64,000 bases of DNA, from assembly GCA_902588975.1 (NCBI GenBank), contig CACIRJ010000003.1:1-64000 (forward strand), in the 5' to 3' direction. This document shows positions 1 through 64,000 of the stretch, piece by piece. How positions within the stretch are numbered: position 1 is the first letter of the stretch; every line of letters starts with the position of its first letter. The position numbers were made by a program, and so were the translations under genes. The notes below the pieces were generated by a model. The model ran no database searches and was not told the DNA's origin. It saw nothing but the letters and a program-made list of their open reading frames with translations. The stretch is from an uncultured Pelagibacteraceae bacterium. Lineage in GTDB: Bacteria > Pseudomonadota > Alphaproteobacteria > Pelagibacterales > Pelagibacteraceae.

Positions 1-607
1 TTGGGGCAGCCCACTCAGAACTAACCATTACATTATGTCTTGGCTGGTACCAGAAGTCATAACTAAAAGGTATGTCTCCCATTGAATTTTCCCACCTACC
101 TACAATTTCAAAATCTTTATTTAAATGTAAATATCCTCCTGGCGCTTCTCCTCGAGCGTCTCCAAGAAAAGAAATGATAATTTCAGAACCTAAGCAATGA
201 ACTGTATGTGGTCCTGATAAATTAGTTTTTTTCTTTATTTCAGATCCATCTACTACTTTATGTATTTTTGGAGCTCTAGGATCGGATGCAGTATCAACAA
301 CATAAATATTATTTGATCTAACGCCTGGAACTAATAAATATTTTCTGCTCATTTTTGAGTCGCCATGACAAGAAGAACATGCATTCCATCCCATATGATG
401 CAATTCATCACCAATGCCTGGCATTTCAAGTCTATGAATTACTTTAGAATAAGTAGGACTTTGAGGATCAACATCGACTGTCGCTAAGTAGTCTGGTTTT
501 TGTATTCCTGTCCCTGTGTAAATAGCTATAGTATATAAAAGCTTTTCTTTTGCTGCTTTTATTGCTTCTGCAGGACTAGCATATCCAGGACCACAACATC
601 CATCCAT
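1..607 (-). CDS. mtoX: Methanethiol oxidase / selenium-binding protein (SELENBP1 family), 3' part missing
   Basis: The frame starts at ATG 607 (MDGCCGPGYASP...) and runs off the left edge, so 202 residues are visible; the family is usually about 430-470 aa. It is absent from the ORF track because it is truncated by the window. Hallmarks of the SBP56/SELENBP1/MtoX family are visible: CGPGYASPxEA at the N-terminus, PDYLATVDVDP, VIHRLEMP, DELHHMGWNACSSC with the CxxC pair at C77/C80, and YDFWYQPRHNVMVSSEWAAP. Characterised bacterial members oxidise methanethiol to formaldehyde, H2S and H2O2 and are usually periplasmic copper enzymes; no signal peptide is evident here, which leaves location open. 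A good Shine-Dalgarno (AAGGAG) precedes the start. It lies 60 bp downstream of the enoyl-CoA hydratase-like gene on the same strand and may be co-transcribed with the egt genes. The family call is firm; the substrate is inferred. Confidence 0.9.
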   Translation of the reverse strand, partial: MDGCCGPGYASPAEAIKAAKEKLLYTIAIYTGTGIQKPDYLATVDVDPQSPTYSKVIHRLEMPGIGDELHHMGWNACSSCHGDSKMSRKYLLVPGVRSNNIYVVDTASDPRAPKIHKVVDGSEIKKKTNLSGPHTVHCLGSEIIISFLGDARGEAPGGYLHLNKDFEIVGRWENSMGDIPFSYDFWYQPRHNVMVSSEWAAP

Positions 608-667
608 GATTGATTTTCTCCTTTAATTACAACTTAATCTTTTTTTTAAGTGACTTCAACTTAATGG

Positions 668-1441
668 TTATTTGTTTTTCCAACTTGGATTTCTTTTTTC
701 AATAAATGCACTTATACCCTCTTTGGCATCATAAGATGACATATTAAGTGTCATCATCTTACTTGTATAATCATAAGCTTTGTTAAGGGGCATTTCTAAT
801 TGTTTATAAAAACCTTTTTTACCTATTTTGATAGTTAAATTTGATTTTGAAGATATTTTTTTTGCAATATCTAAAACTTTTTTATTCAAAGTTTTTGGAC
901 TGTAATGATCATTAATTAATCCAATTTCCTTTGCATATTTTGCACTAATTGGATCACCGGTAAGTAGCATTTCCATCATTCTTTTTCTGCTAATTTTTCG
1001 GCTGACGGCTACCATTGGTGTACTACAAAATAATCCAATTTTCACTCCAGGTGTAGCAAATGTTGCTGAGTTTGTACTATATGCAAGATCACAACTGGCG
1101 GCTAATTGACATCCAGCTGCATAAGCAGCACCATGAACTTTTGCTATTACTGGTTTGTTCCCTTCTACTATTTGCATCATAAGTTTTGAACAAAGTTTAA
1201 ATAGTTTTAAATGATTAGATCTATTTTTTATACCTCTTACTTCTTTTAAATTATGACCTGCACTAAATCCTTTGCCGGCTCCTTCTAAAATAATAACTCT
1301 TGTATCTTTATCATTATTTAATTTTTTAAATGCTTTTAATAAAGATGAAAGAGTTTTGTAGGATAATGAATTATAAGTTTTTGGATCATTAATTAAAACT
1401 CTTTTAACGCCTGGTAATAATTTATTTATTTTTACAGTCAT
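668..1441 (-). CDS. Enoyl-CoA hydratase/isomerase family protein (ECHDC3-like)
   Basis: A 257-aa crotonase-fold protein. The oxyanion-hole segments GKGFSAGHNL and HGAAYAAGCQLAASCDLAYS are clear. Where true enoyl-CoA hydratases have PE(I/V) carrying a catalytic glutamate, this protein has ATPGVKIGLFCSTP, a signature I recognise from the ECHDC3 (enoyl-CoA hydratase domain-containing 3) branch. Classical hydratase activity is therefore doubtful and the reaction is unknown. It abuts the nucleotidylyltransferase gene (stop and start adjacent) as a late gene of the egtB-egtD operon. Family call is secure; function is not. Confidence 0.85.
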   Translation of the reverse strand: MTVKINKLLPGVKRVLINDPKTYNSLSYKTLSSLLKAFKKLNNDKDTRVIILEGAGKGFSAGHNLKEVRGIKNRSNHLKLFKLCSKLMMQIVEGNKPVIAKVHGAAYAAGCQLAASCDLAYSTNSATFATPGVKIGLFCSTPMVAVSRKISRKRMMEMLLTGDPISAKYAKEIGLINDHYSPKTLNKKVLDIAKKISSKSNLTIKIGKKGFYKQLEMPLNKAYDYTSKMMTLNMSSYDAKEGISAFIEKRNPSWKNK

Positions 1442-1816
1442 TTATTTTAATTTACCTTCTTCTCTCATCTTAGCTCTAATTTTAGTTGCTGAAATTTTTT
1501 GAATTTCTTCAGACAAAACTATTTCTTCAATTTTATATCCAACACCTCTTCCATAACAAATATTTGTAATATTGGGGACAAGCATAATTTTGAACCTGCC
1601 CTCAAACTCTGGATTAAGTTTTTCCTCAATATTTTTTTTTACAGTTTCAAAATCAAATGGGTTATCATCAACACCTTGTACATCTCTAATTTGAATACAT
1701 ACTTGTCCTGTTTTTTTTATAATTTCCTTAAATAGAGTATAGTGACCATCATGAAACGGTTGCCATCTTCCTAACATTTGGGCTGTTGGTTTTTTGTTAT
1801 CCCATTGATACGTCAT
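1442..1816 (-). CDS. Small nucleotidylyltransferase (HxGH cytidylyl/adenylyltransferase fold)
   Basis: A 124-aa protein carrying GRWQPFHDGH near residue 16, the (H/Q)xGH-type nucleotide-binding motif of the nucleotidyltransferase alpha/beta superfamily (glycerol-3-phosphate cytidylyltransferase, NMN adenylyltransferase and similar), and ISATKIRAKM near the C-terminus, matching the conserved ISxTxIR motif. Both active-site motifs are present although the protein is only about 120 aa. Its substrate cannot be read from sequence. The ORF start overlaps the upstream kinase gene by 20 nt; an internal Met at residue 14 (MLGRWQP) would remove the overlap but cut close to the motif. The kinase-transferase pairing suggests sequential phosphorylation and nucleotidylation of one small molecule, which is inference. 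Confidence 0.75.
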   Translation of the reverse strand: MTYQWDNKKPTAQMLGRWQPFHDGHYTLFKEIIKKTGQVCIQIRDVQGVDDNPFDFETVKKNIEEKLNPEFEGRFKIMLVPNITNICYGRGVGYKIEEIVLSEEIQKISATKIRAKMREEGKLK

Positions 1817-2222
1817 TTTTTATCTCCTTTAAAATCTTTGGTGCCCAAGACTTAGCATCTTGTGTGGTAACATGAAAATTATATTTTTCTGGTTTAACAA
1901 ACATTTTATTAGTGTCATCAAATCTACCTTCTTTTATTGTATCTACCCAAACTACATAATCTGCAGGAAATAAACTTCTTGCTTTTGGAGTTGGGCAAAT
2001 AAAATCTGCAATAACATAATTTCCTTCGTTTTTTAATTTTAATGCAAAGTCAGCCATTCTTTTTGCTTGTCTTGTTCTTCCCTCTTCTGAAAAATCCCAA
2101 TCGTTTGCAGCTTTTCTTACTTCATCTGCATTTAATCTTTTTGCATTCAATAAAGGAGCAAGTTCATCAGCTAATGTAGTTTTTCCTGCGCCTGGAAGTC
2201 CCATGATTAATATAATTTTCAT
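1797..2222 (-). CDS. Adenylylsulfate-kinase-like P-loop kinase
   Basis: A 141-aa protein with Walker A GLPGAGKTT at residues 8-16, followed by LNADEVRKAANDWDFSEEGR and VIADFICPTPKARSLF, which parallel the LDGDNVRxGLNxDLGFSxxDR and FISPxRxxR segments of APS kinase (CysC). It is shorter than typical CysC (about 200 aa) because the C-terminal part is reduced. No ATP sulfurylase or PAPS reductase is nearby, so it may phosphorylate something other than adenylylsulfate. It overlaps the nucleotidylyltransferase by 20 nt and follows the Rieske oxygenase by 15 nt, so it belongs to the egt operon. The kinase fold is sure; the substrate is open. Confidence 0.75.
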   Translation of the reverse strand: MKIILIMGLPGAGKTTLADELAPLLNAKRLNADEVRKAANDWDFSEEGRTRQAKRMADFALKLKNEGNYVIADFICPTPKARSLFPADYVVWVDTIKEGRFDDTNKMFVKPEKYNFHVTTQDAKSWAPKILKEIKNDVSMG

Positions 2223-2237
2223 TTTTAGGTTTTAACT

Positions 2238-3413
2238 TTAAATTAAATTACCAGCAACCCACTTATGAAAATGATGTGTTGGATTGTCCATCTTTGGAGA
2301 AAAATTACCTCCATTATAAGCTGGAGAGTTTCTACCTATTTGCATACTTTGAATTATATCTACATCTTCTTTTTGAATATCTTCCCATTGTTTGTGATTT
2401 TTTTGTCTTAGAGATTTATACTTTGTTGAATTTGCTGCTTCATCTCCAACATAATAAATTTCCATATGTTCTATTGTAAACTCATGATTGACTGGCTCTA
2501 ACCAATAAGCATAATAATGATCTTTGTGAATTCCTAACATTACATTTGGGAATAGCGCTACATACTCAGCTATATTTTCCTTATCTTTAGGCCAATTAGG
2601 AAAGCATGGGAACTTTTCATTTCCGTCAAAACTTGGATTATAAACAACTGTTCCTTGTCCGGCGAAACGATTTGGAAGACCTTGAATATGATAGTGATCT
2701 TCTAACTTTGAATAAGAGTTTAATCCTGGATGAACCCAAGGCAAATGATAGCTTTCACAATAATTTTCAATTGCAAATTTCCAATTACATTTTGCATCTA
2801 ATTTAAAATAACCATAATCATTTGCATGATGAATTAATTCTCTATCTTTTAAGGGCCAAAATTTTTCCCATCTTTGACTTAAAGGACTAATATAATTCTC
2901 AAATGAAATTTCATTGTTGTTAATATTAATCATAATTAGATCTAACCAAATATATGACCTTATCTCTTTTAAATTACTTTTTGATTTATCAAATTCAGGT
3001 GTTTGATTAATATTCATTCCTCCAATATGAGGTGTAGCAATTAATTTACCTTCTAAATCATAAGACCACGAATGATATGAGCACCTCATAACATTTCTAA
3101 TTTTGCCAGCTTCTTTAACTAATTTAACTCCTCTATGACTACAAATATTATGAAAAACTTTTATTTCTTTATTTTTTGTTCTAACAATAAGTAAGGGTAT
3201 TCCAAGTAAATCAATTGGTTTCACATCACCTTCATCTGGAATAGAACTTCCGACTCCAATGACGATCCACTTATCTTCAAATAATTTTTTTCTTTCAATT
3301 AAAGTATATTCTTTACTGATGTAACATTCATTTGGTAAACCATGTGCTTCACTGATTGGTTTAGATACAATATCTAACTTTTGTTTATCTATAATATTGT
3401 AAATTTCTGACAT
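2238..3413 (-). CDS. Rieske-type aromatic-ring-hydroxylating/betaine oxygenase alpha subunit
   Basis: A 391-aa oxygenase. The Rieske [2Fe-2S] ligands are visible as CSHRG and CSYHSW (CxH...CxxH) in the N-terminal third. The mononuclear iron site is seen as NWKFAIENYCESYHLPWVHP in the catalytic domain, including the bridging acidic residue and two histidines. Members with this architecture include glycine betaine (GbcA), stachydrine and carnitine monooxygenases as well as ring hydroxylases. No matching reductase (GbcB type) lies in the window, so an unlinked reductase must supply electrons. It sits 3 nt from the methyltransferase and downstream of egtD/egtB, so a betaine-like or ergothioneine-related substrate is a plausible inference only. 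Confidence 0.85.
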   Translation of the reverse strand: MSEIYNIIDKQKLDIVSKPISEAHGLPNECYISKEYTLIERKKLFEDKWIVIGVGSSIPDEGDVKPIDLLGIPLLIVRTKNKEIKVFHNICSHRGVKLVKEAGKIRNVMRCSYHSWSYDLEGKLIATPHIGGMNINQTPEFDKSKSNLKEIRSYIWLDLIMININNNEISFENYISPLSQRWEKFWPLKDRELIHHANDYGYFKLDAKCNWKFAIENYCESYHLPWVHPGLNSYSKLEDHYHIQGLPNRFAGQGTVVYNPSFDGNEKFPCFPNWPKDKENIAEYVALFPNVMLGIHKDHYYAYWLEPVNHEFTIEHMEIYYVGDEAANSTKYKSLRQKNHKQWEDIQKEDVDIIQSMQIGRNSPAYNGGNFSPKMDNPTHHFHKWVAGNLI

Positions 3414-3416
3414 GGT

Positions 3417-4046
3417 TTATTTTATCACTTGATATAACCCTAACCAAGCATTTACGTCTTTACTCGCAATGTAATCTGATTTAAAAAATTTTATTTCTTT
3501 CCATTTATTTTGCTCCTTAAGTTGTTCAATTTTTTTATCAAAACCATATTCTTCATGTATTCCCTCATTAATAGTAAAACAGATAAATCCATCATTCTTT
3601 GTAATCCTGATAAATTCCTCCAAAGCTGGTGGCTTTACATGTCCAAAAGTAAATGTGCCAACGCACATAACAGAGTCATATTCGTCATTTTTTTTATTAA
3701 TGGGTTTATTCAAGTCTACTTGTTCAAGCTCTTCATAAAGATCATTCGGTACCAATTCTAATAACTTTTTCGAAAGATCTGCCCCATGAAAATTTTTAAA
3801 ACCATATTTTTTTAATTCAACACCCACTAGTCCGGTACCACAACCAGCATCATAAATTTTTGCATCTTTATTTTTCTGAAATTCTGAAAATACTTTTGTT
3901 GTTTCTTTTGGTCCTGTGTAATTCCAATCGACCATATCCTTATCATATTTATTGCCATCTCCCCACTCATCGTAATATTTCATTACTTCATCTGTATCTT
4001 TTAACTTATAGATGGGAATTTTATTACCTACGTCTTTTTGCGCCAT
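3417..4046 (-). CDS. Class I SAM-dependent methyltransferase
   Basis: A 209-aa protein with motif I DAGCGTGLVG, a following acidic strand end (HGADLSKKLLELVP) and motif IV-like DSVMCVGTFTFGHVKPPAL, all typical of Rossmann-fold class I methyltransferases. The layout resembles the Williams-Beuren/small-molecule methyltransferase group rather than rRNA or protein methyltransferases. It lies between egtD (8 nt upstream) and the Rieske oxygenase (3 nt downstream) and is probably translated from the same message. Substrate unknown. Confidence 0.8.
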   Translation of the reverse strand: MAQKDVGNKIPIYKLKDTDEVMKYYDEWGDGNKYDKDMVDWNYTGPKETTKVFSEFQKNKDAKIYDAGCGTGLVGVELKKYGFKNFHGADLSKKLLELVPNDLYEELEQVDLNKPINKKNDEYDSVMCVGTFTFGHVKPPALEEFIRITKNDGFICFTINEGIHEEYGFDKKIEQLKEQNKWKEIKFFKSDYIASKDVNAWLGLYQVIK

Positions 4047-4054
4047 AATAAAAC

Positions 4055-5017
4055 TTACTTCACTTTTAATAAAAAAACTCCAAAATAATTTTTTTTATCT
4101 GAAAAATATTTTAAGAATTTAAAGCCAGATTTATTAACTAATTTAACAAAGTTATTTTTTGAATATTTATGAGAATTTTCAGTATGAATTGTTTCGTTTT
4201 TAGTAAATTTAATATTCTTTTTATTAATTTTTAAAGTGAAATTTTTTTTTGAAATAAGATGCATTTCAATTCTATTTTTTTTTAAATTATAGAATGCTTT
4301 ATGATCAAAATTTTTAGTTTGAAATTTTGAATTACAAATTTTGTTTACTACATCTAATATATTTTTATTAAATTTAGCTGTTACTCCCAATTTATCATTA
4401 TAAGCATTTTCAAGGGTCTTCTTATTTTTGATTAAATCTACCCCAATCACTAAATAAGAATTTTTACCTATGATTTTTGAAAAATTTTTTAATATTTTTT
4501 TTGCATTTTTAGGTAAATAATTTCCTATGGTCGATCCTGGAAAAAAACTGACTATTTTTTTTTTATTTTTTAAAATTTTATTTAATCTATTTGTCTGACT
4601 AAAGTCAGCACATATTGCTGTTACTTTTAAATCTGAGAATTTTTTTGCAATTATTGATGCATTTTCAAACAAATATTCCTTACTAATATCTATAGGTATA
4701 TATTCCTTGGGTTCGCTTAATGATTTAATAAATTTATTGATTTTTTTATTTGAACCACTGCCAAATTCTACAATTGTTGAATTAATTGGTAATTTCTTTC
4801 TTATCTCTTTTTGTAAGTTACCTAATATTTCTAACTCTTTATTTGTTGGATAATATTCTTTAAGATTTGTAATTTTATTAAATAACTTTGAACCTTTTTC
4901 ATCATAAAAATATTTAGGTAATAAATATTTTTGTTTTTTATTTAATAATCCTTGTAAGATTAATTTTTTATCATTTTGAATTTGATTGTTTATATTTATT
5001 AATTTTAAATTAGTCAC
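4055..5017 (-). CDS. egtD: L-histidine N-alpha-methyltransferase EgtD (ergothioneine biosynthesis)
   Basis: A 320-aa protein of the EgtD/DUF2260 family, which trimethylates histidine to hercynine with three SAM. Visible family features are QKYLLPKYFYDEKGSKLFNKIT near the N-terminus, the SAM site IVEFGSGSNKKINKF, YIPIDISKEYL, the CADFSQ loop and FFPGSTIGNYLP. Length matches the family. Its start codon overlaps the stop of egtB by one base, the usual egtB-egtD pairing. The protein is strongly lysine-rich, as expected for this genome. EgtC and EgtE homologues are not adjacent. Confidence 0.92.
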   Translation of the reverse strand: MTNLKLININNQIQNDKKLILQGLLNKKQKYLLPKYFYDEKGSKLFNKITNLKEYYPTNKELEILGNLQKEIRKKLPINSTIVEFGSGSNKKINKFIKSLSEPKEYIPIDISKEYLFENASIIAKKFSDLKVTAICADFSQTNRLNKILKNKKKIVSFFPGSTIGNYLPKNAKKILKNFSKIIGKNSYLVIGVDLIKNKKTLENAYNDKLGVTAKFNKNILDVVNKICNSKFQTKNFDHKAFYNLKKNRIEMHLISKKNFTLKINKKNIKFTKNETIHTENSHKYSKNNFVKLVNKSGFKFLKYFSDKKNYFGVFLLKVK

Positions 5018-6234
5018 TAGATGTCATCAGCTAGTCTGACACCGCAAAACTGCCAAGTATCACTTGGATAAAAGAAATTTCTATAAGATGCTCTAATATG
5101 ATTAATAGATGTAGAATGCGAGCCACCTTTTAAGACAAACTGATTACACATAAACTTGTTATTATATTCTCCTAGATTTCCTTCATATGGTTTATATTTT
5201 TTGTAAGGCGTGTAATTACTGCTTGTCCATACCCATAAATTTCCATAAACATCGTCTGCTTTTTCTTCAACTTCATGAAAAATTTTATTTTCTAAAAAAT
5301 TACCTTTTTTCTCAGATTGTTTTAAAAAATATTCTAGTTCAAACTCAGTTGGCAATCTTTTGTTTTTGTATCTTGCAAAAGCATCCGCTTCATAGAAACT
5401 TATATGAGAAACTGGCTTTTCATTATCAATTTTTTTTACACCGTTTAATGTAAAATAATTATTATTATCTATCCAATACATTGGTTTTTCTAATTTGTTA
5501 TTATTTACAAAATCCCATCCATCAGATAACCAATACTCATGTTTTTTATATCCTCCATCATTAATAAATTCTTTCCACTCTCCATTAGTAACAAATGAAT
5601 ATATTTTAAAAGGATCTAATTGTGTTTCTGAAACTGGTAATTCGTTATCGTAACAAAAAATATCCTCGTTGTTTCCATATTTAAATTTTTTAGTAGTATC
5701 TAATGTCAATTCATTTTCTTCTTTTGCAGTTGGTTTGTCGTCTTTAGAATTATAAGTCGGCATCAATGGATTGTTGTAAAAAATATTTTTAATATCCATT
5801 AACATTAATTCTTGATGCTGTTGTTCGTGATTTGAGCCTAGTTCAACTAAAAATGATGTTCTGTTATTTTTTGTTCTTTTTAAAAAATCAATAATATTTT
5901 CAGTTACATAATGTCTGTAATTAACTACATCTTTTAAGAGCGGTCTGTTTAGTGAACCTCTCTTATTTCTAGGATTGTACTCACCCACAGAATTATAATA
6001 AGAATTAAATATATAATTATAATCTTTGTTGAAAGGTTTGTAACCTTCATCCAATTCAGACAAGATGAATTTTTCAAAAAACCATGTGGTGTGACCAAGA
6101 TGCCACTTAAGTGGGCTAACATTTTTGCTGGGCTGTATGACCATATCCTCGGCCTCTAAGTTCTCGCACAGGGATAGAGTTTGTTGTCTTGTTTTGGAGA
6201 ATAATTCTGTAATTTGAGATAATTTATTTTCCAT
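5017..6234 (-). CDS. egtB: Hercynine sulfoxide synthase EgtB (DinB_2 + FGE-sulfatase domains)
   Basis: A 405-aa nonheme-iron enzyme that forms the C-S bond of ergothioneine from hercynine and a thiol (cysteine or gamma-glutamylcysteine) using O2. An N-terminal DinB_2 domain carries HLGHTTWFFE (H45/H48) and NHEQQHQELM (H136/H140), which supply the iron histidines; a C-terminal formylglycine-generating-enzyme-like domain (roughly 190-405) ends with SYRNFFYPSDTWQFCGVRLA. The absence of a fused C-terminal methyltransferase argues against OvoA. Without a nearby EgtC amidohydrolase, direct use of cysteine is possible, but this is inference. It is the first gene of the minus-strand operon; its upstream region (6235-6338) is shared divergently with the MetF-like gene and contains an AT-only 16-bp palindrome at 6239-6254. 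Confidence 0.92.
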   Translation of the reverse strand: MENKLSQITELFSKTRQQTLSLCENLEAEDMVIQPSKNVSPLKWHLGHTTWFFEKFILSELDEGYKPFNKDYNYIFNSYYNSVGEYNPRNKRGSLNRPLLKDVVNYRHYVTENIIDFLKRTKNNRTSFLVELGSNHEQQHQELMLMDIKNIFYNNPLMPTYNSKDDKPTAKEENELTLDTTKKFKYGNNEDIFCYDNELPVSETQLDPFKIYSFVTNGEWKEFINDGGYKKHEYWLSDGWDFVNNNKLEKPMYWIDNNNYFTLNGVKKIDNEKPVSHISFYEADAFARYKNKRLPTEFELEYFLKQSEKKGNFLENKIFHEVEEKADDVYGNLWVWTSSNYTPYKKYKPYEGNLGEYNNKFMCNQFVLKGGSHSTSINHIRASYRNFFYPSDTWQFCGVRLADDI

Positions 6235-6338
6235 AACTAAATTTAATTAAATTTTCAGATCATGACAATGGGTTACAATGTGTTCAGCTTTTTAATATTT
6301 TTATAGACACGGAATATAAAATAATTAAGAATTTACTT

Positions 6339-7067
6339 ATGAATTTTTCTTTAGAAATAGGTCCTAAAACTGATTTAAGCACCTTGCCAAAGGTAAAAGA
6401 TGTTTATGTTACAATGCTACCTGGAGGTGATTATAAAGAGACCGCTCAACAGTCTGGAGAGTTAGTTAAAGAGGGATTTAATCCAGTTCCTCACTTCCCA
6501 GCAAGGTCAATTAATGATGAAAATCAGCTGAAAGATTATGTTTCTAGATGTAAAGATTTAGGTGTTAAGCAGGTCTTGGTGATAGGTGGAAGTCGTGACC
6601 CGATCGGAAAATTTGATAGCTCATATCAAATGTTAGAGACAGGGTTTTTTGATGGTATCAAGATTGGAATTGCTGGACATCCAGAGGGGAGTCCTGATAT
6701 ATCCGACTCTGATTTAGAAAAAGCTATGATGGATAAAAAGCCTTATGCTGATTATATAGTTACACAGTGGCTAATGGATACTCAGCCTATTATAGATTTT
6801 ATCTCAAAACAAACAATACCAGTTCATGTTGGAATAACTGGGCCAATGAAAATATCTAGCTTAATTAAATTTGCTAATATTGTAGGGGCAAAAAATTCCA
6901 TTAACTTTCTTAAATCTAATTTTAGTAAGGCGTTAGATTTATTGAAACCTAAAGACCCTAATGATTTAATTGGGAAAGTTAAATCGCATACTGATTATTT
7001 CCACATTTATACATTCGGCGGCTTGAAGGAAACTAACAAGTGGTTGAAGGAGAATAACTATGTCTAA
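6339..7067 (+). CDS. Methylenetetrahydrofolate reductase (MetF)-like protein
   Basis: A 242-aa single-domain TIM-barrel protein of the MTHFR family. VYVTMLPGGDYKETAQQSGELVKEGFNP, VPHFPARSI, the VLVIGGSRDP segment and IAGHPEGSPD correspond to the conserved folate/FAD barrel strands of MetF. It is shorter than housekeeping MetF (about 290-300 aa). It overlaps the next gene (GcvT-like) by 8 nt, so the two are translationally coupled. Known MetF-like proteins paired with GcvT-like demethylases handle methyl-THF produced by demethylation, so it probably oxidises 5-methyl-THF to methylene-THF or acts as an accessory. The specific role is inferred. Confidence 0.8.
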   Translation: MNFSLEIGPKTDLSTLPKVKDVYVTMLPGGDYKETAQQSGELVKEGFNPVPHFPARSINDENQLKDYVSRCKDLGVKQVLVIGGSRDPIGKFDSSYQMLETGFFDGIKIGIAGHPEGSPDISDSDLEKAMMDKKPYADYIVTQWLMDTQPIIDFISKQTIPVHVGITGPMKISSLIKFANIVGAKNSINFLKSNFSKALDLLKPKDPNDLIGKVKSHTDYFHIYTFGGLKETNKWLKENNYV

Positions 7068-8415
7068 TGAATTTGACTATAGTAAACTAAGACATACAAC
7101 ATCAGTAGATCAGTCTGATAGAAAAGTACCATACAATTTAAGACAAAGCGGACCTACTAAAGTTGAGATGCTAATATCAACAAGAGTAAGGAAATCTCCA
7201 TACTGGCATTTATCTATGAAAGCAGGATGTTGGAGAGCAACTGTTTATAACAGAATTTATCATCCAAGAGGCTATGTTAAGCCAGAAGATGGTGGTGCAA
7301 TGGTTGAGTACGAAGCAATTAAAAACCATGTAACAATGTGGAATGTTGCAGTTGAACGACAAATACAAGTTAAAGGACCAGATGCAGAAAAATTTGTTGA
7401 TTATGTAATTACAAGAGATGCTACAAAAATTTCTCCAATGAGAGGAAGATATGTAATTTTGTGTAATGCATACGGAGGAGTTTTAAATGATCCAATTCTT
7501 TTAAGAATATCTAAAGATGAATTTTGGTTTAGTTTATCAGATAGTGATATTGGATTATATCTGCAAGGAGTAAATGCAGATGAAAGATTTAATGTTCAAA
7601 TTAATGAAATAGATGCTTGTCCTGTACAAATTCAAGGTCCTAAAGCAAAAGCTTTAATGAAAGATCTTTGTGGAAGTGAAGTTGACATAGACAACATGCC
7701 TTTTTATGGATTGGCATCTGCAAAAGTTGGTGGAAGAAGTTGTATTATTTCTCAAACAGGTTTTTCAGGCGAGTCTGGATTTGAAATATATTTAAGAGAA
7801 GCAACTTTATATGCCGAAGATATGTGGAATGCTGTTCTTGAAGCAGGTAAAAAACATAACTTAATGGTAATTGCACCTGCACACCATAGAAGAATTCAAG
7901 CTGGAATTCTTTCATGGGGACAAGATATGGATCATGAACATAATCCTTTTCAATGTAATCTTGGATATCAAGTTTCTTTATCTGGAAAAGGTGAATGGAA
8001 CAAAAAAGGTGATTATGTTGGTAAAAAAGCCCTTGAGAAAATGAAAGCTGACTTAAAAGCAGGTCATAAACCTTACAAACTTCAATTAGTAGGACTTGAA
8101 TTAGGAGGAAAACCTATTGAAGAATATGCTCCAGATTTTTGGTTAATTTCAGAGAACGGCAGTGAGCCTGTAGGATTTATAACTTCTCCATGGTATCACC
8201 CAGAAAAAGGGAAAAATATTGCTATGGGATACGTTCCATTTGATGGCACGCTAAATGCAAATGGTTTTCCAAAAGGTAAGGTTGGATCGAAATTTAAAGT
8301 CCATCTACCAGAAAAATATTCTGATAAACCTGGAGAACCAGTTGATGCAGTTGTAGTTGATATTCCATTTACAGAATCTTACAACGCAAATACAAGAGAA
8401 GTAGTCAGTAAGTGA
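7060..8415 (+). CDS. GcvT/DmdA/LigM-family tetrahydrofolate-dependent methyltransferase (demethylase candidate)
   Basis: A 451-aa aminomethyltransferase-fold protein. Family segments are MWNVAVERQIQVKGPDAEKFVDYV, the CNAYGGVLNDPILLRIS strand pair, VQIQGPKAKALM, SQTGFSGESGFEIYL and the C-terminal barrel PVGFITSPWYHPEKGKNIAMGYV. It is longer than SAR11 DmdA (about 370 aa), with an N-terminal extension (KVPYNLRQSGPTKVEML) and an HHRRIQAGILSWGQDMDHEHNP region where GcvT has its ArgLeuGlu loop. It is therefore unlikely to be canonical DmdA or GcvT. Coupling to the MetF-like gene implies that it transfers a methyl group from an unknown O-, N- or S-methylated substrate to THF. It is divergent from the ergothioneine operon. 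Confidence 0.8.
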   Translation: MSNEFDYSKLRHTTSVDQSDRKVPYNLRQSGPTKVEMLISTRVRKSPYWHLSMKAGCWRATVYNRIYHPRGYVKPEDGGAMVEYEAIKNHVTMWNVAVERQIQVKGPDAEKFVDYVITRDATKISPMRGRYVILCNAYGGVLNDPILLRISKDEFWFSLSDSDIGLYLQGVNADERFNVQINEIDACPVQIQGPKAKALMKDLCGSEVDIDNMPFYGLASAKVGGRSCIISQTGFSGESGFEIYLREATLYAEDMWNAVLEAGKKHNLMVIAPAHHRRIQAGILSWGQDMDHEHNPFQCNLGYQVSLSGKGEWNKKGDYVGKKALEKMKADLKAGHKPYKLQLVGLELGGKPIEEYAPDFWLISENGSEPVGFITSPWYHPEKGKNIAMGYVPFDGTLNANGFPKGKVGSKFKVHLPEKYSDKPGEPVDAVVVDIPFTESYNANTREVVSK

Positions 8416-8425
8416 TAAAAATTTT

Positions 8426-8452
8426 TTTAGGGGGAATTTAATTCCCCCTAAA
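8426..8452. terminator. GC-rich hairpin downstream of the GcvT-like gene
   Basis: A perfect 12-bp inverted repeat (TTTAGGGGGAAT / ATTCCCCCTAAA) with a 3-nt loop starts 10 bp after the GcvT-like stop. Its run of five G and five C stands out in this AT-rich DNA. There is no T-tract on the plus-strand 3' side, so it may be a stabilising 3' end or a weak terminator. It ends 1 nt before the start codon of the 35-aa ORF, so it could also hide that gene's initiation site. Confidence 0.6.
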
Positions 8453-8453
8453 T

Positions 8454-8561
8454 ATGACGAAAACCTTTTTCATAGTTGTTTGCATTATAATCGCTATTGC
8501 TCTAATAATATTCCCATTAATCGTTTCATATAAGGCGCAAAAAAAAAATAAAGATAATTAA
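8454..8561 (+). CDS. Small hydrophobic membrane peptide, 35 aa
   Basis: A short ORF not on the track, translating as MTKTFFIVVCIIIAIALIIFPLIV then a basic tail SYKAQKKNKDN. It has one predicted transmembrane helix (about residues 4-24) and a positively charged C-terminus, so the tail would face the cytoplasm. Its TAA overlaps the ATG of the Yip1-family gene (TAATG), a coupling arrangement that supports real translation. No family recognised. No Shine-Dalgarno is visible, and the hairpin ends immediately upstream. Confidence 0.55.
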   Translation: MTKTFFIVVCIIIAIALIIFPLIVSYKAQKKNKDN

Positions 8562-9106
8562 TGTTTGCTCAGTTTTTAGATATTGTTTTTAAATCGTTAA
8601 AGCTTGATAAAACTCTTTATAGAACTCCAAGATATTATGGAGAAGCTGGAATTTATTTTGCAATTCTAATTATGATTTTAGATGGGGTTGCAGGAGCAGT
8701 TGCAGCTAATACAATTGTAAAAACATCAGTTGGTATATCTGGTTTAACAGCATTATTAACATGGCTGGTGTGGGCAATTTTTATATTTGTAATTGGGGTT
8801 AAAATTTTTCCTGATAAAGATAGAAAAATTCCATTTAAAAGAGTTCTTATAGCTGTTGGGTACGCACACGCTCCAGGCCTGATAAGATTTTTTGCAGTTA
8901 CACCAGAACTGGTGCTTTTAATTATTTTTCTTACTCAATTTTGGATTTTTGCTTCATTAATTATAGCAACAAGACATATTTTAAATTTAAAATCAAATTT
9001 AAAAGCATTTGGAATTGTATTTTTGTCTTTTTTAATTATTTCTTTTTTGACAATTTCATTTGTAATGACAAAAATTAATTCATTACCTATAAGTACAAAT
9101 ATTTAA
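8561..9106 (+). CDS. Yip1-family integral membrane protein
   Basis: A 181-aa protein with about five transmembrane segments (around residues 28-50, 60-85, 105-118, 120-140 and 147-170). The N-terminal layout FKSLKLDKTLYRTPRYYGEAGIYFA and the central VGYAHAPGLIRFF match the bacterial YIP1 family, whose members are small membrane proteins of unknown function in bacteria. It is coupled to the 35-aa ORF. Its 3' end overlaps the convergent zinc-ribbon gene by 4 nt. Confidence 0.7.
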   Translation: MFAQFLDIVFKSLKLDKTLYRTPRYYGEAGIYFAILIMILDGVAGAVAANTIVKTSVGISGLTALLTWLVWAIFIFVIGVKIFPDKDRKIPFKRVLIAVGYAHAPGLIRFFAVTPELVLLIIFLTQFWIFASLIIATRHILNLKSNLKAFGIVFLSFLIISFLTISFVMTKINSLPISTNI

Positions 9107-9270
9107 AGCGGAAATAAAGTTTTAGATGTTCTGCAGGAATTACAAAGTTTATATCCTGTGAGTATTAAATTTTGAGTTACTGTCTCATCTTCTTTTTTAC
9201 ATTCATCACAAATGTCATTTAATTCATTATTATCTGATTTGTCTGATTTATATTCAAAGTTATCAGTCAT
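9103..9270 (-). CDS. 55-aa zinc-ribbon protein (two CxxC)
   Basis: Too short for the ORF track. The translation begins MTDNFEYKSDKSDNNELNDI, then CDEC, a spacer, and LCNSCRTSKTLFPL at the end. The two CxxC knuckles about 18 residues apart suggest one bound zinc. The start codon (9270) overlaps the end of the DUF3726 gene by 8 nt, so it is the last gene of the DUF3726/550-aa/M19 operon. It may be a nucleic-acid or protein-interaction module; no named family is recognised. Confidence 0.65.
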   Translation of the reverse strand: MTDNFEYKSDKSDNNELNDICDECKKEDETVTQNLILTGYKLCNSCRTSKTLFPL

Positions 9271-9871
9271 TATCTGTTAATCCTGCTCCTGCGGTTTTTT
9301 GTTTTAATTCATCTGTTTCTTCCACAAATGTGTTTTCTGATAATTTTGTTAATTCTTTCCAATCTTCTTCAGAAAAATTATTCTTATTTTCTAAGAATTG
9401 AATTTTAATTACATCAGCTTTTTCTACAATTTCACTACTTAAATAGTTTGAATAAATTGATTGATTGAAATTTAATAAAAATTCTTTTTGATCTATCTTT
9501 AAAAAAATTCTCTTTCCCGTTATTTCCGAAGATCTGCTGACAAATGGCAAAAATATCAATGGGTAAGCCATTTTTTCAATTTCTATATCATTTAGTTCTT
9601 GGATAGAGATAGATTGATCAAAAAAACTTAATCCAAGTTTAATTGGACAGTAAAAGTTTTGAGGTCTGTTGCTTTTGTTAAAAGATTGGCAATTTTCAAA
9701 CTTCTCATTATTAAAAATCTTAAAATATTGATTTATGTTTTTTATTCCTGGTAAACCAAATAACTCGAGTTGCTTAATGTTCTTTCCTATTTCTTCTGCA
9801 ACCCCCCAGGAGAAACCTTTAGCTTTTGTTGAACGTTTAACAATCGTGTCAATTTCACTATAACTTCTCAT
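9263..9871 (-). CDS. DUF3726-family protein
   Basis: A 202-aa protein. The N-terminus MRSYSEIDTIVKRSTKAKGFSWGVAEEIG matches the pattern I know for DUF3726 proteins of alphaproteobacteria (SLNEVEATAxRAARGAGxxWGLAEEAA). No enzymatic motif, signal peptide or membrane segment is visible; there is a charged C-terminal tail. It lies 8 nt downstream of the 550-aa gene and overlaps the zinc-ribbon gene. Function unknown. Confidence 0.75.
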   Translation of the reverse strand: MRSYSEIDTIVKRSTKAKGFSWGVAEEIGKNIKQLELFGLPGIKNINQYFKIFNNEKFENCQSFNKSNRPQNFYCPIKLGLSFFDQSISIQELNDIEIEKMAYPLIFLPFVSRSSEITGKRIFLKIDQKEFLLNFNQSIYSNYLSSEIVEKADVIKIQFLENKNNFSEEDWKELTKLSENTFVEETDELKQKTAGAGLTDND

Positions 9872-9879
9872 TAATTACT

Positions 9880-11532
9880 TTAGTTATATATCCAATATTG
9901 ATTAAATGAATTAAGTTCATTTGGTAATGGAGCTCCTTGAAACATACAAATCCTTAACCATTTGTCAGATCTTGGATCAAACTTTACTGCCCCAAAAAAA
10001 GATAGTTTAAGTCTTAACATATCAATAGGAACTAATTTTGAGCCGATGGTGTTATCTTGAATTTCAGAATATGGATATTTCTCTGTTATAAACACTCTTC
10101 TTACAATATGTCTTAAATCATTGTTCTGTACTAGAAAATTGCCAATTTTTAAGCTGTTTTTTAATGTAAAAATAGTTTCATAAAGTTTTTTTATATCTCT
10201 AGCAATAGCTGTAGGCTGCTCAAGTTCTGCACCATTATCTTCAAACCGATCTCCAATTCTAGGCTCTTCTTTATTTTTTGATATGAACCAAAATTTTTTA
10301 TTATTTTCATTTTTTGAAAAATCAATTTTTAAAATATCTGAATAATTTTTCTCAATTATTTCTCTTAGGTCATTTACAGTTCTGTCTACAGGTATATTAA
10401 AACTACTATCCTCGTCTGAACTCATTTGAGAAATTAAAGGATCAGTTATTTCATTATATGGCTCCATCATTATGGATACCAAATACTCAACTCCTTCTTC
10501 AGATAAATTTTCCTCTGCCCAGTTATATAATTTATCAAATATATAAAAATTTGATTTATCAATATTATCTTTCAAATAATTAATTAAATTTTGTAAATCA
10601 TTAATTAAGTTGTTTATTTTTTTCTTTTGGTATTCATTGTCAGTATTCCATGAAGTTACATTTTTTAAAGATTTTGTTAAACAGTTGTAAAAAATTTTAA
10701 AATCTTCTTCTGATACTTTTTCTATTTCTCTTATTTTTTTTAAAGCTGTCTCTTTAGCTAGAATCCAATTATTTAACAATGAAGGGTGATTAACTATAAA
10801 TGGTGCCATTCCTAATCCAGTTGAATTTCCAATTCCTAAATTTCTGCAAATATCCAAGTCTAATTCTACAGCATCTTTAGGATTTTTATGTTTTGCTATA
10901 TGATTGACTTGATCGAAAGTGAATTGTCTTACAAGATAAACTAACATCATTTCCAATCTAAAAGGACCATTTATTTCATCTCTATTTTTAATTCTAAACC
11001 TGTCTGCTAATCCAAATTTTCCTGAGCCATATACTGCAGTTGTTCTGTACAAATATCCAACTTTTGAAAGCTCATGAGTATTGGGCTGGATACCTTTTGA
11101 TAAACACTCAACCACATAATTAAATGCTCTAACTGATCTATTTGCTCTTGATAGAGTTAGTTCTTTATAAGAAAGTCTCCCTACTTCTTGTTTAGGTACA
11201 TTTTGTGAAAGTCTATCAATATCAATTTTTGAAGGAATGCCATCATACAAAGCAAATGCAGCATCCCATTTAGTTGCTATTACTCTATCAGATCTTTCCT
11301 CATCTTTAAGCTCATTAGCAAAACAAACTAGAGAATATGTTTTTTTATCTTTTGAAAATGAATAAATAGCAACTCCATATCCCCTATCGTTCAAGTCGAA
11401 CAAATCTCTGTTATATTTCCAATCTTTGAACTCATTTAAAAATGACCTTAGAAAAGATAATTTAGATTGATGAAACGATCCAAGTCTAGAGAGTTTCATT
11501 ACAATTTTAGGATCTCTTAGTGGAACTTGCAT
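9880..11532 (-). CDS. Uncharacterised 550-aa conserved protein
   Basis: No catalytic signature is recognised. The N-terminal half contains well-formed conserved-looking blocks (GRLSYKELTLSRANRSVRAF, YRTTAVYGSGKFGLADR, EMMLVYLVRQFTFDQVNHIA, LGIGNSTGLGMAPFIVNHP). The middle (about 285-345) is lysine/asparagine-rich and probably helical, and the C-terminus ends SDKWLRICMFQGAPLPNELN. There is no signal peptide or TM helix, so it is probably cytoplasmic. It overlaps the M19 gene by one base and precedes DUF3726 by 8 nt, so these proteins are likely to act together. I cannot assign a function. Confidence 0.7.
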   Translation of the reverse strand: MQVPLRDPKIVMKLSRLGSFHQSKLSFLRSFLNEFKDWKYNRDLFDLNDRGYGVAIYSFSKDKKTYSLVCFANELKDEERSDRVIATKWDAAFALYDGIPSKIDIDRLSQNVPKQEVGRLSYKELTLSRANRSVRAFNYVVECLSKGIQPNTHELSKVGYLYRTTAVYGSGKFGLADRFRIKNRDEINGPFRLEMMLVYLVRQFTFDQVNHIAKHKNPKDAVELDLDICRNLGIGNSTGLGMAPFIVNHPSLLNNWILAKETALKKIREIEKVSEEDFKIFYNCLTKSLKNVTSWNTDNEYQKKKINNLINDLQNLINYLKDNIDKSNFYIFDKLYNWAEENLSEEGVEYLVSIMMEPYNEITDPLISQMSSDEDSSFNIPVDRTVNDLREIIEKNYSDILKIDFSKNENNKKFWFISKNKEEPRIGDRFEDNGAELEQPTAIARDIKKLYETIFTLKNSLKIGNFLVQNNDLRHIVRRVFITEKYPYSEIQDNTIGSKLVPIDMLRLKLSFFGAVKFDPRSDKWLRICMFQGAPLPNELNSFNQYWIYN

Positions 11533-12500
11533 TAATTAATTCCTTTATAAAAATTAAACCAGTTATTGCCAAGTATCTTATTTATCTCTTCTTCATGAAA
11601 ACCTTTATTTTTTAGTTCTGTGTTTATATTATTAAATCCTCTTGCATCCAAAAACCAATCTGGTTGTTTTGGAAAACCAGGTTTATCTTTACTGCCTTCA
11701 CCAAAATTTTTTGATTTTGACCATGTTCCATTTCTCATCCACTCAACTACACTGTCTGGTTGGTTCAAACATAAGTCTGATCCTATACCAACATTATTAA
11801 TACCCATAATTTCAACTGTTCTTGCAACCATTTCACAAAAACTTTCTATTTTACAATTCGTTCCATCTTTTAAATGGTGAGCATACAATGACAATCCTAA
11901 CATTCCTCCACTATCTGATAAAACTTTTAATAATTCTGTAGATTTATTTCTTTTTGCTTCAAACCAAAAAGTTGGATTTGCATGAGTGATCGCAATTGGT
12001 TTTTGACTAATTTCAATTGCATCAAGTGTACTTTTCTCTGCTGAATGAGACATGTCAACAACGATACCTACTCTATTCATTTCTTTAATAGCCTCTTTTC
12101 CAAAATTAGTAACTCCGCTATCATTTTTTTCATAACATCCAGTGGCTAATAATGATTGGTTGTTATAAGTTAATTGCATAAATCGACAACCTTGTGAGTG
12201 TACTTTTTCTATAAGACCTATGTCATCTTCAATTGGTGAACAATTTTGAAATCCAAAAAAAATTGCAGTTTTGTTTTCTTCTTTTGCTTTTGTAATATCG
12301 TTGTAGTTATTTCCTGGAAATATAAGATCTTTATTTTCTTCGAAATGTTTATTCCACTCTTGTATTCTTTGTTGTAATTCATCATAGTCTTCATGATAAA
12401 CTAACGTTACGTGAACTGCATTTAATCCAGCTTTATTATTTATTTCAAAGATTTCTCTAGACCATTTACAATATTGAAGATTATCAATTCGATAATTCAT
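11532..12500 (-). CDS. Peptidase M19 (membrane dipeptidase)-family protein, divergent clade
   Basis: A 322-aa TIM-barrel amidohydrolase-like protein. Family blocks visible are GIVVDMSHSAEKSTLDAI and PIAITHANP, which carry the two histidines equivalent to renal dipeptidase H198 and H219, and the C-terminal GIGSDL. The N-terminal DxHxD metal motif is replaced by IDNLQYCKWSRE, and the EGG bridging-glutamate segment reads GFQNCSPIEDD, so several metal ligands are missing. I recognise the same substitutions from the M19 protein beside dgcAB in Pseudomonas (dimethylglycine catabolism), which suggests a betaine-related clade rather than a true dipeptidase. It heads the operon with the 550-aa and DUF3726 genes. 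Confidence 0.8.
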   Translation of the reverse strand: MNYRIDNLQYCKWSREIFEINNKAGLNAVHVTLVYHEDYDELQQRIQEWNKHFEENKDLIFPGNNYNDITKAKEENKTAIFFGFQNCSPIEDDIGLIEKVHSQGCRFMQLTYNNQSLLATGCYEKNDSGVTNFGKEAIKEMNRVGIVVDMSHSAEKSTLDAIEISQKPIAITHANPTFWFEAKRNKSTELLKVLSDSGGMLGLSLYAHHLKDGTNCKIESFCEMVARTVEIMGINNVGIGSDLCLNQPDSVVEWMRNGTWSKSKNFGEGSKDKPGFPKQPDWFLDARGFNNINTELKNKGFHEEEINKILGNNWFNFYKGIN

Positions 12501-12604
12501 ATTTGATATACACTATTATTATTATTGTGATTGTCACTAACTTAAACTGTCCTTAGCTAAAAATTGCAATTTAAAGGAAATATCTGTAAATTGATGTTAG
12601 TTTC

Positions 12605-13099
12605 ATGAAATACAAAAAAAAATCACATAAAGTATCAATTGTAATGGGCAGTCAGTCTGATTACAAAACAATGAAGAATTGTGAAAAAGTTCTTAAGATT
12701 TTAAAAGTTAATTATGAGACAAATATCGTCTCTGCACACAGAACGCCTGATAGACTTTATACCTATGCAAAGAAAGCAGAAAATAATAATATTTCTATTA
12801 TTATTGCTGGGGCCGGAGGATCAGCACATTTGCCTGGTATGATTGCTGCTATAACTAGAATTCCAGTCATAGGTGTTCCCATTGAAAGTAAAAAGTTAAA
12901 AGGTTTAGATAGCCTACTATCAATTGCTCAAATGCCAAAAGGAATTCCTGTTGGTACAGTTGCTATTGGAGAAGATGGTGCAATCAATGCTGGTTTATAT
13001 GCTGCTTCAATTATAGCTACATATGATAACAATGTAAAAAGAACACTTTTAAATTGGCGAAAAAAACAAACATCAAAAGTAAAAAAAAAACCAAAGTAA
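12605..13099 (+). CDS. purE: N5-carboxyaminoimidazole ribonucleotide mutase PurE
   Basis: A 164-aa protein with the class I PurE signatures IVMGSQSDYKTM (substrate phosphate loop), SAHRTPDRL (catalytic histidine) and AGAGGSAHLPGMIA. It interconverts N5-CAIR and CAIR in purine synthesis. It is followed after 3 nt by purK, the normal bacterial pair. A basic extension is present at each end (KYKKKSHK and KQTSKVKKKPK), consistent with genome-wide lysine richness. Confidence 0.95.
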   Translation: MKYKKKSHKVSIVMGSQSDYKTMKNCEKVLKILKVNYETNIVSAHRTPDRLYTYAKKAENNNISIIIAGAGGSAHLPGMIAAITRIPVIGVPIESKKLKGLDSLLSIAQMPKGIPVGTVAIGEDGAINAGLYAASIIATYDNNVKRTLLNWRKKQTSKVKKKPK

Positions 13100-13102
13100 T
13101 TA

Positions 13103-14146
13103 ATGTCTAAACCTGATCTAGGAATAATAGGTGGAGGACAATTAGGAAGTCTATTAGCATCCGCAGCAAAAAAACTTAATATTAAAACGGTTATTTTATC
13201 AGATGATAAAGATGCACCCGCAATTAATTTTGCAGACGAATTTATTTATGGAGATTACAAAGACATAAATATCATCAATAACTTTTTAGAAAAAGTCGAT
13301 CTTGTTACTTATGAGTTTGAAAATATCCCATATGATATATTGAAAAAAATTAATGAAACCAAATCTGTATTACCAAGCCCCGAAATAAATAAATTAATTC
13401 AAAATAGAATGACTGAAAAAGAGTTTTTGAATAAAAACAATATAACTACAACACAGTTTGTAAGTATTAACGATTTAGATGATATTAAAATTAACGATAG
13501 ATTAATACCTGGTTTATTGAAAACTTGTACACTTGGTTATGATGGAAAGGGCCAATATAAAATAAATAATGTAAATGATTTAAATGAAGATTTTGATTTT
13601 TCAAAAGGCTACATCCTAGAAAAGATAGTAAACTTAAAAAAAGAAATTTCAGTAGTGGTTACAAGATTTGGTCATCAAAAATATGAAATTTATGATCCAA
13701 TTGAAAATTATCATGAAGACCAGATTTTAAAACACTCCAAAATTCCCGCTGATATAAGTGATGAAATTAAAAATAAAGCATTGGACTGGGCAAAAACAGT
13801 GGCTGAAGAGCTTGATTATATTGGTACAATGTGCGTTGAATTCTTTATAGATAAAAATAATAATTTATATGCTAATGAAGTTGCACCAAGAGTACATAAT
13901 TCTGGACACCTAACTATAAATTCACACAACATTAGCCAATTTGAAAACCACATCAGAGCTGTATGTGGACTTGAAAAATTAGAAACAAAAAAAATTTATA
14001 ATGCAAAAATGCTTAATTTGATTGGTGAAGATATATTAGAATATAAAAATAAAAAATTTAAAGAAAATGAATTTTTTTATGATTATTTAAAAAAAGAAGT
14101 TAAAGCTAAAAGGAAAATGGGACATTTAACAACTATAGAAAAATAG
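13103..14146 (+). CDS. purK: N5-carboxyaminoimidazole ribonucleotide synthase PurK
   Basis: A 347-aa ATP-grasp enzyme making N5-CAIR from AIR, bicarbonate and ATP. Visible features are the N-terminal Rossmann GIIGGGQLGSLLASAAKKL, GYDGKGQYKI of the ATP-grasp glycine loop, and VEFFIDKNNNLYANEVAPRVHNSGH with metal and substrate residues. Length is normal for the family. Its stop is only 2 nt from the convergent SRAP gene. Confidence 0.95.
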   Translation: MSKPDLGIIGGGQLGSLLASAAKKLNIKTVILSDDKDAPAINFADEFIYGDYKDINIINNFLEKVDLVTYEFENIPYDILKKINETKSVLPSPEINKLIQNRMTEKEFLNKNNITTTQFVSINDLDDIKINDRLIPGLLKTCTLGYDGKGQYKINNVNDLNEDFDFSKGYILEKIVNLKKEISVVVTRFGHQKYEIYDPIENYHEDQILKHSKIPADISDEIKNKALDWAKTVAEELDYIGTMCVEFFIDKNNNLYANEVAPRVHNSGHLTINSHNISQFENHIRAVCGLEKLETKKIYNAKMLNLIGEDILEYKNKKFKENEFFYDYLKKEVKAKRKMGHLTTIEK

Positions 14147-14148
14147 TT

Positions 14149-14772
14149 TTAAGAAATTGTTTGTATCAAAGAAATATTATTGTTTGTAGGTTTATTAACT
14201 TCCTTTGAAACTTCATGAAAGTTTAATTTTGTTTTTTTACACTCTTTCAGAAAACTGGATCCTGTTAATTCAAGATTTAAATATCTATTAACATCATTTT
14301 CATTAATTATAACAGGCTGTCTATGATGTATTTCTTTAATATTTTCATCTGCATCCTCGGTTATTAAACAAAATTGATCATTGTCATAAATAGCCGCTAA
14401 ATACATAAGCTTTTTATCCTCTCTTAAAAAATAATAAGGTGTTTTATTTTCTTTTTCTCTTTTCCACTCATAAAAACCATCTGCTACAGCTACACATCTA
14501 TGTAGTCGAATTAATTTTTTGAAAGACACTTTTTCATCTATAGTTTCTAGTCTTGCATTTATTAAAGGTTTAAAATCTTTTTGCTTAGCCCAGCTAGGTA
14601 CTACTCCCCACTTTAAATTTTCTAGAGTATTTCCATTATTATATTTTTTAATTACAGGTAATTTTTGAAATGGATGTGCATTATAATTTTCATTATCTTC
14701 AACTTGTATAGCTGACTTAACAAGTTTTTTTGTTTTTGTAACGGGGCTAGTTATTACGTATCTTCCACACAT
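14149..14772 (-). CDS. SRAP-domain protein (YedK/HMCES family abasic-site crosslinker)
   Basis: A 207-aa protein starting MCGRYVITSP, so after Met removal the catalytic Cys2 is N-terminal and able to form a thiazolidine crosslink with abasic sites in single-stranded DNA. Other conserved segments are NARLETIDEKVSFKKL, RCVAVADGFYEWKR and IHHRQPVII (active-site His). It protects the genome at abasic sites. It is a stand-alone gene, convergent with purK and divergent from the GNAT gene. Confidence 0.93.
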   Translation of the reverse strand: MCGRYVITSPVTKTKKLVKSAIQVEDNENYNAHPFQKLPVIKKYNNGNTLENLKWGVVPSWAKQKDFKPLINARLETIDEKVSFKKLIRLHRCVAVADGFYEWKREKENKTPYYFLREDKKLMYLAAIYDNDQFCLITEDADENIKEIHHRQPVIINENDVNRYLNLELTGSSFLKECKKTKLNFHEVSKEVNKPTNNNISLIQTIS

Positions 14773-14808
14773 GTTTAATTTTCTTGGTTTAATCTAAATT
14801 TAGATTAT

Positions 14809-15279
14809 ATGTTTTTCAAAACTATGAAATCAATAGAAAATAATTTTGATGATCCGCAAGTAAATGAGTTGCTAACTAAGCATTTTATTGAATTGAGATC
14901 AGTTTCTCCTGAGGGGAGTTCGCATGTATTAGATATACCTGGATTAAAGGATCCAAGTATAAAATTCTGGAGTTTGTGGGAAAATAATGAATTAATTGGT
15001 TGTGGAGCTCTAAAATTATTTGATGAAACACATGGAGAATTTAAATCTATAAGAGTTTCAGATAAGTTTAGAAATAAAAAATATGGTGGAAAAATAATTT
15101 CACATCTTATTGAAAAATCTAAACAAATAGGAATTACTAAACTAAGTGTCGAAACTGGTGCGGGTGATTTTTTTGCGCCCGCTAGAAAACTTTTTAAAAG
15201 TTTTGGTTTTAAAGAGTGTGGGCCTTTTGCGCACTATAAAGACGATCCTAATTCGTGCTATTATTCAGTAGACATTTGA
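14809..15279 (+). CDS. GNAT-family N-acetyltransferase
   Basis: A 156-aa protein with the GNAT core: WENNELIGCGALKLF (beta 2-4), HGEFKSIRVSDKFRNKKYGGKIISHLIE containing the acetyl-CoA loop (RxxxxGG type) and the C-terminal LFKSFGFKECGPF. Its substrate cannot be told. The following gene's Shine-Dalgarno lies on this gene's stop codon, so the two are coupled. Confidence 0.85.
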   Translation: MFFKTMKSIENNFDDPQVNELLTKHFIELRSVSPEGSSHVLDIPGLKDPSIKFWSLWENNELIGCGALKLFDETHGEFKSIRVSDKFRNKKYGGKIISHLIEKSKQIGITKLSVETGAGDFFAPARKLFKSFGFKECGPFAHYKDDPNSCYYSVDI

Positions 15280-15289
15280 GGAGTTTAGT

Positions 15290-15730
15290 TTGGAAACTGA
15301 TAAATCAAGACCATTTGTATTATATGTTGCTGAAATCATTTATCGAAAGATATATGAAATCAAGATTAAAAATCCAAATTTAACTAATATTCAAGCTTTT
15401 GAAATATTTATTGCATCAGATGATTATAATGAAATTAGTTCAGGAAATTTTCATGATAAATGGTTTAAAGAACTTGAAGGCAATGACTACGTAGATAAAT
15501 CTACAAAAAAAAAGATTAATCAAGAAACTATAAGACTTTTACAAATACAAAAAGATACTATGATTAAACAACTAATGAAAATCCCAAAATTATATTATGC
15601 AAAAAGTCACTTTCCTTTGGAATTATCTCAAAGAGCATTTGATCATTTGTGGAGAGTTTGTGAAAGTTATGAACTTTGGTGTAAAGAAACTAAACAAAAT
15701 GGATTAATATTATTAAATTTAACAGAATAA
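15290..15730 (+). CDS. Conserved hypothetical protein, 146 aa, TTG start
   Basis: No family recognised. It is a mixed alpha-helical soluble protein with aromatic-rich ends (FVLYVAEIIYRKIYEIK and LWRVCESYELWCKE) and no signal or TM segment. The TTG start is supported by a GAGGAG Shine-Dalgarno overlapping the upstream GNAT stop, 6 nt before the TTG. It lies 3 nt upstream of the transporter gene, so GNAT, this protein and the transporter form an operon. Confidence 0.65.
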   Translation: METDKSRPFVLYVAEIIYRKIYEIKIKNPNLTNIQAFEIFIASDDYNEISSGNFHDKWFKELEGNDYVDKSTKKKINQETIRLLQIQKDTMIKQLMKIPKLYYAKSHFPLELSQRAFDHLWRVCESYELWCKETKQNGLILLNLTE

Positions 15731-15733
15731 TTT

Positions 15734-17350
15734 ATGAATAATAAAATTTTGAGATTTATAGATAGTACTTTAATAGATTTAGGAAGACAATTTAAGTGGA
15801 CCTATCTACCACCATTGATGATTTATCTTGCTGCTGGTATTTCAGGACTAACAGGTATTGTTGGAACTTTTTTTGTTAAAGACTATCTAAACTTATCTGC
15901 TGCTTTTCTTGCTGGACTGGGTTTTTGGGCTGGAATTCCATGGGCATTGAAGATGCCTTTAGGTCATCTTGTTGATCTAATCTGGAATAAAAAAAATTAC
16001 ATGGTTTTTGTTGGAGCATCCTTAATATCGTTAAGTTTAATTATAATGTACGGATTAATAATTCATACTGAATGGATGTCATCAATTCTTTCAGTAGAAA
16101 CATGGTTTGTAATCAGTGTTTTACTTGCTCCGATTGGTTATGTTGTGCAAGATGTTGTAGCTGATGCGATGACCGTAGAAGCTGTTCCTTTAGTTGATGA
16201 CAGTGGAAATAAATTTTCAAGAGATGAAATCAAGCTTATGCATACAACAATGCAAACTCTAGGAAGATTTGCAATAATTGGTGGAACTGTTTTAGTTGCT
16301 TTAGCTAACGTTATCCTCTTTAAAGGAGTAGACGAACTTGAACAAGCAGATAAGATAAATTTATACGGTTCAATTTATATATATGCTTTAATTATTCCAA
16401 TTGTATCTGTACTTGGAATATTTCTTGCTTCATATCTAAAAAATCAAAAAAAAAGAAAGCTTATTGAACAAGGTTTAGAGGGTGACCAAGATTATGCCCC
16501 TTCAGAGAAAACCGCAGTTAACTGGTGGATATTAGGTGGAAGCTTGGTTTTTGTTATTTTCACCTTAGGTATTGGTTCATTCAAAGTGCCTTTTGCTCAA
16601 GAAATTGTTTTTGTAGGTTCTATGGCAATTATTCTATTTTTAATGAATAAATTAGTTAAAGAACTTCCTCAGGATTTAAGACTTACTGTTGTAGGAACGG
16701 CAATAATAATTTTTATTTTTAGAGCAATGCCAGGACCTGGTCCAGGTTTATCTTGGTTTGAAATTGATGTACTTGAATTCAATGAACAATTTTTTTCAGT
16801 ATTATCTCTTATAGCTTCAGTTTTAACGCTTGTTGGTATTATTTTATTAAGACCTTTTATGGCAAATAACTCAATAGCTAGAATAATTGTGATTTTATCT
16901 ATTGCAGGCGCCATTTTATTTTTACCAAGCGTAGGAATGTATTATGGATTTCACAACTGGACATCATCTATTACCAATGGAGTTGTTGATGCCAAGTTTA
17001 TTGCAATATTAAATACTGCACTCGAGTCACCTTTGGGACAAGTCTCAATGATACCTTTGCTTGCATGGATTGCTAAAAATGCGCCTTCGCACTTAAAAGC
17101 AACTTTCTTTGCAGTATTCGCATCTTTTACAAATCTTGCTTTATCAGCAAGTGCTTTGGGGACTAAATATTTGAATGAAATTTATGTTATTACTAGAGAG
17201 GTAAAAGATAAGGTAACAAACGCTATTCTTACCACTGCCGATTATTCAGATCTAGGTATTTTGTTGATAACAGTAACACTAATAACTTTAATAATTCCAA
17301 TTGTGTTTGTGGTTATTATACAAAAAACTAAATTTAAAACTTCAGAATAA
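15734..17350 (+). CDS. MFS transporter resembling the folate-biopterin transporter (BT1/FBT) family
   Basis: A 538-aa polytopic membrane protein with about 12 hydrophobic segments. The segment GYVVQDVVADAMTVEAVP resembles the D-x-x-x-D block between TM4 and TM5 of FBT carriers, and FNEQFFSVLSLIASVLTLVGIIL resembles their FSPEFLGxLxLIGSxAxLLG block; SFKVPFA and the PGPGPG loop are further landmarks. FBT proteins carry folates, pterins or SAM. Its position beside folate-dependent sarcosine oxidase and Fhs fits folate or pterin uptake, but the assignment rests on pattern recognition only, and another small-molecule MFS role is possible. Confidence 0.6.
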   Translation: MNNKILRFIDSTLIDLGRQFKWTYLPPLMIYLAAGISGLTGIVGTFFVKDYLNLSAAFLAGLGFWAGIPWALKMPLGHLVDLIWNKKNYMVFVGASLISLSLIIMYGLIIHTEWMSSILSVETWFVISVLLAPIGYVVQDVVADAMTVEAVPLVDDSGNKFSRDEIKLMHTTMQTLGRFAIIGGTVLVALANVILFKGVDELEQADKINLYGSIYIYALIIPIVSVLGIFLASYLKNQKKRKLIEQGLEGDQDYAPSEKTAVNWWILGGSLVFVIFTLGIGSFKVPFAQEIVFVGSMAIILFLMNKLVKELPQDLRLTVVGTAIIIFIFRAMPGPGPGLSWFEIDVLEFNEQFFSVLSLIASVLTLVGIILLRPFMANNSIARIIVILSIAGAILFLPSVGMYYGFHNWTSSITNGVVDAKFIAILNTALESPLGQVSMIPLLAWIAKNAPSHLKATFFAVFASFTNLALSASALGTKYLNEIYVITREVKDKVTNAILTTADYSDLGILLITVTLITLIIPIVFVVIIQKTKFKTSE

Positions 17351-17353
17351 TTT

Positions 17354-17932
17354 TTATTCAGCTTTATAGCCAAATTCTAAACAAGCATCAGTTATTGAAT
17401 GATAAAGAGATTCACCAAAACTTCTTAAAGCAAACATTCTTACTTTTCTTGGATTTGAACTTATAAAATCAATAGTTATTGTAATTGCATGAAAAGCAGA
17501 ATTAGAACATTTTCCTTCATCAAGACCATCTAAATTTAAAGGACAACCTTTTTTCAATACTTCATCTACTAAAGAACCTTCCAATTCCAGTATTGTTCTT
17601 GAATGAGATAGATCTGTTAATGCAAAATCATCATGACTTAAGTTCTCTAAAATAGATTTTTCTATTTCTTTATTTTTTGAAACGACTAACCAATTATCAG
17701 GTCCCATCCATAAAATTCTTGTATTTTTATTTGAAGAAACCAAAAGTGTCTCAGGTAAATTTAAATTATCTATTTTTATTTTATCAATACTAATTGAAGA
17801 TTTTTTATATTTAACAATTTGATAAATCAAAACATCTTTGATTTCTCTAATATTTATTAGCTCATCTTTACTATCATGATTGCCAAACAATCCATGTTTA
17901 TGAATATTTTCTAGTGCAGAAACATTTTTCAT
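17354..17932 (-). CDS. soxG: Sarcosine oxidase gamma subunit
   Basis: A 192-aa protein of the SoxG family, related to the N-terminal GcvT fold. Features include ILWMGPDNWLVVSKN, ALTDLSHSRTILELEG, VLKKGCPLNLDGLDEGKCSNSAF and MFALRSFGESLYHSITDA. It is the smallest GcvT-like structural subunit of the heterotetrameric enzyme. Its ATG overlaps the soxA stop by 4 nt, and it is the last gene of soxB-soxD-soxA-soxG. The C-terminus lies 3 nt from the convergent transporter gene. Confidence 0.9.
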   Translation of the reverse strand: MKNVSALENIHKHGLFGNHDSKDELINIREIKDVLIYQIVKYKKSSISIDKIKIDNLNLPETLLVSSNKNTRILWMGPDNWLVVSKNKEIEKSILENLSHDDFALTDLSHSRTILELEGSLVDEVLKKGCPLNLDGLDEGKCSNSAFHAITITIDFISSNPRKVRMFALRSFGESLYHSITDACLEFGYKAE

Positions 17933-20925
17933 GATCTAACTCTTTTTCCTTCAGGATCAACATAATGTGAAGATATAACTTCTACCTCAATTGATTTATT
18001 TTTTAATGGTGATACCGCAAAAAACTTTTTACCTATCATGTTTTTTCCATCTTTCATAATTGCTAGAGAAAATGGATTATTATTTTCAACACTCCAACAA
18101 GAAGAAGAAACGTGACCAAGTTTAGGATTAGGTAATTTTGCATTCTGATCTTGGACGATATGAGATCCTTCAGGAATACTAGACTTTCTATCAATTGGAA
18201 TAAGTCCAACAATTTTTTGTCTGCTTTCAACGTTAAATGCTTCTCTTCCTAAAGAATTTTTACCAATAAAATCTTTTTTCTTTGAAACTAATCCATTTAG
18301 TGAAACATCTGATGGGATTGTTCGGCCGTCTAATTCTGGTCCTGCAACGTGTCCCATTTCTATTCTTAATGTTGATAAAGCTTCAGTTCCATAAGGCTGA
18401 TTTCCAAATTCTTTTCCTACTTCCATCATTTTCTCCCACATAAACATGCCATGATCTGATTTGACATTAATCTCGTATGCAAGTTCACCTGAAAATGAAA
18501 TTCTAAAAATTCTTGATGGAACACCAAAAAAGTCTGCTTCTTTATAGCCCATAAAAGGCAATGAATCATTTGAAACATCTAAGTCTGGATATAATTTTGA
18601 TAACATATCTCTAGATTTGGGTCCTGCAATTGCAGCTCCTGCCCATTGCTCAGTTGTAGATACAACGTTTACATTTAATTCAGGCCATACAATTTGAAGA
18701 TAATATTCTAAGTGAGATAAAACATTTGCAGCTTGTGCAGTTGTAGTGGTCATATGATAATGATTTTCTGAAATCCTTGTTGTTGTTCCATCGTCCATGA
18801 CAATTCCATCTTCTCTGAGCATTAATCCATATCTTGCTTTTCCAACAGGTAATTTCATCCAAGCATTTGTATAAACTCTATTTAAAAATTCTGCTGCGTC
18901 TGGACCTTTGATATCAATTTTTCCTAATGTTGTTACATCACAGATACCAACGTTCTCTCTAACATTTTTTGCCTCTCTCTTTGAAGCTTCAAATAAAGTT
19001 TCATTTCCTTGTTTGTAATATCGAGGTCTCTTCCAGGCACCTGCATCAACAAAAACAGCATTATTTTTCTCATGCCATTCATGCATTGGTGTTTTTCTAG
19101 TTGGCATATATTCCATACCTACTTCACGACCAACTATTGTCCCAATTGTAATTGGTGTGAAGGGTGGTCTAAATGTTGTGTGTCCCACCTCAGGAACTAT
19201 TTTATTTTCTATATTAGATACCAACTGAAGACCATTTAAATTACTTGTACGGCCTTGATCTGTTGCCATTCCAAGAGTTGTGTATCTTTTGACATGCTCT
19301 ATTGATCTGTAGCCTTCTCTTAGTGCAATTTCTATATCAGAAACAGATACATCGTTTTGAAAGTCAACAAATCTCTTTGGATTTTCATTTTTAGGCAACG
19401 GCATACACCAAAATTTATCATGAGCTCCATATTTTTTTTCATTTACATTTGGAATTGCAATTTCTGTTTTAGTATCTGTAATTTTAGCAGAAAGATTTGA
19501 ACCATTTTCAAAACCATTTTTTAAACTTTCTTCTAAAGTAAAAGATCCATTTGCTGCACCAACTGAGGTCTCATGTTGTTTTTTCTTATCAGGAATAAAT
19601 GCATCAATTTTTTCTTCATACTTGAGTTTATTTCCTGATTGTGATGCTAAATGAACAGATGGTGTCCAAAATCCAGATACACAAATACAATCACAATCTA
19701 CAGTTTCTATTTTCTCAAAAGAATTTTTATCTTTATTTAATTTACCAATTTTTGCAGATTTAACTTTTTTGTATCCATTAGCAACAATAACACCGTGGGA
19801 AAATCTTATATCGATTCCCTTTGATTTAGCTTCATCGATTAATTCTGATGAATGTTCTTCTCTTGTATCTAATATAATTGGTTCAACATTATTTTTTTTG
19901 AACTCTAAAGCTGTTTCATATGCACTATCGTTATTTGTAAATATTAATGGTTTTTTTCCTACTAATACACCGTAGACTTTCATATATTCTTTTGCAGCTG
20001 CTGATAAAAAAATTCCTGGAGTATCATTGTTGCCAAATACAATCGGTCTTTCAATTGAACCAGTTGATAAAATTGTTTCTTTAGCTCTAATATACCAAAG
20101 TCTTTGTCTTGGGGTGAATTTTGATTTTTTCTCTAAATGATCACTAACTCTTTCAAACATAACCAGCATATTGTGATCATAGTAACCAAAAACTTGAGAT
20201 CTATTTTTTACAGTTACATTAGGCATAGATTTTAATTCAGTAATTATTTTTTCTGCCCAATCTTTTCCTGATAAATTATCTATGCTTACATCATCAGTTA
20301 AAAGTGTTCCTCCAAATCTTGGTTTATCCTCAGCTAAAATTACTTTTGCTCCATTTTTTGCAGCAGCATAAGCGCTTGCTAATCCAGAGGGTCCGGATCC
20401 AGTGACCAATAAATCACAATACTCAAATTTATGTTCGTATCTTTCTTTATCTTTTTCTATTGAAGCAACCCCTAATCCTGCGGCTTTTCTAATGAAAGGT
20501 TCGTAAATTTTATACCAGAAACTTTTAGGCCACATAAATGTTTTGTAATAAAACCCAGCAGGGAAAAACATTTTTAAGAAATTATTAATTGCACCAACAT
20601 CAAAATTTACTGATGGCCAACAGTTTTGGCTTGTTGCAGACAAACCTTCAACGAGTTCCATTTCTGTTGCATTAACATTTGGCTCTGAATGACCATTGAA
20701 TTCTACTTGAAGCTTTGCGTTTGGCTCCTCTACTCCTGCACCAAAAAAACCTCTCGGTCTATGATATTTAAAACTTCTACCAACTAAGTGTATTCCATTT
20801 GCTATTAAAGCAGAGGCAATTGTATCACCTTCATATCCAAATAATTTTTTACCATTAAAAGTAAAAGATATTTTTTTGTTACGATTAATTAATCCCTCTT
20901 TATTTAATCTAAATGGTTGGCTCAT
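17929..20925 (-). CDS. soxA: Sarcosine oxidase alpha subunit
   Basis: A 998-aa subunit of heterotetrameric sarcosine oxidase (or its paralogue N-methylglutamate dehydrogenase). The order is an N-terminal 2Fe-2S-like Fer2_4 fold (FTFNGKKLFGYEGDTIASALIANG), a dinucleotide Rossmann fold (DLLVTGSGPSGLASAYAAAKNGAK), and from about residue 610 a GcvT-type folate domain (NVGICDVTTLGKIDIKGPDAAEFL...). It produces 5,10-methylene-THF from the oxidised N-methyl group. It overlaps soxD and soxG by 4 nt each. Length is standard for the family. Confidence 0.93.
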   Translation of the reverse strand: MSQPFRLNKEGLINRNKKISFTFNGKKLFGYEGDTIASALIANGIHLVGRSFKYHRPRGFFGAGVEEPNAKLQVEFNGHSEPNVNATEMELVEGLSATSQNCWPSVNFDVGAINNFLKMFFPAGFYYKTFMWPKSFWYKIYEPFIRKAAGLGVASIEKDKERYEHKFEYCDLLVTGSGPSGLASAYAAAKNGAKVILAEDKPRFGGTLLTDDVSIDNLSGKDWAEKIITELKSMPNVTVKNRSQVFGYYDHNMLVMFERVSDHLEKKSKFTPRQRLWYIRAKETILSTGSIERPIVFGNNDTPGIFLSAAAKEYMKVYGVLVGKKPLIFTNNDSAYETALEFKKNNVEPIILDTREEHSSELIDEAKSKGIDIRFSHGVIVANGYKKVKSAKIGKLNKDKNSFEKIETVDCDCICVSGFWTPSVHLASQSGNKLKYEEKIDAFIPDKKKQHETSVGAANGSFTLEESLKNGFENGSNLSAKITDTKTEIAIPNVNEKKYGAHDKFWCMPLPKNENPKRFVDFQNDVSVSDIEIALREGYRSIEHVKRYTTLGMATDQGRTSNLNGLQLVSNIENKIVPEVGHTTFRPPFTPITIGTIVGREVGMEYMPTRKTPMHEWHEKNNAVFVDAGAWKRPRYYKQGNETLFEASKREAKNVRENVGICDVTTLGKIDIKGPDAAEFLNRVYTNAWMKLPVGKARYGLMLREDGIVMDDGTTTRISENHYHMTTTTAQAANVLSHLEYYLQIVWPELNVNVVSTTEQWAGAAIAGPKSRDMLSKLYPDLDVSNDSLPFMGYKEADFFGVPSRIFRISFSGELAYEINVKSDHGMFMWEKMMEVGKEFGNQPYGTEALSTLRIEMGHVAGPELDGRTIPSDVSLNGLVSKKKDFIGKNSLGREAFNVESRQKIVGLIPIDRKSSIPEGSHIVQDQNAKLPNPKLGHVSSSCWSVENNNPFSLAIMKDGKNMIGKKFFAVSPLKNKSIEVEVISSHYVDPEGKRVRS

Positions 20926-21191
20926 CTTATTTCTTCTGTAACTTTTGCTGTTTGGAAAATTTCATGTGTAGCGGTGTCTCTTTGCACCTTAATCCATTGT
21001 CTACATCCAGCTATATGTTGCCATAACTCTATATGTTTTCCTCTAGGACTTTTTCTCATATAAACAAAATTATCCCAATCTTCACTTGATACTTCTTCAT
21101 TTATATTAGGTCTTTTTACAGTTGCATCACCTCCATATGAAAATTCTTTTTGTGCTCTTAAACCGCAATAAGGACATTTGATGTATAACAT
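20922..21191 (-). CDS. soxD: Sarcosine oxidase delta subunit
   Basis: An 89-aa zinc-binding subunit. The N-terminal IKCPYCGLRAQKEFSYGGDA and the later LWQHIAGCRQWIKVQRDT give the usual Cys/His zinc ligands (CxxC, H, C). It lies 3 nt after soxB and overlaps soxA by 4 nt, the standard soxBDAG order. Confidence 0.93.
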   Translation of the reverse strand: MLYIKCPYCGLRAQKEFSYGGDATVKRPNINEEVSSEDWDNFVYMRKSPRGKHIELWQHIAGCRQWIKVQRDTATHEIFQTAKVTEEIR

Positions 21192-21194
21192 TTT

Positions 21195-22451
21195 TTAACC
21201 AATCCAGGTTTTAGTTCCTAAACCTTTTTCATCTAAAAGATGGCCTGTAGAAAATCTATTTAATCTTAATTCTGAATTTAATTCATGAACTTGATCTTGT
21301 GCAATTGTATGAGCAAATGTCCAACCTGAGACAGGAGTTGATTTAAAACCTCCATAACACCATCCGCAATTTAAATATAAACCTTCAATATGAGTTTTAT
21401 CAATTATTGGAGAACCATCCATAGACATATCCATGATTCCTCCCCATGTCCTTAACATTTTTAATCTACTTAAAAATGGAAACAAAGCTAAGCCACCTGT
21501 CAATACATGTTGTATAGTTGGCAAGTTGCCTCTTTGAGCATAACTATTATATCCATCAAGATCACCACCCATTACCATCTCACCTTTATCTGATTGACTT
21601 ATATAAAAGTGGCCTGCACCAAAAGTTACTACTCCATCTAATAATGGTTTTACAGGTTCTGAAACACAAGCTTGCAGTACATGAGTTTCTATTGGCAGTG
21701 TCATATTTAATTTTTCAGCTAATATATTTGTGCTACCCGCAACACATAATCCAACTTTTTTTGCTTTAATATCTCCTCTTGAAGTTCTTATTCCTTTTAT
21801 CTTTCCGTTAACAACATCAAAACCAGTGACCTCACAGTGTTGTATTATATCTACTCCCATATCATCTGCTTGACGCGCATATCCCCAAGCAACAGCGTCA
21901 TGTCTTGCTGTACCAGCGCTTGGTTGCATTAAGCCTCCAAAAATTGGGAAACGTACTTCATCACTAAAGTCAGCCATTGGAATTAATTTTTTAACTTCGT
22001 CTCTATCCAATAACTTTGCATCTATTCCATTTAATCTCATAGAGTTTCCTCTTCGAGCATATGCATTCATTTGAGCATCTGAATGGGCTAAGTTTATTAT
22101 TCCCCTTGGAGAAAACATCACATTAAAGTTCAGTTCTTGACTTAAGTTTCTCCATAAATCCATTCCAAATTCATTAAATCTTGCATTAGCATCGTACATA
22201 AAATTTGATCTTATGATCGTTGTATTTCGACCAACATTTCCACCACCAATCCAGCCTTTCTCAATGATAGCTACATTTCTGATATTATGTTCTTTTGCTA
22301 AATAATATGCAGTAGCAAGACCGTGTCCTCCGCCTCCGATGATGACTACATCATATTCACTTTTTGGCGTTGGATCTTTCCAAGCAACTTCCCAATTTTG
22401 GTGATTGGAGAAAGCGTTTTTGATTAGACTAAATACTGAATATTTCTGCAT
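21195..22451 (-). CDS. soxB: Sarcosine oxidase beta subunit
   Basis: A 418-aa DAO-family flavoprotein. The FAD fold is VVIIGGGGHGLATAYYLAKEH with a following acidic residue (IIEKGWIGGGN). The block PSAGTARHDAVAWGYAR contains the histidine that carries covalent FMN in characterised SoxB. The C-terminal GLYLNCGWCYGGFKSTPVSG closes the flavin site. It oxidises sarcosine to glycine. It is the first gene of the operon, with a 121-bp divergent region towards fhs (22452-22572). Confidence 0.93.
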   Translation of the reverse strand: MQKYSVFSLIKNAFSNHQNWEVAWKDPTPKSEYDVVIIGGGGHGLATAYYLAKEHNIRNVAIIEKGWIGGGNVGRNTTIIRSNFMYDANARFNEFGMDLWRNLSQELNFNVMFSPRGIINLAHSDAQMNAYARRGNSMRLNGIDAKLLDRDEVKKLIPMADFSDEVRFPIFGGLMQPSAGTARHDAVAWGYARQADDMGVDIIQHCEVTGFDVVNGKIKGIRTSRGDIKAKKVGLCVAGSTNILAEKLNMTLPIETHVLQACVSEPVKPLLDGVVTFGAGHFYISQSDKGEMVMGGDLDGYNSYAQRGNLPTIQHVLTGGLALFPFLSRLKMLRTWGGIMDMSMDGSPIIDKTHIEGLYLNCGWCYGGFKSTPVSGWTFAHTIAQDQVHELNSELRLNRFSTGHLLDEKGLGTKTWIG

Positions 22452-22572
22452 CCGTAAGTTTTATAAAATTAAATATAAGTTTTTGCTAATTTTTTTTATA
22501 TATATTTTTTAGATGTTTAAATACGTGACAAAAAAGGATAGTAATTCTGCTCATTAATAAGTAATTAAATTT

Positions 22573-24252
22573 ATGTCAAAATCAGATATCCAAATTGCAC
22601 GAGAAGCAAAAATGAAACCCATAAATGAGATTTTGGGTAAAATTAATGTTCCAGACGAACCAAGTGCTTTTAGTCCTATGGGACGTCATATTGCTAAAAT
22701 AAATTTAGAATATTTAGATAGTTTAAAAGATAAACAAAATGGAAAATTAATTTTAGTTACTGCTATTACTCCAACTCCTGCAGGTGAGGGAAAAACTACT
22801 ACGTCAGTTGGTTTAAATGATGGATTAAATAAAATTGGTAAAAATTCTATAGTGTGTTTACGTGAACCTAGTTTAGGTCCTTCATTTGGAATGAAAGGTG
22901 GAGCAGCAGGTGGAGGATATGCTCAAGTTGTTCCAATGGAACAAATCAATTTACATTTTACGGGGGATTTCCATGCAATTACATCTGCTCACAATTTATT
23001 GTCAGCGTTAATTGATAATCATATTTATTGGGGAAATAAATTAAACATAGATGTAAGAAGAGTAGTTTGGAGAAGAGTTATGGATATGAATGATAGATCT
23101 TTAAGAGCTATCAATATTAATTTAGGAGGAGTTGCTAATGGTTTTCCAAGAGAAGACGGTTTTGATATTACAGTAGCATCTGAGATAATGGCTATCTTTT
23201 GTTTAGCAAATGATCTTGAAGATTTGGAAAAGAGAATAGGTAATATTACAGTTGCTTATACTAGAGATAGAAAGCCTATTTTTGCAAAAGATTTAAATGC
23301 TCATGGACCAATGACTGTTTTGTTAAAGGAAGCAATTAGACCTAATGTAACTCAAACTTTAGAAAATAATCCTGCCATTATTCATGGCGGTCCTTTTGCT
23401 AACATTGCTCATGGATGTAACTCTGTGATAGCAACTAAAGCAGGTTTAAAACTAGCTGATTATGTTGTAACTGAAGCTGGATTTGGAGCAGACCTAGGAG
23501 CAGAAAAATTTCTAGATATTAAATGTAGAAAATCAAATTTAAAACCTGAGTGTGTAGTTATTGTTGCAACAATTAGAGCATTAAAAATGCACGGTGGTGT
23601 AGCTAAAGATGATTTAAAAAATGAAAATGTAGATGCGTTAAAAAAAGGTTTAGTAAATTTGGAAAGACACATTGAAAACGTAAAAAAATTTGGTTTACCG
23701 GTAGCGGTTGCTGTTAATCATTTTGTTGCCGATACTGATAATGAAGTAAAAGAGTTAATAAATGCTTGTGATAATATGGGAGTAAAAGCTACTTTATGCA
23801 CTCATTGGTCAAATGGTGGTGAAGGAACAAAAGAACTTGCCGCACATGTTGTAGATTTAATTGATCAAAAAAAAGCAAATTTTAAATTTTTATATGATGA
23901 AAAAACACCTTTGTTAAAGAAAGTTGAGACTGTTGCAAAAGAAATTTATCGAGCAAACGAAGTTGTTGCTGACAGTAAAATAAAAGATCAATTAAAATCT
24001 TTTGAAGAAGCGGGTTATGGAAATTTACCTATATGCGTAGCGAAAACACAATATAGTTTTTCTACTGATCCAAACGCAAAAGGTGCTCCAACAGGCCATT
24101 CATTACCAATTAGAGAAGTAAGATTATCCTCAGGTGCAGAGTTTATTGTTGTTATATGTGGAGCCATCATGACAATGCCAGGACTTCCAAGAGTTCCTGC
24201 AGCAGACTCTATTAAGCTTAATGAAAAAGGTGAAATAGAAGGCTTGTTCTAA
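22573..24252 (+). CDS. fhs: Formate-tetrahydrofolate ligase
   Basis: A 559-aa cytosolic enzyme that interconverts formate + THF + ATP with 10-formyl-THF. The P-loop [16 protein letters not shown], the [18 protein letters not shown] loop and [15 protein letters not shown] are diagnostic. Length matches the family. Its divergent placement from soxBDAG links oxidation of N-methyl C1 units to formate/10-formyl-THF. Its last 4 nt overlap the convergent amidotransferase gene. Confidence 0.96.
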
Positions 24253-25031
24253 TTTAAATTATTTAGCCAATTTTCTAATTCTCTCATTCTTGCATCTTTA
24301 TTTGAAATTTTATTTTCATCTTCTATAATTTTTACATGAGAGTCTATTTCCATTTGATCAATAAATGCTTTTTTTTCTAAAAGTCGATCTCTCCTAAAAT
24401 GAATTAAGCTTATCATTTTGGCATAAGTTATCTCTGGGTGATATTGAATTCCCCATACATTCGTTGAACCAACATTAAAATTTATGCCCATGACTTTATT
24501 TATTGGATTTGATGAAAGTAATGTAGAGCCCTCAGGTAATTTTACAACTTCATCAAAATTAAATGCAGGGGTATTAAATTTTTTATTTTTATTTTTATAA
24601 AGCGGATGTTTAAGACCGTTTTCGTTTATTTCTATGTCATGAGCTATTCCCCTATGAGCGCCATTAGGGCATTTCTTTACTTCACCACCAGCAACGGTCA
24701 CAGCAACTTGCATTCCCCAACATATTGCGAATATATTTTTTATATTCTTTTGACATTCCCTCATAAAGTTAATTTGTCTTCTTATTTCTGGAGTATCATT
24801 GTAAATATTTAAACTACTACCACCCCATATCATTCCATGATATTTAGTTAAATCTTTAGCTACTTCATTAATATTCTCATCTGATGAAGGATTAACAACA
24901 TCAATATCTAATTGATCTGTAAAATAACTAATACTGTCTTTTAAACTTTCAGTATGAGTTTTAATTCCACCATCAGTAAAGCTTTGATTTTCCTCTCTAA
25001 GGTTACCTTCAACTATAAGAATTCTTTTCAT
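24249..25031 (-). CDS. Class I glutamine amidotransferase-like protein
   Basis: A 260-aa protein of the GMP-synthase-amidotransferase-like group. The nucleophile elbow AICWGMQVA and the IQYHPE His-Glu pair complete the triad; an early [10 protein letters not shown] forms the oxyanion region. Stand-alone members include gamma-glutamyl hydrolases of amine catabolism (PuuD-like) and unknown enzymes. It is the last gene of the glycoside ABC operon, with its start overlapping the ADH stop by one base. It could hydrolyse a gamma-glutamyl or amide bond; the substrate is not deducible. Confidence 0.8.
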
Positions 25032-26188
25032 TAAAATAATTTACCTGAAATACTATGTTCATAAAGTGCTTTCATGTCATCCTTACTCATTGTTCTTGGG
25101 TTGGTAGAAGTGGATGGATCTTCTAATGCCATTACTGATAACTGTTCTAAATTTATTTTATTTACATCAACAATTTCTGATAATTTATGTGGTATATTTA
25201 ATTCTTTTCTTAGTTCTAGAATCCATTTTAAAAAACTATCAAAACTTTTATCCAGTTCGAGATAATCACATATAGAAATTATCCTTTTTTCAATCATTTC
25301 TTTGTTAAAAGTTAATACATAAGGCATAAAGATAGCATTTGATAAACCGTGATGAACATTAAATTGGGCATTAATAGGATGGCTTAGAGAATGAATGGCT
25401 CCAAGCCCTTTTTGAAAAGCAGTAGATCCCATACTAGCTGAAGCTAATAATTCTGCTCTAGCATTTAAATCTTTACCGTTCTTAACTGCTTTAATTAACG
25501 AGTTTTTAATTAACTTCATTCCCTCTATCGCAATTCCATCAGCCATCGGATGAAATCCTGGTGCACAAAAAGCTTCTAAATTATGTGCCAAAGCATCCAT
25601 ACCTGTAGCCGCAGTCAATCTTGGAGAAAGATCTAAAGTTAAATTAGGATCTAAAATTACAATTGAAGGTAAAAATTTCGGGTGGAAAATAATTTTTTTT
25701 ATACCTGTTTGTTTATTAATTATAGCTGATGCTCTTCCTGTTTCTGATCCTGTTCCTGCTGTAGTGGGTACAGCGATGATAGGCGCAATGTTAGTTTCAT
25801 CTGCTCTTTTCCAATAATCTCCTATATCTTCAAAATCCCATATTGGTCTAGACTGTCCTGACATAAAAGCAATAGCTTTACCTACATCAAGACCGCTGCC
25901 ACCACCAAATGCAATAACTCCGTCACAACCTAATTTCTTAAACTCCCCAACACCCTCTTCCACATTCTCACCCACAGGATTACCTGAAAAATTTGAAAAA
26001 ACTTGAAGATGATTAAAGGTTTTTTTTAAATCTAAAATAATATCTTGAACCATTTTTAGATTAATTAAATCCTTATCTGTAACAAATAATGGTTTATCGA
26101 TTTTTAGATTTTTACATGCTAGACCTAAATCTTGAATTCTGTTCTCTCCAACCCAAATTGTAGTAGGATAATTCCAATTAATTTTCAT
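25031..26188 (-). CDS. Iron-containing alcohol dehydrogenase
   Basis: A 385-aa group III alcohol dehydrogenase. The NAD site FGGGSGLDVGKAIAF, PTTAGTGSETGR and the metal-binding GAIHSLSHPINAQFNVHHGLSNA are all present. It probably reduces or oxidises a small alcohol or aldehyde such as glyceraldehyde or lactaldehyde. It overlaps the GH63 gene by 11 nt, so it likely processes the aglycone or sugar released by that hydrolase; this pairing is inference. Confidence 0.9.
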   Translation of the reverse strand: MKINWNYPTTIWVGENRIQDLGLACKNLKIDKPLFVTDKDLINLKMVQDIILDLKKTFNHLQVFSNFSGNPVGENVEEGVGEFKKLGCDGVIAFGGGSGLDVGKAIAFMSGQSRPIWDFEDIGDYWKRADETNIAPIIAVPTTAGTGSETGRASAIINKQTGIKKIIFHPKFLPSIVILDPNLTLDLSPRLTAATGMDALAHNLEAFCAPGFHPMADGIAIEGMKLIKNSLIKAVKNGKDLNARAELLASASMGSTAFQKGLGAIHSLSHPINAQFNVHHGLSNAIFMPYVLTFNKEMIEKRIISICDYLELDKSFDSFLKWILELRKELNIPHKLSEIVDVNKINLEQLSVMALEDPSTSTNPRTMSKDDMKALYEHSISGKLF

Positions 26189-27446
26189 TTTTTTGCATCA
26201 CTAGATCTAAGTATAAAGCAGCACTCCAAGAAAAATTGTTTGCCCCCATAACTGAACCATCATTACAACTATAATATTCGTGAAAACCTTTATTTTCAAT
26301 TAAAGATATTGTTTCATTTTTAATTTTAATTGAATACTCTTTATCTTTGTTTTTTATCCCTTCATATATTAACCAGTTGCAATTTATCCAAACAGGACCT
26401 CGCCAATATCTTTTCTCTTCAAAAGTTTGATGATCAGATTTTATTGTAGAAAAAATATATTTCTCATTTAAATTATGATTTTTTAAATTATTTATTATTT
26501 TTTTATTTAATTTATCATTTTTTAAATCAGCAGTTAAAGTAAAGTAGTTAGTAATCGAAGGAATTAGAATATCTTTATTAGTATTTAAATCTTTGGATAC
26601 AAATTCGTCACTATCATAATTATATAATTTAATTATTTCACTTTCACTTTTTGAAATAAAGAAATCTAATTCATCATAATTTAATTTAAATTTTTTCAAC
26701 AACTTAACTAAATCTTTATTTGCTTTTAAAAAAAGTGAATTAAATCCAACGTCAACTACATTAAATATTGATAGTTCATATAATTTATTAGGGTCATAAT
26801 TAACATCTCTAAATTGATCCCTGATGGTAACATATCTGTCATAATCTTTTTTAAGAGGTCTCTCGTCTGAATTAGATACCTCTAGGTCTCTTCTTTGATA
26901 ATTTAGGTCTTTATCAACTAAAATATTACTCATAGGTTCGTCCCAAATTGGTGAATTGTCATAACCACTTTCCCATGGATGTAAAATAGATACTAATCCA
27001 GTTTTATTTGGATCTCTGAATTTTATAAACCATTCATGATATTTTTTTATTTTTATTAAAATTTTTAAAATTCGTGAATTTTGATCATCATTTAATTGAT
27101 TATTTTCAATAATTTTCTTTAATATAATGGCTAGCACAGGTGGCTGAGTAATTCCTGATGATGGTATGTTTTTTCCACATTTCCAGGTGGTATGATTTGG
27201 AAAATAAGATGTATCTTTTTCATGGAAAAGAATATGTGGCACCATTCCGTCATCCCACTGACCATCAAGCAATGTTTCAATTTCTGTGATTGAAAAATCT
27301 AGATTAAAATGTGAATAACCAAGCGCAATAAAAGCAGAGTCCCAGTTCCATTGAGCGGGATATAATTTGTTATTTGTGGGCAGTGTATAACCATTTTTTC
27401 TGTTGCCCAATAAAATTTTTTTTGCTTCTTCTAGTCTATTTGGCAT
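26178..27446 (-). CDS. GH63-like (alpha/alpha)6 glycosidase, mannosyl/glucosylglycerate hydrolase-like
   Basis: A 422-aa protein without a signal peptide, so cytoplasmic. Conserved blocks are LYPAQWNWDSAFIALGYSHF, GQWDDGMVPHILF, LHPWESGYDNSPIWDEP and KRYWRGPVWINCNWLIYEG, which together mark the MGH1/GH63 group that includes mannosylglycerate and glucosylglycerate hydrolases. Those enzymes use an Asp/Glu pair and release hexose plus glycerate. It shares one base with the upstream permease and overlaps the ADH gene, so it acts on what the ABC transporter imports. The exact glycoside is inferred. Confidence 0.75.
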   Translation of the reverse strand: MPNRLEEAKKILLGNRKNGYTLPTNNKLYPAQWNWDSAFIALGYSHFNLDFSITEIETLLDGQWDDGMVPHILFHEKDTSYFPNHTTWKCGKNIPSSGITQPPVLAIILKKIIENNQLNDDQNSRILKILIKIKKYHEWFIKFRDPNKTGLVSILHPWESGYDNSPIWDEPMSNILVDKDLNYQRRDLEVSNSDERPLKKDYDRYVTIRDQFRDVNYDPNKLYELSIFNVVDVGFNSLFLKANKDLVKLLKKFKLNYDELDFFISKSESEIIKLYNYDSDEFVSKDLNTNKDILIPSITNYFTLTADLKNDKLNKKIINNLKNHNLNEKYIFSTIKSDHQTFEEKRYWRGPVWINCNWLIYEGIKNKDKEYSIKIKNETISLIENKGFHEYYSCNDGSVMGANNFSWSAALYLDLVMQKNEN

Positions 27447-28639
27447 TATCCTTTAACACTTCCAGCAGTAAGACCGCTTACTAAATATTTTTCAAAATAA
27501 ACAAAAATTATTAATATTGGTAAAGTGACTACTACAGACCCTGCCATCAAGTATTGTCTTGGAGTTTCAGCTCCTACATTTAAAAACTGAATTGCTCTTG
27601 ATAACGTAAATGTATTAGGTCTGTCCAAAAACATTAATGAAAATAAAAATTCATTCCAAGCTATCATAAATACATACAAGGCTACTGATGAAATCGCAGG
27701 CAAACTTAATGGAAGTATAATTTTAAATATAATACCAAGCCAATTTTGACCGTCTATAATTCCAGCCTCTTCGAGTTCTTTTGGTATACTTCTAAAGTAA
27801 CCTTGCAACATATAAATTGCTACAGGTAAAGTCGTAGCTGTGTAAACTATTAGCAAACCCTCAATAGAATTTCTTAAACCAAGTTGACTAAAAATTGTAT
27901 ATAAAGGTATTACTAAAACTATTGCTGGAAACAAATAAATTATCAATATGGATGTTGATAAAAAATTTTTTCCAAAAAAATTAAGTCGAGCAACTGCATA
28001 AGCTGCTGGTATTGCAAAAATTAATGTTATAATGACAGTCCCTAAAGAGACTATTGTGCTAGTAAGCATATATCTTCCAAAATTATAATCTTTGAATACT
28101 ATAAAATAAGATTTGAACAACTCTTGTAAACCTTTTGTAAAGTTAATACTAAAGTCTAATGGATTTAATAATAATAATGCTTGAGTTTTAAAACTTGTAA
28201 CTAACATCATGTAGAAAGGGAAAAGAATTACAAAAGAAAACAGTGTAATTCCAAACAATGTTAAAAAATTAAAGAATAATTTTTGAGATGAATGATTTTT
28301 TGACAAAAAGTTCCTGTCGTAGTTTTTTATATTATTGAAAAAAAATAAAGAAATTAAGTATATGCCAATACTATACCAAATAGGTAAATTTATAGAAATA
28401 AAATAATCAAAGATAGAAAACAAAAGTGCTAGTAAAATTATTTTGATATTTAAATTAAATTTTTTACCAATTAAAAGATTTATTACACATAGAACTATTC
28501 CGAAGGCAAATAATTTATTAAAATTAAAATTTGTTAATTCAATTCCTTGTAATGTAACTAAGATTTTCCAAATACAAATTAATGAAAACAAAAACAAAGA
28601 CGAGATAAAGCAATAAGTAAATATATTTTTAATTTTCAT
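27446..28639 (-). CDS. Carbohydrate ABC transporter permease, MalG-type, with extended N-terminus
   Basis: A 397-aa inner-membrane protein. The C-terminal 280 residues are a standard MalG-type permease: FPFYMMLVTSFK, the EAA loop EELEEAGIIDGQNWLGIIFKIILP and a terminal region ending FEKYLVSGLTAGSVKG. The first roughly 120 residues add about four hydrophobic helices that typical MalG proteins (about 280-300 aa) lack. The gene overlaps the MalF-type permease by 11 nt and the glycosidase by 1 nt. Confidence 0.9.
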   Translation of the reverse strand: MKIKNIFTYCFISSLFLFSLICIWKILVTLQGIELTNFNFNKLFAFGIVLCVINLLIGKKFNLNIKIILLALLFSIFDYFISINLPIWYSIGIYLISLFFFNNIKNYDRNFLSKNHSSQKLFFNFLTLFGITLFSFVILFPFYMMLVTSFKTQALLLLNPLDFSINFTKGLQELFKSYFIVFKDYNFGRYMLTSTIVSLGTVIITLIFAIPAAYAVARLNFFGKNFLSTSILIIYLFPAIVLVIPLYTIFSQLGLRNSIEGLLIVYTATTLPVAIYMLQGYFRSIPKELEEAGIIDGQNWLGIIFKIILPLSLPAISSVALYVFMIAWNEFLFSLMFLDRPNTFTLSRAIQFLNVGAETPRQYLMAGSVVVTLPILIIFVYFEKYLVSGLTAGSVKG

Positions 28640-29888
28640 TAGCTCTTTTTCCTAAAAGTTTAAAATAGATAAACATAAAAATTAATAGAAACACTACAAT
28701 CACAATAGAAACTGCAGAACCCATACCAATATCCCCGATTGAAAAACCTTGTTGATATACATTTATTGGCAATGTTCTTGTACCTGATGCTCCGCCAGTG
28801 AGTAAGAAGATGTCTTCAAATTTATTAAAATTCCAAATAAATCTGATCATAAATAGAATTGAGATCACTGCTAATATCTGAGGCAAAGTAATATTAAGAA
28901 ATTTTTGGATAGGATTTGCACCATCAACATCAGCCGCTTCATACAACTCTTTTGGAACTGCTTGAAGACGAGCAAGAATAAATAAAAATGCTAGAGGAAA
29001 ATATCTCCAAATTTCAAAAATAATTACAGTTGTTAATGCTAACCTTAATTTGAAATCAAAACCAAGTATATTTAAAGTTACATATTTTTGCCCGAGCAAA
29101 TTTATTGGTCCATCAATAATTTGATAATTAATTAACAAATTATTTAAAGTTCCACTTGTTGGATCAAGTAAAAGTTCCCAGGTATAAGCAAGAGCAACAA
29201 CTGGCGCAACATAAGGAAATAAAAGAACGCTTCTCATAAATGTTCTTCCAAAAAATTTTTGATTTACCATTTGTGCAGCTAAAATTCCAAAAACTATTGC
29301 ACCTATTGTTCCAAAAAAAGTGTAATAAAAAGTTGTTGATAATAGATCAATAAACGCTTTGTCTTTAATTACTTTTTTGAAATTATTTAAAGTAAATTCA
29401 TAAGTTAATAATATATTTTGTGACTTACCTGATAGTTTAGGTTTATAAGATTTTAGTTCCTTCTTAGAAATTTCTTGATTATTAGTATTTTGAAAAACTA
29501 TTTCTAAATTTTCTCGATATTTTTTTGGCCAATTACCTAACTCACAGTGAAGTAACTTTCGCTTAAATTCACATCTTTTATCTAAATTTGTAGGTTCGAT
29601 ATTATCTGGATATTTATCTTTAAATTTTACATTAGTAATTTCTTGTGTAAGAGAGCTATTTCTTAATTTATAAATTATTTTTATTTGAGTTGGATTGTTT
29701 TTAATTATTTTTACTAATTTTTTTGCTCTCGGTTCAGGAATTCTCAAATCTTTAAGCTCTACATTTTTAAAGCTGATCCAAATGTTGGAAAATATTGGAA
29801 ATAAAATTATAGAAAATACTAAAAGAACCGATGGTAATATTAATAGATAAGCAGTTCTTTTTTCAATTTTTGCAAGTTTTGTACTCAT
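28629..29888 (-). CDS. Carbohydrate ABC transporter permease, MalF-type, with periplasmic insert
   Basis: A 419-aa permease. TM1 (LLILPSVLLVFSIILFPIFSN) is followed by about 150 residues of hydrophilic sequence before the next TM, much longer than in short MalF-type proteins. This insert holds RCEFKRKLLHCELGNWPKKY, which resembles the paired Cys beta-strand motif of DUF11-like beta-sandwiches. The EAA loop is KELYEAADVDGANPIQKFLNITLP. The start codon directly follows a terminator-like hairpin and T8 tract, with no Shine-Dalgarno outside the hairpin. Confidence 0.9.
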   Translation of the reverse strand: MSTKLAKIEKRTAYLLILPSVLLVFSIILFPIFSNIWISFKNVELKDLRIPEPRAKKLVKIIKNNPTQIKIIYKLRNSSLTQEITNVKFKDKYPDNIEPTNLDKRCEFKRKLLHCELGNWPKKYRENLEIVFQNTNNQEISKKELKSYKPKLSGKSQNILLTYEFTLNNFKKVIKDKAFIDLLSTTFYYTFFGTIGAIVFGILAAQMVNQKFFGRTFMRSVLLFPYVAPVVALAYTWELLLDPTSGTLNNLLINYQIIDGPINLLGQKYVTLNILGFDFKLRLALTTVIIFEIWRYFPLAFLFILARLQAVPKELYEAADVDGANPIQKFLNITLPQILAVISILFMIRFIWNFNKFEDIFLLTGGASGTRTLPINVYQQGFSIGDIGMGSAVSIVIVVFLLIFMFIYFKLLGKRANEN

Positions 29889-29926
29889 AAAAAAAAGCGG
29901 ATAATTAATATTACCCGCTTTTTTTA
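29889..29926 (-). terminator. Intrinsic terminator/attenuator between binding-protein and permease genes
   Basis: On the minus strand this reads as an A-tract, GCGG, a 14-nt partly self-paired loop, CCGC and T8, immediately followed by the ATG of the MalF-type permease. A hairpin after the binding-protein gene is normal for keeping binding-protein mRNA in excess. Here it also covers the permease start region. Confidence 0.75.
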
Positions 29927-29939
29927 ATTTTTTAAATTA

Positions 29940-31268
29940 CTAGAAACTAGCTAGCACAGTATTAATTTCATCTACTGCTTCATCTAGCGTCAATTGATCG
30001 TCTATGTATTGTCTAGTGATTCTATTTATAAATTTATTGTTAATAATTTTAGATGCTCTAGATAATTCACCTTCTTTAACACCCCATCTATTAGCAGTAT
30101 CTAAACCAGCAACAATATTATTAATCACATCTGCTGAATATAGATCTGTTAAAGGAGCTTTTCTATCAACTCCAACAGGTAGTTTACTCCAAGCTGTTGT
30201 AAATGCATTTGGATCACTCGCATTACCTCTTCTCACTGGGAATTTACCTTCTGGTGCTATAGATAAAGTACTAGTGTATCCTTCATCCATTGAATAAAGA
30301 ATAAACTGCTTAGCTTCATCGGTATCTGCATCTGCAGTTACACCAAAGTATCTAACATCCGCCCAAGCTGCACCTTTTACATTATTTGGTCCACTAAAAT
30401 TAGTAATAAAACCAGTTTTAGATGCCAATTCAGGTGATGTAGGATCACTGTTAATTGTTGGTGGAGCTGAGTCTCTTAAACCAGCTAATTCATCCATAAT
30501 AAATGGTGACCATATTATCATTGGAGTTTTACCAGCGAAATAAAGTTCTCTTGATTGTTTCCAATAAAGTTCTCCTGGAGGGCTAGCCTTAGCTAATTTT
30601 TTATAAAACTGTAAAGAATTCTTTAAAGCTCTACCTTGTTTTTTTGTTCCACCTTTTTTTACAATATTTACACCATTCGCAAGCAGAACATGTTCCAAAA
30701 CCTGACTCATAAAGTTTTCATCAGTTTTAGTTGCAGCAACAAATCCAAACATATCATTGCTAGATAAAGCATCTATTGCTTTCTCAATGTTTGCATAAGT
30801 TGTTGGTGGTTCTAACCCAGCGGCTTTAAATAAATCTTTTCTATAAACGACCATCTGTGTCCAGCCATCTACTGGCACGGCTGCAATTTTCCCACCTTTT
30901 TTAGCCATCTTTAAAGCGCCTGGAGCAAAAGTATTTTTTCCAAGTGTTTTAATTATATCATTATTTGCATCAACGTCTAAAATTCCCGCTTCAGCCCATG
31001 GCAAGACATATTGAAGTGTATGATAAATTACATCAGGAAGATCTCCCGCTGCTGCTGCTGCAGTAGCTCTTGTTCCTAAATCTTTTTCATCGATCGGGAT
31101 AACTTCAACTCCAATTCCAGTTTTAGCTTCAAAAGCTTTAGCCATCTCTTCTTGCTTAGCCATCCTTGCTGGTTGAGTTTCTGTCGTCCAGAATTTGATA
31201 TCTGCAAATGCAATTGAATTAAAAACAAAAGCTATTGCAGAGATTGATATTAATATATTTTTAAACAT
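29940..31268 (-). CDS. Extracellular solute-binding protein, family 1 (sugar type)
   Basis: A 442-aa periplasmic binding protein. The signal peptide MFKNILISISAIAFVFNSIAFA is followed by the mature start DIKFWTTETQ. Mature features DLPDVIYHTLQYVLPWAEAGIL and WTQMVVYRKDLFKAAGLEPPTT match MalE-like proteins. It precedes the two permeases, with the attenuator between. The ligand is unknown; the neighbouring GH63-like hydrolase suggests a glucosyl- or mannosyl-glycerol/glycerate. The gap to the ATPase gene is 113 bp (31269-31381) and shows no clear hairpin. Confidence 0.92.
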   Translation of the reverse strand: MFKNILISISAIAFVFNSIAFADIKFWTTETQPARMAKQEEMAKAFEAKTGIGVEVIPIDEKDLGTRATAAAAAGDLPDVIYHTLQYVLPWAEAGILDVDANNDIIKTLGKNTFAPGALKMAKKGGKIAAVPVDGWTQMVVYRKDLFKAAGLEPPTTYANIEKAIDALSSNDMFGFVAATKTDENFMSQVLEHVLLANGVNIVKKGGTKKQGRALKNSLQFYKKLAKASPPGELYWKQSRELYFAGKTPMIIWSPFIMDELAGLRDSAPPTINSDPTSPELASKTGFITNFSGPNNVKGAAWADVRYFGVTADADTDEAKQFILYSMDEGYTSTLSIAPEGKFPVRRGNASDPNAFTTAWSKLPVGVDRKAPLTDLYSADVINNIVAGLDTANRWGVKEGELSRASKIINNKFINRITRQYIDDQLTLDEAVDEINTVLASF

Positions 31269-31381
31269 ATATTCCCCTCTTTTTTTCTTGTTTTCTAAAG
31301 TTATTTAAAAATTAACACATAATGAACATTTAAAAGAAGAATAACAAGTATGTAAATTACACAATACTACCTGAGATTGAT

Positions 31382-32467
31382 TTAGGAATTTTTGAAAGAT
31401 ATACCTTTATTATCAAATAAATGGCAACGAAATGGATCAAAACCTATTTTAACAGTATCACCTACTTTAATATCAGTGTCCCCATCAGTTTGTACAACAA
31501 GAGGGTCTCCCTCTTTCTCTAAATATAAATATGTTCCTGACCCTAATTTTTCTACGACGAAAACCTTGCTTTCCCACAATGAATCTGTTTTTGCATTTAA
31601 TATCAAGTGCTCAGGTCTTATTCCAATTTTTATACTATCACCTACTTTAATATTTTCAGAAATTTTTGGTACACTTAACTTTCCAGTTCCCATTATATCT
31701 ACCTCAGAACTTTTTGAACTTTTACTTAAAATTTTACTATCTATAAAATTCATTTTTGGAGATCCGATAAAACCACCAACAAATAAATTATCTGGGTTAT
31801 TATATAGATTCATGGGTGATCCCTTTTGTGAAACTATCCCTTGATCCAAAACAACAATATCGTTTGCAAGTGTCATGGCTTCAGTCTGATCATGAGTTAC
31901 ATAAATCATTGTTGCATTAAGTTGATCATGTAATTTTGCCAATTCTACTCTCATTTGTACTCTTAGAGCTGCATCTAAGTTAGATAATGGTTCATCAAAT
32001 AAGAAAACTTTTGGTTTTCTTGTAATAGCTCTACCTATAGCTACTCTTTGACGTTGTCCTCCAGATAATTGTTTGGGTTTTCGTTCAAGATACTCTTCTA
32101 TTTGTAGAATTTTAGCAGCCTCCATTACTCTTTGCTCTATCTCTTCTTTTGATTTTTTTTCAATCTTTAAACCAAAAGCCATATTATCAAAAACTGTCAT
32201 ATGCGGATAAAGAGCATAGGATTGAAATACCATTGCAATATTTCTTTCTTTAGGTGGTAGATCGTTAACAACTTTATCATCAATAGATATTGTGCCAGAG
32301 TTGATTTCTTCTAAACCAGCAATCATTCTTAAAATTGTAGATTTACCACAACCACTTGGTCCTACTAGAACAGTAAAAGACTCGCTCTTTATATCAAGAG
32401 AAACATCTTTGATAACATGCGTATTTCCAAAATACTTGTTTACTTTATCTATTTTAATACTCGCCAT
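31382..32467 (-). CDS. Carbohydrate ABC transporter ATPase (UgpC/MsmK/MalK-type)
   Basis: A 361-aa ATPase with Walker A GPSGCGKST, the Q-loop VFQSYALYPHMT, signature LSGGQRQRVAIGRA, Walker B VFLFDEPLSNLD and switch His YVTHDQTEAMT, then a C-terminal TOBE/OB regulatory domain (KIGIRPEHLIL). It powers the MalF/MalG-type permeases. It lies 2 nt after gpsA and upstream of the binding protein gene. Confidence 0.93.
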   Translation of the reverse strand: MASIKIDKVNKYFGNTHVIKDVSLDIKSESFTVLVGPSGCGKSTILRMIAGLEEINSGTISIDDKVVNDLPPKERNIAMVFQSYALYPHMTVFDNMAFGLKIEKKSKEEIEQRVMEAAKILQIEEYLERKPKQLSGGQRQRVAIGRAITRKPKVFLFDEPLSNLDAALRVQMRVELAKLHDQLNATMIYVTHDQTEAMTLANDIVVLDQGIVSQKGSPMNLYNNPDNLFVGGFIGSPKMNFIDSKILSKSSKSSEVDIMGTGKLSVPKISENIKVGDSIKIGIRPEHLILNAKTDSLWESKVFVVEKLGSGTYLYLEKEGDPLVVQTDGDTDIKVGDTVKIGFDPFRCHLFDNKGISFKNS

Positions 32468-32469
32468 TT

Positions 32470-33429
32470 TTAATTTAATATTAATTTTTTATTGTTAATA
32501 ATAGATTTAATTAATTTTGCCATCAAAGGGATTTTTTTTTGTTGGATTTTTTTTAGTATAAATGGAGCAATTTCTCTTGCAAGTTGCTCTCCCTCTACAG
32601 TTTCATTTAGCATAAATTTTCTTTTAGCATTATTAAATGTATAGCCTTGCCCCAAGTAACCTCCCATTTTACTATTTCTACCTCCAGCAGCACTGACGTA
32701 TAGATCTCCAACTCCAGCTAATCCAAGAGCGGTTTCAATTTTTCCTTTAAAATATTTAGTAATATATATCATCTCATTAATAGATTTTTTGAATAAACTT
32801 GATGACATATTTAAACTATCTCCAGCCCCGATAATCATTGAATAAATATTTTTAATTGCTGAACAAATTTCTATTCCAATAATATCTTTCGAAGTCTCTG
32901 TTATGTAATATTTTGTAGAAATCATTTTGCATATATTCTGTGCAGTTTTTATATTTTTATTAGCAACAACAACACTTGTTTGTTTTTTATTAGAAAGTTC
33001 TTTTGCTAAACAAGGTCCTTTTAAGACAGATATATTTATATTTTTATTATTTTTTTTTATATCTTCAGAAATAGTATAAATTTTTTGCTTTTTTTTATCA
33101 TACTTTAAGCCTTTAGTAAGAATTAGAACTGGACTTTTGATTTTTGATTGTTTGAATTCTTCACTTATAAATTTTATTCCTGATAAACTTAAAGCAACAA
33201 CAACTAAATCATATTTTTTTTTTAGTAAGTTTGTTGAATATTTTTTATACTTTAGCTTACTAGGTAAATTTTTTTTCAAACTTGAATGATATTTATTATT
33301 TGAAGATAAATTTTTAATAAAAACTTTATTATATGGCTCTGTTATTATTACTTTGTTTTTATTATCAATACATGGAAAAGTAAAAGCTGATCCCATTGCT
33401 CCTCCACCTATTATTAATATTTCTTTCAC
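32470..33429 (-). CDS. gpsA: NAD(P)-dependent glycerol-3-phosphate dehydrogenase
   Basis: About 319 aa from a GTG start at 33429 (MKEILIIGGGAMGSAF). This start is preferred to the track's upstream start (33471), because the extra 14 residues would lie inside tmoW, and because TAGTG fuses the tmoW stop with this GTG. Family motifs are LILTKGLKYD, LKGPCLAKEL, SAIKNIYSMIIGAGDSLNMSSS and GLAGVGDLYVSAAGGRNSKMGGYLGQG. It interconverts DHAP and sn-glycerol-3-phosphate. Its place between a TMAO transporter and a glycoside transporter is unusual. It might be the housekeeping enzyme for phospholipid synthesis or a glycerol-unit catabolic paralogue. Confidence 0.88.
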   Translation of the reverse strand: MKEILIIGGGAMGSAFTFPCIDNKNKVIITEPYNKVFIKNLSSNNKYHSSLKKNLPSKLKYKKYSTNLLKKKYDLVVVALSLSGIKFISEEFKQSKIKSPVLILTKGLKYDKKKQKIYTISEDIKKNNKNINISVLKGPCLAKELSNKKQTSVVVANKNIKTAQNICKMISTKYYITETSKDIIGIEICSAIKNIYSMIIGAGDSLNMSSSLFKKSINEMIYITKYFKGKIETALGLAGVGDLYVSAAGGRNSKMGGYLGQGYTFNNAKRKFMLNETVEGEQLAREIAPFILKKIQQKKIPLMAKLIKSIINNKKLILN

Positions 33430-35456
33430 TAGTTGATAAATCCTAATTTTTTCTTCATTTGATTTGACCATTCAACTAACAATCTATCTGCAGTCAAACC
33501 TATAAATGCAACACATAATCCTATTATTAAACCTTTGCCCCCGTCACTAAAAGACAATGCCCGAAATATTTCTTGCGACAAGTCAACAGTTCCAATAAAT
33601 CCAGCTATCATTACCATAAATAAAGCAAACATTAATGTTTGATTTGCGCCCAGTATAATTTCTGGAAAGGCTAAAGGCATTTTTACTTTCCATAATAATT
33701 GTCTTTCTGTACATCCAGAAGTTATAGATGCCTCTATAATTTGTTGTGGAACATTTCTTAGTCCAAAAACAGTATATCTTATCATTGGTATTGAGGAATA
33801 TATAACTATTGCAAATATTGCTGAAACATCACTTATTTGAAATAGCATTATTGCTGGAAGTAGATAAATAAATGATGGAAATGTTTGAAAAATATCACAA
33901 ATATTTAAAACTAACTTTGTTCTTCTCTCTTTCTTTGATGCCCATATCCCCAAAGGAATTCCAATAAGTGCACATATTACTAATGATGCAAATACCATGT
34001 ATAAAGTAATCATTGCTCTTACCCAATAACCAGATGATGCTATAAAAAATACGAATAACATTACTGTTAACGCTAGTCTCATTTTACCAAGCTTCCACCC
34101 AATTGCTCCGACAAATAAAATTACTCCAGTCCATGGCATAGATTGAAATACAGCTTTAAGAGGCATCAAAAAATATATTAACATCCAATCTCTAAAAATT
34201 CCTAATGGTACAAATAAAGATCTTGTAAATGATTTAATGGCATTATCTAAATATACAGATGCTGAAACTGTTAACTCTTTTGGATATTCATTAAAAAATG
34301 GAAAAAGAAAAACTAAGATAGAGCAAATTATAATTGCAAAAAAAGTTGCGCACAAATATGGATTTCTCTTTAAAAAATTTCCCTCTCTTCGCTCTGGTTC
34401 TTTTAATGCTAAAGCTTGACTATATCTATCAAGTGTAATTGCGATCAAAACAACCGCAACACCAATTTCAAAAGCCTCACCTAACCTTAAGCCTTGCAAT
34501 CTAATTAACAAGTCATGGCCTAAACCAGGTTGTCCAATAAATGCAGCTATAACTATCATTGCAAGACATTGCATAATAACTTGATTTATTCCCAACATAA
34601 TTGGAGATCTAGCTGCAGGAATTTCAACTTTGAACAGCATTTGCCACTTTGTGCAACCAGCCATAACCCCAGCTTCTTTTATTTCTTGTGATATATTTTG
34701 TAATCCTAAAATAGTTAATCTAGCCATTGGTGGAAAAGCAAATATTACGGTTGCAATAACTCCAGCTTTAGTCCCTATTCCAACAAATATAACTACCAGT
34801 ATTAAATAAGAAAAATGAGGTAAAGATTGTAAAATATTTAACATTGGCCATAAAAAGTTTGCAAATCTTTTTCTCTTGACCGCAAGTATACCCAAACACA
34901 ATCCTATTAATGCAGCCAAAGGTGCAGAGACAGAAATAGCTGCTAAAGATTTCATTGATAGTTCCCATATTCCCCGTTTACTAAACAATATTAAGTAAGC
35001 AAAACATGTTCCACCCAACAATGCCAATCTCCAACCTCTCAAATAAAAACCTAATATTACTGTAAGTGTTATTATAAATATCCACGGTAAAGGTCCTATT
35101 TCGTAGCTTGGAAAACCTTTATGCAAGACTGCTTCTGTAAAATCTAAAAATTTATCGACGTAGTTTGCTATACCTCTTGTGAAATCTCTAAAAGTAAACA
35201 AACCGAAAATTTCATACTTTCTTAGAAATTGTATTAATGCGTTTGTCCAATCTACAAATGGTATAAATCCATCTATTGATCCGCATCCTCCCAAGCAACT
35301 TTTTGGAGGAATATAAGCCCAATGTGGTGTTTTGGATGAAATCGTATAATTAGGAACAATATAACGAAGCAACCATAACAAAAAGAATGGTCCAAAAATA
35401 AATAAAAATTTTCCTTTAAAAATGGTTTTAATTTTATTCATTCTTATCTTCTGCAA
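33429..35456 (-). CDS. tmoW: TMAO/quaternary amine ABC transporter permease, double-length (TmoW/ProW-type)
   Basis: A 675-aa membrane protein made of two ProW-like permease halves in tandem. Each half has its own EAA loop: IKEAGVMAGCTKWQMLFKVE (first) and IIEASITSGCTERQLLWKVK (second). A fused permease of this length is what I know for TmoW of the TMAO transporter TmoXVW in Ruegeria and SAR11. It overlaps tmoV by 23 nt and gpsA by one base. The substrate is inferred mainly from the divergent tdm gene. Confidence 0.85.
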   Translation of the reverse strand: MQKIRMNKIKTIFKGKFLFIFGPFFLLWLLRYIVPNYTISSKTPHWAYIPPKSCLGGCGSIDGFIPFVDWTNALIQFLRKYEIFGLFTFRDFTRGIANYVDKFLDFTEAVLHKGFPSYEIGPLPWIFIITLTVILGFYLRGWRLALLGGTCFAYLILFSKRGIWELSMKSLAAISVSAPLAALIGLCLGILAVKRKRFANFLWPMLNILQSLPHFSYLILVVIFVGIGTKAGVIATVIFAFPPMARLTILGLQNISQEIKEAGVMAGCTKWQMLFKVEIPAARSPIMLGINQVIMQCLAMIVIAAFIGQPGLGHDLLIRLQGLRLGEAFEIGVAVVLIAITLDRYSQALALKEPERREGNFLKRNPYLCATFFAIIICSILVFLFPFFNEYPKELTVSASVYLDNAIKSFTRSLFVPLGIFRDWMLIYFLMPLKAVFQSMPWTGVILFVGAIGWKLGKMRLALTVMLFVFFIASSGYWVRAMITLYMVFASLVICALIGIPLGIWASKKERRTKLVLNICDIFQTFPSFIYLLPAIMLFQISDVSAIFAIVIYSSIPMIRYTVFGLRNVPQQIIEASITSGCTERQLLWKVKMPLAFPEIILGANQTLMFALFMVMIAGFIGTVDLSQEIFRALSFSDGGKGLIIGLCVAFIGLTADRLLVEWSNQMKKKLGFIN

Positions 35457-36462
35457 ATAAAGCTTTGATTATTTCTTTTTTGCTTAATGAACCAATAACT
35501 TTTTTATTTTCATCAATAACAGAGTAAGATCCTTCGGATTTTAAAACTTTTGATGCGATTTTTTCAATCTTTTCTTTACAGTTAACAGTATTATCATAGA
35601 GTTTTTTGTCCTTATTATTCATAACACTTTCAGCGTTTAATAACTTAGATCTAGGAATATCTTTTGTAAATTCTGCAACATAATCAGTAGCTGGTTTTGT
35701 GATTAATTCTTCAGGAGTGCCTACTTGGACTATTAATCCTTCATACATTATTGCTATTCTATCTGCCAATCTTATAGCTTCGTCAAAATCATGAGTTATA
35801 AAAACAATTGTCTTTTTAAGCATATTTTGAAGTCTCAAAAACTCGTTTTGCATCTCTTTTCTAATCAATGGATCTAAAGCTGAAAAAGGTTCATCTAAAA
35901 ACCAAACATCTGGTTCAACCGCTAAAGACCTTGCTAGTCCAACTCTTTGTTGTTGACCTCCTGAAAGTTCTCTAGGATAATATTTTTCTCTACCTTCAAG
36001 ACCAACTAATTTAATGACCTCTTTTGCTCTATCTTCTCTTTTAATAGGCTCTATTCCTTGCACCTCTAAAGGAAATGCAACATTTTGTAAAACTGTTCTG
36101 TGAGGTAATAAAGCAAAATGCTGAAATACCATTCCCATTTTATGTCTTCTTATTTCGATTAACTCTTTATCGCTAGCTTTTAATAAATCTTTACCCTCAA
36201 AAAAAACTTGACCATCAGTTGGTTGAATAAGTTTAGACATACATCTTAACAATGTTGACTTACCAGATCCACTCAATCCCATAATAACCAATATTTCTCC
36301 AGTTTTTACATCGATAGATGCATCTCTAACCGCAGGTATATATTTATTTGATTTTAGTTGTTCAGTTGATGGATTATTATTATTTTCTTTTAAAAACTTT
36401 TCTGGATTCTCTCCATATAATTTCCAAATATTTGAACATGAAATTTTGATTTGATCGTCCAT
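35434..36462 (-). CDS. tmoV: TMAO/quaternary amine ABC transporter ATPase (TmoV/ProV-type)
   Basis: A 342-aa ProV-type ATPase with Walker A GLSGSGKST, signature LSGGQQQRVGLARS, Walker B VWFLDEPFSALDP and a shortened CBS-like C-terminus (SYSVIDENKKVIGSLSKKEI). ProV proteins use such CBS modules as ionic-strength sensors; only one short repeat is visible. It follows tmoX after an attenuator hairpin. Confidence 0.9.
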   Translation of the reverse strand: MDDQIKISCSNIWKLYGENPEKFLKENNNNPSTEQLKSNKYIPAVRDASIDVKTGEILVIMGLSGSGKSTLLRCMSKLIQPTDGQVFFEGKDLLKASDKELIEIRRHKMGMVFQHFALLPHRTVLQNVAFPLEVQGIEPIKREDRAKEVIKLVGLEGREKYYPRELSGGQQQRVGLARSLAVEPDVWFLDEPFSALDPLIRKEMQNEFLRLQNMLKKTIVFITHDFDEAIRLADRIAIMYEGLIVQVGTPEELITKPATDYVAEFTKDIPRSKLLNAESVMNNKDKKLYDNTVNCKEKIEKIASKVLKSEGSYSVIDENKKVIGSLSKKEIIKALFAEDKNE

Positions 36463-36490
36463 AATAAATAAAGTTAAGAGAACTTAACAT

Positions 36491-36536
36491 AAAATAAAAA
36501 AAAAACGAACCGACTTAAGATTATGTCGGTTCGTTT
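36491..36536 (-). terminator. Intrinsic terminator/attenuator downstream of tmoX
   Basis: A perfect 12-bp inverted repeat (AAACGAACCGAC / GTCGGTTCGTTT) with a 10-nt loop, followed on the minus strand by a T-rich tract. It lies 16 bp after the tmoX stop and 28 bp before the tmoV start, so it probably lets binding-protein mRNA exceed that of the permease and ATPase. Confidence 0.9.
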
Positions 36537-36552
36537 CTAAATAGATTAAAAA

Positions 36553-37497
36553 TTACTTAATCCAATTGCTCCATTTAGATTTGTGGTCATCTAACCATTT
36601 TTGAGCAGCTGCTGATACTTCTAAACCATCTGTATCCTTATAGTTAGCCATTTTGTCAATGTCTGGACCAGAAAAATTCATCTGTTTCAACAACTTATAT
36701 CCCGCAGGATGATTTTTTTTGAAATCAGCATTAACTGCTAATTTTAAATAACCACTTGCTGGGTTTCCACAATCATAAAGTGCAGTTTTATTGATTCCCC
36801 ATGAAGGATCCTTCGTACAAGCTGGATCATGTTTAGGAAACTCAACAAACTTACCTGGATATTTTGCACCGATGAAATTTGGTGACCAGTTAAACACAAC
36901 TACAGCTTTTCCTTGAGCCACACCTGCATCTAATTCAGCCCAAATAGCATCTGCAGAACCTGCATTTTTAACCATGAAGTTCATACCTAAAGCCTCAACT
37001 TTTTCAGCATCATGTTTTAACCAATCAACAGGACCACCGATAAATACTCCCTTACCTCCAGAGTCTGCTCTTGCAAAAAGATCTGCACATTTATTTAGAG
37101 CTTTCCAATCTGGTAGACCAGGACAAAGTTTTTCAACATGGTTTGGATACCACCAGTCCTCTCTAGTTACTGCATCGTGAGTAAGAATTTCTTCAATTCC
37201 ACCACCAGCTTTTGCTTTTTCATAAGATGCTCCAAACGCACCTTCCCAAATTTCATGAACTAGATCAATATCACCGTCTGCCATTGCCTGGTATACTGCT
37301 TGTGAGTCCATATTAATATACTCTACTTTCTCACCTACCATTTTTAGCAATTCACCAACAACTTCAGCTCCAACTAATTGACTTGACCAATTGTGTGTTG
37401 GAATTTTAACAACTCCGCTTTTATCTGCATTCGCACCTGTAAAACTTAGAGCAAATGTAATCAAAAAAGCAGAAATTATTGATAAAAGTTTCTTCAT
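36553..37497 (-). CDS. tmoX: TMAO-binding periplasmic protein (TmoX/ProX-type)
   Basis: A 314-aa substrate-binding protein of the OpuAC/ProX family with a signal peptide (MKKLLSIISAFLITFALSFTGANA). The mature part is tryptophan-rich (PTHNWSSQLV, HEIWEGAFG, REDWWYPNHV, VFNWSPNF), as expected for an aromatic cage that binds methylated amines. Operon order X-V-W and the adjacent divergent tdm support TMAO as ligand; glycine betaine or choline cannot be excluded from sequence alone. Confidence 0.85.
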   Translation of the reverse strand: MKKLLSIISAFLITFALSFTGANADKSGVVKIPTHNWSSQLVGAEVVGELLKMVGEKVEYINMDSQAVYQAMADGDIDLVHEIWEGAFGASYEKAKAGGGIEEILTHDAVTREDWWYPNHVEKLCPGLPDWKALNKCADLFARADSGGKGVFIGGPVDWLKHDAEKVEALGMNFMVKNAGSADAIWAELDAGVAQGKAVVVFNWSPNFIGAKYPGKFVEFPKHDPACTKDPSWGINKTALYDCGNPASGYLKLAVNADFKKNHPAGYKLLKQMNFSGPDIDKMANYKDTDGLEVSAAAQKWLDDHKSKWSNWIK

Positions 37498-37510
37498 TTA
37501 TTTCTCCTCT

Positions 37511-37524
37511 CTTAATATATTAAG
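37511..37524. promoter_or_regulatory. 14-bp palindrome near the tmoX start
   Basis: A perfect palindrome, CTTAATATATTAAG, lies 13 bp upstream of the tmoX ATG within the 141-bp tmoX-tdm divergent region. It is composed almost only of A and T, so it may be chance in this genome or part of a -10 region. It could be an operator. Confidence 0.35.
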
Positions 37525-37592
37525 TATTTAATTATCCTTAAATTTAATCTTACAGTCAACAAAAGTTGGTACTAAAATTTATATATACAATT

Positions 37593-37606
37593 AATCAGTA
37601 CTGATT
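37593..37606. promoter_or_regulatory. 14-bp palindrome, candidate operator upstream of tdm
   Basis: A perfect palindrome, AATCAGTACTGATT, sits 33 bp upstream of tdm. Its mixed base content makes it less likely than its neighbour to be chance. A dimeric winged-helix regulator such as the product of the gene right after tdm could bind it; this is inference. Confidence 0.45.
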
Positions 37607-37638
37607 TATTCTCAAATATAAGTAATCATTGATTTAAA

Positions 37639-39978
37639 ATGTTAGAAGAAAACTTAAGAATAAATGAACCTGGTTTAAATGTTTTGCCACCTGGGGTTGA
37701 AAGATATGTAATTAATGGTGGTGGAATTACAGGAATTCAGATTTTTCCAGATGATGAAATTGAAATTATTAATAATGAAGGAAATCAAATTTGTGAAATA
37801 GTTGTTTTTAATTCTGATGGAAATTCAGATCCATCGATTTTAAATTTAAAATCTTCTAAATCAGATAATGATATAATTAAAATTTTAAATAGAAATGAAG
37901 AAAGTTCAAAAATTGCATTGCGTCAATTAGAAAAAAGAAATCTTAAAATTTTAAAGTCTAAATCTTCAATCCTTTTTGATAAAGACACTCCACCAGGAGA
38001 AAAAATTAAAATAAGTTCAAAAGATAAATGTTATTGTATTTTTGCTGCCCCTGGCAATGATATGTTAGTTCATGAACAAAATCCTCCTACTGAACTAACT
38101 TTATTTATTAAAAGAAATAATATTGTTGACTATAAAGAACATAGAATAATTCCAGATCCAATTTTTGATCCTCTAGACGAAAAAAATATTGCAAAACAAT
38201 CAGCGATTTCTTTTGAAGTTAAAGAAGGAGATTATATTCAAATAATTTGTCCAACTGGTAGACAATGTTCAGATTTTGTTGCTTTCGATACAGCTAAATT
38301 AGGTAAAGGTGTAGAGAAAGGTTTAGATTGGCAAACAACCAGGACCTTTATGGGTAATACTTTTCCAGGACCGGGATTGTATTCAAAATTTTATGATACA
38401 GATCATGAACCTTTAGTAGAGGTAATAAGAGATACTGTTGGTAGACATGACACTTTTAATCTTGCTTGTACATCAAAGTATTACGAAGACGCTGGTTATT
38501 TTGGGCATCCCAATTGTTCAGATAACTTAAGTGGTGCTATGGAAAATTTTGGGGTTAATAGACAAAAAGGATGGCACGCTATAAATTTATTTTTTAACAC
38601 TTCAGCAGGAGGTTTAAATACTGTACTTTCTGATGAGTCATTTGCTAGACCTGGAGATTATGTAATATTAAGAGCTTTAAAAGATTTAACCTGTGGAACA
38701 TCAGCCTGTCCAAGTGATATAGATCCATGTAATTCATGGAACCCTACAGATATTTTTGTTAGAACTTATGAAAAAAAAAGAGAATTTACAAAATCTTTTG
38801 CATTTAGAATGAAACCAGACTCAGAATTAAAACTAACAAAAAATACAGGATTTCATGAAAGAACTTCTAAATTAACAAGAAACTTTGTTGATGCTAGAGG
38901 ATATTGGTTGCCCAATGATTACACTAAACACGGAGTAATAAATGAATATACAGCGTGTAGAGAAAAAGCAGTTTTAATTGATTTATCTTCTTTAAGAAAA
39001 TTTGAAATATTAGGTCCAGATGCAGAAGAATTGATGGACTATACTTTAACTAGAAATGTTAAAAAATTGTCAGTTGGACAAATTGTTTATTCTTCGATGT
39101 GTTATGAAAATGGTTCTATGTTTGATGATGGAACATTGTTAAAAATGAGTGATCATGGATTTAGATGGGTATGTGGTGATGAGTACGCTGGTGAATGGTT
39201 AAAAGAACAGGCAAAAAAGAAAAAATTTAATGTTTTAATTAAAAACTCTACTGATCAAATAAATAATATTTCTCTACAAGGACCAAATAGTAAAAAAATT
39301 TTAGAAAAGTTTATTTTTACTCCACCAACACAACCTTCTATTTCAGAATTACAATGGTTTAGGTTTACAATCTGCAGAGTAAAAGAACTTAGCGGAATTC
39401 CATTAATGGTTTCTAGAACAGGATATACAGGTGAATTAGGATATGAAATATGGTGTCACCCTTCTGATGCACCAGCGGTTTGGGATGTGCTTATGGAAGC
39501 TGGAAAAGATGAAGGATTAATACCTGCTGGTTTTGGAGCATTAGATTTATTAAGAATTGAAGCTGGACTAATATTATTTGGTAATGAATTTGACGGCCAA
39601 GTTGACCCTTTTGAAGCAGGTGTTGGATTTACGGTTCCTTTAAAAACAAAAACAGCAGATTTCATCGGTAAAGATGCATTAATAAAGAGAAAAGAAAATC
39701 CACAAAAGAAATTAGTTGGATTAGAACTTGTAGGCAAAGAAAAAGCTAATCATGGCGATTGCGTTCATATTGGAAGATCCCAAGTTGGGGTAGTCACAAG
39801 TGGATGTTTGTCTCCTACTTTGAATAAAAATATTGCTTTGTGTAGAATTGATGTGGGTCATTCAGAAATAGGTATGAGTGTTGAAGTTGGTAAAATTGAT
39901 GGACATCAAAAAAGAATACCTGCCAAAGTTGTTGGTTTTCCACATTACGATCCTCAAAAAACTCGTGTAAAATCATAA
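37639..39978 (+). CDS. tdm: Trimethylamine N-oxide demethylase Tdm (DUF1989 + GcvT domains)
   Basis: A 779-aa fusion. Residues 1-160 are a degenerate DUF1989-like half, about 180-380 a canonical DUF1989 domain, and 405-779 a GcvT-type THF-binding domain (KLSVGQIVYSSMCYENGSMF, SRTGYTGELGYEIW). Three cysteines, C277, C293 and C357, have the same spacing (16 and 64) as the zinc ligands I recall for Methylocella silvestris Tdm (C263, C279, C343). The last lies in TCGTSACPSDIDPC. Tdm converts TMAO to dimethylamine and formaldehyde, and the GcvT domain conjugates the formaldehyde to THF. It is divergent from tmoXVW and overlaps the next gene by one base. Confidence 0.9.
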   Translation: MLEENLRINEPGLNVLPPGVERYVINGGGITGIQIFPDDEIEIINNEGNQICEIVVFNSDGNSDPSILNLKSSKSDNDIIKILNRNEESSKIALRQLEKRNLKILKSKSSILFDKDTPPGEKIKISSKDKCYCIFAAPGNDMLVHEQNPPTELTLFIKRNNIVDYKEHRIIPDPIFDPLDEKNIAKQSAISFEVKEGDYIQIICPTGRQCSDFVAFDTAKLGKGVEKGLDWQTTRTFMGNTFPGPGLYSKFYDTDHEPLVEVIRDTVGRHDTFNLACTSKYYEDAGYFGHPNCSDNLSGAMENFGVNRQKGWHAINLFFNTSAGGLNTVLSDESFARPGDYVILRALKDLTCGTSACPSDIDPCNSWNPTDIFVRTYEKKREFTKSFAFRMKPDSELKLTKNTGFHERTSKLTRNFVDARGYWLPNDYTKHGVINEYTACREKAVLIDLSSLRKFEILGPDAEELMDYTLTRNVKKLSVGQIVYSSMCYENGSMFDDGTLLKMSDHGFRWVCGDEYAGEWLKEQAKKKKFNVLIKNSTDQINNISLQGPNSKKILEKFIFTPPTQPSISELQWFRFTICRVKELSGIPLMVSRTGYTGELGYEIWCHPSDAPAVWDVLMEAGKDEGLIPAGFGALDLLRIEAGLILFGNEFDGQVDPFEAGVGFTVPLKTKTADFIGKDALIKRKENPQKKLVGLELVGKEKANHGDCVHIGRSQVGVVTSGCLSPTLNKNIALCRIDVGHSEIGMSVEVGKIDGHQKRIPAKVVGFPHYDPQKTRVKS

Positions 39979-40328
39979 TGTCAAAATCATCAAAGGATTT
40001 ACTTGAATTTTGGGAAGATCAAATGAAACTATCCCATACATCCAGTAATTACTTTTTCAGAAAATCTCCTTCACATTATCATATGATGTTGATTGTGATG
40101 AATTCTTATAAGTTAAATGAAAACTTATCTGTCGAAGAACTTAAGACTAGACTCTTTAAAACCTCAAGACCTAAATCTGCACTTATGATCAAGGAAGCTT
40201 GTGATAAAGAATTTTTTTACCTCGAGAAAACCGGAAATGACCATAGAAAAAAGTACGTCTTACCCACACAAAATTTTGTTAATGAATTTAACGAATATTT
40301 AAAAACTCTCAAAAATTTGAGTTTTTAA
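39978..40328 (+). CDS. Small winged-helix (MarR-like) transcriptional regulator candidate
   Basis: A 116-aa protein. The segment LSVEELKTRLFKTSRPKSAL followed by MIKEACDKEFFYLEKTGNDH and RKKYVLPTQNFVNEFNEYL fits helix-turn-helix plus wing plus a terminal helix, as in compact MarR-type regulators. The start overlaps the tdm stop by one base (TAATG), so it is translationally coupled. It is a good candidate for controlling tmoX/tdm. No effector domain is seen. Confidence 0.65.
   Translation: MSKSSKDLLEFWEDQMKLSHTSSNYFFRKSPSHYHMMLIVMNSYKLNENLSVEELKTRLFKTSRPKSALMIKEACDKEFFYLEKTGNDHRKKYVLPTQNFVNEFNEYLKTLKNLSF
40301..40326 (+). terminator. Weak terminator-like hairpin at the end of the regulator gene
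   Basis: An 8-bp inverted repeat AAAAACTC / GAGTTTTT with a 10-nt loop overlaps the regulator's stop codon. The T-run is inside the stem and the following bases are AAATT, so termination strength is uncertain. Confidence 0.4.
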
Positions 40329-40418
40329 ATTAAAATTCTCACTAATATTTAGAATTTATATAAATTATATATAAAAATTATTATATTCTTTCCCTTGCTA
40401 AAAAATTAAAATTCGTTC

Positions 40419-41747
40419 ATGTCGTTACCGACAAAAGCAAAAGTTGTCATAATTGGTGGAGGGATCCACGGGCTAAGTACTGCTTGGAAACTTTCCGAAA
40501 AATATAAAAATCCAAACGATGTAGTTGTCCTAGAAAAAAAAGATACTGCTGCAGGTGCAAGTGGAATTGCATGTGGAGTTGTTAGAAATAATTATTTTCA
40601 ACCAGCAATGAGAGAGTTAATGGCTCATTCAGTTAGTGTTTGGGAGAGTGATCCAGAGGCATTTAAATATAATGCTGTTGGCTATATGCAAATTTCTCCA
40701 GAAGTAATGCATAAAGATGTTGCAAGTATTTACGAACAACAAAAAGCTATTGGATATGAATCTGAATTTATAGAAGGTGAAAAAGATTGCATGAAATATA
40801 TGCAAGGAATTTTTAGTGATTGGCAAGCAAAAGGAATTACATCAGTCTTACATGAAAAGAAAGGTGGATACGCATTTAATAAAGATTCAATTAAAGCATT
40901 AGAGAAAAAAGCAAATTCAAACGGTGTAAACGTTCATAAAGGAGTAAAGGTTACAGGTTTTAAAAGAGGAAGTAACAGCAATGCAATTACCGGTGTAGTC
41001 ACAGACAAAGGAACAATTGATTGTGATCAGGTAGTTATTGGAGCTGGACCATGGGTAAGAGATTTTTGGAATATGTTGGAGTTACCAAAAACAACAAACA
41101 TAAAAGATGCTAAAAATGGAAAAATGCATGAAGTTGAAATGTGGAAGTACTGGTTTTTACAAGAAGGTGTATTAGGTGTAGATGCAGATTATCTAAAAAC
41201 TAATGAAGGTAAACCACCTCCAGTAATTCATGTTGATACAGATGCTCCACTTTATTCTGATAAAGATGGTAAAATAATTACAGAAGACTTATGGGGAATT
41301 TATTATAAACCTGATATTGAAGGTTTGGGAGTTCAAGGTGGAACATCACCTTACATTGTTCAAAAACATTTTGATGAAGTTAATGTTGATCCATATGGAA
41401 TAGACTCTCCAGAATATCAAACTACCGATAAATTTTCTGACATGTGGACTTCAGCACTAGCACATATTCAAAAACGTTTTGTTGGTAAATCCCATTTGTA
41501 TAGAAAGGGACCATCAGGAGGATTGGGTTGTTTAACTCCAGATTCATTCCCGATATTCGATAGATTTTTTGAAAATGTTTATATGATTGCAGATGCAAAT
41601 CATGGTTATAAAATGATAGGTGTTGGACACCTTGTTGCACAAGAAATTTTAGGTCAAGAAAGTGAATTACTAAAACCGTTCAGGTTCGATAGATATGAAA
41701 AAGGCAAACTTCATCCGACATCGAACAGTCCGTTTCCTTGGAGCTAA
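40419..41747 (+). CDS. FAD-dependent oxidoreductase, DAO family (SoxB/DMGDH-like, single subunit)
   Basis: A 442-aa flavoprotein with the FAD fold AKVVIIGGGIHGLSTAWKLSEKY, GAGPWVRDFWNMLELP and a C-terminal DANHGYKMIGVGHLVAQEIL loop. It resembles SoxB and the DAO domain of dimethylglycine/sarcosine dehydrogenases but has no GcvT domain, and no alpha/gamma/delta partner gene is adjacent. Where SoxB has its covalent FMN histidine block, I see no clear equivalent. It is placed between tdm and gmaS-mgsABC, so it may oxidise N-methylglutamate or another secondary amine. Confidence 0.85.
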   Translation: MSLPTKAKVVIIGGGIHGLSTAWKLSEKYKNPNDVVVLEKKDTAAGASGIACGVVRNNYFQPAMRELMAHSVSVWESDPEAFKYNAVGYMQISPEVMHKDVASIYEQQKAIGYESEFIEGEKDCMKYMQGIFSDWQAKGITSVLHEKKGGYAFNKDSIKALEKKANSNGVNVHKGVKVTGFKRGSNSNAITGVVTDKGTIDCDQVVIGAGPWVRDFWNMLELPKTTNIKDAKNGKMHEVEMWKYWFLQEGVLGVDADYLKTNEGKPPPVIHVDTDAPLYSDKDGKIITEDLWGIYYKPDIEGLGVQGGTSPYIVQKHFDEVNVDPYGIDSPEYQTTDKFSDMWTSALAHIQKRFVGKSHLYRKGPSGGLGCLTPDSFPIFDRFFENVYMIADANHGYKMIGVGHLVAQEILGQESELLKPFRFDRYEKGKLHPTSNSPFPWS

Positions 41748-41813
41748 TTTATCTAAGTAGACAAACGTTTTTTTTTCAGTTACCTTTTGATCTGAAAATT
41801 CAAAGGGGGAAGA

Positions 41814-43283
41814 ATGACGGATCTTGAAAAACACGTAAACCAACCAGGTAGAGCTAAACTCGTCAAAAAAGTTAGAGAAAAAATAAACGAATTAGGAATT
41901 ACTTATATCTATTATCAATTTATTTCAGTAACTGGAAGAGTTGTTGGAAAAGGAATACCAGCAGATCACTGGGAAAGAACTGCAGAAAAAGGTTTTCAAT
42001 TAGTTTATGGAGCAACTGCAAACTTATTTTTAGATCGTCATAATAATTATATTGGTTACGGTCCAGAAGCTATGGAATTGGTAGGAATACCTGATCCAGA
42101 AACTTTTGTTCAATTACCTTGGGATAAAAGAGTTGGAAGAGTTTTTGTTACGTGTTTTAGAAACAGAGAAGAAAGAAAAAATCCAGGTGGTCATTTAACA
42201 AGTGACTGCAGAGGCAATCTTAGAATTTTCATGAATGAGTTCAAAAAGAAACATGGATTAGAATTAAGAGTTGGAACAGAGCCTGAAATGATGTGGTTAA
42301 CAAAAAATCCTGACGGAACTCCAACTGGACAAGGTTTCTCAAAACCTTTCTGTTATCATATTGATCAATTTGAATCATTAAGACCTGTGTTTATGAAGGT
42401 TATTGAATACGCAAAAGCGATGGGTCTTGATATGATCCAAGGTGACCATGAAGATGCACCTGGCCAATTAGAACTTAACTGGACATTTGATAATGTTTTA
42501 AGAAATGCTGATAGATTATCTACGTATAGACAAATTTGTGCTCAAGTAGCAAGAGAACACAATCTTATTGCTTGCTTTATGACTAAACCATTTATGGGAG
42601 TTTCAGCAAGTGGATGTCACACAAACATGTCTTTATGGAAAGGTGGAAAAGTATCAGTAAACAAATTAGGTAACAAAAAACTTCCAGGAGTAGAGGAAGT
42701 ATTTAGCTATGTATCCGGTGGAACTAATACTTTTATGCCTGATACTAAAGATATGCAGTTACCTGGAAAAATTGGATTACAATCAATTGCAGGGATAATG
42801 AAACACTTGCCAGCTTTAACAGCAATTGGTTCTTCGACAGTGAACTCATATAGAAGATTATGGGATCAAGGTTTTTGGGCACCAGTATATGCTGACTGGG
42901 GTTATCAAAATAGAACTTGTGGTCTAAGAGTATCTGCTCCGGGTAGATTTGAGTACAGATCAGTTGACTCTATGCATAACCCATATTTATTAGGTGCAGC
43001 ATTACTTAAAGCTTGTGATGAGGGAATATCTAAAAAAATGAAACCAGCTAAACCAGAGTCTAGAAATATATACGAAGCTCAAAAAGCTGGTAAAGATGTT
43101 AAAAAACTTCCACTAAGTTTAGGTGAGGCTTTAGATAGATTGGCGGAAGATGAAGTAATAAAATCATCAATGCCAGATGAAATGTATAAAGTATTTAATT
43201 GGTACAAACGAGATGAGTGGGAAAAATTCCTTGGTGCAACAACACAATGGGATCTTGATACTTATTTAGATTGTCTACCGTAG
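41814..43283 (+). CDS. gmaS: Glutamine synthetase-family enzyme, probable gamma-glutamylmethylamide synthetase
   Basis: A 489-aa member of the GlnA/GlnT superfamily. GTEPEMMW (metal-binding glutamates), GDHEDAPGQLELNW, GVSASGCHTNMSLW and FEYRSVDSMHNPYL are the usual active-site segments. It is followed 11 nt later by the three mgs genes, the arrangement of the indirect methylamine pathway, in which GmaS ligates methylamine to glutamate with ATP. A paralogue lies at 51788-53113. A clear Shine-Dalgarno (AGGGGGA) precedes the ATG. GlnT-type glutamine synthetase activity is the alternative. Confidence 0.75.
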   Translation: MTDLEKHVNQPGRAKLVKKVREKINELGITYIYYQFISVTGRVVGKGIPADHWERTAEKGFQLVYGATANLFLDRHNNYIGYGPEAMELVGIPDPETFVQLPWDKRVGRVFVTCFRNREERKNPGGHLTSDCRGNLRIFMNEFKKKHGLELRVGTEPEMMWLTKNPDGTPTGQGFSKPFCYHIDQFESLRPVFMKVIEYAKAMGLDMIQGDHEDAPGQLELNWTFDNVLRNADRLSTYRQICAQVAREHNLIACFMTKPFMGVSASGCHTNMSLWKGGKVSVNKLGNKKLPGVEEVFSYVSGGTNTFMPDTKDMQLPGKIGLQSIAGIMKHLPALTAIGSSTVNSYRRLWDQGFWAPVYADWGYQNRTCGLRVSAPGRFEYRSVDSMHNPYLLGAALLKACDEGISKKMKPAKPESRNIYEAQKAGKDVKKLPLSLGEALDRLAEDEVIKSSMPDEMYKVFNWYKRDEWEKFLGATTQWDLDTYLDCLP

Positions 43284-43294
43284 TAGGATAGAAT

Positions 43295-44236
43295 ATGTGC
43301 GGGATTGCAGGATTAATTCATAGAGGAAATACTTCAAACGTTGGTTTTGAACTTCAAGGCATGCTTCAAGCATTAAAGCATAGAGGAGAAGATTCAACTG
43401 GATACGCTCTTTACGGAAAAACTGACGGTCAAAATTTTATCATGAGATTTAAAGTTGGAGAAAATGTCGGTGAAGGCAGCACTTCAGTCATGGAAGATGT
43501 CTCAGTATATGATGAAAGAAAAAAAATAGTTGATGGATATTTATCTGATTTGGGAGCAAAGATAATTAAAGAGGAAAGAATACTTCCTTATTCATTAAGA
43601 TATGAAATTGAGTACGATAAAGATCTTATGGAGTTCTCGCAAAAAATAGAAAGCGTGCCTGGTGTTGAAATTCTATCAATGGGCAAATCTTTAGAGGTAA
43701 TTAAAGATTTAGGAAATGCTGAGGCAGTATGCAAGAGATATAACCTTGATAAATTAGTTGGTACTCATGCTATTGGACATGCAAGGATGGCGACAGAGTC
43801 AGGCGTTGATATTAAGTCTGCCCATCCATTCTGGGGATATCCTTTCAGTGATGTATCTGTTGTTCACAACGGTCAATTAACTAATTATTGGAATAATAGA
43901 AGAGTATTAGAGAATAAGGGAATGAGATTTATGTCAGAGTGTGACTCTGAATTAATTGCAGTTTATTTGGCTGAAAAAATGAGAAATGGAGCGACACTAG
44001 AAGAGGGAATGAAAGAGTCTTTAACTGGTTTGGATGGCGTTTTCACTTACTTCGTTGCTACCAAAGACTCTTTGGGGATGGCTAAAGATACTATGGCTGC
44101 TAAACCATTGGTATTATATGAGTCTGATGATCTTGTAGCTATGGGTTCCGAAGAAATAGCAATTAGATCAGTACTACCACAAGAAATAGAAACATATGAT
44201 CCTTTTGATGGGGAGGTTAAAGTATGGCAAATTTAA
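43295..44236 (+). CDS. mgsA: N-methylglutamate synthase subunit A (class II amidotransferase domain)
   Basis: A 313-aa Ntn-hydrolase starting MCGIAGLIHRG, with Cys2 as the catalytic N-terminal nucleophile. LKHRGEDSTGYALYG, HAIGHARMATES and VVHNGQLTNYW are conserved glutamine-amidotransferase segments. With MgsB and MgsC it rebuilds a glutamate-synthase-like enzyme that transfers methylamine from gamma-glutamylmethylamide. It overlaps the mgsB start by 13 nt. It also matches GlxB of rhizobia. Confidence 0.8.
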   Translation: MCGIAGLIHRGNTSNVGFELQGMLQALKHRGEDSTGYALYGKTDGQNFIMRFKVGENVGEGSTSVMEDVSVYDERKKIVDGYLSDLGAKIIKEERILPYSLRYEIEYDKDLMEFSQKIESVPGVEILSMGKSLEVIKDLGNAEAVCKRYNLDKLVGTHAIGHARMATESGVDIKSAHPFWGYPFSDVSVVHNGQLTNYWNNRRVLENKGMRFMSECDSELIAVYLAEKMRNGATLEEGMKESLTGLDGVFTYFVATKDSLGMAKDTMAAKPLVLYESDDLVAMGSEEIAIRSVLPQEIETYDPFDGEVKVWQI

Positions 44237-45078
44237 AAACCTCAGAAAAAAAAACTAAAGCTCAGTCAATGGGACTTCATTCAGAGGTCTTAACTGGAAA
44301 AACGCAACAAAAATTTTTTAATCCAGATGAGGCCGAAAATTTTTATTATTTCGGAACATATGATGTCGATTTCAACAAAAGAACAGAAATCGATGTAAAA
44401 AATATGGAATGCAGGGAAGCCAATAAAAAAATTGATGAATTAATGAAAGATGGATATGGAACAATAGTTATAAAAAATCCTCAAGGAAAACACAGTTTAG
44501 GTGTAGGAATTTTAAATAAATTAAATTTAATATTTGAAGGAAGTTTAGGTTACTTTGGATGTGGATCAATGGATGGTCCAATAGTTAGAATTAATGGAAG
44601 AGTTGGTTGGTCTTGCGCTGAAAATATGATGGCTGGTAAAGTTGTCATTGAAAAAAATGCGGGGTCTTGCTTTGGGGCAGCTATAAGAGGTGGCGATCTG
44701 ATATGCAAAGGAAGCGTAGGTGCAAGAACTGGTATTGATCAAAAAGGTGGAACTATTATAATTGGTGGAGATGCTGGTGCTTTTACTGGGTTTATGATGC
44801 AAAGAGGCAGAATAATAATCTTGGGTGACGTAGGTATCAATTTAGGTGACTCTATGTATGATGGGACAATTTTTGTAGGTGGAAAAATTGGTTCATTTGG
44901 TAGTGATGCTGTCGAAGCAGAATTGACTGATTCAGATCAGGACTGGTTAAGAAGAAAATTAAAGGTTGCGGAGATCGGAGAAAATTTCGATGTTTCTAAA
45001 ATGACCAAAGTTGTTGCAGGAAAAAAACTTTGGAATTACGATGCTCTTGAACCTACAGAGAAAAAAGGAGCAATTTAA
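44224..45078 (+). CDS. mgsB: N-methylglutamate synthase subunit B (GltB GXGXG domain)
   Basis: A 284-aa protein. The central region is a right-handed beta-helix of the glutamate synthase alpha-C type, with glycine-rich coils such as GRVGWSCAENMMAGKVVIEKN and GGDAGAFTGFMMQRGRIIIL. It has a structural role coupling the amidotransferase and synthase parts. Its start sits inside the mgsA end and has a GGAGG Shine-Dalgarno. Confidence 0.8.
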   Translation: MANLKTSEKKTKAQSMGLHSEVLTGKTQQKFFNPDEAENFYYFGTYDVDFNKRTEIDVKNMECREANKKIDELMKDGYGTIVIKNPQGKHSLGVGILNKLNLIFEGSLGYFGCGSMDGPIVRINGRVGWSCAENMMAGKVVIEKNAGSCFGAAIRGGDLICKGSVGARTGIDQKGGTIIIGGDAGAFTGFMMQRGRIIILGDVGINLGDSMYDGTIFVGGKIGSFGSDAVEAELTDSDQDWLRRKLKVAEIGENFDVSKMTKVVAGKKLWNYDALEPTEKKGAI

Positions 45079-46470
45079 ATGGCAAAGAAAAAAAACGGTA
45101 ATGGAAAGTCAAACGGTCATTCCAATGGAAATGGAGTAGCGTCTAGAAATAAAAGTTTGCTAGGCCACAATGCAATCTTCACTCCTGAAGTAATGGATGA
45201 TATCCATATTAAATCAGAATTAGGTAGATACAGAATGCGTGGTATGGCTTTGATGAAGAAAATACCAACTTTTGATGATCTAGTTTTCTTGCCAGGTACT
45301 TTAACGAGATTTGTAATTGAAGGTTATAGAGAAAAATGTGAAACTAAAACTATCATTGGTCCAAGATGCGAAAATCCAATTGAACTTGATATACCAGTTT
45401 ATATTACTGGAATGAGTTTTGGAGCATTATCTTATGAGGCTAAAACAGCATTAGCGAGAGGTGCTACTATGGCTGGTAGTGCAACATGTTCTGGTGAAGG
45501 TGGTATGATACCAGATGAAAGAAGATATTCAGAAAAATGGTTTTATCAGTGCATACAATCAAGATACGGTTTTAATCCACATCACGCACAACTAGCTGAT
45601 GGAATTGAAGTATTTATTGGACAAGGACAAAAAGTTGGAATGGGAGGTCATTTAATGGGTCAAAAAGTTACTGACCAAGTTGCAGAAATGAGATCACTGC
45701 CTGCAGGTATTGATCAAAGATCTCCAGCAAGACACCCAGATTGGTTGGGTCCAGATGATTTAGCTTTAAAAGTTCAAGAGCTTAGAGAATTAACAAAAAA
45801 CAAAGTGCCAATTCAGTTAAAGTTGGGTGCAGCTAAAGTATATGATGATGTAAGGATGGCAGCAAAATGTGATCCAGATTCAATTTATCTTGATGGAATG
45901 GAAGGTTCTACAGGTGCTGGACCACACATTGCAGCTGCTAACACAGGAATTCCAGGAATAGCAGGAATTAGAGAAGCTAGAAGAGCATTAGATGATGTTG
46001 GCAAAACTGGAAAAGTAACTTTAATTTATGCAGGTGGTGTTAGAGACGGAGCAGATATGGCTAAAGCTTTAGCACTTGGTGCAGACGCAATTGCAATCGG
46101 AACAGGCGCAATGGTGGCTTTAAATTGCAATAAAGAAATACCAGAATCTAACTTTGAAAAGGAAATGGGTGTTCCCGCAGGTCATTGCTATCACTGTCAC
46201 ACGGGTAGATGTCCGGTAGGAGTTGCTACTCAAGATCCTAAATTAAGAAAAAGATTAAATCCTGATGATGCAGCATTAAGAGTATATAATTACTTGCATG
46301 CGATGACATTGGAGGCTCAATTGTTAGCTAGAGCATGTGGAAAAACAAATATTCACTCGCTAGAACCAGAAGATATGGCTGCATTAACAATGGAGGCTTC
46401 TGCTTTAGCTAAAGTACCTCTTGCAGGAACAAATCATACAGTAGGAGTTAAAGATTTCCATAAAATCTAA
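45079..46470 (+). CDS. mgsC: N-methylglutamate synthase subunit C (FMN/iron-sulfur glutamate synthase domain)
   Basis: A 463-aa TIM-barrel FMN protein of the glutamate synthase central domain. FMN segments GMSFGALSYEAKTALARGA and IYAGGVRDGADMAKALALGADAIAIGT are visible. The cluster motif AGHCYHCHTGRCPVG (C370, C373, C378) gives the [3Fe-4S] ligands. The first 25 residues, KKKNGNGKSNGHSNGNG, form an unusual Lys/Asn/Gly low-complexity tail. It starts on the base after the mgsB stop. Confidence 0.82.
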   Translation: MAKKKNGNGKSNGHSNGNGVASRNKSLLGHNAIFTPEVMDDIHIKSELGRYRMRGMALMKKIPTFDDLVFLPGTLTRFVIEGYREKCETKTIIGPRCENPIELDIPVYITGMSFGALSYEAKTALARGATMAGSATCSGEGGMIPDERRYSEKWFYQCIQSRYGFNPHHAQLADGIEVFIGQGQKVGMGGHLMGQKVTDQVAEMRSLPAGIDQRSPARHPDWLGPDDLALKVQELRELTKNKVPIQLKLGAAKVYDDVRMAAKCDPDSIYLDGMEGSTGAGPHIAAANTGIPGIAGIREARRALDDVGKTGKVTLIYAGGVRDGADMAKALALGADAIAIGTGAMVALNCNKEIPESNFEKEMGVPAGHCYHCHTGRCPVGVATQDPKLRKRLNPDDAALRVYNYLHAMTLEAQLLARACGKTNIHSLEPEDMAALTMEASALAKVPLAGTNHTVGVKDFHKI

Positions 46471-46478
46471 TAGCAGAT

Positions 46479-46889
46479 ATGCCAAAGAAAAAAAGTAAGA
46501 AAAAAGTCAAATCAAAAGAGATCAAAGGTCAATTAGGAAAGAAAAAAGAAACTGCTAGAGAAAAAATGATTGGCCAAACAATTGGCTACCGATATGACGT
46601 TAATCTTTTACCTGACTATAGTCGACTAACTCCATTTTTAAAAAAATATATAGAAGCTATGGGTTGGGATGATCTTAATTGGTTAGAAGATGTTCATATG
46701 GGTTATGAGGAAAATAGGCCAGCTGTTTTTGATAGAAATGCTAATGGTTGGGTAACGATACCAAGTAAAATAAAATTACCTAATAATCAGCAGGATAGAG
46801 ATATGATAGCTAGAGAATTATTGGTAAAGTTTCAAATGTCGCCGAATCATCCTCTGGTTGACCTTAAAAAAGCATATTTAAAATTCTAA
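46479..46889 (+). CDS. Conserved hypothetical protein, 136 aa, lysine-rich N-terminus
   Basis: The first 30 residues are strongly basic (MPKKKSKKKVKSKEIKGQLG). The rest looks globular: YDVNLLPDYSRLTPFLKKYI, GWDDLNWLEDVHMGYEENRP, RDMIARELLVKFQ. No family recognised. It lies 8 nt after mgsC in the same operon and before amtB, so it may be an accessory of the methylglutamate enzymes. Confidence 0.65.
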   Translation: MPKKKSKKKVKSKEIKGQLGKKKETAREKMIGQTIGYRYDVNLLPDYSRLTPFLKKYIEAMGWDDLNWLEDVHMGYEENRPAVFDRNANGWVTIPSKIKLPNNQQDRDMIARELLVKFQMSPNHPLVDLKKAYLKF

Positions 46890-46978
46890 TTTTCAATTTC
46901 AAGTTGATAAAATAATTATTAACTTCTACTTTTTATATATAAAATAAAATTGTCAGCGTAAAAAAAATTTCATAGAGT

Positions 46979-46995
46979 CTATTAACTATTAATAG
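46979..46995 (+). promoter_or_regulatory. Small inverted repeat just upstream of the amtB ribosome-binding site
   Basis: CTATTAA-CTA-TTAATAG is a 7-bp perfect inverted repeat that touches the GGAGAG Shine-Dalgarno of amtB. The 117-bp gap 46890-47006 also holds an AT-rich stretch with TATATAAAAT that could be a -10 element. It may be a short hairpin or operator affecting amtB expression; the evidence is weak. Confidence 0.3.
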
Positions 46996-47006
46996 GAGAG
47001 AGAAAT

Positions 47007-48407
47007 ATGACTGATCAATTAGGTGCTCTCACAACCTTATTTACAGAATTTTACTATTGGGTAACAGTGGTTCTTATGTTTTTGATCCACGTGGGTTTCT
47101 GTATGTATGAAGTTGGGGCATCTCGTTACAAACATCACCAACACACTCTTATGAAAAATACAATGCTGATACCACTGGTAACAGTCACATGGTTTTTCTT
47201 TGGTTGGTGGATATACTGGGCATTTCCAACAGGACCTGGATTAGCTCCTTCAATTATGACCGAAAGTACCGGTCTAGTTCTTGGAGGTGGATTTGGTGGA
47301 AATGATCTTGCTAATCCTACAAATGCATTGATGGCCGTAAATCTTAATGATCATATAATGGGTGTCTTCTGGGCAGCCTTTTTATTATTTTCATGGACTG
47401 CAGCTTCAATTGTATCTGGAGCGGTTATTGAAAGGATAACTACTTTTGCATTTGGAATACTTGCAATTGCAATTGGATCTGTTTTCTGGACAATAGATGC
47501 TTCATGGGGATGGCATTTTGATGGATGGATGTTAAAAATATTAGGATATCACGATGCTTATGCTTCTGGAGTAATTCACGCAATTGCCGGGGGTTTTGCT
47601 TTAGGTGTTCTAATTGTTTTAGGACCAAGAATTGGAAAATTTTCATCTAGCGGAGAACCAAGAAACATTGGACCAAGAAATCCTTGGTTAGTGACTGTTG
47701 GATTATTTTTAATCTATACTGGTTTTTGGGGTTTTTACGCAGCATGTAATGTGCCAATATATGATCTTGGACCAGAGTATGGTATGGAAGGTGTAACTTT
47801 CTTTACTGCAACTAACATCTACCTAACGCCTACAACTCTCAGCGGAATAACGATGAACTTTTTAATGTCGTTGTCTGGAGGTTTGTTGGCTGGATATGTA
47901 ATATCTAAGGGAGATCCTTTCTGGACTTATTCATCAGGACTTGCGGGTATAATATGTGCATCTGCAGGTAATGATTTATATCATCCAATACAATCAATGA
48001 TAATCGGTATGATCGGAGTGGTTATAGCTTACAAAATGCATTACTGGGTCGAGAAAAAATATAAAATCGACGATGCAGTTGGAGCAGTAGCTGTTCATGG
48101 TTACGCTGGATTTGTTGGTCTTGTAATATGTGGTTTTGTTTTAAATGGTTATCCTTCATCTGGATACAGTGTTGGAGCTATGTGGGACGGAACTAATTAT
48201 GCAGCAATTAATCCACTAGGAATGTTTATCGGTGCAATAATAATGTTTTTTGTACTAGGTATGCTTCCTGGATATATAATTGCAAAAGTTCTTAATGGAA
48301 TGGGTAAATTAAGAATACCTAGAGAAGTAGAACTTGCAGGACTTGACTATACAATAATGGAGGAGGCTAAAGAAGACGAAAAAGCTGTAGCCTCGGCCAG
48401 TAGATAA
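47007..48407 (+). CDS. amtB: Ammonium transporter (Amt family)
   Basis: A 466-aa membrane protein with about 11 TM helices. The twin pore histidines are seen in YASGVIHAIAGGFALG and VGAVAVHGYAGFVG. The N-terminus lacks an evident cleaved signal peptide, and the C-terminal tail is short and acidic (EEAKEDEKAVASASR). It is placed between the mgs and glx sets, so it may retain ammonium or methylammonium released by, or used for, those pathways. A strong Shine-Dalgarno (AGGAGAGAG) is present. Confidence 0.93.
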   Translation: MTDQLGALTTLFTEFYYWVTVVLMFLIHVGFCMYEVGASRYKHHQHTLMKNTMLIPLVTVTWFFFGWWIYWAFPTGPGLAPSIMTESTGLVLGGGFGGNDLANPTNALMAVNLNDHIMGVFWAAFLLFSWTAASIVSGAVIERITTFAFGILAIAIGSVFWTIDASWGWHFDGWMLKILGYHDAYASGVIHAIAGGFALGVLIVLGPRIGKFSSSGEPRNIGPRNPWLVTVGLFLIYTGFWGFYAACNVPIYDLGPEYGMEGVTFFTATNIYLTPTTLSGITMNFLMSLSGGLLAGYVISKGDPFWTYSSGLAGIICASAGNDLYHPIQSMIIGMIGVVIAYKMHYWVEKKYKIDDAVGAVAVHGYAGFVGLVICGFVLNGYPSSGYSVGAMWDGTNYAAINPLGMFIGAIIMFFVLGMLPGYIIAKVLNGMGKLRIPREVELAGLDYTIMEEAKEDEKAVASASR

Positions 48408-48420
48408 AGGAGGTATGTAA

Positions 48421-48642
48421 ATGGCAACAGTAACAAATTGGATAGATCATTTAAGTGCCTCTGAGGTACAAGGATCTGTCTATCCAGGAGTTGGTTCAGA
48501 AGGAGTGCTTGTAATAATAGCAATTCTTATTTGGGTTGGTTGGCATGTAATTTCATCTAAACAAGAAGATGGGAAGATGAATGAGATTGTCAGAAAAAGA
48601 CCTAGTTCTAACGACTGGAAGAGTAATATAACAGACGGTTAA
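48421..48642 (+). CDS. Small single-TM protein, 73 aa
   Basis: It reads MATVTNWIDHLSASEVQGSV, then a GVLVIIAILIWVGWHVISS transmembrane helix (about residues 28-46) and a hydrophilic, basic C-terminus. It has an AAGGAGG Shine-Dalgarno 13 bp after the amtB stop, so it is expressed with amtB, and a strong terminator follows. No family recognised; it may be an Amt-associated or membrane-anchored accessory. Confidence 0.7.
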   Translation: MATVTNWIDHLSASEVQGSVYPGVGSEGVLVIIAILIWVGWHVISSKQEDGKMNEIVRKRPSSNDWKSNITDG

Positions 48643-48650
48643 AACTTTGA

Positions 48651-48683
48651 AGAGGGCACATGAAATATTGTGCCCTCTTTTTT
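48651..48683 (+). terminator. Strong intrinsic terminator after the amtB operon
   Basis: A perfect 10-bp stem AGAGGGCACA / TGTGCCCTCT with an 8-nt loop is followed by a T-run. It separates the gmaS-mgs-amtB transcript from the downstream genes and shows that the track ORF starting at 48660 begins inside the terminator. Confidence 0.95.
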
Positions 48684-48686
48684 CGA

Positions 48687-48848
48687 ATGGAAAATTCAGA
48701 AAATAAAAATCAAGAGGAAAATAAAACTCCAAGTAAAATGGCAAGACTTGCTTGGCCAAAAGCTAAGTATGGTGTCTATGCCGCAATCATCATTATTGTA
48801 TTAGTAAATCTCCTTTACTATAAAGATTTTTTGTTATCTTTAATTTAA
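48687..48848 (+). CDS. Small single-TM protein, 53 aa
   Basis: The start at ATG 48687 (MENSENKNQEENKTPSKMAR) is chosen over the track's 48660 because the latter lies in the terminator hairpin. An acidic/asparagine-rich N-terminus is followed by WPKAKYGVYAAIIIIVLVNLLYY, one TM helix near the C-terminus. It lies 9 bp upstream of the glxB-like gene. No family recognised. Confidence 0.55.
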   Translation: MENSENKNQEENKTPSKMARLAWPKAKYGVYAAIIIIVLVNLLYYKDFLLSLI

Positions 48849-48857
48849 TTAATTTTT

Positions 48858-49739
48858 ATGTGTGGAATTGTTGGAATATACCTAAAATCAAAAAAGTTTG
48901 AAAAAGATTTAGGTAAGATGTTATCTGGAATGTTGATAAATATGGAGTCCAGAGGACCTGATAGCGCTGGTTTTGCTATTTATAAGAAAGAAAAAAAAGA
49001 GGAATTTAAATATTCAATATGTATTAACAATTTAGCTTTCGAAAAATTTAAAAAAGGTATCACAGGAAAAATTAAATTTACTACAATATTAAAAAATTCA
49101 GACCACGTAATTTTAAGCTCCAAAGAAAAACCAAAAAAAGTTTTGGATATCTTAAATGAATTTAAAGGAGTTTCCTTGGTTGGTTATGGTAAATCTATTG
49201 AAATATTTAAGCAAATTGGAAATCCTAAAGATGTAGTAAAAAAGTTTAATTTAGAAAACTTTAGTGGAACACATGGAATAGGTCATACTAGAATGGCTAC
49301 TGAAAGTGCTATAACAACCGATGGATCTCATCCCTACTCTACAGGCTCTGATGAATGCCTGGTCCATAATGGATCTTTATCAAATCACAATAACCTAAGG
49401 AGAAATTTAACTAAAAAAGGGATAAATTTTAAATCTGATAACGATACTGAGGTTGCAGCAGGATATATTTCAAATCATTTATCAAGTAAAAAAAATTTAA
49501 AAGAGACTCTTATGAGTGGCTTAGGTGACTTAGATGGATTTTACACTTTTATAACAGGCACAAGAAAAGGATTTGCTATAGTTAGAGACGAAATTGCATG
49601 CAAACCTGCTGTTGTTGCTGAAACTAAAGATTATGTTGCAATCGCATCTGAATTTCAAGCTATGGCACATTTGCCTGGTGTTAACATGGCTAAAATTTTT
49701 GAGCCTGAACCTGGTGTTGTATATTCTTGGGGCAATTAA
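48858..49739 (+). CDS. glxB: GlxB/MgsA-like class II glutamine amidotransferase, second copy
   Basis: A 293-aa protein starting MCGIVGIYLKS, with Cys2 retained. MESRGPDSAGFAIY, HGIGHTRMATES and CLVHNGSLSNHN align with mgsA at 43295, but the copy is clearly diverged and 20 residues shorter. It is the first subunit of the second glutamate-synthase-like set; the order B-C-D-glnT is like rhizobial glx genes. Its stop overlaps the next start by one base. Confidence 0.8.
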   Translation: MCGIVGIYLKSKKFEKDLGKMLSGMLINMESRGPDSAGFAIYKKEKKEEFKYSICINNLAFEKFKKGITGKIKFTTILKNSDHVILSSKEKPKKVLDILNEFKGVSLVGYGKSIEIFKQIGNPKDVVKKFNLENFSGTHGIGHTRMATESAITTDGSHPYSTGSDECLVHNGSLSNHNNLRRNLTKKGINFKSDNDTEVAAGYISNHLSSKKNLKETLMSGLGDLDGFYTFITGTRKGFAIVRDEIACKPAVVAETKDYVAIASEFQAMAHLPGVNMAKIFEPEPGVVYSWGN

Positions 49740-50422
49740 TGAAATTAGATTTGAGAAAATTAAAACTTAGAAAAGTAAATGAGACATTACAATCTATAGA
49801 TCAAAAAAGGAATAATAAGAGTTATACAATTTTAAATCCAGAGGGAAATCATGCTATCTGTGCAGGGTTAACAGATGACATAGATGTAACAATAAAAGGT
49901 CATGTCGGATATTATTGCGGTGGAATGAACCAAAACGCAAATATCACAGTTGAAGGAAATGTTGGAACGGGTGTAGCTGAAAACATGATGTCTGGAAAAA
50001 TTCATGTAAAAGGAAATGCCTCTCAGTCTGCTGGAGCTACAGCACATGGAGGATTTTTAGTAATTGATGGAGATGCAAGTTCTAGATGTGGAATTTCAAT
50101 GAAAGGAATTGATATTGTTGTCAAAGGTTCTGTAGGTCACATGTCCGCTTTTATGGCACAGTCTGGTAATTTAGTAGTTTGTGGTGACGCGGGTGAGGCA
50201 TTAGGTGATAGTTTATATGAAACAGATATCTATATTAAAGGTAGGGTCAAGTCTTTAGGAGCTGATTGCATAGAAAAAAAAATGGATAATAAACATTTAA
50301 AAAAATTAGACAAACTTTTAAAAAAAGCGAAGTTAGATAAATTAAAATCTAAAGATTTTAAAAGATATGGTTCAGCGAGAAAACTTTATAATTTTAAAAT
50401 AGACAATGTATCAAATTATTAA
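49739..50422 (+). CDS. glxC: GlxC/MgsB-like GXGXG-domain protein, second copy
   Basis: About 227 aa from ATG 49739, which overlaps the glxB stop (TAATG); the track's earlier start (49727) is a TTG inside glxB. Beta-helix coils GHVGYYCGGMNQNANITVEG and GDAGEALGDSLYETDIYIKG are typical of the GltB C-terminal domain. It is shorter than MgsB (284 aa), lacking most of its N-terminal extension. Confidence 0.8.
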   Translation: MKLDLRKLKLRKVNETLQSIDQKRNNKSYTILNPEGNHAICAGLTDDIDVTIKGHVGYYCGGMNQNANITVEGNVGTGVAENMMSGKIHVKGNASQSAGATAHGGFLVIDGDASSRCGISMKGIDIVVKGSVGHMSAFMAQSGNLVVCGDAGEALGDSLYETDIYIKGRVKSLGADCIEKKMDNKHLKKLDKLLKKAKLDKLKSKDFKRYGSARKLYNFKIDNVSNY

Positions 50423-50424
50423 AT

Positions 50425-51750
50425 ATGAAAAAAAATAATAAAACATTTCCAAGACAATCTTGGACTTTCGATGAGTATACAAATTCTGAAATAAGAAGAG
50501 CAGCTGAAACAGGAATTTATGATATAAGAGGAGGTGGATCTAAAAGAAGACTTCCTCATTTTGATGATCTTTTATTTTTAGGTGCGTCAATGTCCAGATA
50601 TCCTTTGGAGGGCTATCGAGAAAAATGCACGACTAATGTAACCTTGGGAACGAGGTATGCAAAAAAACCTTTAGAACTTGATATACCAATAACAATTGCG
50701 GGAATGAGTTTTGGCGCATTATCTGGATCTGCTAAAGAAGCATTGGGTAGAGGAGCTAGTATTGCAGGCACATCAACAACAACAGGTGATGGAGGTATGA
50801 CACCTGAAGAAAGAGGACAATCAAAAAATTTAGTTTACCAACTTTTACCTTCTAGATATGGAATGAATCCTAATGATTTAAGAAAAGCAGATGCAATAGA
50901 AGTTGTTATTGGACAAGGTGCAAAGCCTGGTGGAGGTGGAATGCTTCTAGGTCAAAAAATTAGTGATCGTGTTGCAGAAATGAGAACTTTACCAAAAGGA
51001 GTTGATCAACGTTCTGCATGTAGACATCCAGACTGGACTGGACCTGATGATTTGAAGATCAAAATATTGGAATTAAGAGAAATTACTAAATGGAAAGTCC
51101 CAATATTTGTGAAAATTGCAGGAGCTAGACCTTATTATGATACAGCATTAGCAATTAAAGCTGGCGCTGATGTAGTTGTTTTAGATGGTATGCAAGGAGG
51201 AACTGCAGCGACACAAGAAGTGTTTATTGAAAATGTAGGTCAACCAACATTGGGATGTATAAGACCAGCCGTTGATGCTCTACAAGATCTAGATATGCAT
51301 AGAAAAGTTCAATTAATTATTTCTGGTGGGATCAGAAATGGAGCAGATGTAGCTAAAGCTTTGGCCCTTGGAGCTGATGCAGTTTCAATAGGTAGTGCAG
51401 CAATGATTGCTATCGGAGATAATGATCCTAAATGGGAAAAAGATTACAATAAACTTGGAACTACTGCTGGCGCATACGATGATTGGCATGAAGGAAATGA
51501 TCCTGCAGGTATTTCAACCCAAGATCCAAAATTAATGAAAAGATTAGATCCAATAAAAGCTGGAAAAAAACTTTCAAACTATTTAAAGGTAATGACATTA
51601 GAAGCTCAAACACTTGCAAGAGCATGTGGTAAAAACAGCTTACATAATTTAGAACCAGAAGATATGTGCGCTTTAACGGTTGAAGCTGCAGCCATGGCTA
51701 GAGTTCCTTTAGCTGGTACTTCTTGGATACCAGGTATAAATAATAAATAA
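50425..51750 (+). CDS. glxD: GlxD/MgsC-like FMN glutamate synthase-domain protein lacking cluster cysteines
   Basis: A 441-aa paralogue of MgsC with intact FMN-barrel segments GMSFGALSGSAKEALGRGA and ISGGIRNGADVAKALALGADAVSIGS. Where MgsC has AGHCYHCHTGRCPVGVATQ, this protein reads AGAYDDWHEGNDPAGISTQ, so C370/C373/C378 are replaced by Y351/W354/D359 and a [3Fe-4S] cluster cannot be bound in the usual way. I recall similar cysteine-less sequences in rhizobial GlxD. The physiological reaction is not established. Confidence 0.8.
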   Translation: MKKNNKTFPRQSWTFDEYTNSEIRRAAETGIYDIRGGGSKRRLPHFDDLLFLGASMSRYPLEGYREKCTTNVTLGTRYAKKPLELDIPITIAGMSFGALSGSAKEALGRGASIAGTSTTTGDGGMTPEERGQSKNLVYQLLPSRYGMNPNDLRKADAIEVVIGQGAKPGGGGMLLGQKISDRVAEMRTLPKGVDQRSACRHPDWTGPDDLKIKILELREITKWKVPIFVKIAGARPYYDTALAIKAGADVVVLDGMQGGTAATQEVFIENVGQPTLGCIRPAVDALQDLDMHRKVQLIISGGIRNGADVAKALALGADAVSIGSAAMIAIGDNDPKWEKDYNKLGTTAGAYDDWHEGNDPAGISTQDPKLMKRLDPIKAGKKLSNYLKVMTLEAQTLARACGKNSLHNLEPEDMCALTVEAAAMARVPLAGTSWIPGINNK

Positions 51751-51787
51751 ATATTGATAGTAAGTAATTTAATTAATACTATATCTA

Positions 51788-53113
51788 ATGCCTAAAAATT
51801 TATCTCAGATAGCTAGATCTAAAAAAATTAAATATTTTCTAATCAGTTTTGTTGATTTGTTTGGAGTATTGAGATCAAAATTAGTGCCAGCACAGGCAAT
51901 TGCTGAAATGCAAAAAAATGGAGCTGGTTTTGCAGGATTTGCAACATGGCTAGACATGTCACCAGCAGATAGTGATATGTTTGCAATACCAGATCCAAAT
52001 AGTTTAATTCAATTACCATGGAACAAAGAGATTGGATGGTTAGCTTCAGATTTATATATGGATGGTGGACCTGTAGATGCGTCTCCAAGAGTAATGTTAA
52101 AAAATCAGATAAAAAAATTGAGTGAAAAAAAACTTCAAATGAAGTCTGGTGTTGAGTGTGAATATTTTTTAATTTCTGAGGATGGATCGTCTATTGCAGA
52201 TCCTAGAGATATCCAATCAAAACCTTGTTATGATCAATCAGCTTTGATGAGAAGATATGATTTAATTAAAGAGATATGTGACAGTATGATTGAGTTAGGA
52301 TGGAAACCATATCAAAATGACCATGAAGATGCTAATGGTCAATTTGAAATGAATTGGGATTACTCTGACAGTTTAATAACTGCAGATAGGCATGTTTTTT
52401 TCAAATTCATGGTAAAAAATTTAGCTGAAAAACACGGTCTGAGAGCTACATTTATGCCAAAACCATTCAATAATTTAACTGGTAATGGTTGCCATGCGCA
52501 TGTTTCTGTTTGGGGTAAAGGAAAAAATCAATTTTTAGATAAAAAGGATAGATTGGGTTTAAGCAAAATGGCTTACAATTTTCTAGGCGGGGTGATAAAG
52601 AATGCTCAACCTTTATCAGCTTTTTTTAATCCGACTATTAACAGTTACAGAAGAATAAATGCTCCACCAACAAAATCAGGAGCTACTTGGTCTCCAAGCA
52701 GCATATCTTATACAGGAAATAACAGAACACATATGATTAGAATTCCTGACCCAGGAAGATTTGAACTTAGATTAATGGATGGATCAGCTAACCCATATTT
52801 ATTACAAGCTGGAGTTCTTGCGGCTGGTTTGGAAGGTATAAATAAAAAAATAAATCCAGGTAAACCTTTATTCTGTAATATGTATACAGATTATAAAAAA
52901 TACCCAAACTTGCCTAAACTTCCTAATAACGTTTCTGAGGCATTAAATATGTTAAGTGGTAGCAAAGTCCTTAATAAAGCATTTGGAAAAAAAGTTATTG
53001 ATAGTTATTTAAAATTAAAAAGTAACGAAATAGATAATTTCAATAAACAAGAAGTCTTTGATAAGAAAAAATCAGTTACTAAATGGGAAAAAGATAACAC
53101 TTTAGATTGTTAG
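51788..53113 (+). CDS. glnT: Glutamine synthetase-family protein, GlnT-type, second copy
   Basis: A 441-aa GlnA-superfamily ligase. SGVECEYFLIS, QNDHEDANGQFEMNW, GNGCHAHVSVWGKGK and FELRLMDGSANPYLLQAG carry the metal, glutamate and ATP residues. It is clearly diverged from the copy at 41814 (489 aa). Its position after glxBCD matches glxBCD-glnT of rhizobia. It may be a glutamine synthetase isozyme or an amine-gamma-glutamate ligase for another amine. Confidence 0.78.
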   Translation: MPKNLSQIARSKKIKYFLISFVDLFGVLRSKLVPAQAIAEMQKNGAGFAGFATWLDMSPADSDMFAIPDPNSLIQLPWNKEIGWLASDLYMDGGPVDASPRVMLKNQIKKLSEKKLQMKSGVECEYFLISEDGSSIADPRDIQSKPCYDQSALMRRYDLIKEICDSMIELGWKPYQNDHEDANGQFEMNWDYSDSLITADRHVFFKFMVKNLAEKHGLRATFMPKPFNNLTGNGCHAHVSVWGKGKNQFLDKKDRLGLSKMAYNFLGGVIKNAQPLSAFFNPTINSYRRINAPPTKSGATWSPSSISYTGNNRTHMIRIPDPGRFELRLMDGSANPYLLQAGVLAAGLEGINKKINPGKPLFCNMYTDYKKYPNLPKLPNNVSEALNMLSGSKVLNKAFGKKVIDSYLKLKSNEIDNFNKQEVFDKKKSVTKWEKDNTLDC

Positions 53114-53115
53114 AA

Positions 53116-54246
53116 ATGAATTTAAATAATATTTCTAAATGGAAATATTCTAATTTTCTAATTAATAAATCTTATAACTTTGATCGTAAAAGAATTCTAA
53201 AACTTATACCTTCTAACTTGCTATTGAGTTCAAATAAAACTATATCGAACTGGAAAAATTACAAGAAAACACCTCTATTAAAATTAGAGAAACTAAACCG
53301 GAATTTAAAACTTAATAATATTTTTTACAAAGATGAGTCGAAAAGATTTCATTTAAAATCATTTAAAGCTTTAGGTGGGGCATATGCTGTAGAAAAAATA
53401 TCTAAAGGGAAAAAAAATATTATAATATCATCTGCAACAGCTGGAAATCATGGTAGATCAGTTGCGTGGGGTGCTCAAAGATTAGGTTTACAATGTAAAA
53501 TTTTTGTTAGTCAATATGTAAGTGAAGCTAGAATAAAAGAAATTGAAAAATTTGGAGCTGATGTAATTAGAGTTAGGGGTAACTACGAAAATTCATTAAA
53601 TGAATGTAAAAAATTATCAAAAAAGAATAATTGGATTATTGTTCAAGATGTATCTACTAAGAATTATAGTCATGTCCCCTTGTTAACTATGGCTGGATAT
53701 TCAATTATGATTAAAGAAATTTCAAAACAAACTGCGCATTATATTACACATATATTCCTTCAAGCAGGCGTTGGTGGAATGGCAGCAGGTGTAGTAGCAG
53801 GAGTTGCAAAATATTTTAAGAGAATTCCTAAAATAATAATAGTTGAACCGGATGGAGCTGATTGCGTACTGCAAAGCATAAAAAGTAAAAAATTAAAAAA
53901 AATTAAAATAAAAAAAGAAAGTATAATGGGCGGAATGTCATGTAATGAAATGTCTTTAATACCTTGGCATGTATTAAAGAAAGCTAGTGATTGTTGTGTT
54001 ACTGTAAATGACTCAAAAGTTCCTAAAACTGTTGCAATGCTTAAAGACAAGAAACTGAGCAAAAGATCAATAATAGGTGGTGAATGTGCTACACCAGGAA
54101 TTATCAGTCTTATTAGTCTCTGTAATAATCCTAAAACAAAGAAATTAATAAATCTTAACGAAAAATCTAATGTTTTAGTTATTGGATGCGAAGGTAATGC
54201 AGATGTAAAACTTTACAAACAATTGCTATCTAAAGGCAGAAAGTAA
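53116..54246 (+). CDS. PLP-dependent lyase, diaminopropionate ammonia-lyase-like
   Basis: 376 aa from ATG 53116; the track's TTG start (53107) adds three residues and overlaps glnT. It belongs to the fold-type II tryptophan synthase beta superfamily: KDESKRFHLKSFKALGGAYAV contains the PLP lysine, ATAGNHGRSVAWGAQRLG the substrate loop, and VGGMAAGVVAGVAKYF the phosphate cup. The overall pattern is closest to DpaL (2,3-diaminopropionate ammonia-lyase); threonine dehydratase is the alternative. It follows glnT directly, suggesting it releases ammonia in the same pathway. Confidence 0.78.
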   Translation: MNLNNISKWKYSNFLINKSYNFDRKRILKLIPSNLLLSSNKTISNWKNYKKTPLLKLEKLNRNLKLNNIFYKDESKRFHLKSFKALGGAYAVEKISKGKKNIIISSATAGNHGRSVAWGAQRLGLQCKIFVSQYVSEARIKEIEKFGADVIRVRGNYENSLNECKKLSKKNNWIIVQDVSTKNYSHVPLLTMAGYSIMIKEISKQTAHYITHIFLQAGVGGMAAGVVAGVAKYFKRIPKIIIVEPDGADCVLQSIKSKKLKKIKIKKESIMGGMSCNEMSLIPWHVLKKASDCCVTVNDSKVPKTVAMLKDKKLSKRSIIGGECATPGIISLISLCNNPKTKKLINLNEKSNVLVIGCEGNADVKLYKQLLSKGRK

Positions 54247-54251
54247 ATTAT

Positions 54252-55670
54252 ATGTCAAAAAAAGCTGTTGTTTGGATAAGAGACGATTTTAGAATAAAAA
54301 ATAATTCTGCATTATCTTATGCAACAAATAATTACGATACTGTCACAGCATTATATATTTATAATAAGGAAAACTTTGATGATGTTAGAGAGGCACAAAA
54401 ATGGTGGGTAAGTAAATCATTAATAAATTTTAAAGATGAATTAATTAAATACAACATTGAATTAGAATTAGTATTTTCTGATGAGATAACTTTTTTTAGT
54501 AAAATCAAAGATAAACAAGAAATTTCTGTATTTTGGAATAAAATATATGAGCCATCTCAATTAAAGTTAGATAATGATCTCATTAAAATTTTCGAAAAAA
54601 ATAAAATACTCTCAAAATGCTTTAAAGGAAATGTTCTTAATGAATATAATAATGTTACAAAAGATGATGGAAGCCCTTATAAAGTTTATAGTCCATTTTG
54701 GAGAGTTGCAGAGCAAATTTACTTAGATAGTATCCCAAATAAATCATTAAATGTAAAAAAAGTTAAGAGCAAAATAAAATTATTCAAAAATAGTAATGTT
54801 CCAGATCAAATTTTACCAAAGAAAAATTGGTATAAAAAATTTGAAAAATATTGGGATCCAACAGAAAAACAATCCGAAAAATATTTAAACGATTTTGTCG
54901 AAAGTAGAATGTTGAAATATGGTGTTGATAGAGATTATCCAGCTATAAATGGTTCGTCAAAACTTTCACCATTTATAAGAAATGGACAAATACACGTAAG
55001 TAATATTTGGGACAAATGTTATAAATATAAATCAAAAAATGTTAGTGTTAAAAAATATCTTAATGAATTAGGATGGAGAGAATTTTCTCATAGTTTGATT
55101 AATTACTTCCCTCAAATGCTAAAAGGTAATTTAAGAAAAGAATTTGATAAATTTCCATGGGATAAAAATGCAAAAAATTTGAAAGCTTGGAAAAAAGGTA
55201 TGACTGGATACCCAATTGTTGATGCCGGGATGAGACAACTTTATGAAACAGGTTGGATGCATAATAGAATTAGAATGGTAGTTGGTTCTTTTCTTGTAAA
55301 ACATTTAAGAATTAATTGGAAAGAGGGTGAAAAACATTTTAGAAATTGTTTGCTAGATTTTAATGAAGCAAACAATGTTGCACAATGGCAATGGGTTGCT
55401 GGTTGTGGTGCAGATGCAGCACCTTATTTTAGAATTTTTAATCCTATATTGCAGGGTGAAAAATTTGATAAACAAGGTTTGTATGTAAAAAAATGGGTAC
55501 CTGAATTAGAGAGAGTTCCAAGTAAATTTATTCATAAACCATGGGAAATGGAAATAAAATATCAAGATGCTATAAAAACTAAAATTGGTTCTGATTACCC
55601 TTCTCCAATAGTTGTACATGAAGAAGCCAGAAATGCAGCTCTCAAAGCATTTCAAACTTTAAAAAATTAA
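54252..55670 (+). CDS. phrB: Deoxyribodipyrimidine photolyase (cryptochrome/photolyase family)
   Basis: A 472-aa flavoprotein that repairs UV-induced pyrimidine dimers with blue light. The N-terminal antenna domain begins AVVWIRDDFRIKNNSALSYA; FAD-binding segments are GMRQLYETGWMHNRIRMVVG and DFNEANNVAQWQWVAGCGAD, with the electron-transfer tryptophans in WQWVAG. Length is normal. It is useful for a surface-ocean organism. Its stop overlaps the convergent yjbQ gene by 4 nt. Confidence 0.93.
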   Translation: MSKKAVVWIRDDFRIKNNSALSYATNNYDTVTALYIYNKENFDDVREAQKWWVSKSLINFKDELIKYNIELELVFSDEITFFSKIKDKQEISVFWNKIYEPSQLKLDNDLIKIFEKNKILSKCFKGNVLNEYNNVTKDDGSPYKVYSPFWRVAEQIYLDSIPNKSLNVKKVKSKIKLFKNSNVPDQILPKKNWYKKFEKYWDPTEKQSEKYLNDFVESRMLKYGVDRDYPAINGSSKLSPFIRNGQIHVSNIWDKCYKYKSKNVSVKKYLNELGWREFSHSLINYFPQMLKGNLRKEFDKFPWDKNAKNLKAWKKGMTGYPIVDAGMRQLYETGWMHNRIRMVVGSFLVKHLRINWKEGEKHFRNCLLDFNEANNVAQWQWVAGCGADAAPYFRIFNPILQGEKFDKQGLYVKKWVPELERVPSKFIHKPWEMEIKYQDAIKTKIGSDYPSPIVVHEEARNAALKAFQTLKN

Positions 55671-56086
55671 TCTCCAATAAAATGATGAATAATCAGCCTT
55701 TTTGTAGAAGCTAACCTATGTTCAAAAAGGTAAATTCCTTGCCAAGTTCCTAACAAAAGTTGTTTATTTTTTATACTGAGGGATATTTGATTGTTAGTTA
55801 AAGCTGACTTTATATGAGCTGGCATATCGTCCTTACCTTCTATTGTATGAATATATAATTTATTATCCATTGGAGCAATTTTATCAAAATAATTTATTAA
55901 ATCTGATTGAACATCAGGATCAGCATTTTCTTGAACAATTAAAGATGCACTAGTGTGCTGTATGCTTAAATTTAAAATACCATTATTAAAATTATTTTTA
56001 TTTATCCAGTCTATCGTTTGATCGGTAAATTCATATAATTTTTGACCATTTGTTTTAAGTTCAAGATTAAAAAATTCTTGTCTCAT
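55667..56086 (-). CDS. yjbQ: YjbQ/UPF0047 family protein
   Basis: A 139-aa single-domain protein with HTSASLIVQENADPDVQSDL, the HIKSAL and LLLGTWQGIYLFEHR segments that define UPF0047 (YjbQ), reported as a secondary thiamine-phosphate synthase activity. Its ATG overlaps the zapE stop by 4 nt. Confidence 0.92.
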   Translation of the reverse strand: MRQEFFNLELKTNGQKLYEFTDQTIDWINKNNFNNGILNLSIQHTSASLIVQENADPDVQSDLINYFDKIAPMDNKLYIHTIEGKDDMPAHIKSALTNNQISLSIKNKQLLLGTWQGIYLFEHRLASTKRLIIHHFIGD

Positions 56087-57138
56087 AAATTCTTTTTAGA
56101 TGTTAGTTCATATAATCGGCTAATGGTTCGCTTAAATGGTTTTTCCAATAACCTTGATGATGTGAGTTTATCAATATTTTGTTCTGCACTAATGGCCATA
56201 GGTATATTTTGATCATACACGATATCTAAAAAAGTAATAAATCTTTGTTGTTGATTTGAATTTAAATCATTAAACGCTGGTACATTTTCCATAACTATAA
56301 AAAAACAATTTTTTACTATTTTTATATAATCCTCTGATCCTAAATTTTTATCACATACTTCTTTAAAAGTTAATCGAACAATTCCATCATAAAAATTTTT
56401 TAAAATAAATTTTCTTCCTTTAATATTTAAAATCTTTTCTTTTAAAACCTTATCTTTAGTCATCACTCTAAATAATTTGTTTATTTTAAAATTGTTTTCT
56501 TGATTTAAAGGTGAGTAATATCTTTGAGTTTTATTATCTTTGGACTTTCTATAATCATCATCTATATTTAATTCATATTCAAATGATTGCTTTTGCATTA
56601 TTTTTATAAAAGGTTTGAATTGATCTCTTTGCAACCCATCTTTGTACAAATTTTCTATTTTTATATTAGAAGTTACAATAATTTTTAAATCTTCTTTAAA
56701 TATTTCATCAAATAATTTTCCAAGTATCATTGCATCTACTATATTTGTAACTTGAAACTCGTCAAAATATATTAATTTTGCTTTCGATTTTAATTTTTTA
56801 ACAAATTTACTTAATTTATTTTCTTCATTTTTATCTTTGGATTGGTGTACAAAATCGTGAAAGCTTAGCATAAACTCATTGAAGTGAAGTTTTAATTTTT
56901 TACCTTCAACTAAGTCGAAAAAAAAATCTAATATCATAGTTTTGCCGACACCAACGTCTCCATAAAGATAAAAGCCTTTTCTATAATTTTTTTTTGATAA
57001 AATTTTTGAGATAAATGATTTGTAGTTTAATTTATAATATTCTTCTAATGTTTTTATGAGTTTTATCTGATGAGAATTAACATCTAAATTTTTCTTTTTG
57101 CAGTAGAGTTTAAACTCTTTAACAAAACTTTTTTGCAT
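56083..57138 (-). CDS. zapE: Cell division protein ZapE (AFG1-like ATPase)
   Basis: A 351-aa AAA-type ATPase. Walker A GDVGVGKTMILDFFF, Walker B LIYFDEFQVTNIVDAM and the downstream TSNIKIENLYKDGLQR are characteristic of AFG1/ZapE. It is peripheral at the inner membrane and linked to division and stress. It overlaps the cupin gene start by one base. Confidence 0.92.
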   Translation of the reverse strand: MQKSFVKEFKLYCKKKNLDVNSHQIKLIKTLEEYYKLNYKSFISKILSKKNYRKGFYLYGDVGVGKTMILDFFFDLVEGKKLKLHFNEFMLSFHDFVHQSKDKNEENKLSKFVKKLKSKAKLIYFDEFQVTNIVDAMILGKLFDEIFKEDLKIIVTSNIKIENLYKDGLQRDQFKPFIKIMQKQSFEYELNIDDDYRKSKDNKTQRYYSPLNQENNFKINKLFRVMTKDKVLKEKILNIKGRKFILKNFYDGIVRLTFKEVCDKNLGSEDYIKIVKNCFFIVMENVPAFNDLNSNQQQRFITFLDIVYDQNIPMAISAEQNIDKLTSSRLLEKPFKRTISRLYELTSKKNL

Positions 57139-57569
57139 TAATTCTTTTTTGAATTAAAATCGATACCGTATTCTGATCTTGGTCCTTTTCTCAATCCAAA
57201 AGGTCCTGAGATAAAAATTGTCATTGGCCTTTTTCCTGGCTTAAGGTCTACTCTATGATATGCATTGGCTGATCTAAATCCAATATATCCAGGTTTTCTC
57301 CAGAACTTGCCTTTTTTAGTAGTTTCCCAATAACCGCCTCTCAAAATTATTGTAATATAAGGGAATAGATGATTATGAACTCCATCCCCATGATCGTCAT
57401 CCAACATTTCATGAATTAAAATATTAAATGGAAACCATTTTGGTCTATTCCTAAATAATAAATAATATCTATTCATCCATGGTTTAGCTTCATTAAATTT
57501 TGGATGAGATGGACCCCTATCTAAAACTACTTTTTTTCTTCCAATTTTTTCTAAAAATTTTAATAACAT
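57138..57569 (-). CDS. Cupin-domain protein
   Basis: A 143-aa protein. HGDGVHNHLFPYITIILRGG followed by ANAYHRVDL fits the cupin metal motifs (two or three His), and the fold resembles cysteine-dioxygenase-type cupins. No substrate is evident. It is nested between bamB and zapE with one-base overlaps at both ends, so it is co-transcribed with them. Confidence 0.7.
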   Translation of the reverse strand: MLLKFLEKIGRKKVVLDRGPSHPKFNEAKPWMNRYYLLFRNRPKWFPFNILIHEMLDDDHGDGVHNHLFPYITIILRGGYWETTKKGKFWRKPGYIGFRSANAYHRVDLKPGKRPMTIFISGPFGLRKGPRSEYGIDFNSKKN

Positions 57570-58837
57570 TAATTTGATCTTATAATTCCATTATTTTTAA
57601 TTAAAAAAATATTAGCATTATTAATAAATGGTCTCGATATTTTTTCGTTATTAAATTTAATTACCTTTTCAGTTTCAGAATTAGTTAAATTGATAATCAA
57701 AATTCTTCCATTATCGGTAGACAAATAAATTTTATTCTTAGCAATAACAAAACCTACTGGTATAACTTTTTCTCTTTTTTTAAAATTTGAGAAAACATCA
57801 GTTATCCTAATTATATTTCCAGTCTCTGTATCAATGACGAATAAATATCCTTCCTCAGAAATATTAAAAATATAATTTTCAGAAATCGTAGGCTTTAAAC
57901 TGGAATTTACAGTTTGTTTCCATTTTACTATGCCAGTTCTTATGTCAATTGAGAATAACTCATTTTTGTTATTTGAAAAATATATTGTTTCATTATTTAA
58001 AATCATTTCTGAATTTTTTAAACTAAATGCATTTAAGAATATTTCGTTGCTCTGAGTAGGTGTTTGCCAAACTAAACTCCCATCATTAATATTTAATGCC
58101 GTAAGATCACCTAAATTATTAAGTGAATAAACAATGTCATCTTTAATAATTACAGATAATTTTTTTTGAGATTTAATGAATGTGTTTTCTGTTTTAAAAT
58201 TCCATAGTTCATTTCCATCTACTATTGAGAAACATCTAATTACATTATCAAAATCAATAGTAACAAATTTATCATTTTTTATAGCAATATTTGAATTAAA
58301 TGGAGATAAACTGTCCTTCTTCCAGTTTAGTTCCCCATTATCTAAATTTAATGAAAAAATATTTGAAAGAGTATCAGTGGCAATAATTTTATTATCTATA
58401 TAATTAAAATATAATATCGGATTAAGTTTTCTCTCTTTCTTTGAGTAATGATTTGCTTTCCATAAAGTTTCAAATTTTTCGTTAATTCTTAATATCGTTC
58501 CTTTTTTATCAAAATAAATTAGATCATTATTTTCGATAAATAAAATATCTGTATCGATTGAATTAAACTGTTTAATCTTTGAAAATTTAAATGTTTTCTT
58601 TTTTTCAAATGTTGGCTCAAAGTTGATATGTCCATTATTATTTGTATTATTATTTATAAAACTATTATCTTTAACTAATTTAGAAAGATTTATTTGTATA
58701 TTTGGATTTAATTGTTGTTGAATTGGTTTAATTTCTTCAAATAAAATTTTAGAATTAGTTTTTTCTACAGATTTATCACTTTGACCACAACTTGATATTA
58801 AAAGTAAAAAGACGAAATATAATACTATCCTACTCAC
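57569..58837 (-). CDS. bamB: Outer-membrane assembly lipoprotein BamB (PQQ-repeat propeller)
   Basis: A 422-aa lipoprotein: a short signal peptide ends in the lipobox LISSC, and the mature part contains repeated PQQ-like blades such as DGSLVWQTPTQSN, DNGELNWKK and VDGNELWNFKTENT. It supports beta-barrel assembly with BamA. It is preceded by the YfgM-like gene (8-nt overlap), the same order as yfgM-bamB in E. coli. Confidence 0.85.
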   Translation of the reverse strand: MSRIVLYFVFLLLISSCGQSDKSVEKTNSKILFEEIKPIQQQLNPNIQINLSKLVKDNSFINNNTNNNGHINFEPTFEKKKTFKFSKIKQFNSIDTDILFIENNDLIYFDKKGTILRINEKFETLWKANHYSKKERKLNPILYFNYIDNKIIATDTLSNIFSLNLDNGELNWKKDSLSPFNSNIAIKNDKFVTIDFDNVIRCFSIVDGNELWNFKTENTFIKSQKKLSVIIKDDIVYSLNNLGDLTALNINDGSLVWQTPTQSNEIFLNAFSLKNSEMILNNETIYFSNNKNELFSIDIRTGIVKWKQTVNSSLKPTISENYIFNISEEGYLFVIDTETGNIIRITDVFSNFKKREKVIPVGFVIAKNKIYLSTDNGRILIINLTNSETEKVIKFNNEKISRPFINNANIFLIKNNGIIRSN

Positions 58838-59474
58838 TGAAACTAGATCTTAGCCTTTTTTGAGCTTTGGTTTTTATTTTAGAGTTATTATTTTCAAGAT
58901 TAACTATTTGCTCAAAAAATTCTTTTGATTTTTGCATTTGATTTTTTGATAAATAATATTCTGCCATAATATAAAGACTATGTGGTTTCCATATACTCTC
59001 TGCTTTAATTAAAGGATTAAAAATAGCTAACAATTCATTTTCATCTGAAAAATCTGAATTATATAGGCCTTTTTTAAAGATTGTTAGCTCTTTAAACTTT
59101 TTATCCAAACCAATATCATTAATTAAAATATCAAAATAATTGTTAATTTCATCTTTCGAATTTATCAAATCGTTATCTAGCAAAAAATAAAAAGCTAGAG
59201 GAGAATATGTTTTGTCTTTAGCATTAATCACCTCTTTAAGATCTGGGATCACATTATATTTATTATCAGCTTCATATCTTATTACAGCTAAGTCGTATTT
59301 ATCAGCTAATTTTTCTCTTTTGCTAGATTGATATTCTTCAAAAGAAAAGTAGCCAATTAAAGCCAAAATAATTATTACTAATATCGAAACTAAAGAATTT
59401 TTATTATTTATGAAAAAGTTTTTAATTTTTTCATTACGTGTTTGGGTATTTATTATTTCAATCTCTTCATCCAT
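58830..59474 (-). CDS. YfgM-like membrane-anchored TPR protein
   Basis: A 214-aa protein with a single N-terminal TM helix (SLVSILVIIILALIGYFSFEEYQ, about residues 31-53) and a helical periplasmic domain with TPR-like pairs (LYIMAEYYLSKNQMQKSKEFFEQIV). YfgM assists SecYEG-linked periplasmic folding. The coupling to bamB supports the call. Sequence divergence is high, so confidence rests partly on context. Confidence 0.7.
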   Translation of the reverse strand: MDEEIEIINTQTRNEKIKNFFINNKNSLVSILVIIILALIGYFSFEEYQSSKREKLADKYDLAVIRYEADNKYNVIPDLKEVINAKDKTYSPLAFYFLLDNDLINSKDEINNYFDILINDIGLDKKFKELTIFKKGLYNSDFSDENELLAIFNPLIKAESIWKPHSLYIMAEYYLSKNQMQKSKEFFEQIVNLENNNSKIKTKAQKRLRSSFSE

Positions 59475-62143
59475 TAAATCATGTTCCTAAGTACATATTG
59501 TAAAATTCCACCATTTTTGTAATACTCTAATTCGTTCTTAGTATCTATTCTACTTAACATTTTAATTCTCTTGATGTCTCCAGAGACATATTTGATTTCA
59601 ACATCAACTTCATCTCTAGGATCTATGCCTTTTTCTAAGTCAATAATAGAAAATAGTTCTGAGCCATCTAATTTTAGATTAGTTCTATTTATTCCATCTT
59701 TAAACTGTAATGGTAGTATACCCATTCCTATAAGATTTGATCTATGAATTCTCTCAAAACTTTCTGCAAAAACAGCCTTTACACCTAAAAGTTTGGTTCC
59801 TTTGGCCGCCCAATCTCTTGAAGAACCAGTTCCATACTCTTTACCACCAATTACAACTAAATCGGTACCTCTTTTTTTATATTCTACAACCGCATCATAT
59901 ACTGGCATTACTTTTTCCTCAGGGTACAACTTTGTAAAACCACCCTCAGTACCAGGTGCCATTTCATTTCTAATTCTTATATTTGCAAAAGTCCCTCTCA
60001 TCATAACCTCATGATTGCCTCTTCTTGCTCCATAGGAGTTATAATCTTTAGGAAGTATTTGATGTTTCATAAAATATTCTCCAGTCGGACTATCTTTTTG
60101 AATTGATCCAGCAGGTGAAATATGATCAGTGGTAATGCTATCACCTAATATTAATAGTGGTCTTGCATCCTTAATTTCTTTAAATCCTTCAGGTTTATCA
60201 GGAAGATTATCAAAAAATGGAGGTTTTTTTACGTACGTTGAATTATCTTCCCAATTATAAATATTGGTTTCCTCTGTTTTAATTTTTTGCCATTGTTCTG
60301 GTCCTTGAGAAACATTTGAGTATCTTTTTATAAACATTTCTGCATTTAATGAATTTCTCAATGTTTCTTCTATTTCTTTGTTAGATGGCCATATATCTTT
60401 TAAAAAAACATCTTTACCATCTTTATCTTTACCTAATGGATCCTTATACAAATCAAATCTCATAGTTCCTGCTATTGCATAAGCAACGACTAACGGCGGA
60501 GACGCTAAATAATTTGCTTTTATTAAAGGTGAAATTCTTCCTTCAAAGTTTCTGTTTCCAGATAAAACCGAGACAGCATAAATATTATTATTTTTTATGG
60601 AATCTGAGATATTATCGGCTAATGGACCTGAATTACCAATACAAGTTGTACATCCATAACCAACTAAATTAAAACCTAACTTATCTAAATAAATATTTAG
60701 CCCAGCTTTTTCTAGATAATCTGTAACTACTTGTGATCCAGGTGCCAAAGATGTTTTTACCCAAGGCTTAGTCATTAAACCTTTTTCAATTGCATTTTTT
60801 GCTAGTAAACCTGCTCCAATTAGTACACTTGGATTGGAAGTATTAGTACAAGAAGTGATTGCAGCAATTAATACATCGCCATCGGTTATTTTAAAATCTT
60901 CTTTTTCAACATCATAAATATTTGGCTCTTCTTTTTTTGTAATTTCTGAAAATACTTTTTTAAAATTTGATGATGCGTTAGTAAGTAGAACTTTATCCTG
61001 TGGACGTTTTGGTCCAGAAATAGTTGGTACTATAGTTGACATATCTAAAGATAGTGTGTCTGAAAATTCAACATCTAAACTTGCCCAAAGTCCTTGTTCT
61101 TGAGCATACTTTTTTACAATTTCAACATTTTGATCATCTCTTCCTGAGAATTTTAAATATTTTAAAGTTTCATCATCAATTGGGAAAAAACCACAAGTTG
61201 CACCATACTCAGGTGCCATATTTGCTATAGTAGCTCTATCTGCTAAAGTCAGATTTTTTAGTCCTTCGCCATAGAATTCAACAAACTTTCCAACAACTCC
61301 CTTGTCTCTCAACATTTTAACTACTGTTAAAACAAGATCAGTTGCTGTTGTACCTTCTGGCATTTTTGATTTCATTTCAAATCCAATAACTTCGGGAATT
61401 AACATTGAAATAGGTTGACCTAACATTCCAGCCTCAGCTTCAATTCCACCTACTCCCCAACCCAAAACAGATAAACCATTTACCATAGTTGTATGACTAT
61501 CTGTTCCAACCAAAGTGTCTGGAAATATGTATTCTTCATCTTTATATTTTTCATTCCAAACAACTTTTGAAAGGTATTCCAGATTGACTTGATGACATAT
61601 CCCAGTTCCTGGGGGAACTATTCTAAAATTATTGAATGCTTGTTGACCCCATTTAAGGAAAGAATATCTTTCTGCATTCCGATTAAATTCAATATCAACG
61701 TTTTCTTTTAAAGAATTTTTATTTGCAAATTTATCTACTTGTACAGAGTGATCAATTACCAAATCAACTGATGATAATGGATTGATAGTACTTGGATCTT
61801 TATTTTTTTCTTTTACAGCCTCTCTCATTGCTGCTAAATCTGCAACTGCAGGAATTCCAGTGTAGTCTTGAAGCAACACCCTCGCAGGCCTATATGCAAT
61901 TTCTGTGTTAGAACTTTTAGATTTTAACCAATCTTTAATAGCTTCAATTTGATTTTTATTAACCGTTATATCGTCCTCAAATCTTAACAAATTCTCAAGT
62001 AAGACCTTCAATGATTTTGGAAGCTTTGATATACCTTCTAAACCATTTTTCTCAGCCTCTTTCAGTGAGTAAAAATTATAACTTTTGCCGTTAACTGAAA
62101 TTTTAGTTAACGAATTGAACGAGTTTTTGTCTCCTGGTTTCAT
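59474..62143 (-). CDS. acnA: Aconitate hydratase
   Basis: 889 aa from ATG 62143 (MKPGDKNSFN). The track's start at 62206 adds 21 residues (MVQLCYVSAFIRLHSYILLL) that lie inside the lysE-like gene and do not fit the family, so I reject it. The [4Fe-4S] cysteines are in ITSCTNTSNPS and GYGCTTCIGNSGP, and the swivel domain has RRGNHEVMMRGTFANIRIRN and GGKEYGTGSSRDWAAKG. It is the TCA-cycle aconitase of AcnA type. Confidence 0.96.
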   Translation of the reverse strand: MKPGDKNSFNSLTKISVNGKSYNFYSLKEAEKNGLEGISKLPKSLKVLLENLLRFEDDITVNKNQIEAIKDWLKSKSSNTEIAYRPARVLLQDYTGIPAVADLAAMREAVKEKNKDPSTINPLSSVDLVIDHSVQVDKFANKNSLKENVDIEFNRNAERYSFLKWGQQAFNNFRIVPPGTGICHQVNLEYLSKVVWNEKYKDEEYIFPDTLVGTDSHTTMVNGLSVLGWGVGGIEAEAGMLGQPISMLIPEVIGFEMKSKMPEGTTATDLVLTVVKMLRDKGVVGKFVEFYGEGLKNLTLADRATIANMAPEYGATCGFFPIDDETLKYLKFSGRDDQNVEIVKKYAQEQGLWASLDVEFSDTLSLDMSTIVPTISGPKRPQDKVLLTNASSNFKKVFSEITKKEEPNIYDVEKEDFKITDGDVLIAAITSCTNTSNPSVLIGAGLLAKNAIEKGLMTKPWVKTSLAPGSQVVTDYLEKAGLNIYLDKLGFNLVGYGCTTCIGNSGPLADNISDSIKNNNIYAVSVLSGNRNFEGRISPLIKANYLASPPLVVAYAIAGTMRFDLYKDPLGKDKDGKDVFLKDIWPSNKEIEETLRNSLNAEMFIKRYSNVSQGPEQWQKIKTEETNIYNWEDNSTYVKKPPFFDNLPDKPEGFKEIKDARPLLILGDSITTDHISPAGSIQKDSPTGEYFMKHQILPKDYNSYGARRGNHEVMMRGTFANIRIRNEMAPGTEGGFTKLYPEEKVMPVYDAVVEYKKRGTDLVVIGGKEYGTGSSRDWAAKGTKLLGVKAVFAESFERIHRSNLIGMGILPLQFKDGINRTNLKLDGSELFSIIDLEKGIDPRDEVDVEIKYVSGDIKRIKMLSRIDTKNELEYYKNGGILQYVLRNMI

Positions 62144-62145
62144 AT

Positions 62146-62736
62146 TTAATAATAAAATGTAGCTATGCAGCCTAATAAAAGCGCTGACATAACATAATTG
62201 AACCATTTAATAAATTTCTCATTTGTCGCGAATTTTCTCATAAATTTACCAATTAAAGTCCAAAATAAGATGCTAAATATAGCAAAAAAAAAGGCAGAAG
62301 TTAGGAGCCAGAAGGAATAAATAAAAAAGTTATCTCCAGATTCGATATAAGTTGATACTGCAATAATTGCAACGATTACTCCTTTAGGATTTAAGAATTG
62401 AAAAAGAAATGTTTCTATAAATTTTACAGGTTCAAGTTTTTCTTTTTGATTTGATGATTTAGAAAATGAAATTCTGTAAGCCAAGTAAACTAAAAATGCA
62501 GAGCCTGTAAAAACTAAAATTTTTTGAATTATTGGATATAATTTAAAAATGTTAATTAGCCCAAAATTGACTAAAGATAACATTGAAGTAAAACCAAATA
62601 TAACACCTAACATTAGAGGTATAGTTTTTTTTACTCCATGATTAAAACCTGAATGAGATGCAACAATATTATTTGGACCAGGCGAACAACTAGTAACAAA
62701 AAAAAATAAGCTTAATGATAATAATTCTGGATGCAT
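62146..62736 (-). CDS. LysE/RhtB-family amino acid exporter
   Basis: A 196-aa membrane protein with about six TM helices and the family signature FVTSCSPGPNNIVASHSGFNHG followed by KTIPLMLGVIFGF. Members export amino acids or homoserine lactones. It ends 2 nt before the acnA start and begins directly after the CsaA-like gene, so it may be co-transcribed. Confidence 0.88.
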   Translation of the reverse strand: MHPELLSLSLFFFVTSCSPGPNNIVASHSGFNHGVKKTIPLMLGVIFGFTSMLSLVNFGLINIFKLYPIIQKILVFTGSAFLVYLAYRISFSKSSNQKEKLEPVKFIETFLFQFLNPKGVIVAIIAVSTYIESGDNFFIYSFWLLTSAFFFAIFSILFWTLIGKFMRKFATNEKFIKWFNYVMSALLLGCIATFYY

Positions 62737-63078
62737 TTAAGCAATCGGTAATCCATTCTCTGCTTCTTGAGATGGATGAACTAAAGTTACTCTACCCTCT
62801 GCATCTATAGCTCCAAGAATTAATACTTGTGAAACAACTCCAGCAATATTTTTTTCTGCAAAATTACAAACACCGATTACTTGTTTTCCTTTAAGATTCT
62901 CTTCATTATAATAATGAGTAATTTGAGCTGAAGATTGTTTTATCCCTATCTTTTCTCCAAAATCAACTTCTACAACTAATGAAGGTTTTCTTGCTTTTTC
63001 ATTTTTTCTTACAGAAATAATTGTTCCCAATCTAATATCTACTTTATCAAAATCTTCATACGTAATTTGTTCTTTCAT
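62737..63078 (-). CDS. tRNA-binding-domain protein, CsaA-like
   Basis: A 113-aa stand-alone OB-fold domain (EMAP II-like). DKVDIRLGTIISVRKNEKARKPSLVVEVDFG and IGVCNFAEKNIAGVVSQVLILGA match CsaA, which binds tRNA and acts as an export chaperone in Bacillus. The stop and the next gene's ATG are adjacent. Confidence 0.9.
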   Translation of the reverse strand: MKEQITYEDFDKVDIRLGTIISVRKNEKARKPSLVVEVDFGEKIGIKQSSAQITHYYNEENLKGKQVIGVCNFAEKNIAGVVSQVLILGAIDAEGRVTLVHPSQEAENGLPIA

Positions 63079-63103
63079 AAATTTAATATATAATGATTTG
63101 TAA

Positions 63104-64000
63104 ATGAGTACAGAAAATAATCCTGATAAAATTTATAAAGATTCGATACGAATATTGACAGATTTGATTGCTTTCAAAACTATTTCTGGAAACGATAATA
63201 ATAGTCTCATTAATTATTGTGATGATATTTTAAAAAATTTAGGAGCAACTTCATTTAGAATTTTTGATGGAGATAAAAAAAGAGTTAATCTTTTTGCTTC
63301 TTTAAAATCTAAAAATGGAAATGGTAAAAAACCTATTATTCTTTCAGGTCATACAGATGTAGTCCCGGTTTCAAAAGGCTGGTCTACTGATCCATTTGTT
63401 GCAACTATAAAAAATGAGAAATTATTTGGGAGAGGTTCTTGTGATATGAAAGGTTTTATTGCATGTGCTCTAGCATATGCTCCTGTATTTAGAGAAAATA
63501 ATTTAGATAGAGACATTCACTTTTCATTTACATTCGATGAAGAAACTGCATGCATTGGTGCACCATTATTAATAAAAGAATTAAAAAAAAGAGATATTAA
63601 AGATGGAATTTGTATTATTGGTGAACCAACCAATATGAAAATCATTGATGCCCATAAAGGTATGAATGAATATACAATTCACTTTGGAGGTTTAGCTGGT
63701 CATAGTTCTAAACCAGGCCAAGGTGTTAATGCCGTTGAATATGCATCGAGGTATGTAAACAAATTACTAGAAATTAGATCAAAACTAAAAGATAGAGCTC
63801 CTAAAGATTGTATATTTAATCCACCATATTCTACATTATCAGTTGGTGGAGTTTCAGGTGGTATAGCTCATAATGTTATCGCTGATAAATGTAAAGTTGA
63901 ATGGGAAACTAGACCAGTGGTCAGAGAAGATGGAGATTTTGTAAATCAAATAATAGACGATTATGTTGATAAAGAATTATTGCCAGAAATGAAAAAAGTT
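63104..64000 (+). CDS. argE: Acetylornithine deacetylase-like M20 peptidase, 3' end missing
   Basis: The frame starts at ATG 63104 (MSTENNPDKIYKD) and continues off the right edge; 299 residues are visible of an expected 380-390. M20 zinc ligands are seen in LSGHTDVVPV, GRGSCDMKGF, FDEETACIGA and IIGEPTNMKI. The dimerisation/lid region is GLAGHSSKPGQGVNAVEYA. This pattern (HTDVVPV plus DMKGF) is closer to ArgE than DapE. It is divergent from the CsaA-like gene, 25 bp apart. Confidence 0.88.
   Translation, partial: MSTENNPDKIYKDSIRILTDLIAFKTISGNDNNSLINYCDDILKNLGATSFRIFDGDKKRVNLFASLKSKNGNGKKPIILSGHTDVVPVSKGWSTDPFVATIKNEKLFGRGSCDMKGFIACALAYAPVFRENNLDRDIHFSFTFDEETACIGAPLLIKELKKRDIKDGICIIGEPTNMKIIDAHKGMNEYTIHFGGLAGHSSKPGQGVNAVEYASRYVNKLLEIRSKLKDRAPKDCIFNPPYSTLSVGGVSGGIAHNVIADKCKVEWETRPVVREDGDFVNQIIDDYVDKELLPEMKKV

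Follow-up and report, generated by a model that had tools for sequence, protein, structure and literature searches.

What does a GcvT-like protein act on when its gene overlaps that of a short MetF homologue? The question is raised by a 64-kb stretch of DNA (the window), part of contig C3 of an uncultured Pelagibacteraceae genome (0.99 Mb, 77% complete), for which an initial annotation had proposed a metF-like and a gcvT-like gene overlapping by 8 nt. The list of open reading frames of the window confirms both genes, each with an ATG start and with the position, strand and length given in Table 1. The GcvT-like protein, named AMT here, shares 99–100% identity with proteins from uncultured Pelagibacteraceae (SAR11), and the overlap suggests translational coupling of the two genes.

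The pair almost certainly corresponds, as matched by description, to SAR11_1264/SAR11_1265 of Ca. Pelagibacter ubique HTCC1062. In this strain, Sun et al. (2011) reported SAR11_1264 (metF) next to SAR11_1265, a DmdA-related aminomethyltransferase of unknown substrate, for which methylmercaptopropionate (MMPA) was guessed (PMC3160333). The arrangement of a metF beside a DmdA-related aminomethyltransferase is, therefore, not new, having been described in 2011; what is newly proposed here is the substrate, glycine betaine rather than MMPA. SAR11 bacteria are major consumers of glycine betaine, an osmolyte abundant in the sea.

Table 1. Positions in the window of the metF–AMT pair and of other genes discussed in the text
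Feature	Position	Strand	Basis and proposed role
GbcA-like Rieske oxygenase	2238..3413	-	PF00355/PF00848; GbcA model 118 bits, cut-off 670
egtD	4055..5017		
egtB	5017..6234		
MetF-like protein, 242 aa	6339..7067	+	PF02219; nearest solved relative 7xg9; proposed to convert 5-methyl-THF to 5,10-methylene-THF
metF/AMT overlap	7060..7067	+	8 nt; same overlap in other genomes of the genus
GcvT/DmdA-like protein AMT, 451 aa	7060..8415	+	PF01571 and PF08669; own clade; proposed THF-dependent glycine betaine demethylase
soxB-soxD-soxA-soxG, heterotetrameric sarcosine oxidase type	17354..22451	-	SoxA model (1314 bits), SoxG models
fhs, formate-THF ligase	22573..24252	+	Assigned by its sequence; would act in C1 oxidation downstream of MetF
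TMAO/methylamine block	33429..46470		
Tdm-size GCV_T protein	37639..39978		
FAD oxidoreductase, 442 aa	40419..41747		

Distribution and coupling of the pair

AMT was detected in 49 of 99 Pelagibacteraceae genomes, at 81–100% identity. The short MetF lies directly upstream, on the same contig and strand and with gaps of -5 to +112 between the matches, in 48 of these 49 carriers and was found in none of the 50 non-carriers (Fisher p 1e-27, a value that overstates independence, the genomes being related). The coupling first seen at a single locus is thus not a matter of chance.

Outside Pelagibacteraceae, AMT is carried by about 16 genomes of the 385 in the class sample (53–86% identity) and by four Gammaproteobacteria (66–68%), separated by an identity gap from paralogs at 44% or less; on haloarchaeal plasmids it occurs at 51–59%. 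Across Alphaproteobacteria, Gammaproteobacteria and haloarchaea, the relatives (50–86% identity) are often encoded beside genes for the other two betaine methyls. Because the MetF partners in the non-SAR11 proteobacterial groups are just about 30% identical to SAR11 MetF, the AMT–MetF association appears to have been retained or rebuilt in distant lineages.

AMT forms a separate clade with a conserved folate site

AMT carries the GCV_T (PF01571, 141 bits, cut-off 25.6) and GCV_T_C (PF08669) domains, and its nearest solved structure is P. ubique DmdA (3tfh, 2e-44). It fails, however, the curated cut-offs of the DmdA equivalog (236.9 vs 410 bits), of the GcvT equivalog and subfamily models (159 vs 300 and 138 vs 236 bits) and of the Tdm equivalog (156.7 vs 1100 bits), which matches the C-terminal part only, AMT being without the two-domain length. 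The LigM and DesA equivalogs gave 35.4 vs 580 and 42.1 vs 800 bits, and on these scores an aromatic O-demethylase was dropped as a candidate. In both trees the AMT proteins form a well-supported separate clade, with DmdA, GcvT and the SoxA and DMGDH C-termini outside it and, in the larger tree, Tdm and LigM as well. A joint clade of AMT and DmdA is rejected (p-AU 8.7e-9), and AMT groups with DmdA-type proteins, away from GcvT.

Like DmdA, AMT has the GcvT fold, and Asp144, Glu242, Tyr244 and Arg278, invariant in the 31 AMT rows of the alignment and common to DmdA, match the positions of the DmdA THF-site residues Asp108, Glu204, Tyr206 and Arg239 (3tfh); judged from this alignment, the folate site is kept, Glu242 and Arg278 being the Glu and Arg typical of the GCV_T superfamily. 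Other positions distinguish the two proteins. Phe235 replaces DmdA Trp197 in 30 of the 31 rows; the role of the substrate-pocket Trp of DmdA has been described under an alignment numbering that differs from Trp197 (PMC7487153). In the HHRRIQ motif (residues 275–280), Arg277, beside the conserved Arg278, is Glu in DmdA (Glu238) and Asp in GcvT, and a motif around residues 16–31 is without counterpart in either. The initial annotation had singled out the N-terminal and HHRRIQ regions as unlike those of DmdA and GcvT, which is borne out, and had suggested a phylogeny with DmdA, LigM, Tdm and GcvT; AMT lies outside all four clades and, being neither DmdA nor GcvT, stands as a distinct protein. AlphaFold, run with 12 SAR11 sequences of 90–98% identity, gave an unusable model (mean pLDDT 55).

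Two further groups were seen in the trees. A well-supported sister group of GcvT-like proteins of about 385 aa (L116–L125, L146–L147, L151–L153) occurs in SAR11 as well as in many other proteobacteria; its members have an Arg where AMT has Arg277, and no C1 genes nearby. DmdA-like proteins of SAR11 and relatives (L005, at G000:C3:81280-82365, L154, L155 and L158) are placed beside true DmdA and mostly have Tyr at the Trp197 position.

The MetF-like partner

The 242-aa protein passes the general MTHFR model weakly (PF02219, 25.4 bits, cut-off 24) and falls below the stricter MetF equivalog models (31.6 bits, cut-off 310). Its closest solved structure is PDB 7xg9 (2e-32), which we take to be the MetF paired with LigM in Sphingobium SYK-6, and by this clear relationship it is a diverged member of the MTHFR family. 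In the alignment, from which two gammaproteobacterial rows carrying stops were left out, the short MetF, compared with E. coli MetF, keeps the catalytic Glu28 and Gln183 but not Asp120.

The short MetF is the only MTHFR match in its genome. A canonical MetF (280–300 bits) is found in its place in three tested genomes (G005, G009, G012) of the AMT-less SAR11 genera g5, g9 and g12, and no MetF was found in the tested AMT-less genome of genus g4. G088, the single near-complete genome of the window's genus that lacks AMT, has neither AMT nor MetF. The alternation of canonical and short MetF across SAR11 genera looks as if the role of MetF had shifted with loss or gain of the module. Since SAR11 has been reported to be without MetE and MetH (PMC12478193), its MetF would hardly be useful for methionine synthesis.

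Gene neighbourhoods outside SAR11

In genus g44 (L127–L129), the genes run soxB-soxD-soxA-soxG, then a gene for an 824-aa protein matching N,N-dimethylglycine oxidase over its full length, then metF and AMT. A DMGDH-type protein adjoins AMT in L126 and L135–L138, accompanied by soxBDA in L136–L138, and L139 brings soxABD, AMT, MetF, Fhs and DMGDH together. AMT occurs with Fhs and a DMGDH-like gene in L182–L184, with MetF also present in L183 and L184, and with MetF only in L181. The Fhs proteins adjoining AMT in other genomes are 48–75% identical to the product of the window's fhs. In each of the haloarchaeal islands L175–L178, L180 and L227, AMT is accompanied by MetF. Further members, which vary from island to island, are two dimethylglycine-oxidase-type proteins, GlyA, a PLP dehydratase (annotated as ilvA), Fhs, FolD, formate dehydrogenase, folate-synthesis genes, ETF and BCCT transporters; a GbcA-like Rieske gene is present in one Haloarcula island. 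This betaine island context is absent from the haloarchaeal relatives L179 and L228. On these Haloarcula plasmids, a diverged form (51% identity) has a regulator and an MFS transporter as its neighbours, and its substrate may differ.

At least one such C1/betaine gene is present at 13 of 20 non-SAR11 proteobacterial AMT loci, compared with 20 control neighbourhoods of nearest paralogs and DmdA-like genes that contained no MetF, Fhs or DMGDH and one soxB fragment at the edge (p 1.4e-4, with loci of one genus being non-independent). Counted by hand per family, the ratio is 7 of 14 for AMT vs 1 of about 15 for the controls (p 0.014), and betaine context is absent in about half of the sampled non-SAR11 proteobacterial families.

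Betaine genes in SAR11

In the window, AMT is not flanked by the betaine context, and its neighbourhood there would not by itself reveal the substrate. The space between the Rieske gene and metF (3417–6234) is taken by egtB, egtD and a gene for a 209-aa methyltransferase. In the complete genome G043 (L216), an operon OpuAC-OpuAB-metF-AMT is divergent from a BHMT-like gene (158 bits against human BHMT) and a gene for an 801-aa DMGDH-like protein. Of 80 related SAR11 loci, roughly 25 have OpuAB upstream of metF, and 44 have egtB and/or egtD in its place. The slot held by the egt genes in the window is filled in other SAR11 species by OpuAC-OpuAB, which some of them combine with BHMT- and DMGDH-like genes, an apparent cassette exchange. 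Demethylation of hercynine or ergothioneine, considered from the adjacency of egtB and egtD, was set aside, as this adjacency is not general and related species have OpuAC-OpuAB in the slot.

Within the genus, 13 genomes that carry AMT are at least 97% complete, and every one of them has a DMGDH ortholog (rat-DMGDH-like, 658 bits); that of the window's genome is on contig C16. In the same 13 genomes, a BHMT-like gene (matches up to E 1e-60) is missing from 7, as judged with a BHMT-like protein query used in place of PF02574, which is unable to tell BHMT from other homocysteine methyltransferases. MtgB-family genes were found in none of the 13, nor in 20 of the 24 genomes of the first set. If DMGDH works as named, the seven genomes with neither BHMT nor MtgB need another source of dimethylglycine, for which AMT or a Rieske enzyme would be candidates; a GbcA-like Rieske oxygenase is encoded near AMT in many SAR11 genomes. 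Rfam gave no riboswitch match for the window, nor for those AMT and BHMT loci that were searched.

A candidate glycine betaine demethylase

The pairing, fold family, clade, folate site and neighbourhoods are read from sequence, and from there we infer the substrate and chemistry of AMT and the direction in which MetF works. Whatever its substrate, AMT very probably transfers a methyl group to tetrahydrofolate (THF). It is probably a THF-dependent, corrinoid-free glycine betaine demethylase, the 5-methyl-THF that it forms being oxidised by MetF. The three-methyl logic of the neighbourhoods and the joint presence or absence of AMT and MetF count for betaine, while the main cautions are the GbcA-like Rieske oxygenase nearby and the DMSP-transporter-like binding protein in some SAR11 operons. 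Among the three kinds of substrate initially suggested, the conserved neighbourhoods favour the methylated osmolyte, as glycine betaine, and the LigM and DesA scores disfavour the aromatic methyl ether.

DmdA, which transfers a methyl group from a sulfonium to THF, serves as the model for this step. With the same fold, AMT would pass one N-methyl of glycine betaine directly to THF, giving dimethylglycine and 5-methyl-THF in a redox-neutral reaction with the quaternary nitrogen as methyl donor and N5 of THF as acceptor, without cobalamin or homocysteine. This product would call for MetF, which may convert 5-methyl-THF to 5,10-methylene-THF, to be followed by FolD, Fhs and formate dehydrogenase. 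The second methyl would be removed by the dimethylglycine dehydrogenase encoded on contig C16 and the third by a sarcosine oxidase. For the window's soxBDAG we propose removal of the third methyl or action on N-methylglutamate; a second soxA of this genome is on contig C1. We regard the GbcA-like Rieske gene of the window as a neighbour whose product may compete for the betaine step and do not count it in the module.

On balance, we lean towards AMT being a separate first step of betaine breakdown that works without oxygen, homocysteine or cobalamin; in SAR11 and many haloarchaea it would be the main betaine demethylase in catabolism, with BHMT serving SAR11 methionine supply. The BHMT route would send one betaine methyl in three to methionine, and bhmT of HTCC1062 lies under SAM riboswitches. 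In that strain, 14C-methyl betaine was converted to CO2 with negligible incorporation, and the medium for the ATP assays of the same study held 50 uM methionine (PMC3160333). Such CO2 formation with negligible incorporation fits a second, folate-linked first step but is no proof of it. Transcripts of SAR11_1264/1265 were at 0.10–0.20 of the exponential level in what was apparently stationary phase (PMC5069961).

Alternative substrates and reactions

That AMT demethylates some other quaternary ammonium compound, such as proline betaine, carnitine, hercynine/ergothioneine or homarine, with betaine left to a Rieske enzyme, BHMT or another protein, is unlikely; under this reading the THF transfer and the MetF step would be unchanged. 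A GbcA-like Rieske gene neighbours the pair in the window, L142 and L143, and egtB/egtD adjoin it in the species group of the window, which would suit such a role, but egtB/egtD are swapped for OpuAC-OpuAB in related species, no such Rieske gene was found next to AMT in L127–L129 and L144–L145, and most of the products would not feed the recurring partners, dimethylglycine dehydrogenase and sarcosine oxidase. We consider more doubtful still that AMT acts on a sulfonium, as a second DMSP demethylase or as the MMPA demethylase of Sun et al. (2011). The partner genes serve N-methyl glycines, DmdA itself is encoded in the same genome (L008), and the rejection of a single clade with DmdA and the Phe at the Trp197 position in 30 of 31 AMT proteins both speak against it, as does the absence of SAR11_1264/1265 from the transcripts raised under sulphur limitation. 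These points are set against DmdA being the closest characterised relative of AMT and against the OpuAC of the SAR11 operons, which is nearest to the DMSP-binding protein DmpX and keeps the reported DMSP-site residues except Ala153, which is Asn; a SAR11 DmpX binds DMSP at 100 nM, and earlier work calls the SAR11 betaine transporter multifunctional. The MMPA guess in particular is disfavoured by gene context.

The same fold and the DMGDH and Sox neighbours are also what an ordinary aminomethyltransferase would have, passing the formaldehyde-level carbon of a flavoenzyme product to THF to give 5,10-methylene-THF, with MetF coupled for another reason. This is very improbable: the DMGDH and Sox enzymes carry a GCV_T domain of their own, the strict MetF pairing implies a methyl-level product, AMT groups with DmdA-type proteins rather than with GcvT, and SAR11, given the reported lack of MetE and MetH, would have little anabolic use for MetF (PMC12478193).

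Relation to known systems

As a betaine demethylase, AMT would resemble MtgBCD with MetF2 of Ruegeria pomeroyi, in which a betaine methyl is likewise passed to THF and a dedicated MetF oxidises the methyl-THF, but MtgBCD is cobalamin-dependent and unrelated (PMC12478193). BHMT shares with it the proposed SAR11 step from betaine to dimethylglycine, yet it belongs to an unrelated fold family, passes the methyl to homocysteine and, as noted, is missing from about half of the near-complete AMT genomes. LigM of Sphingobium SYK-6, a GcvT-like O-demethylase feeding a THF pathway with MetF, differs in its substrates, aromatic methyl ethers, and in its model score. In a 2025 study, BHMT was the sole enzyme to which betaine demethylation in SAR11 was ascribed, an assignment made without an experiment (PMC12478193), and a 2011 survey of haloarchaea reported dimethylglycine oxidases and BCCT transporters with the first step unnamed (PMC3102087). 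Our literature search, which covered few subscription papers and no bioRxiv preprints, found no earlier proposal of a THF-dependent betaine demethylase of this fold, which is weak evidence that there was none. To our knowledge, no enzyme for a B12-free removal of the first betaine methyl has been shown in these organisms. If our proposal is true, the AMT family would fill both first-step gaps, in SAR11 and in haloarchaea, betaine demethylation would gain a B12-free form, and the scoring of marine metagenomes for betaine turnover would be altered.

Other methylamine genes in the window

The window also contains a TMAO/methylamine block (Table 1), in which OpuAC-type transporter genes precede the gene for a Tdm-size GCV_T protein. 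The tdm of this block probably corresponds to SAR11_1303, for which action on betaine was postulated in 2011. As HTCC1062 has been reported to be without dmmDABC (PMC8918994), the FAD oxidoreductase encoded after the Tdm-size gene might, speculatively, be a candidate for the dimethylamine step.
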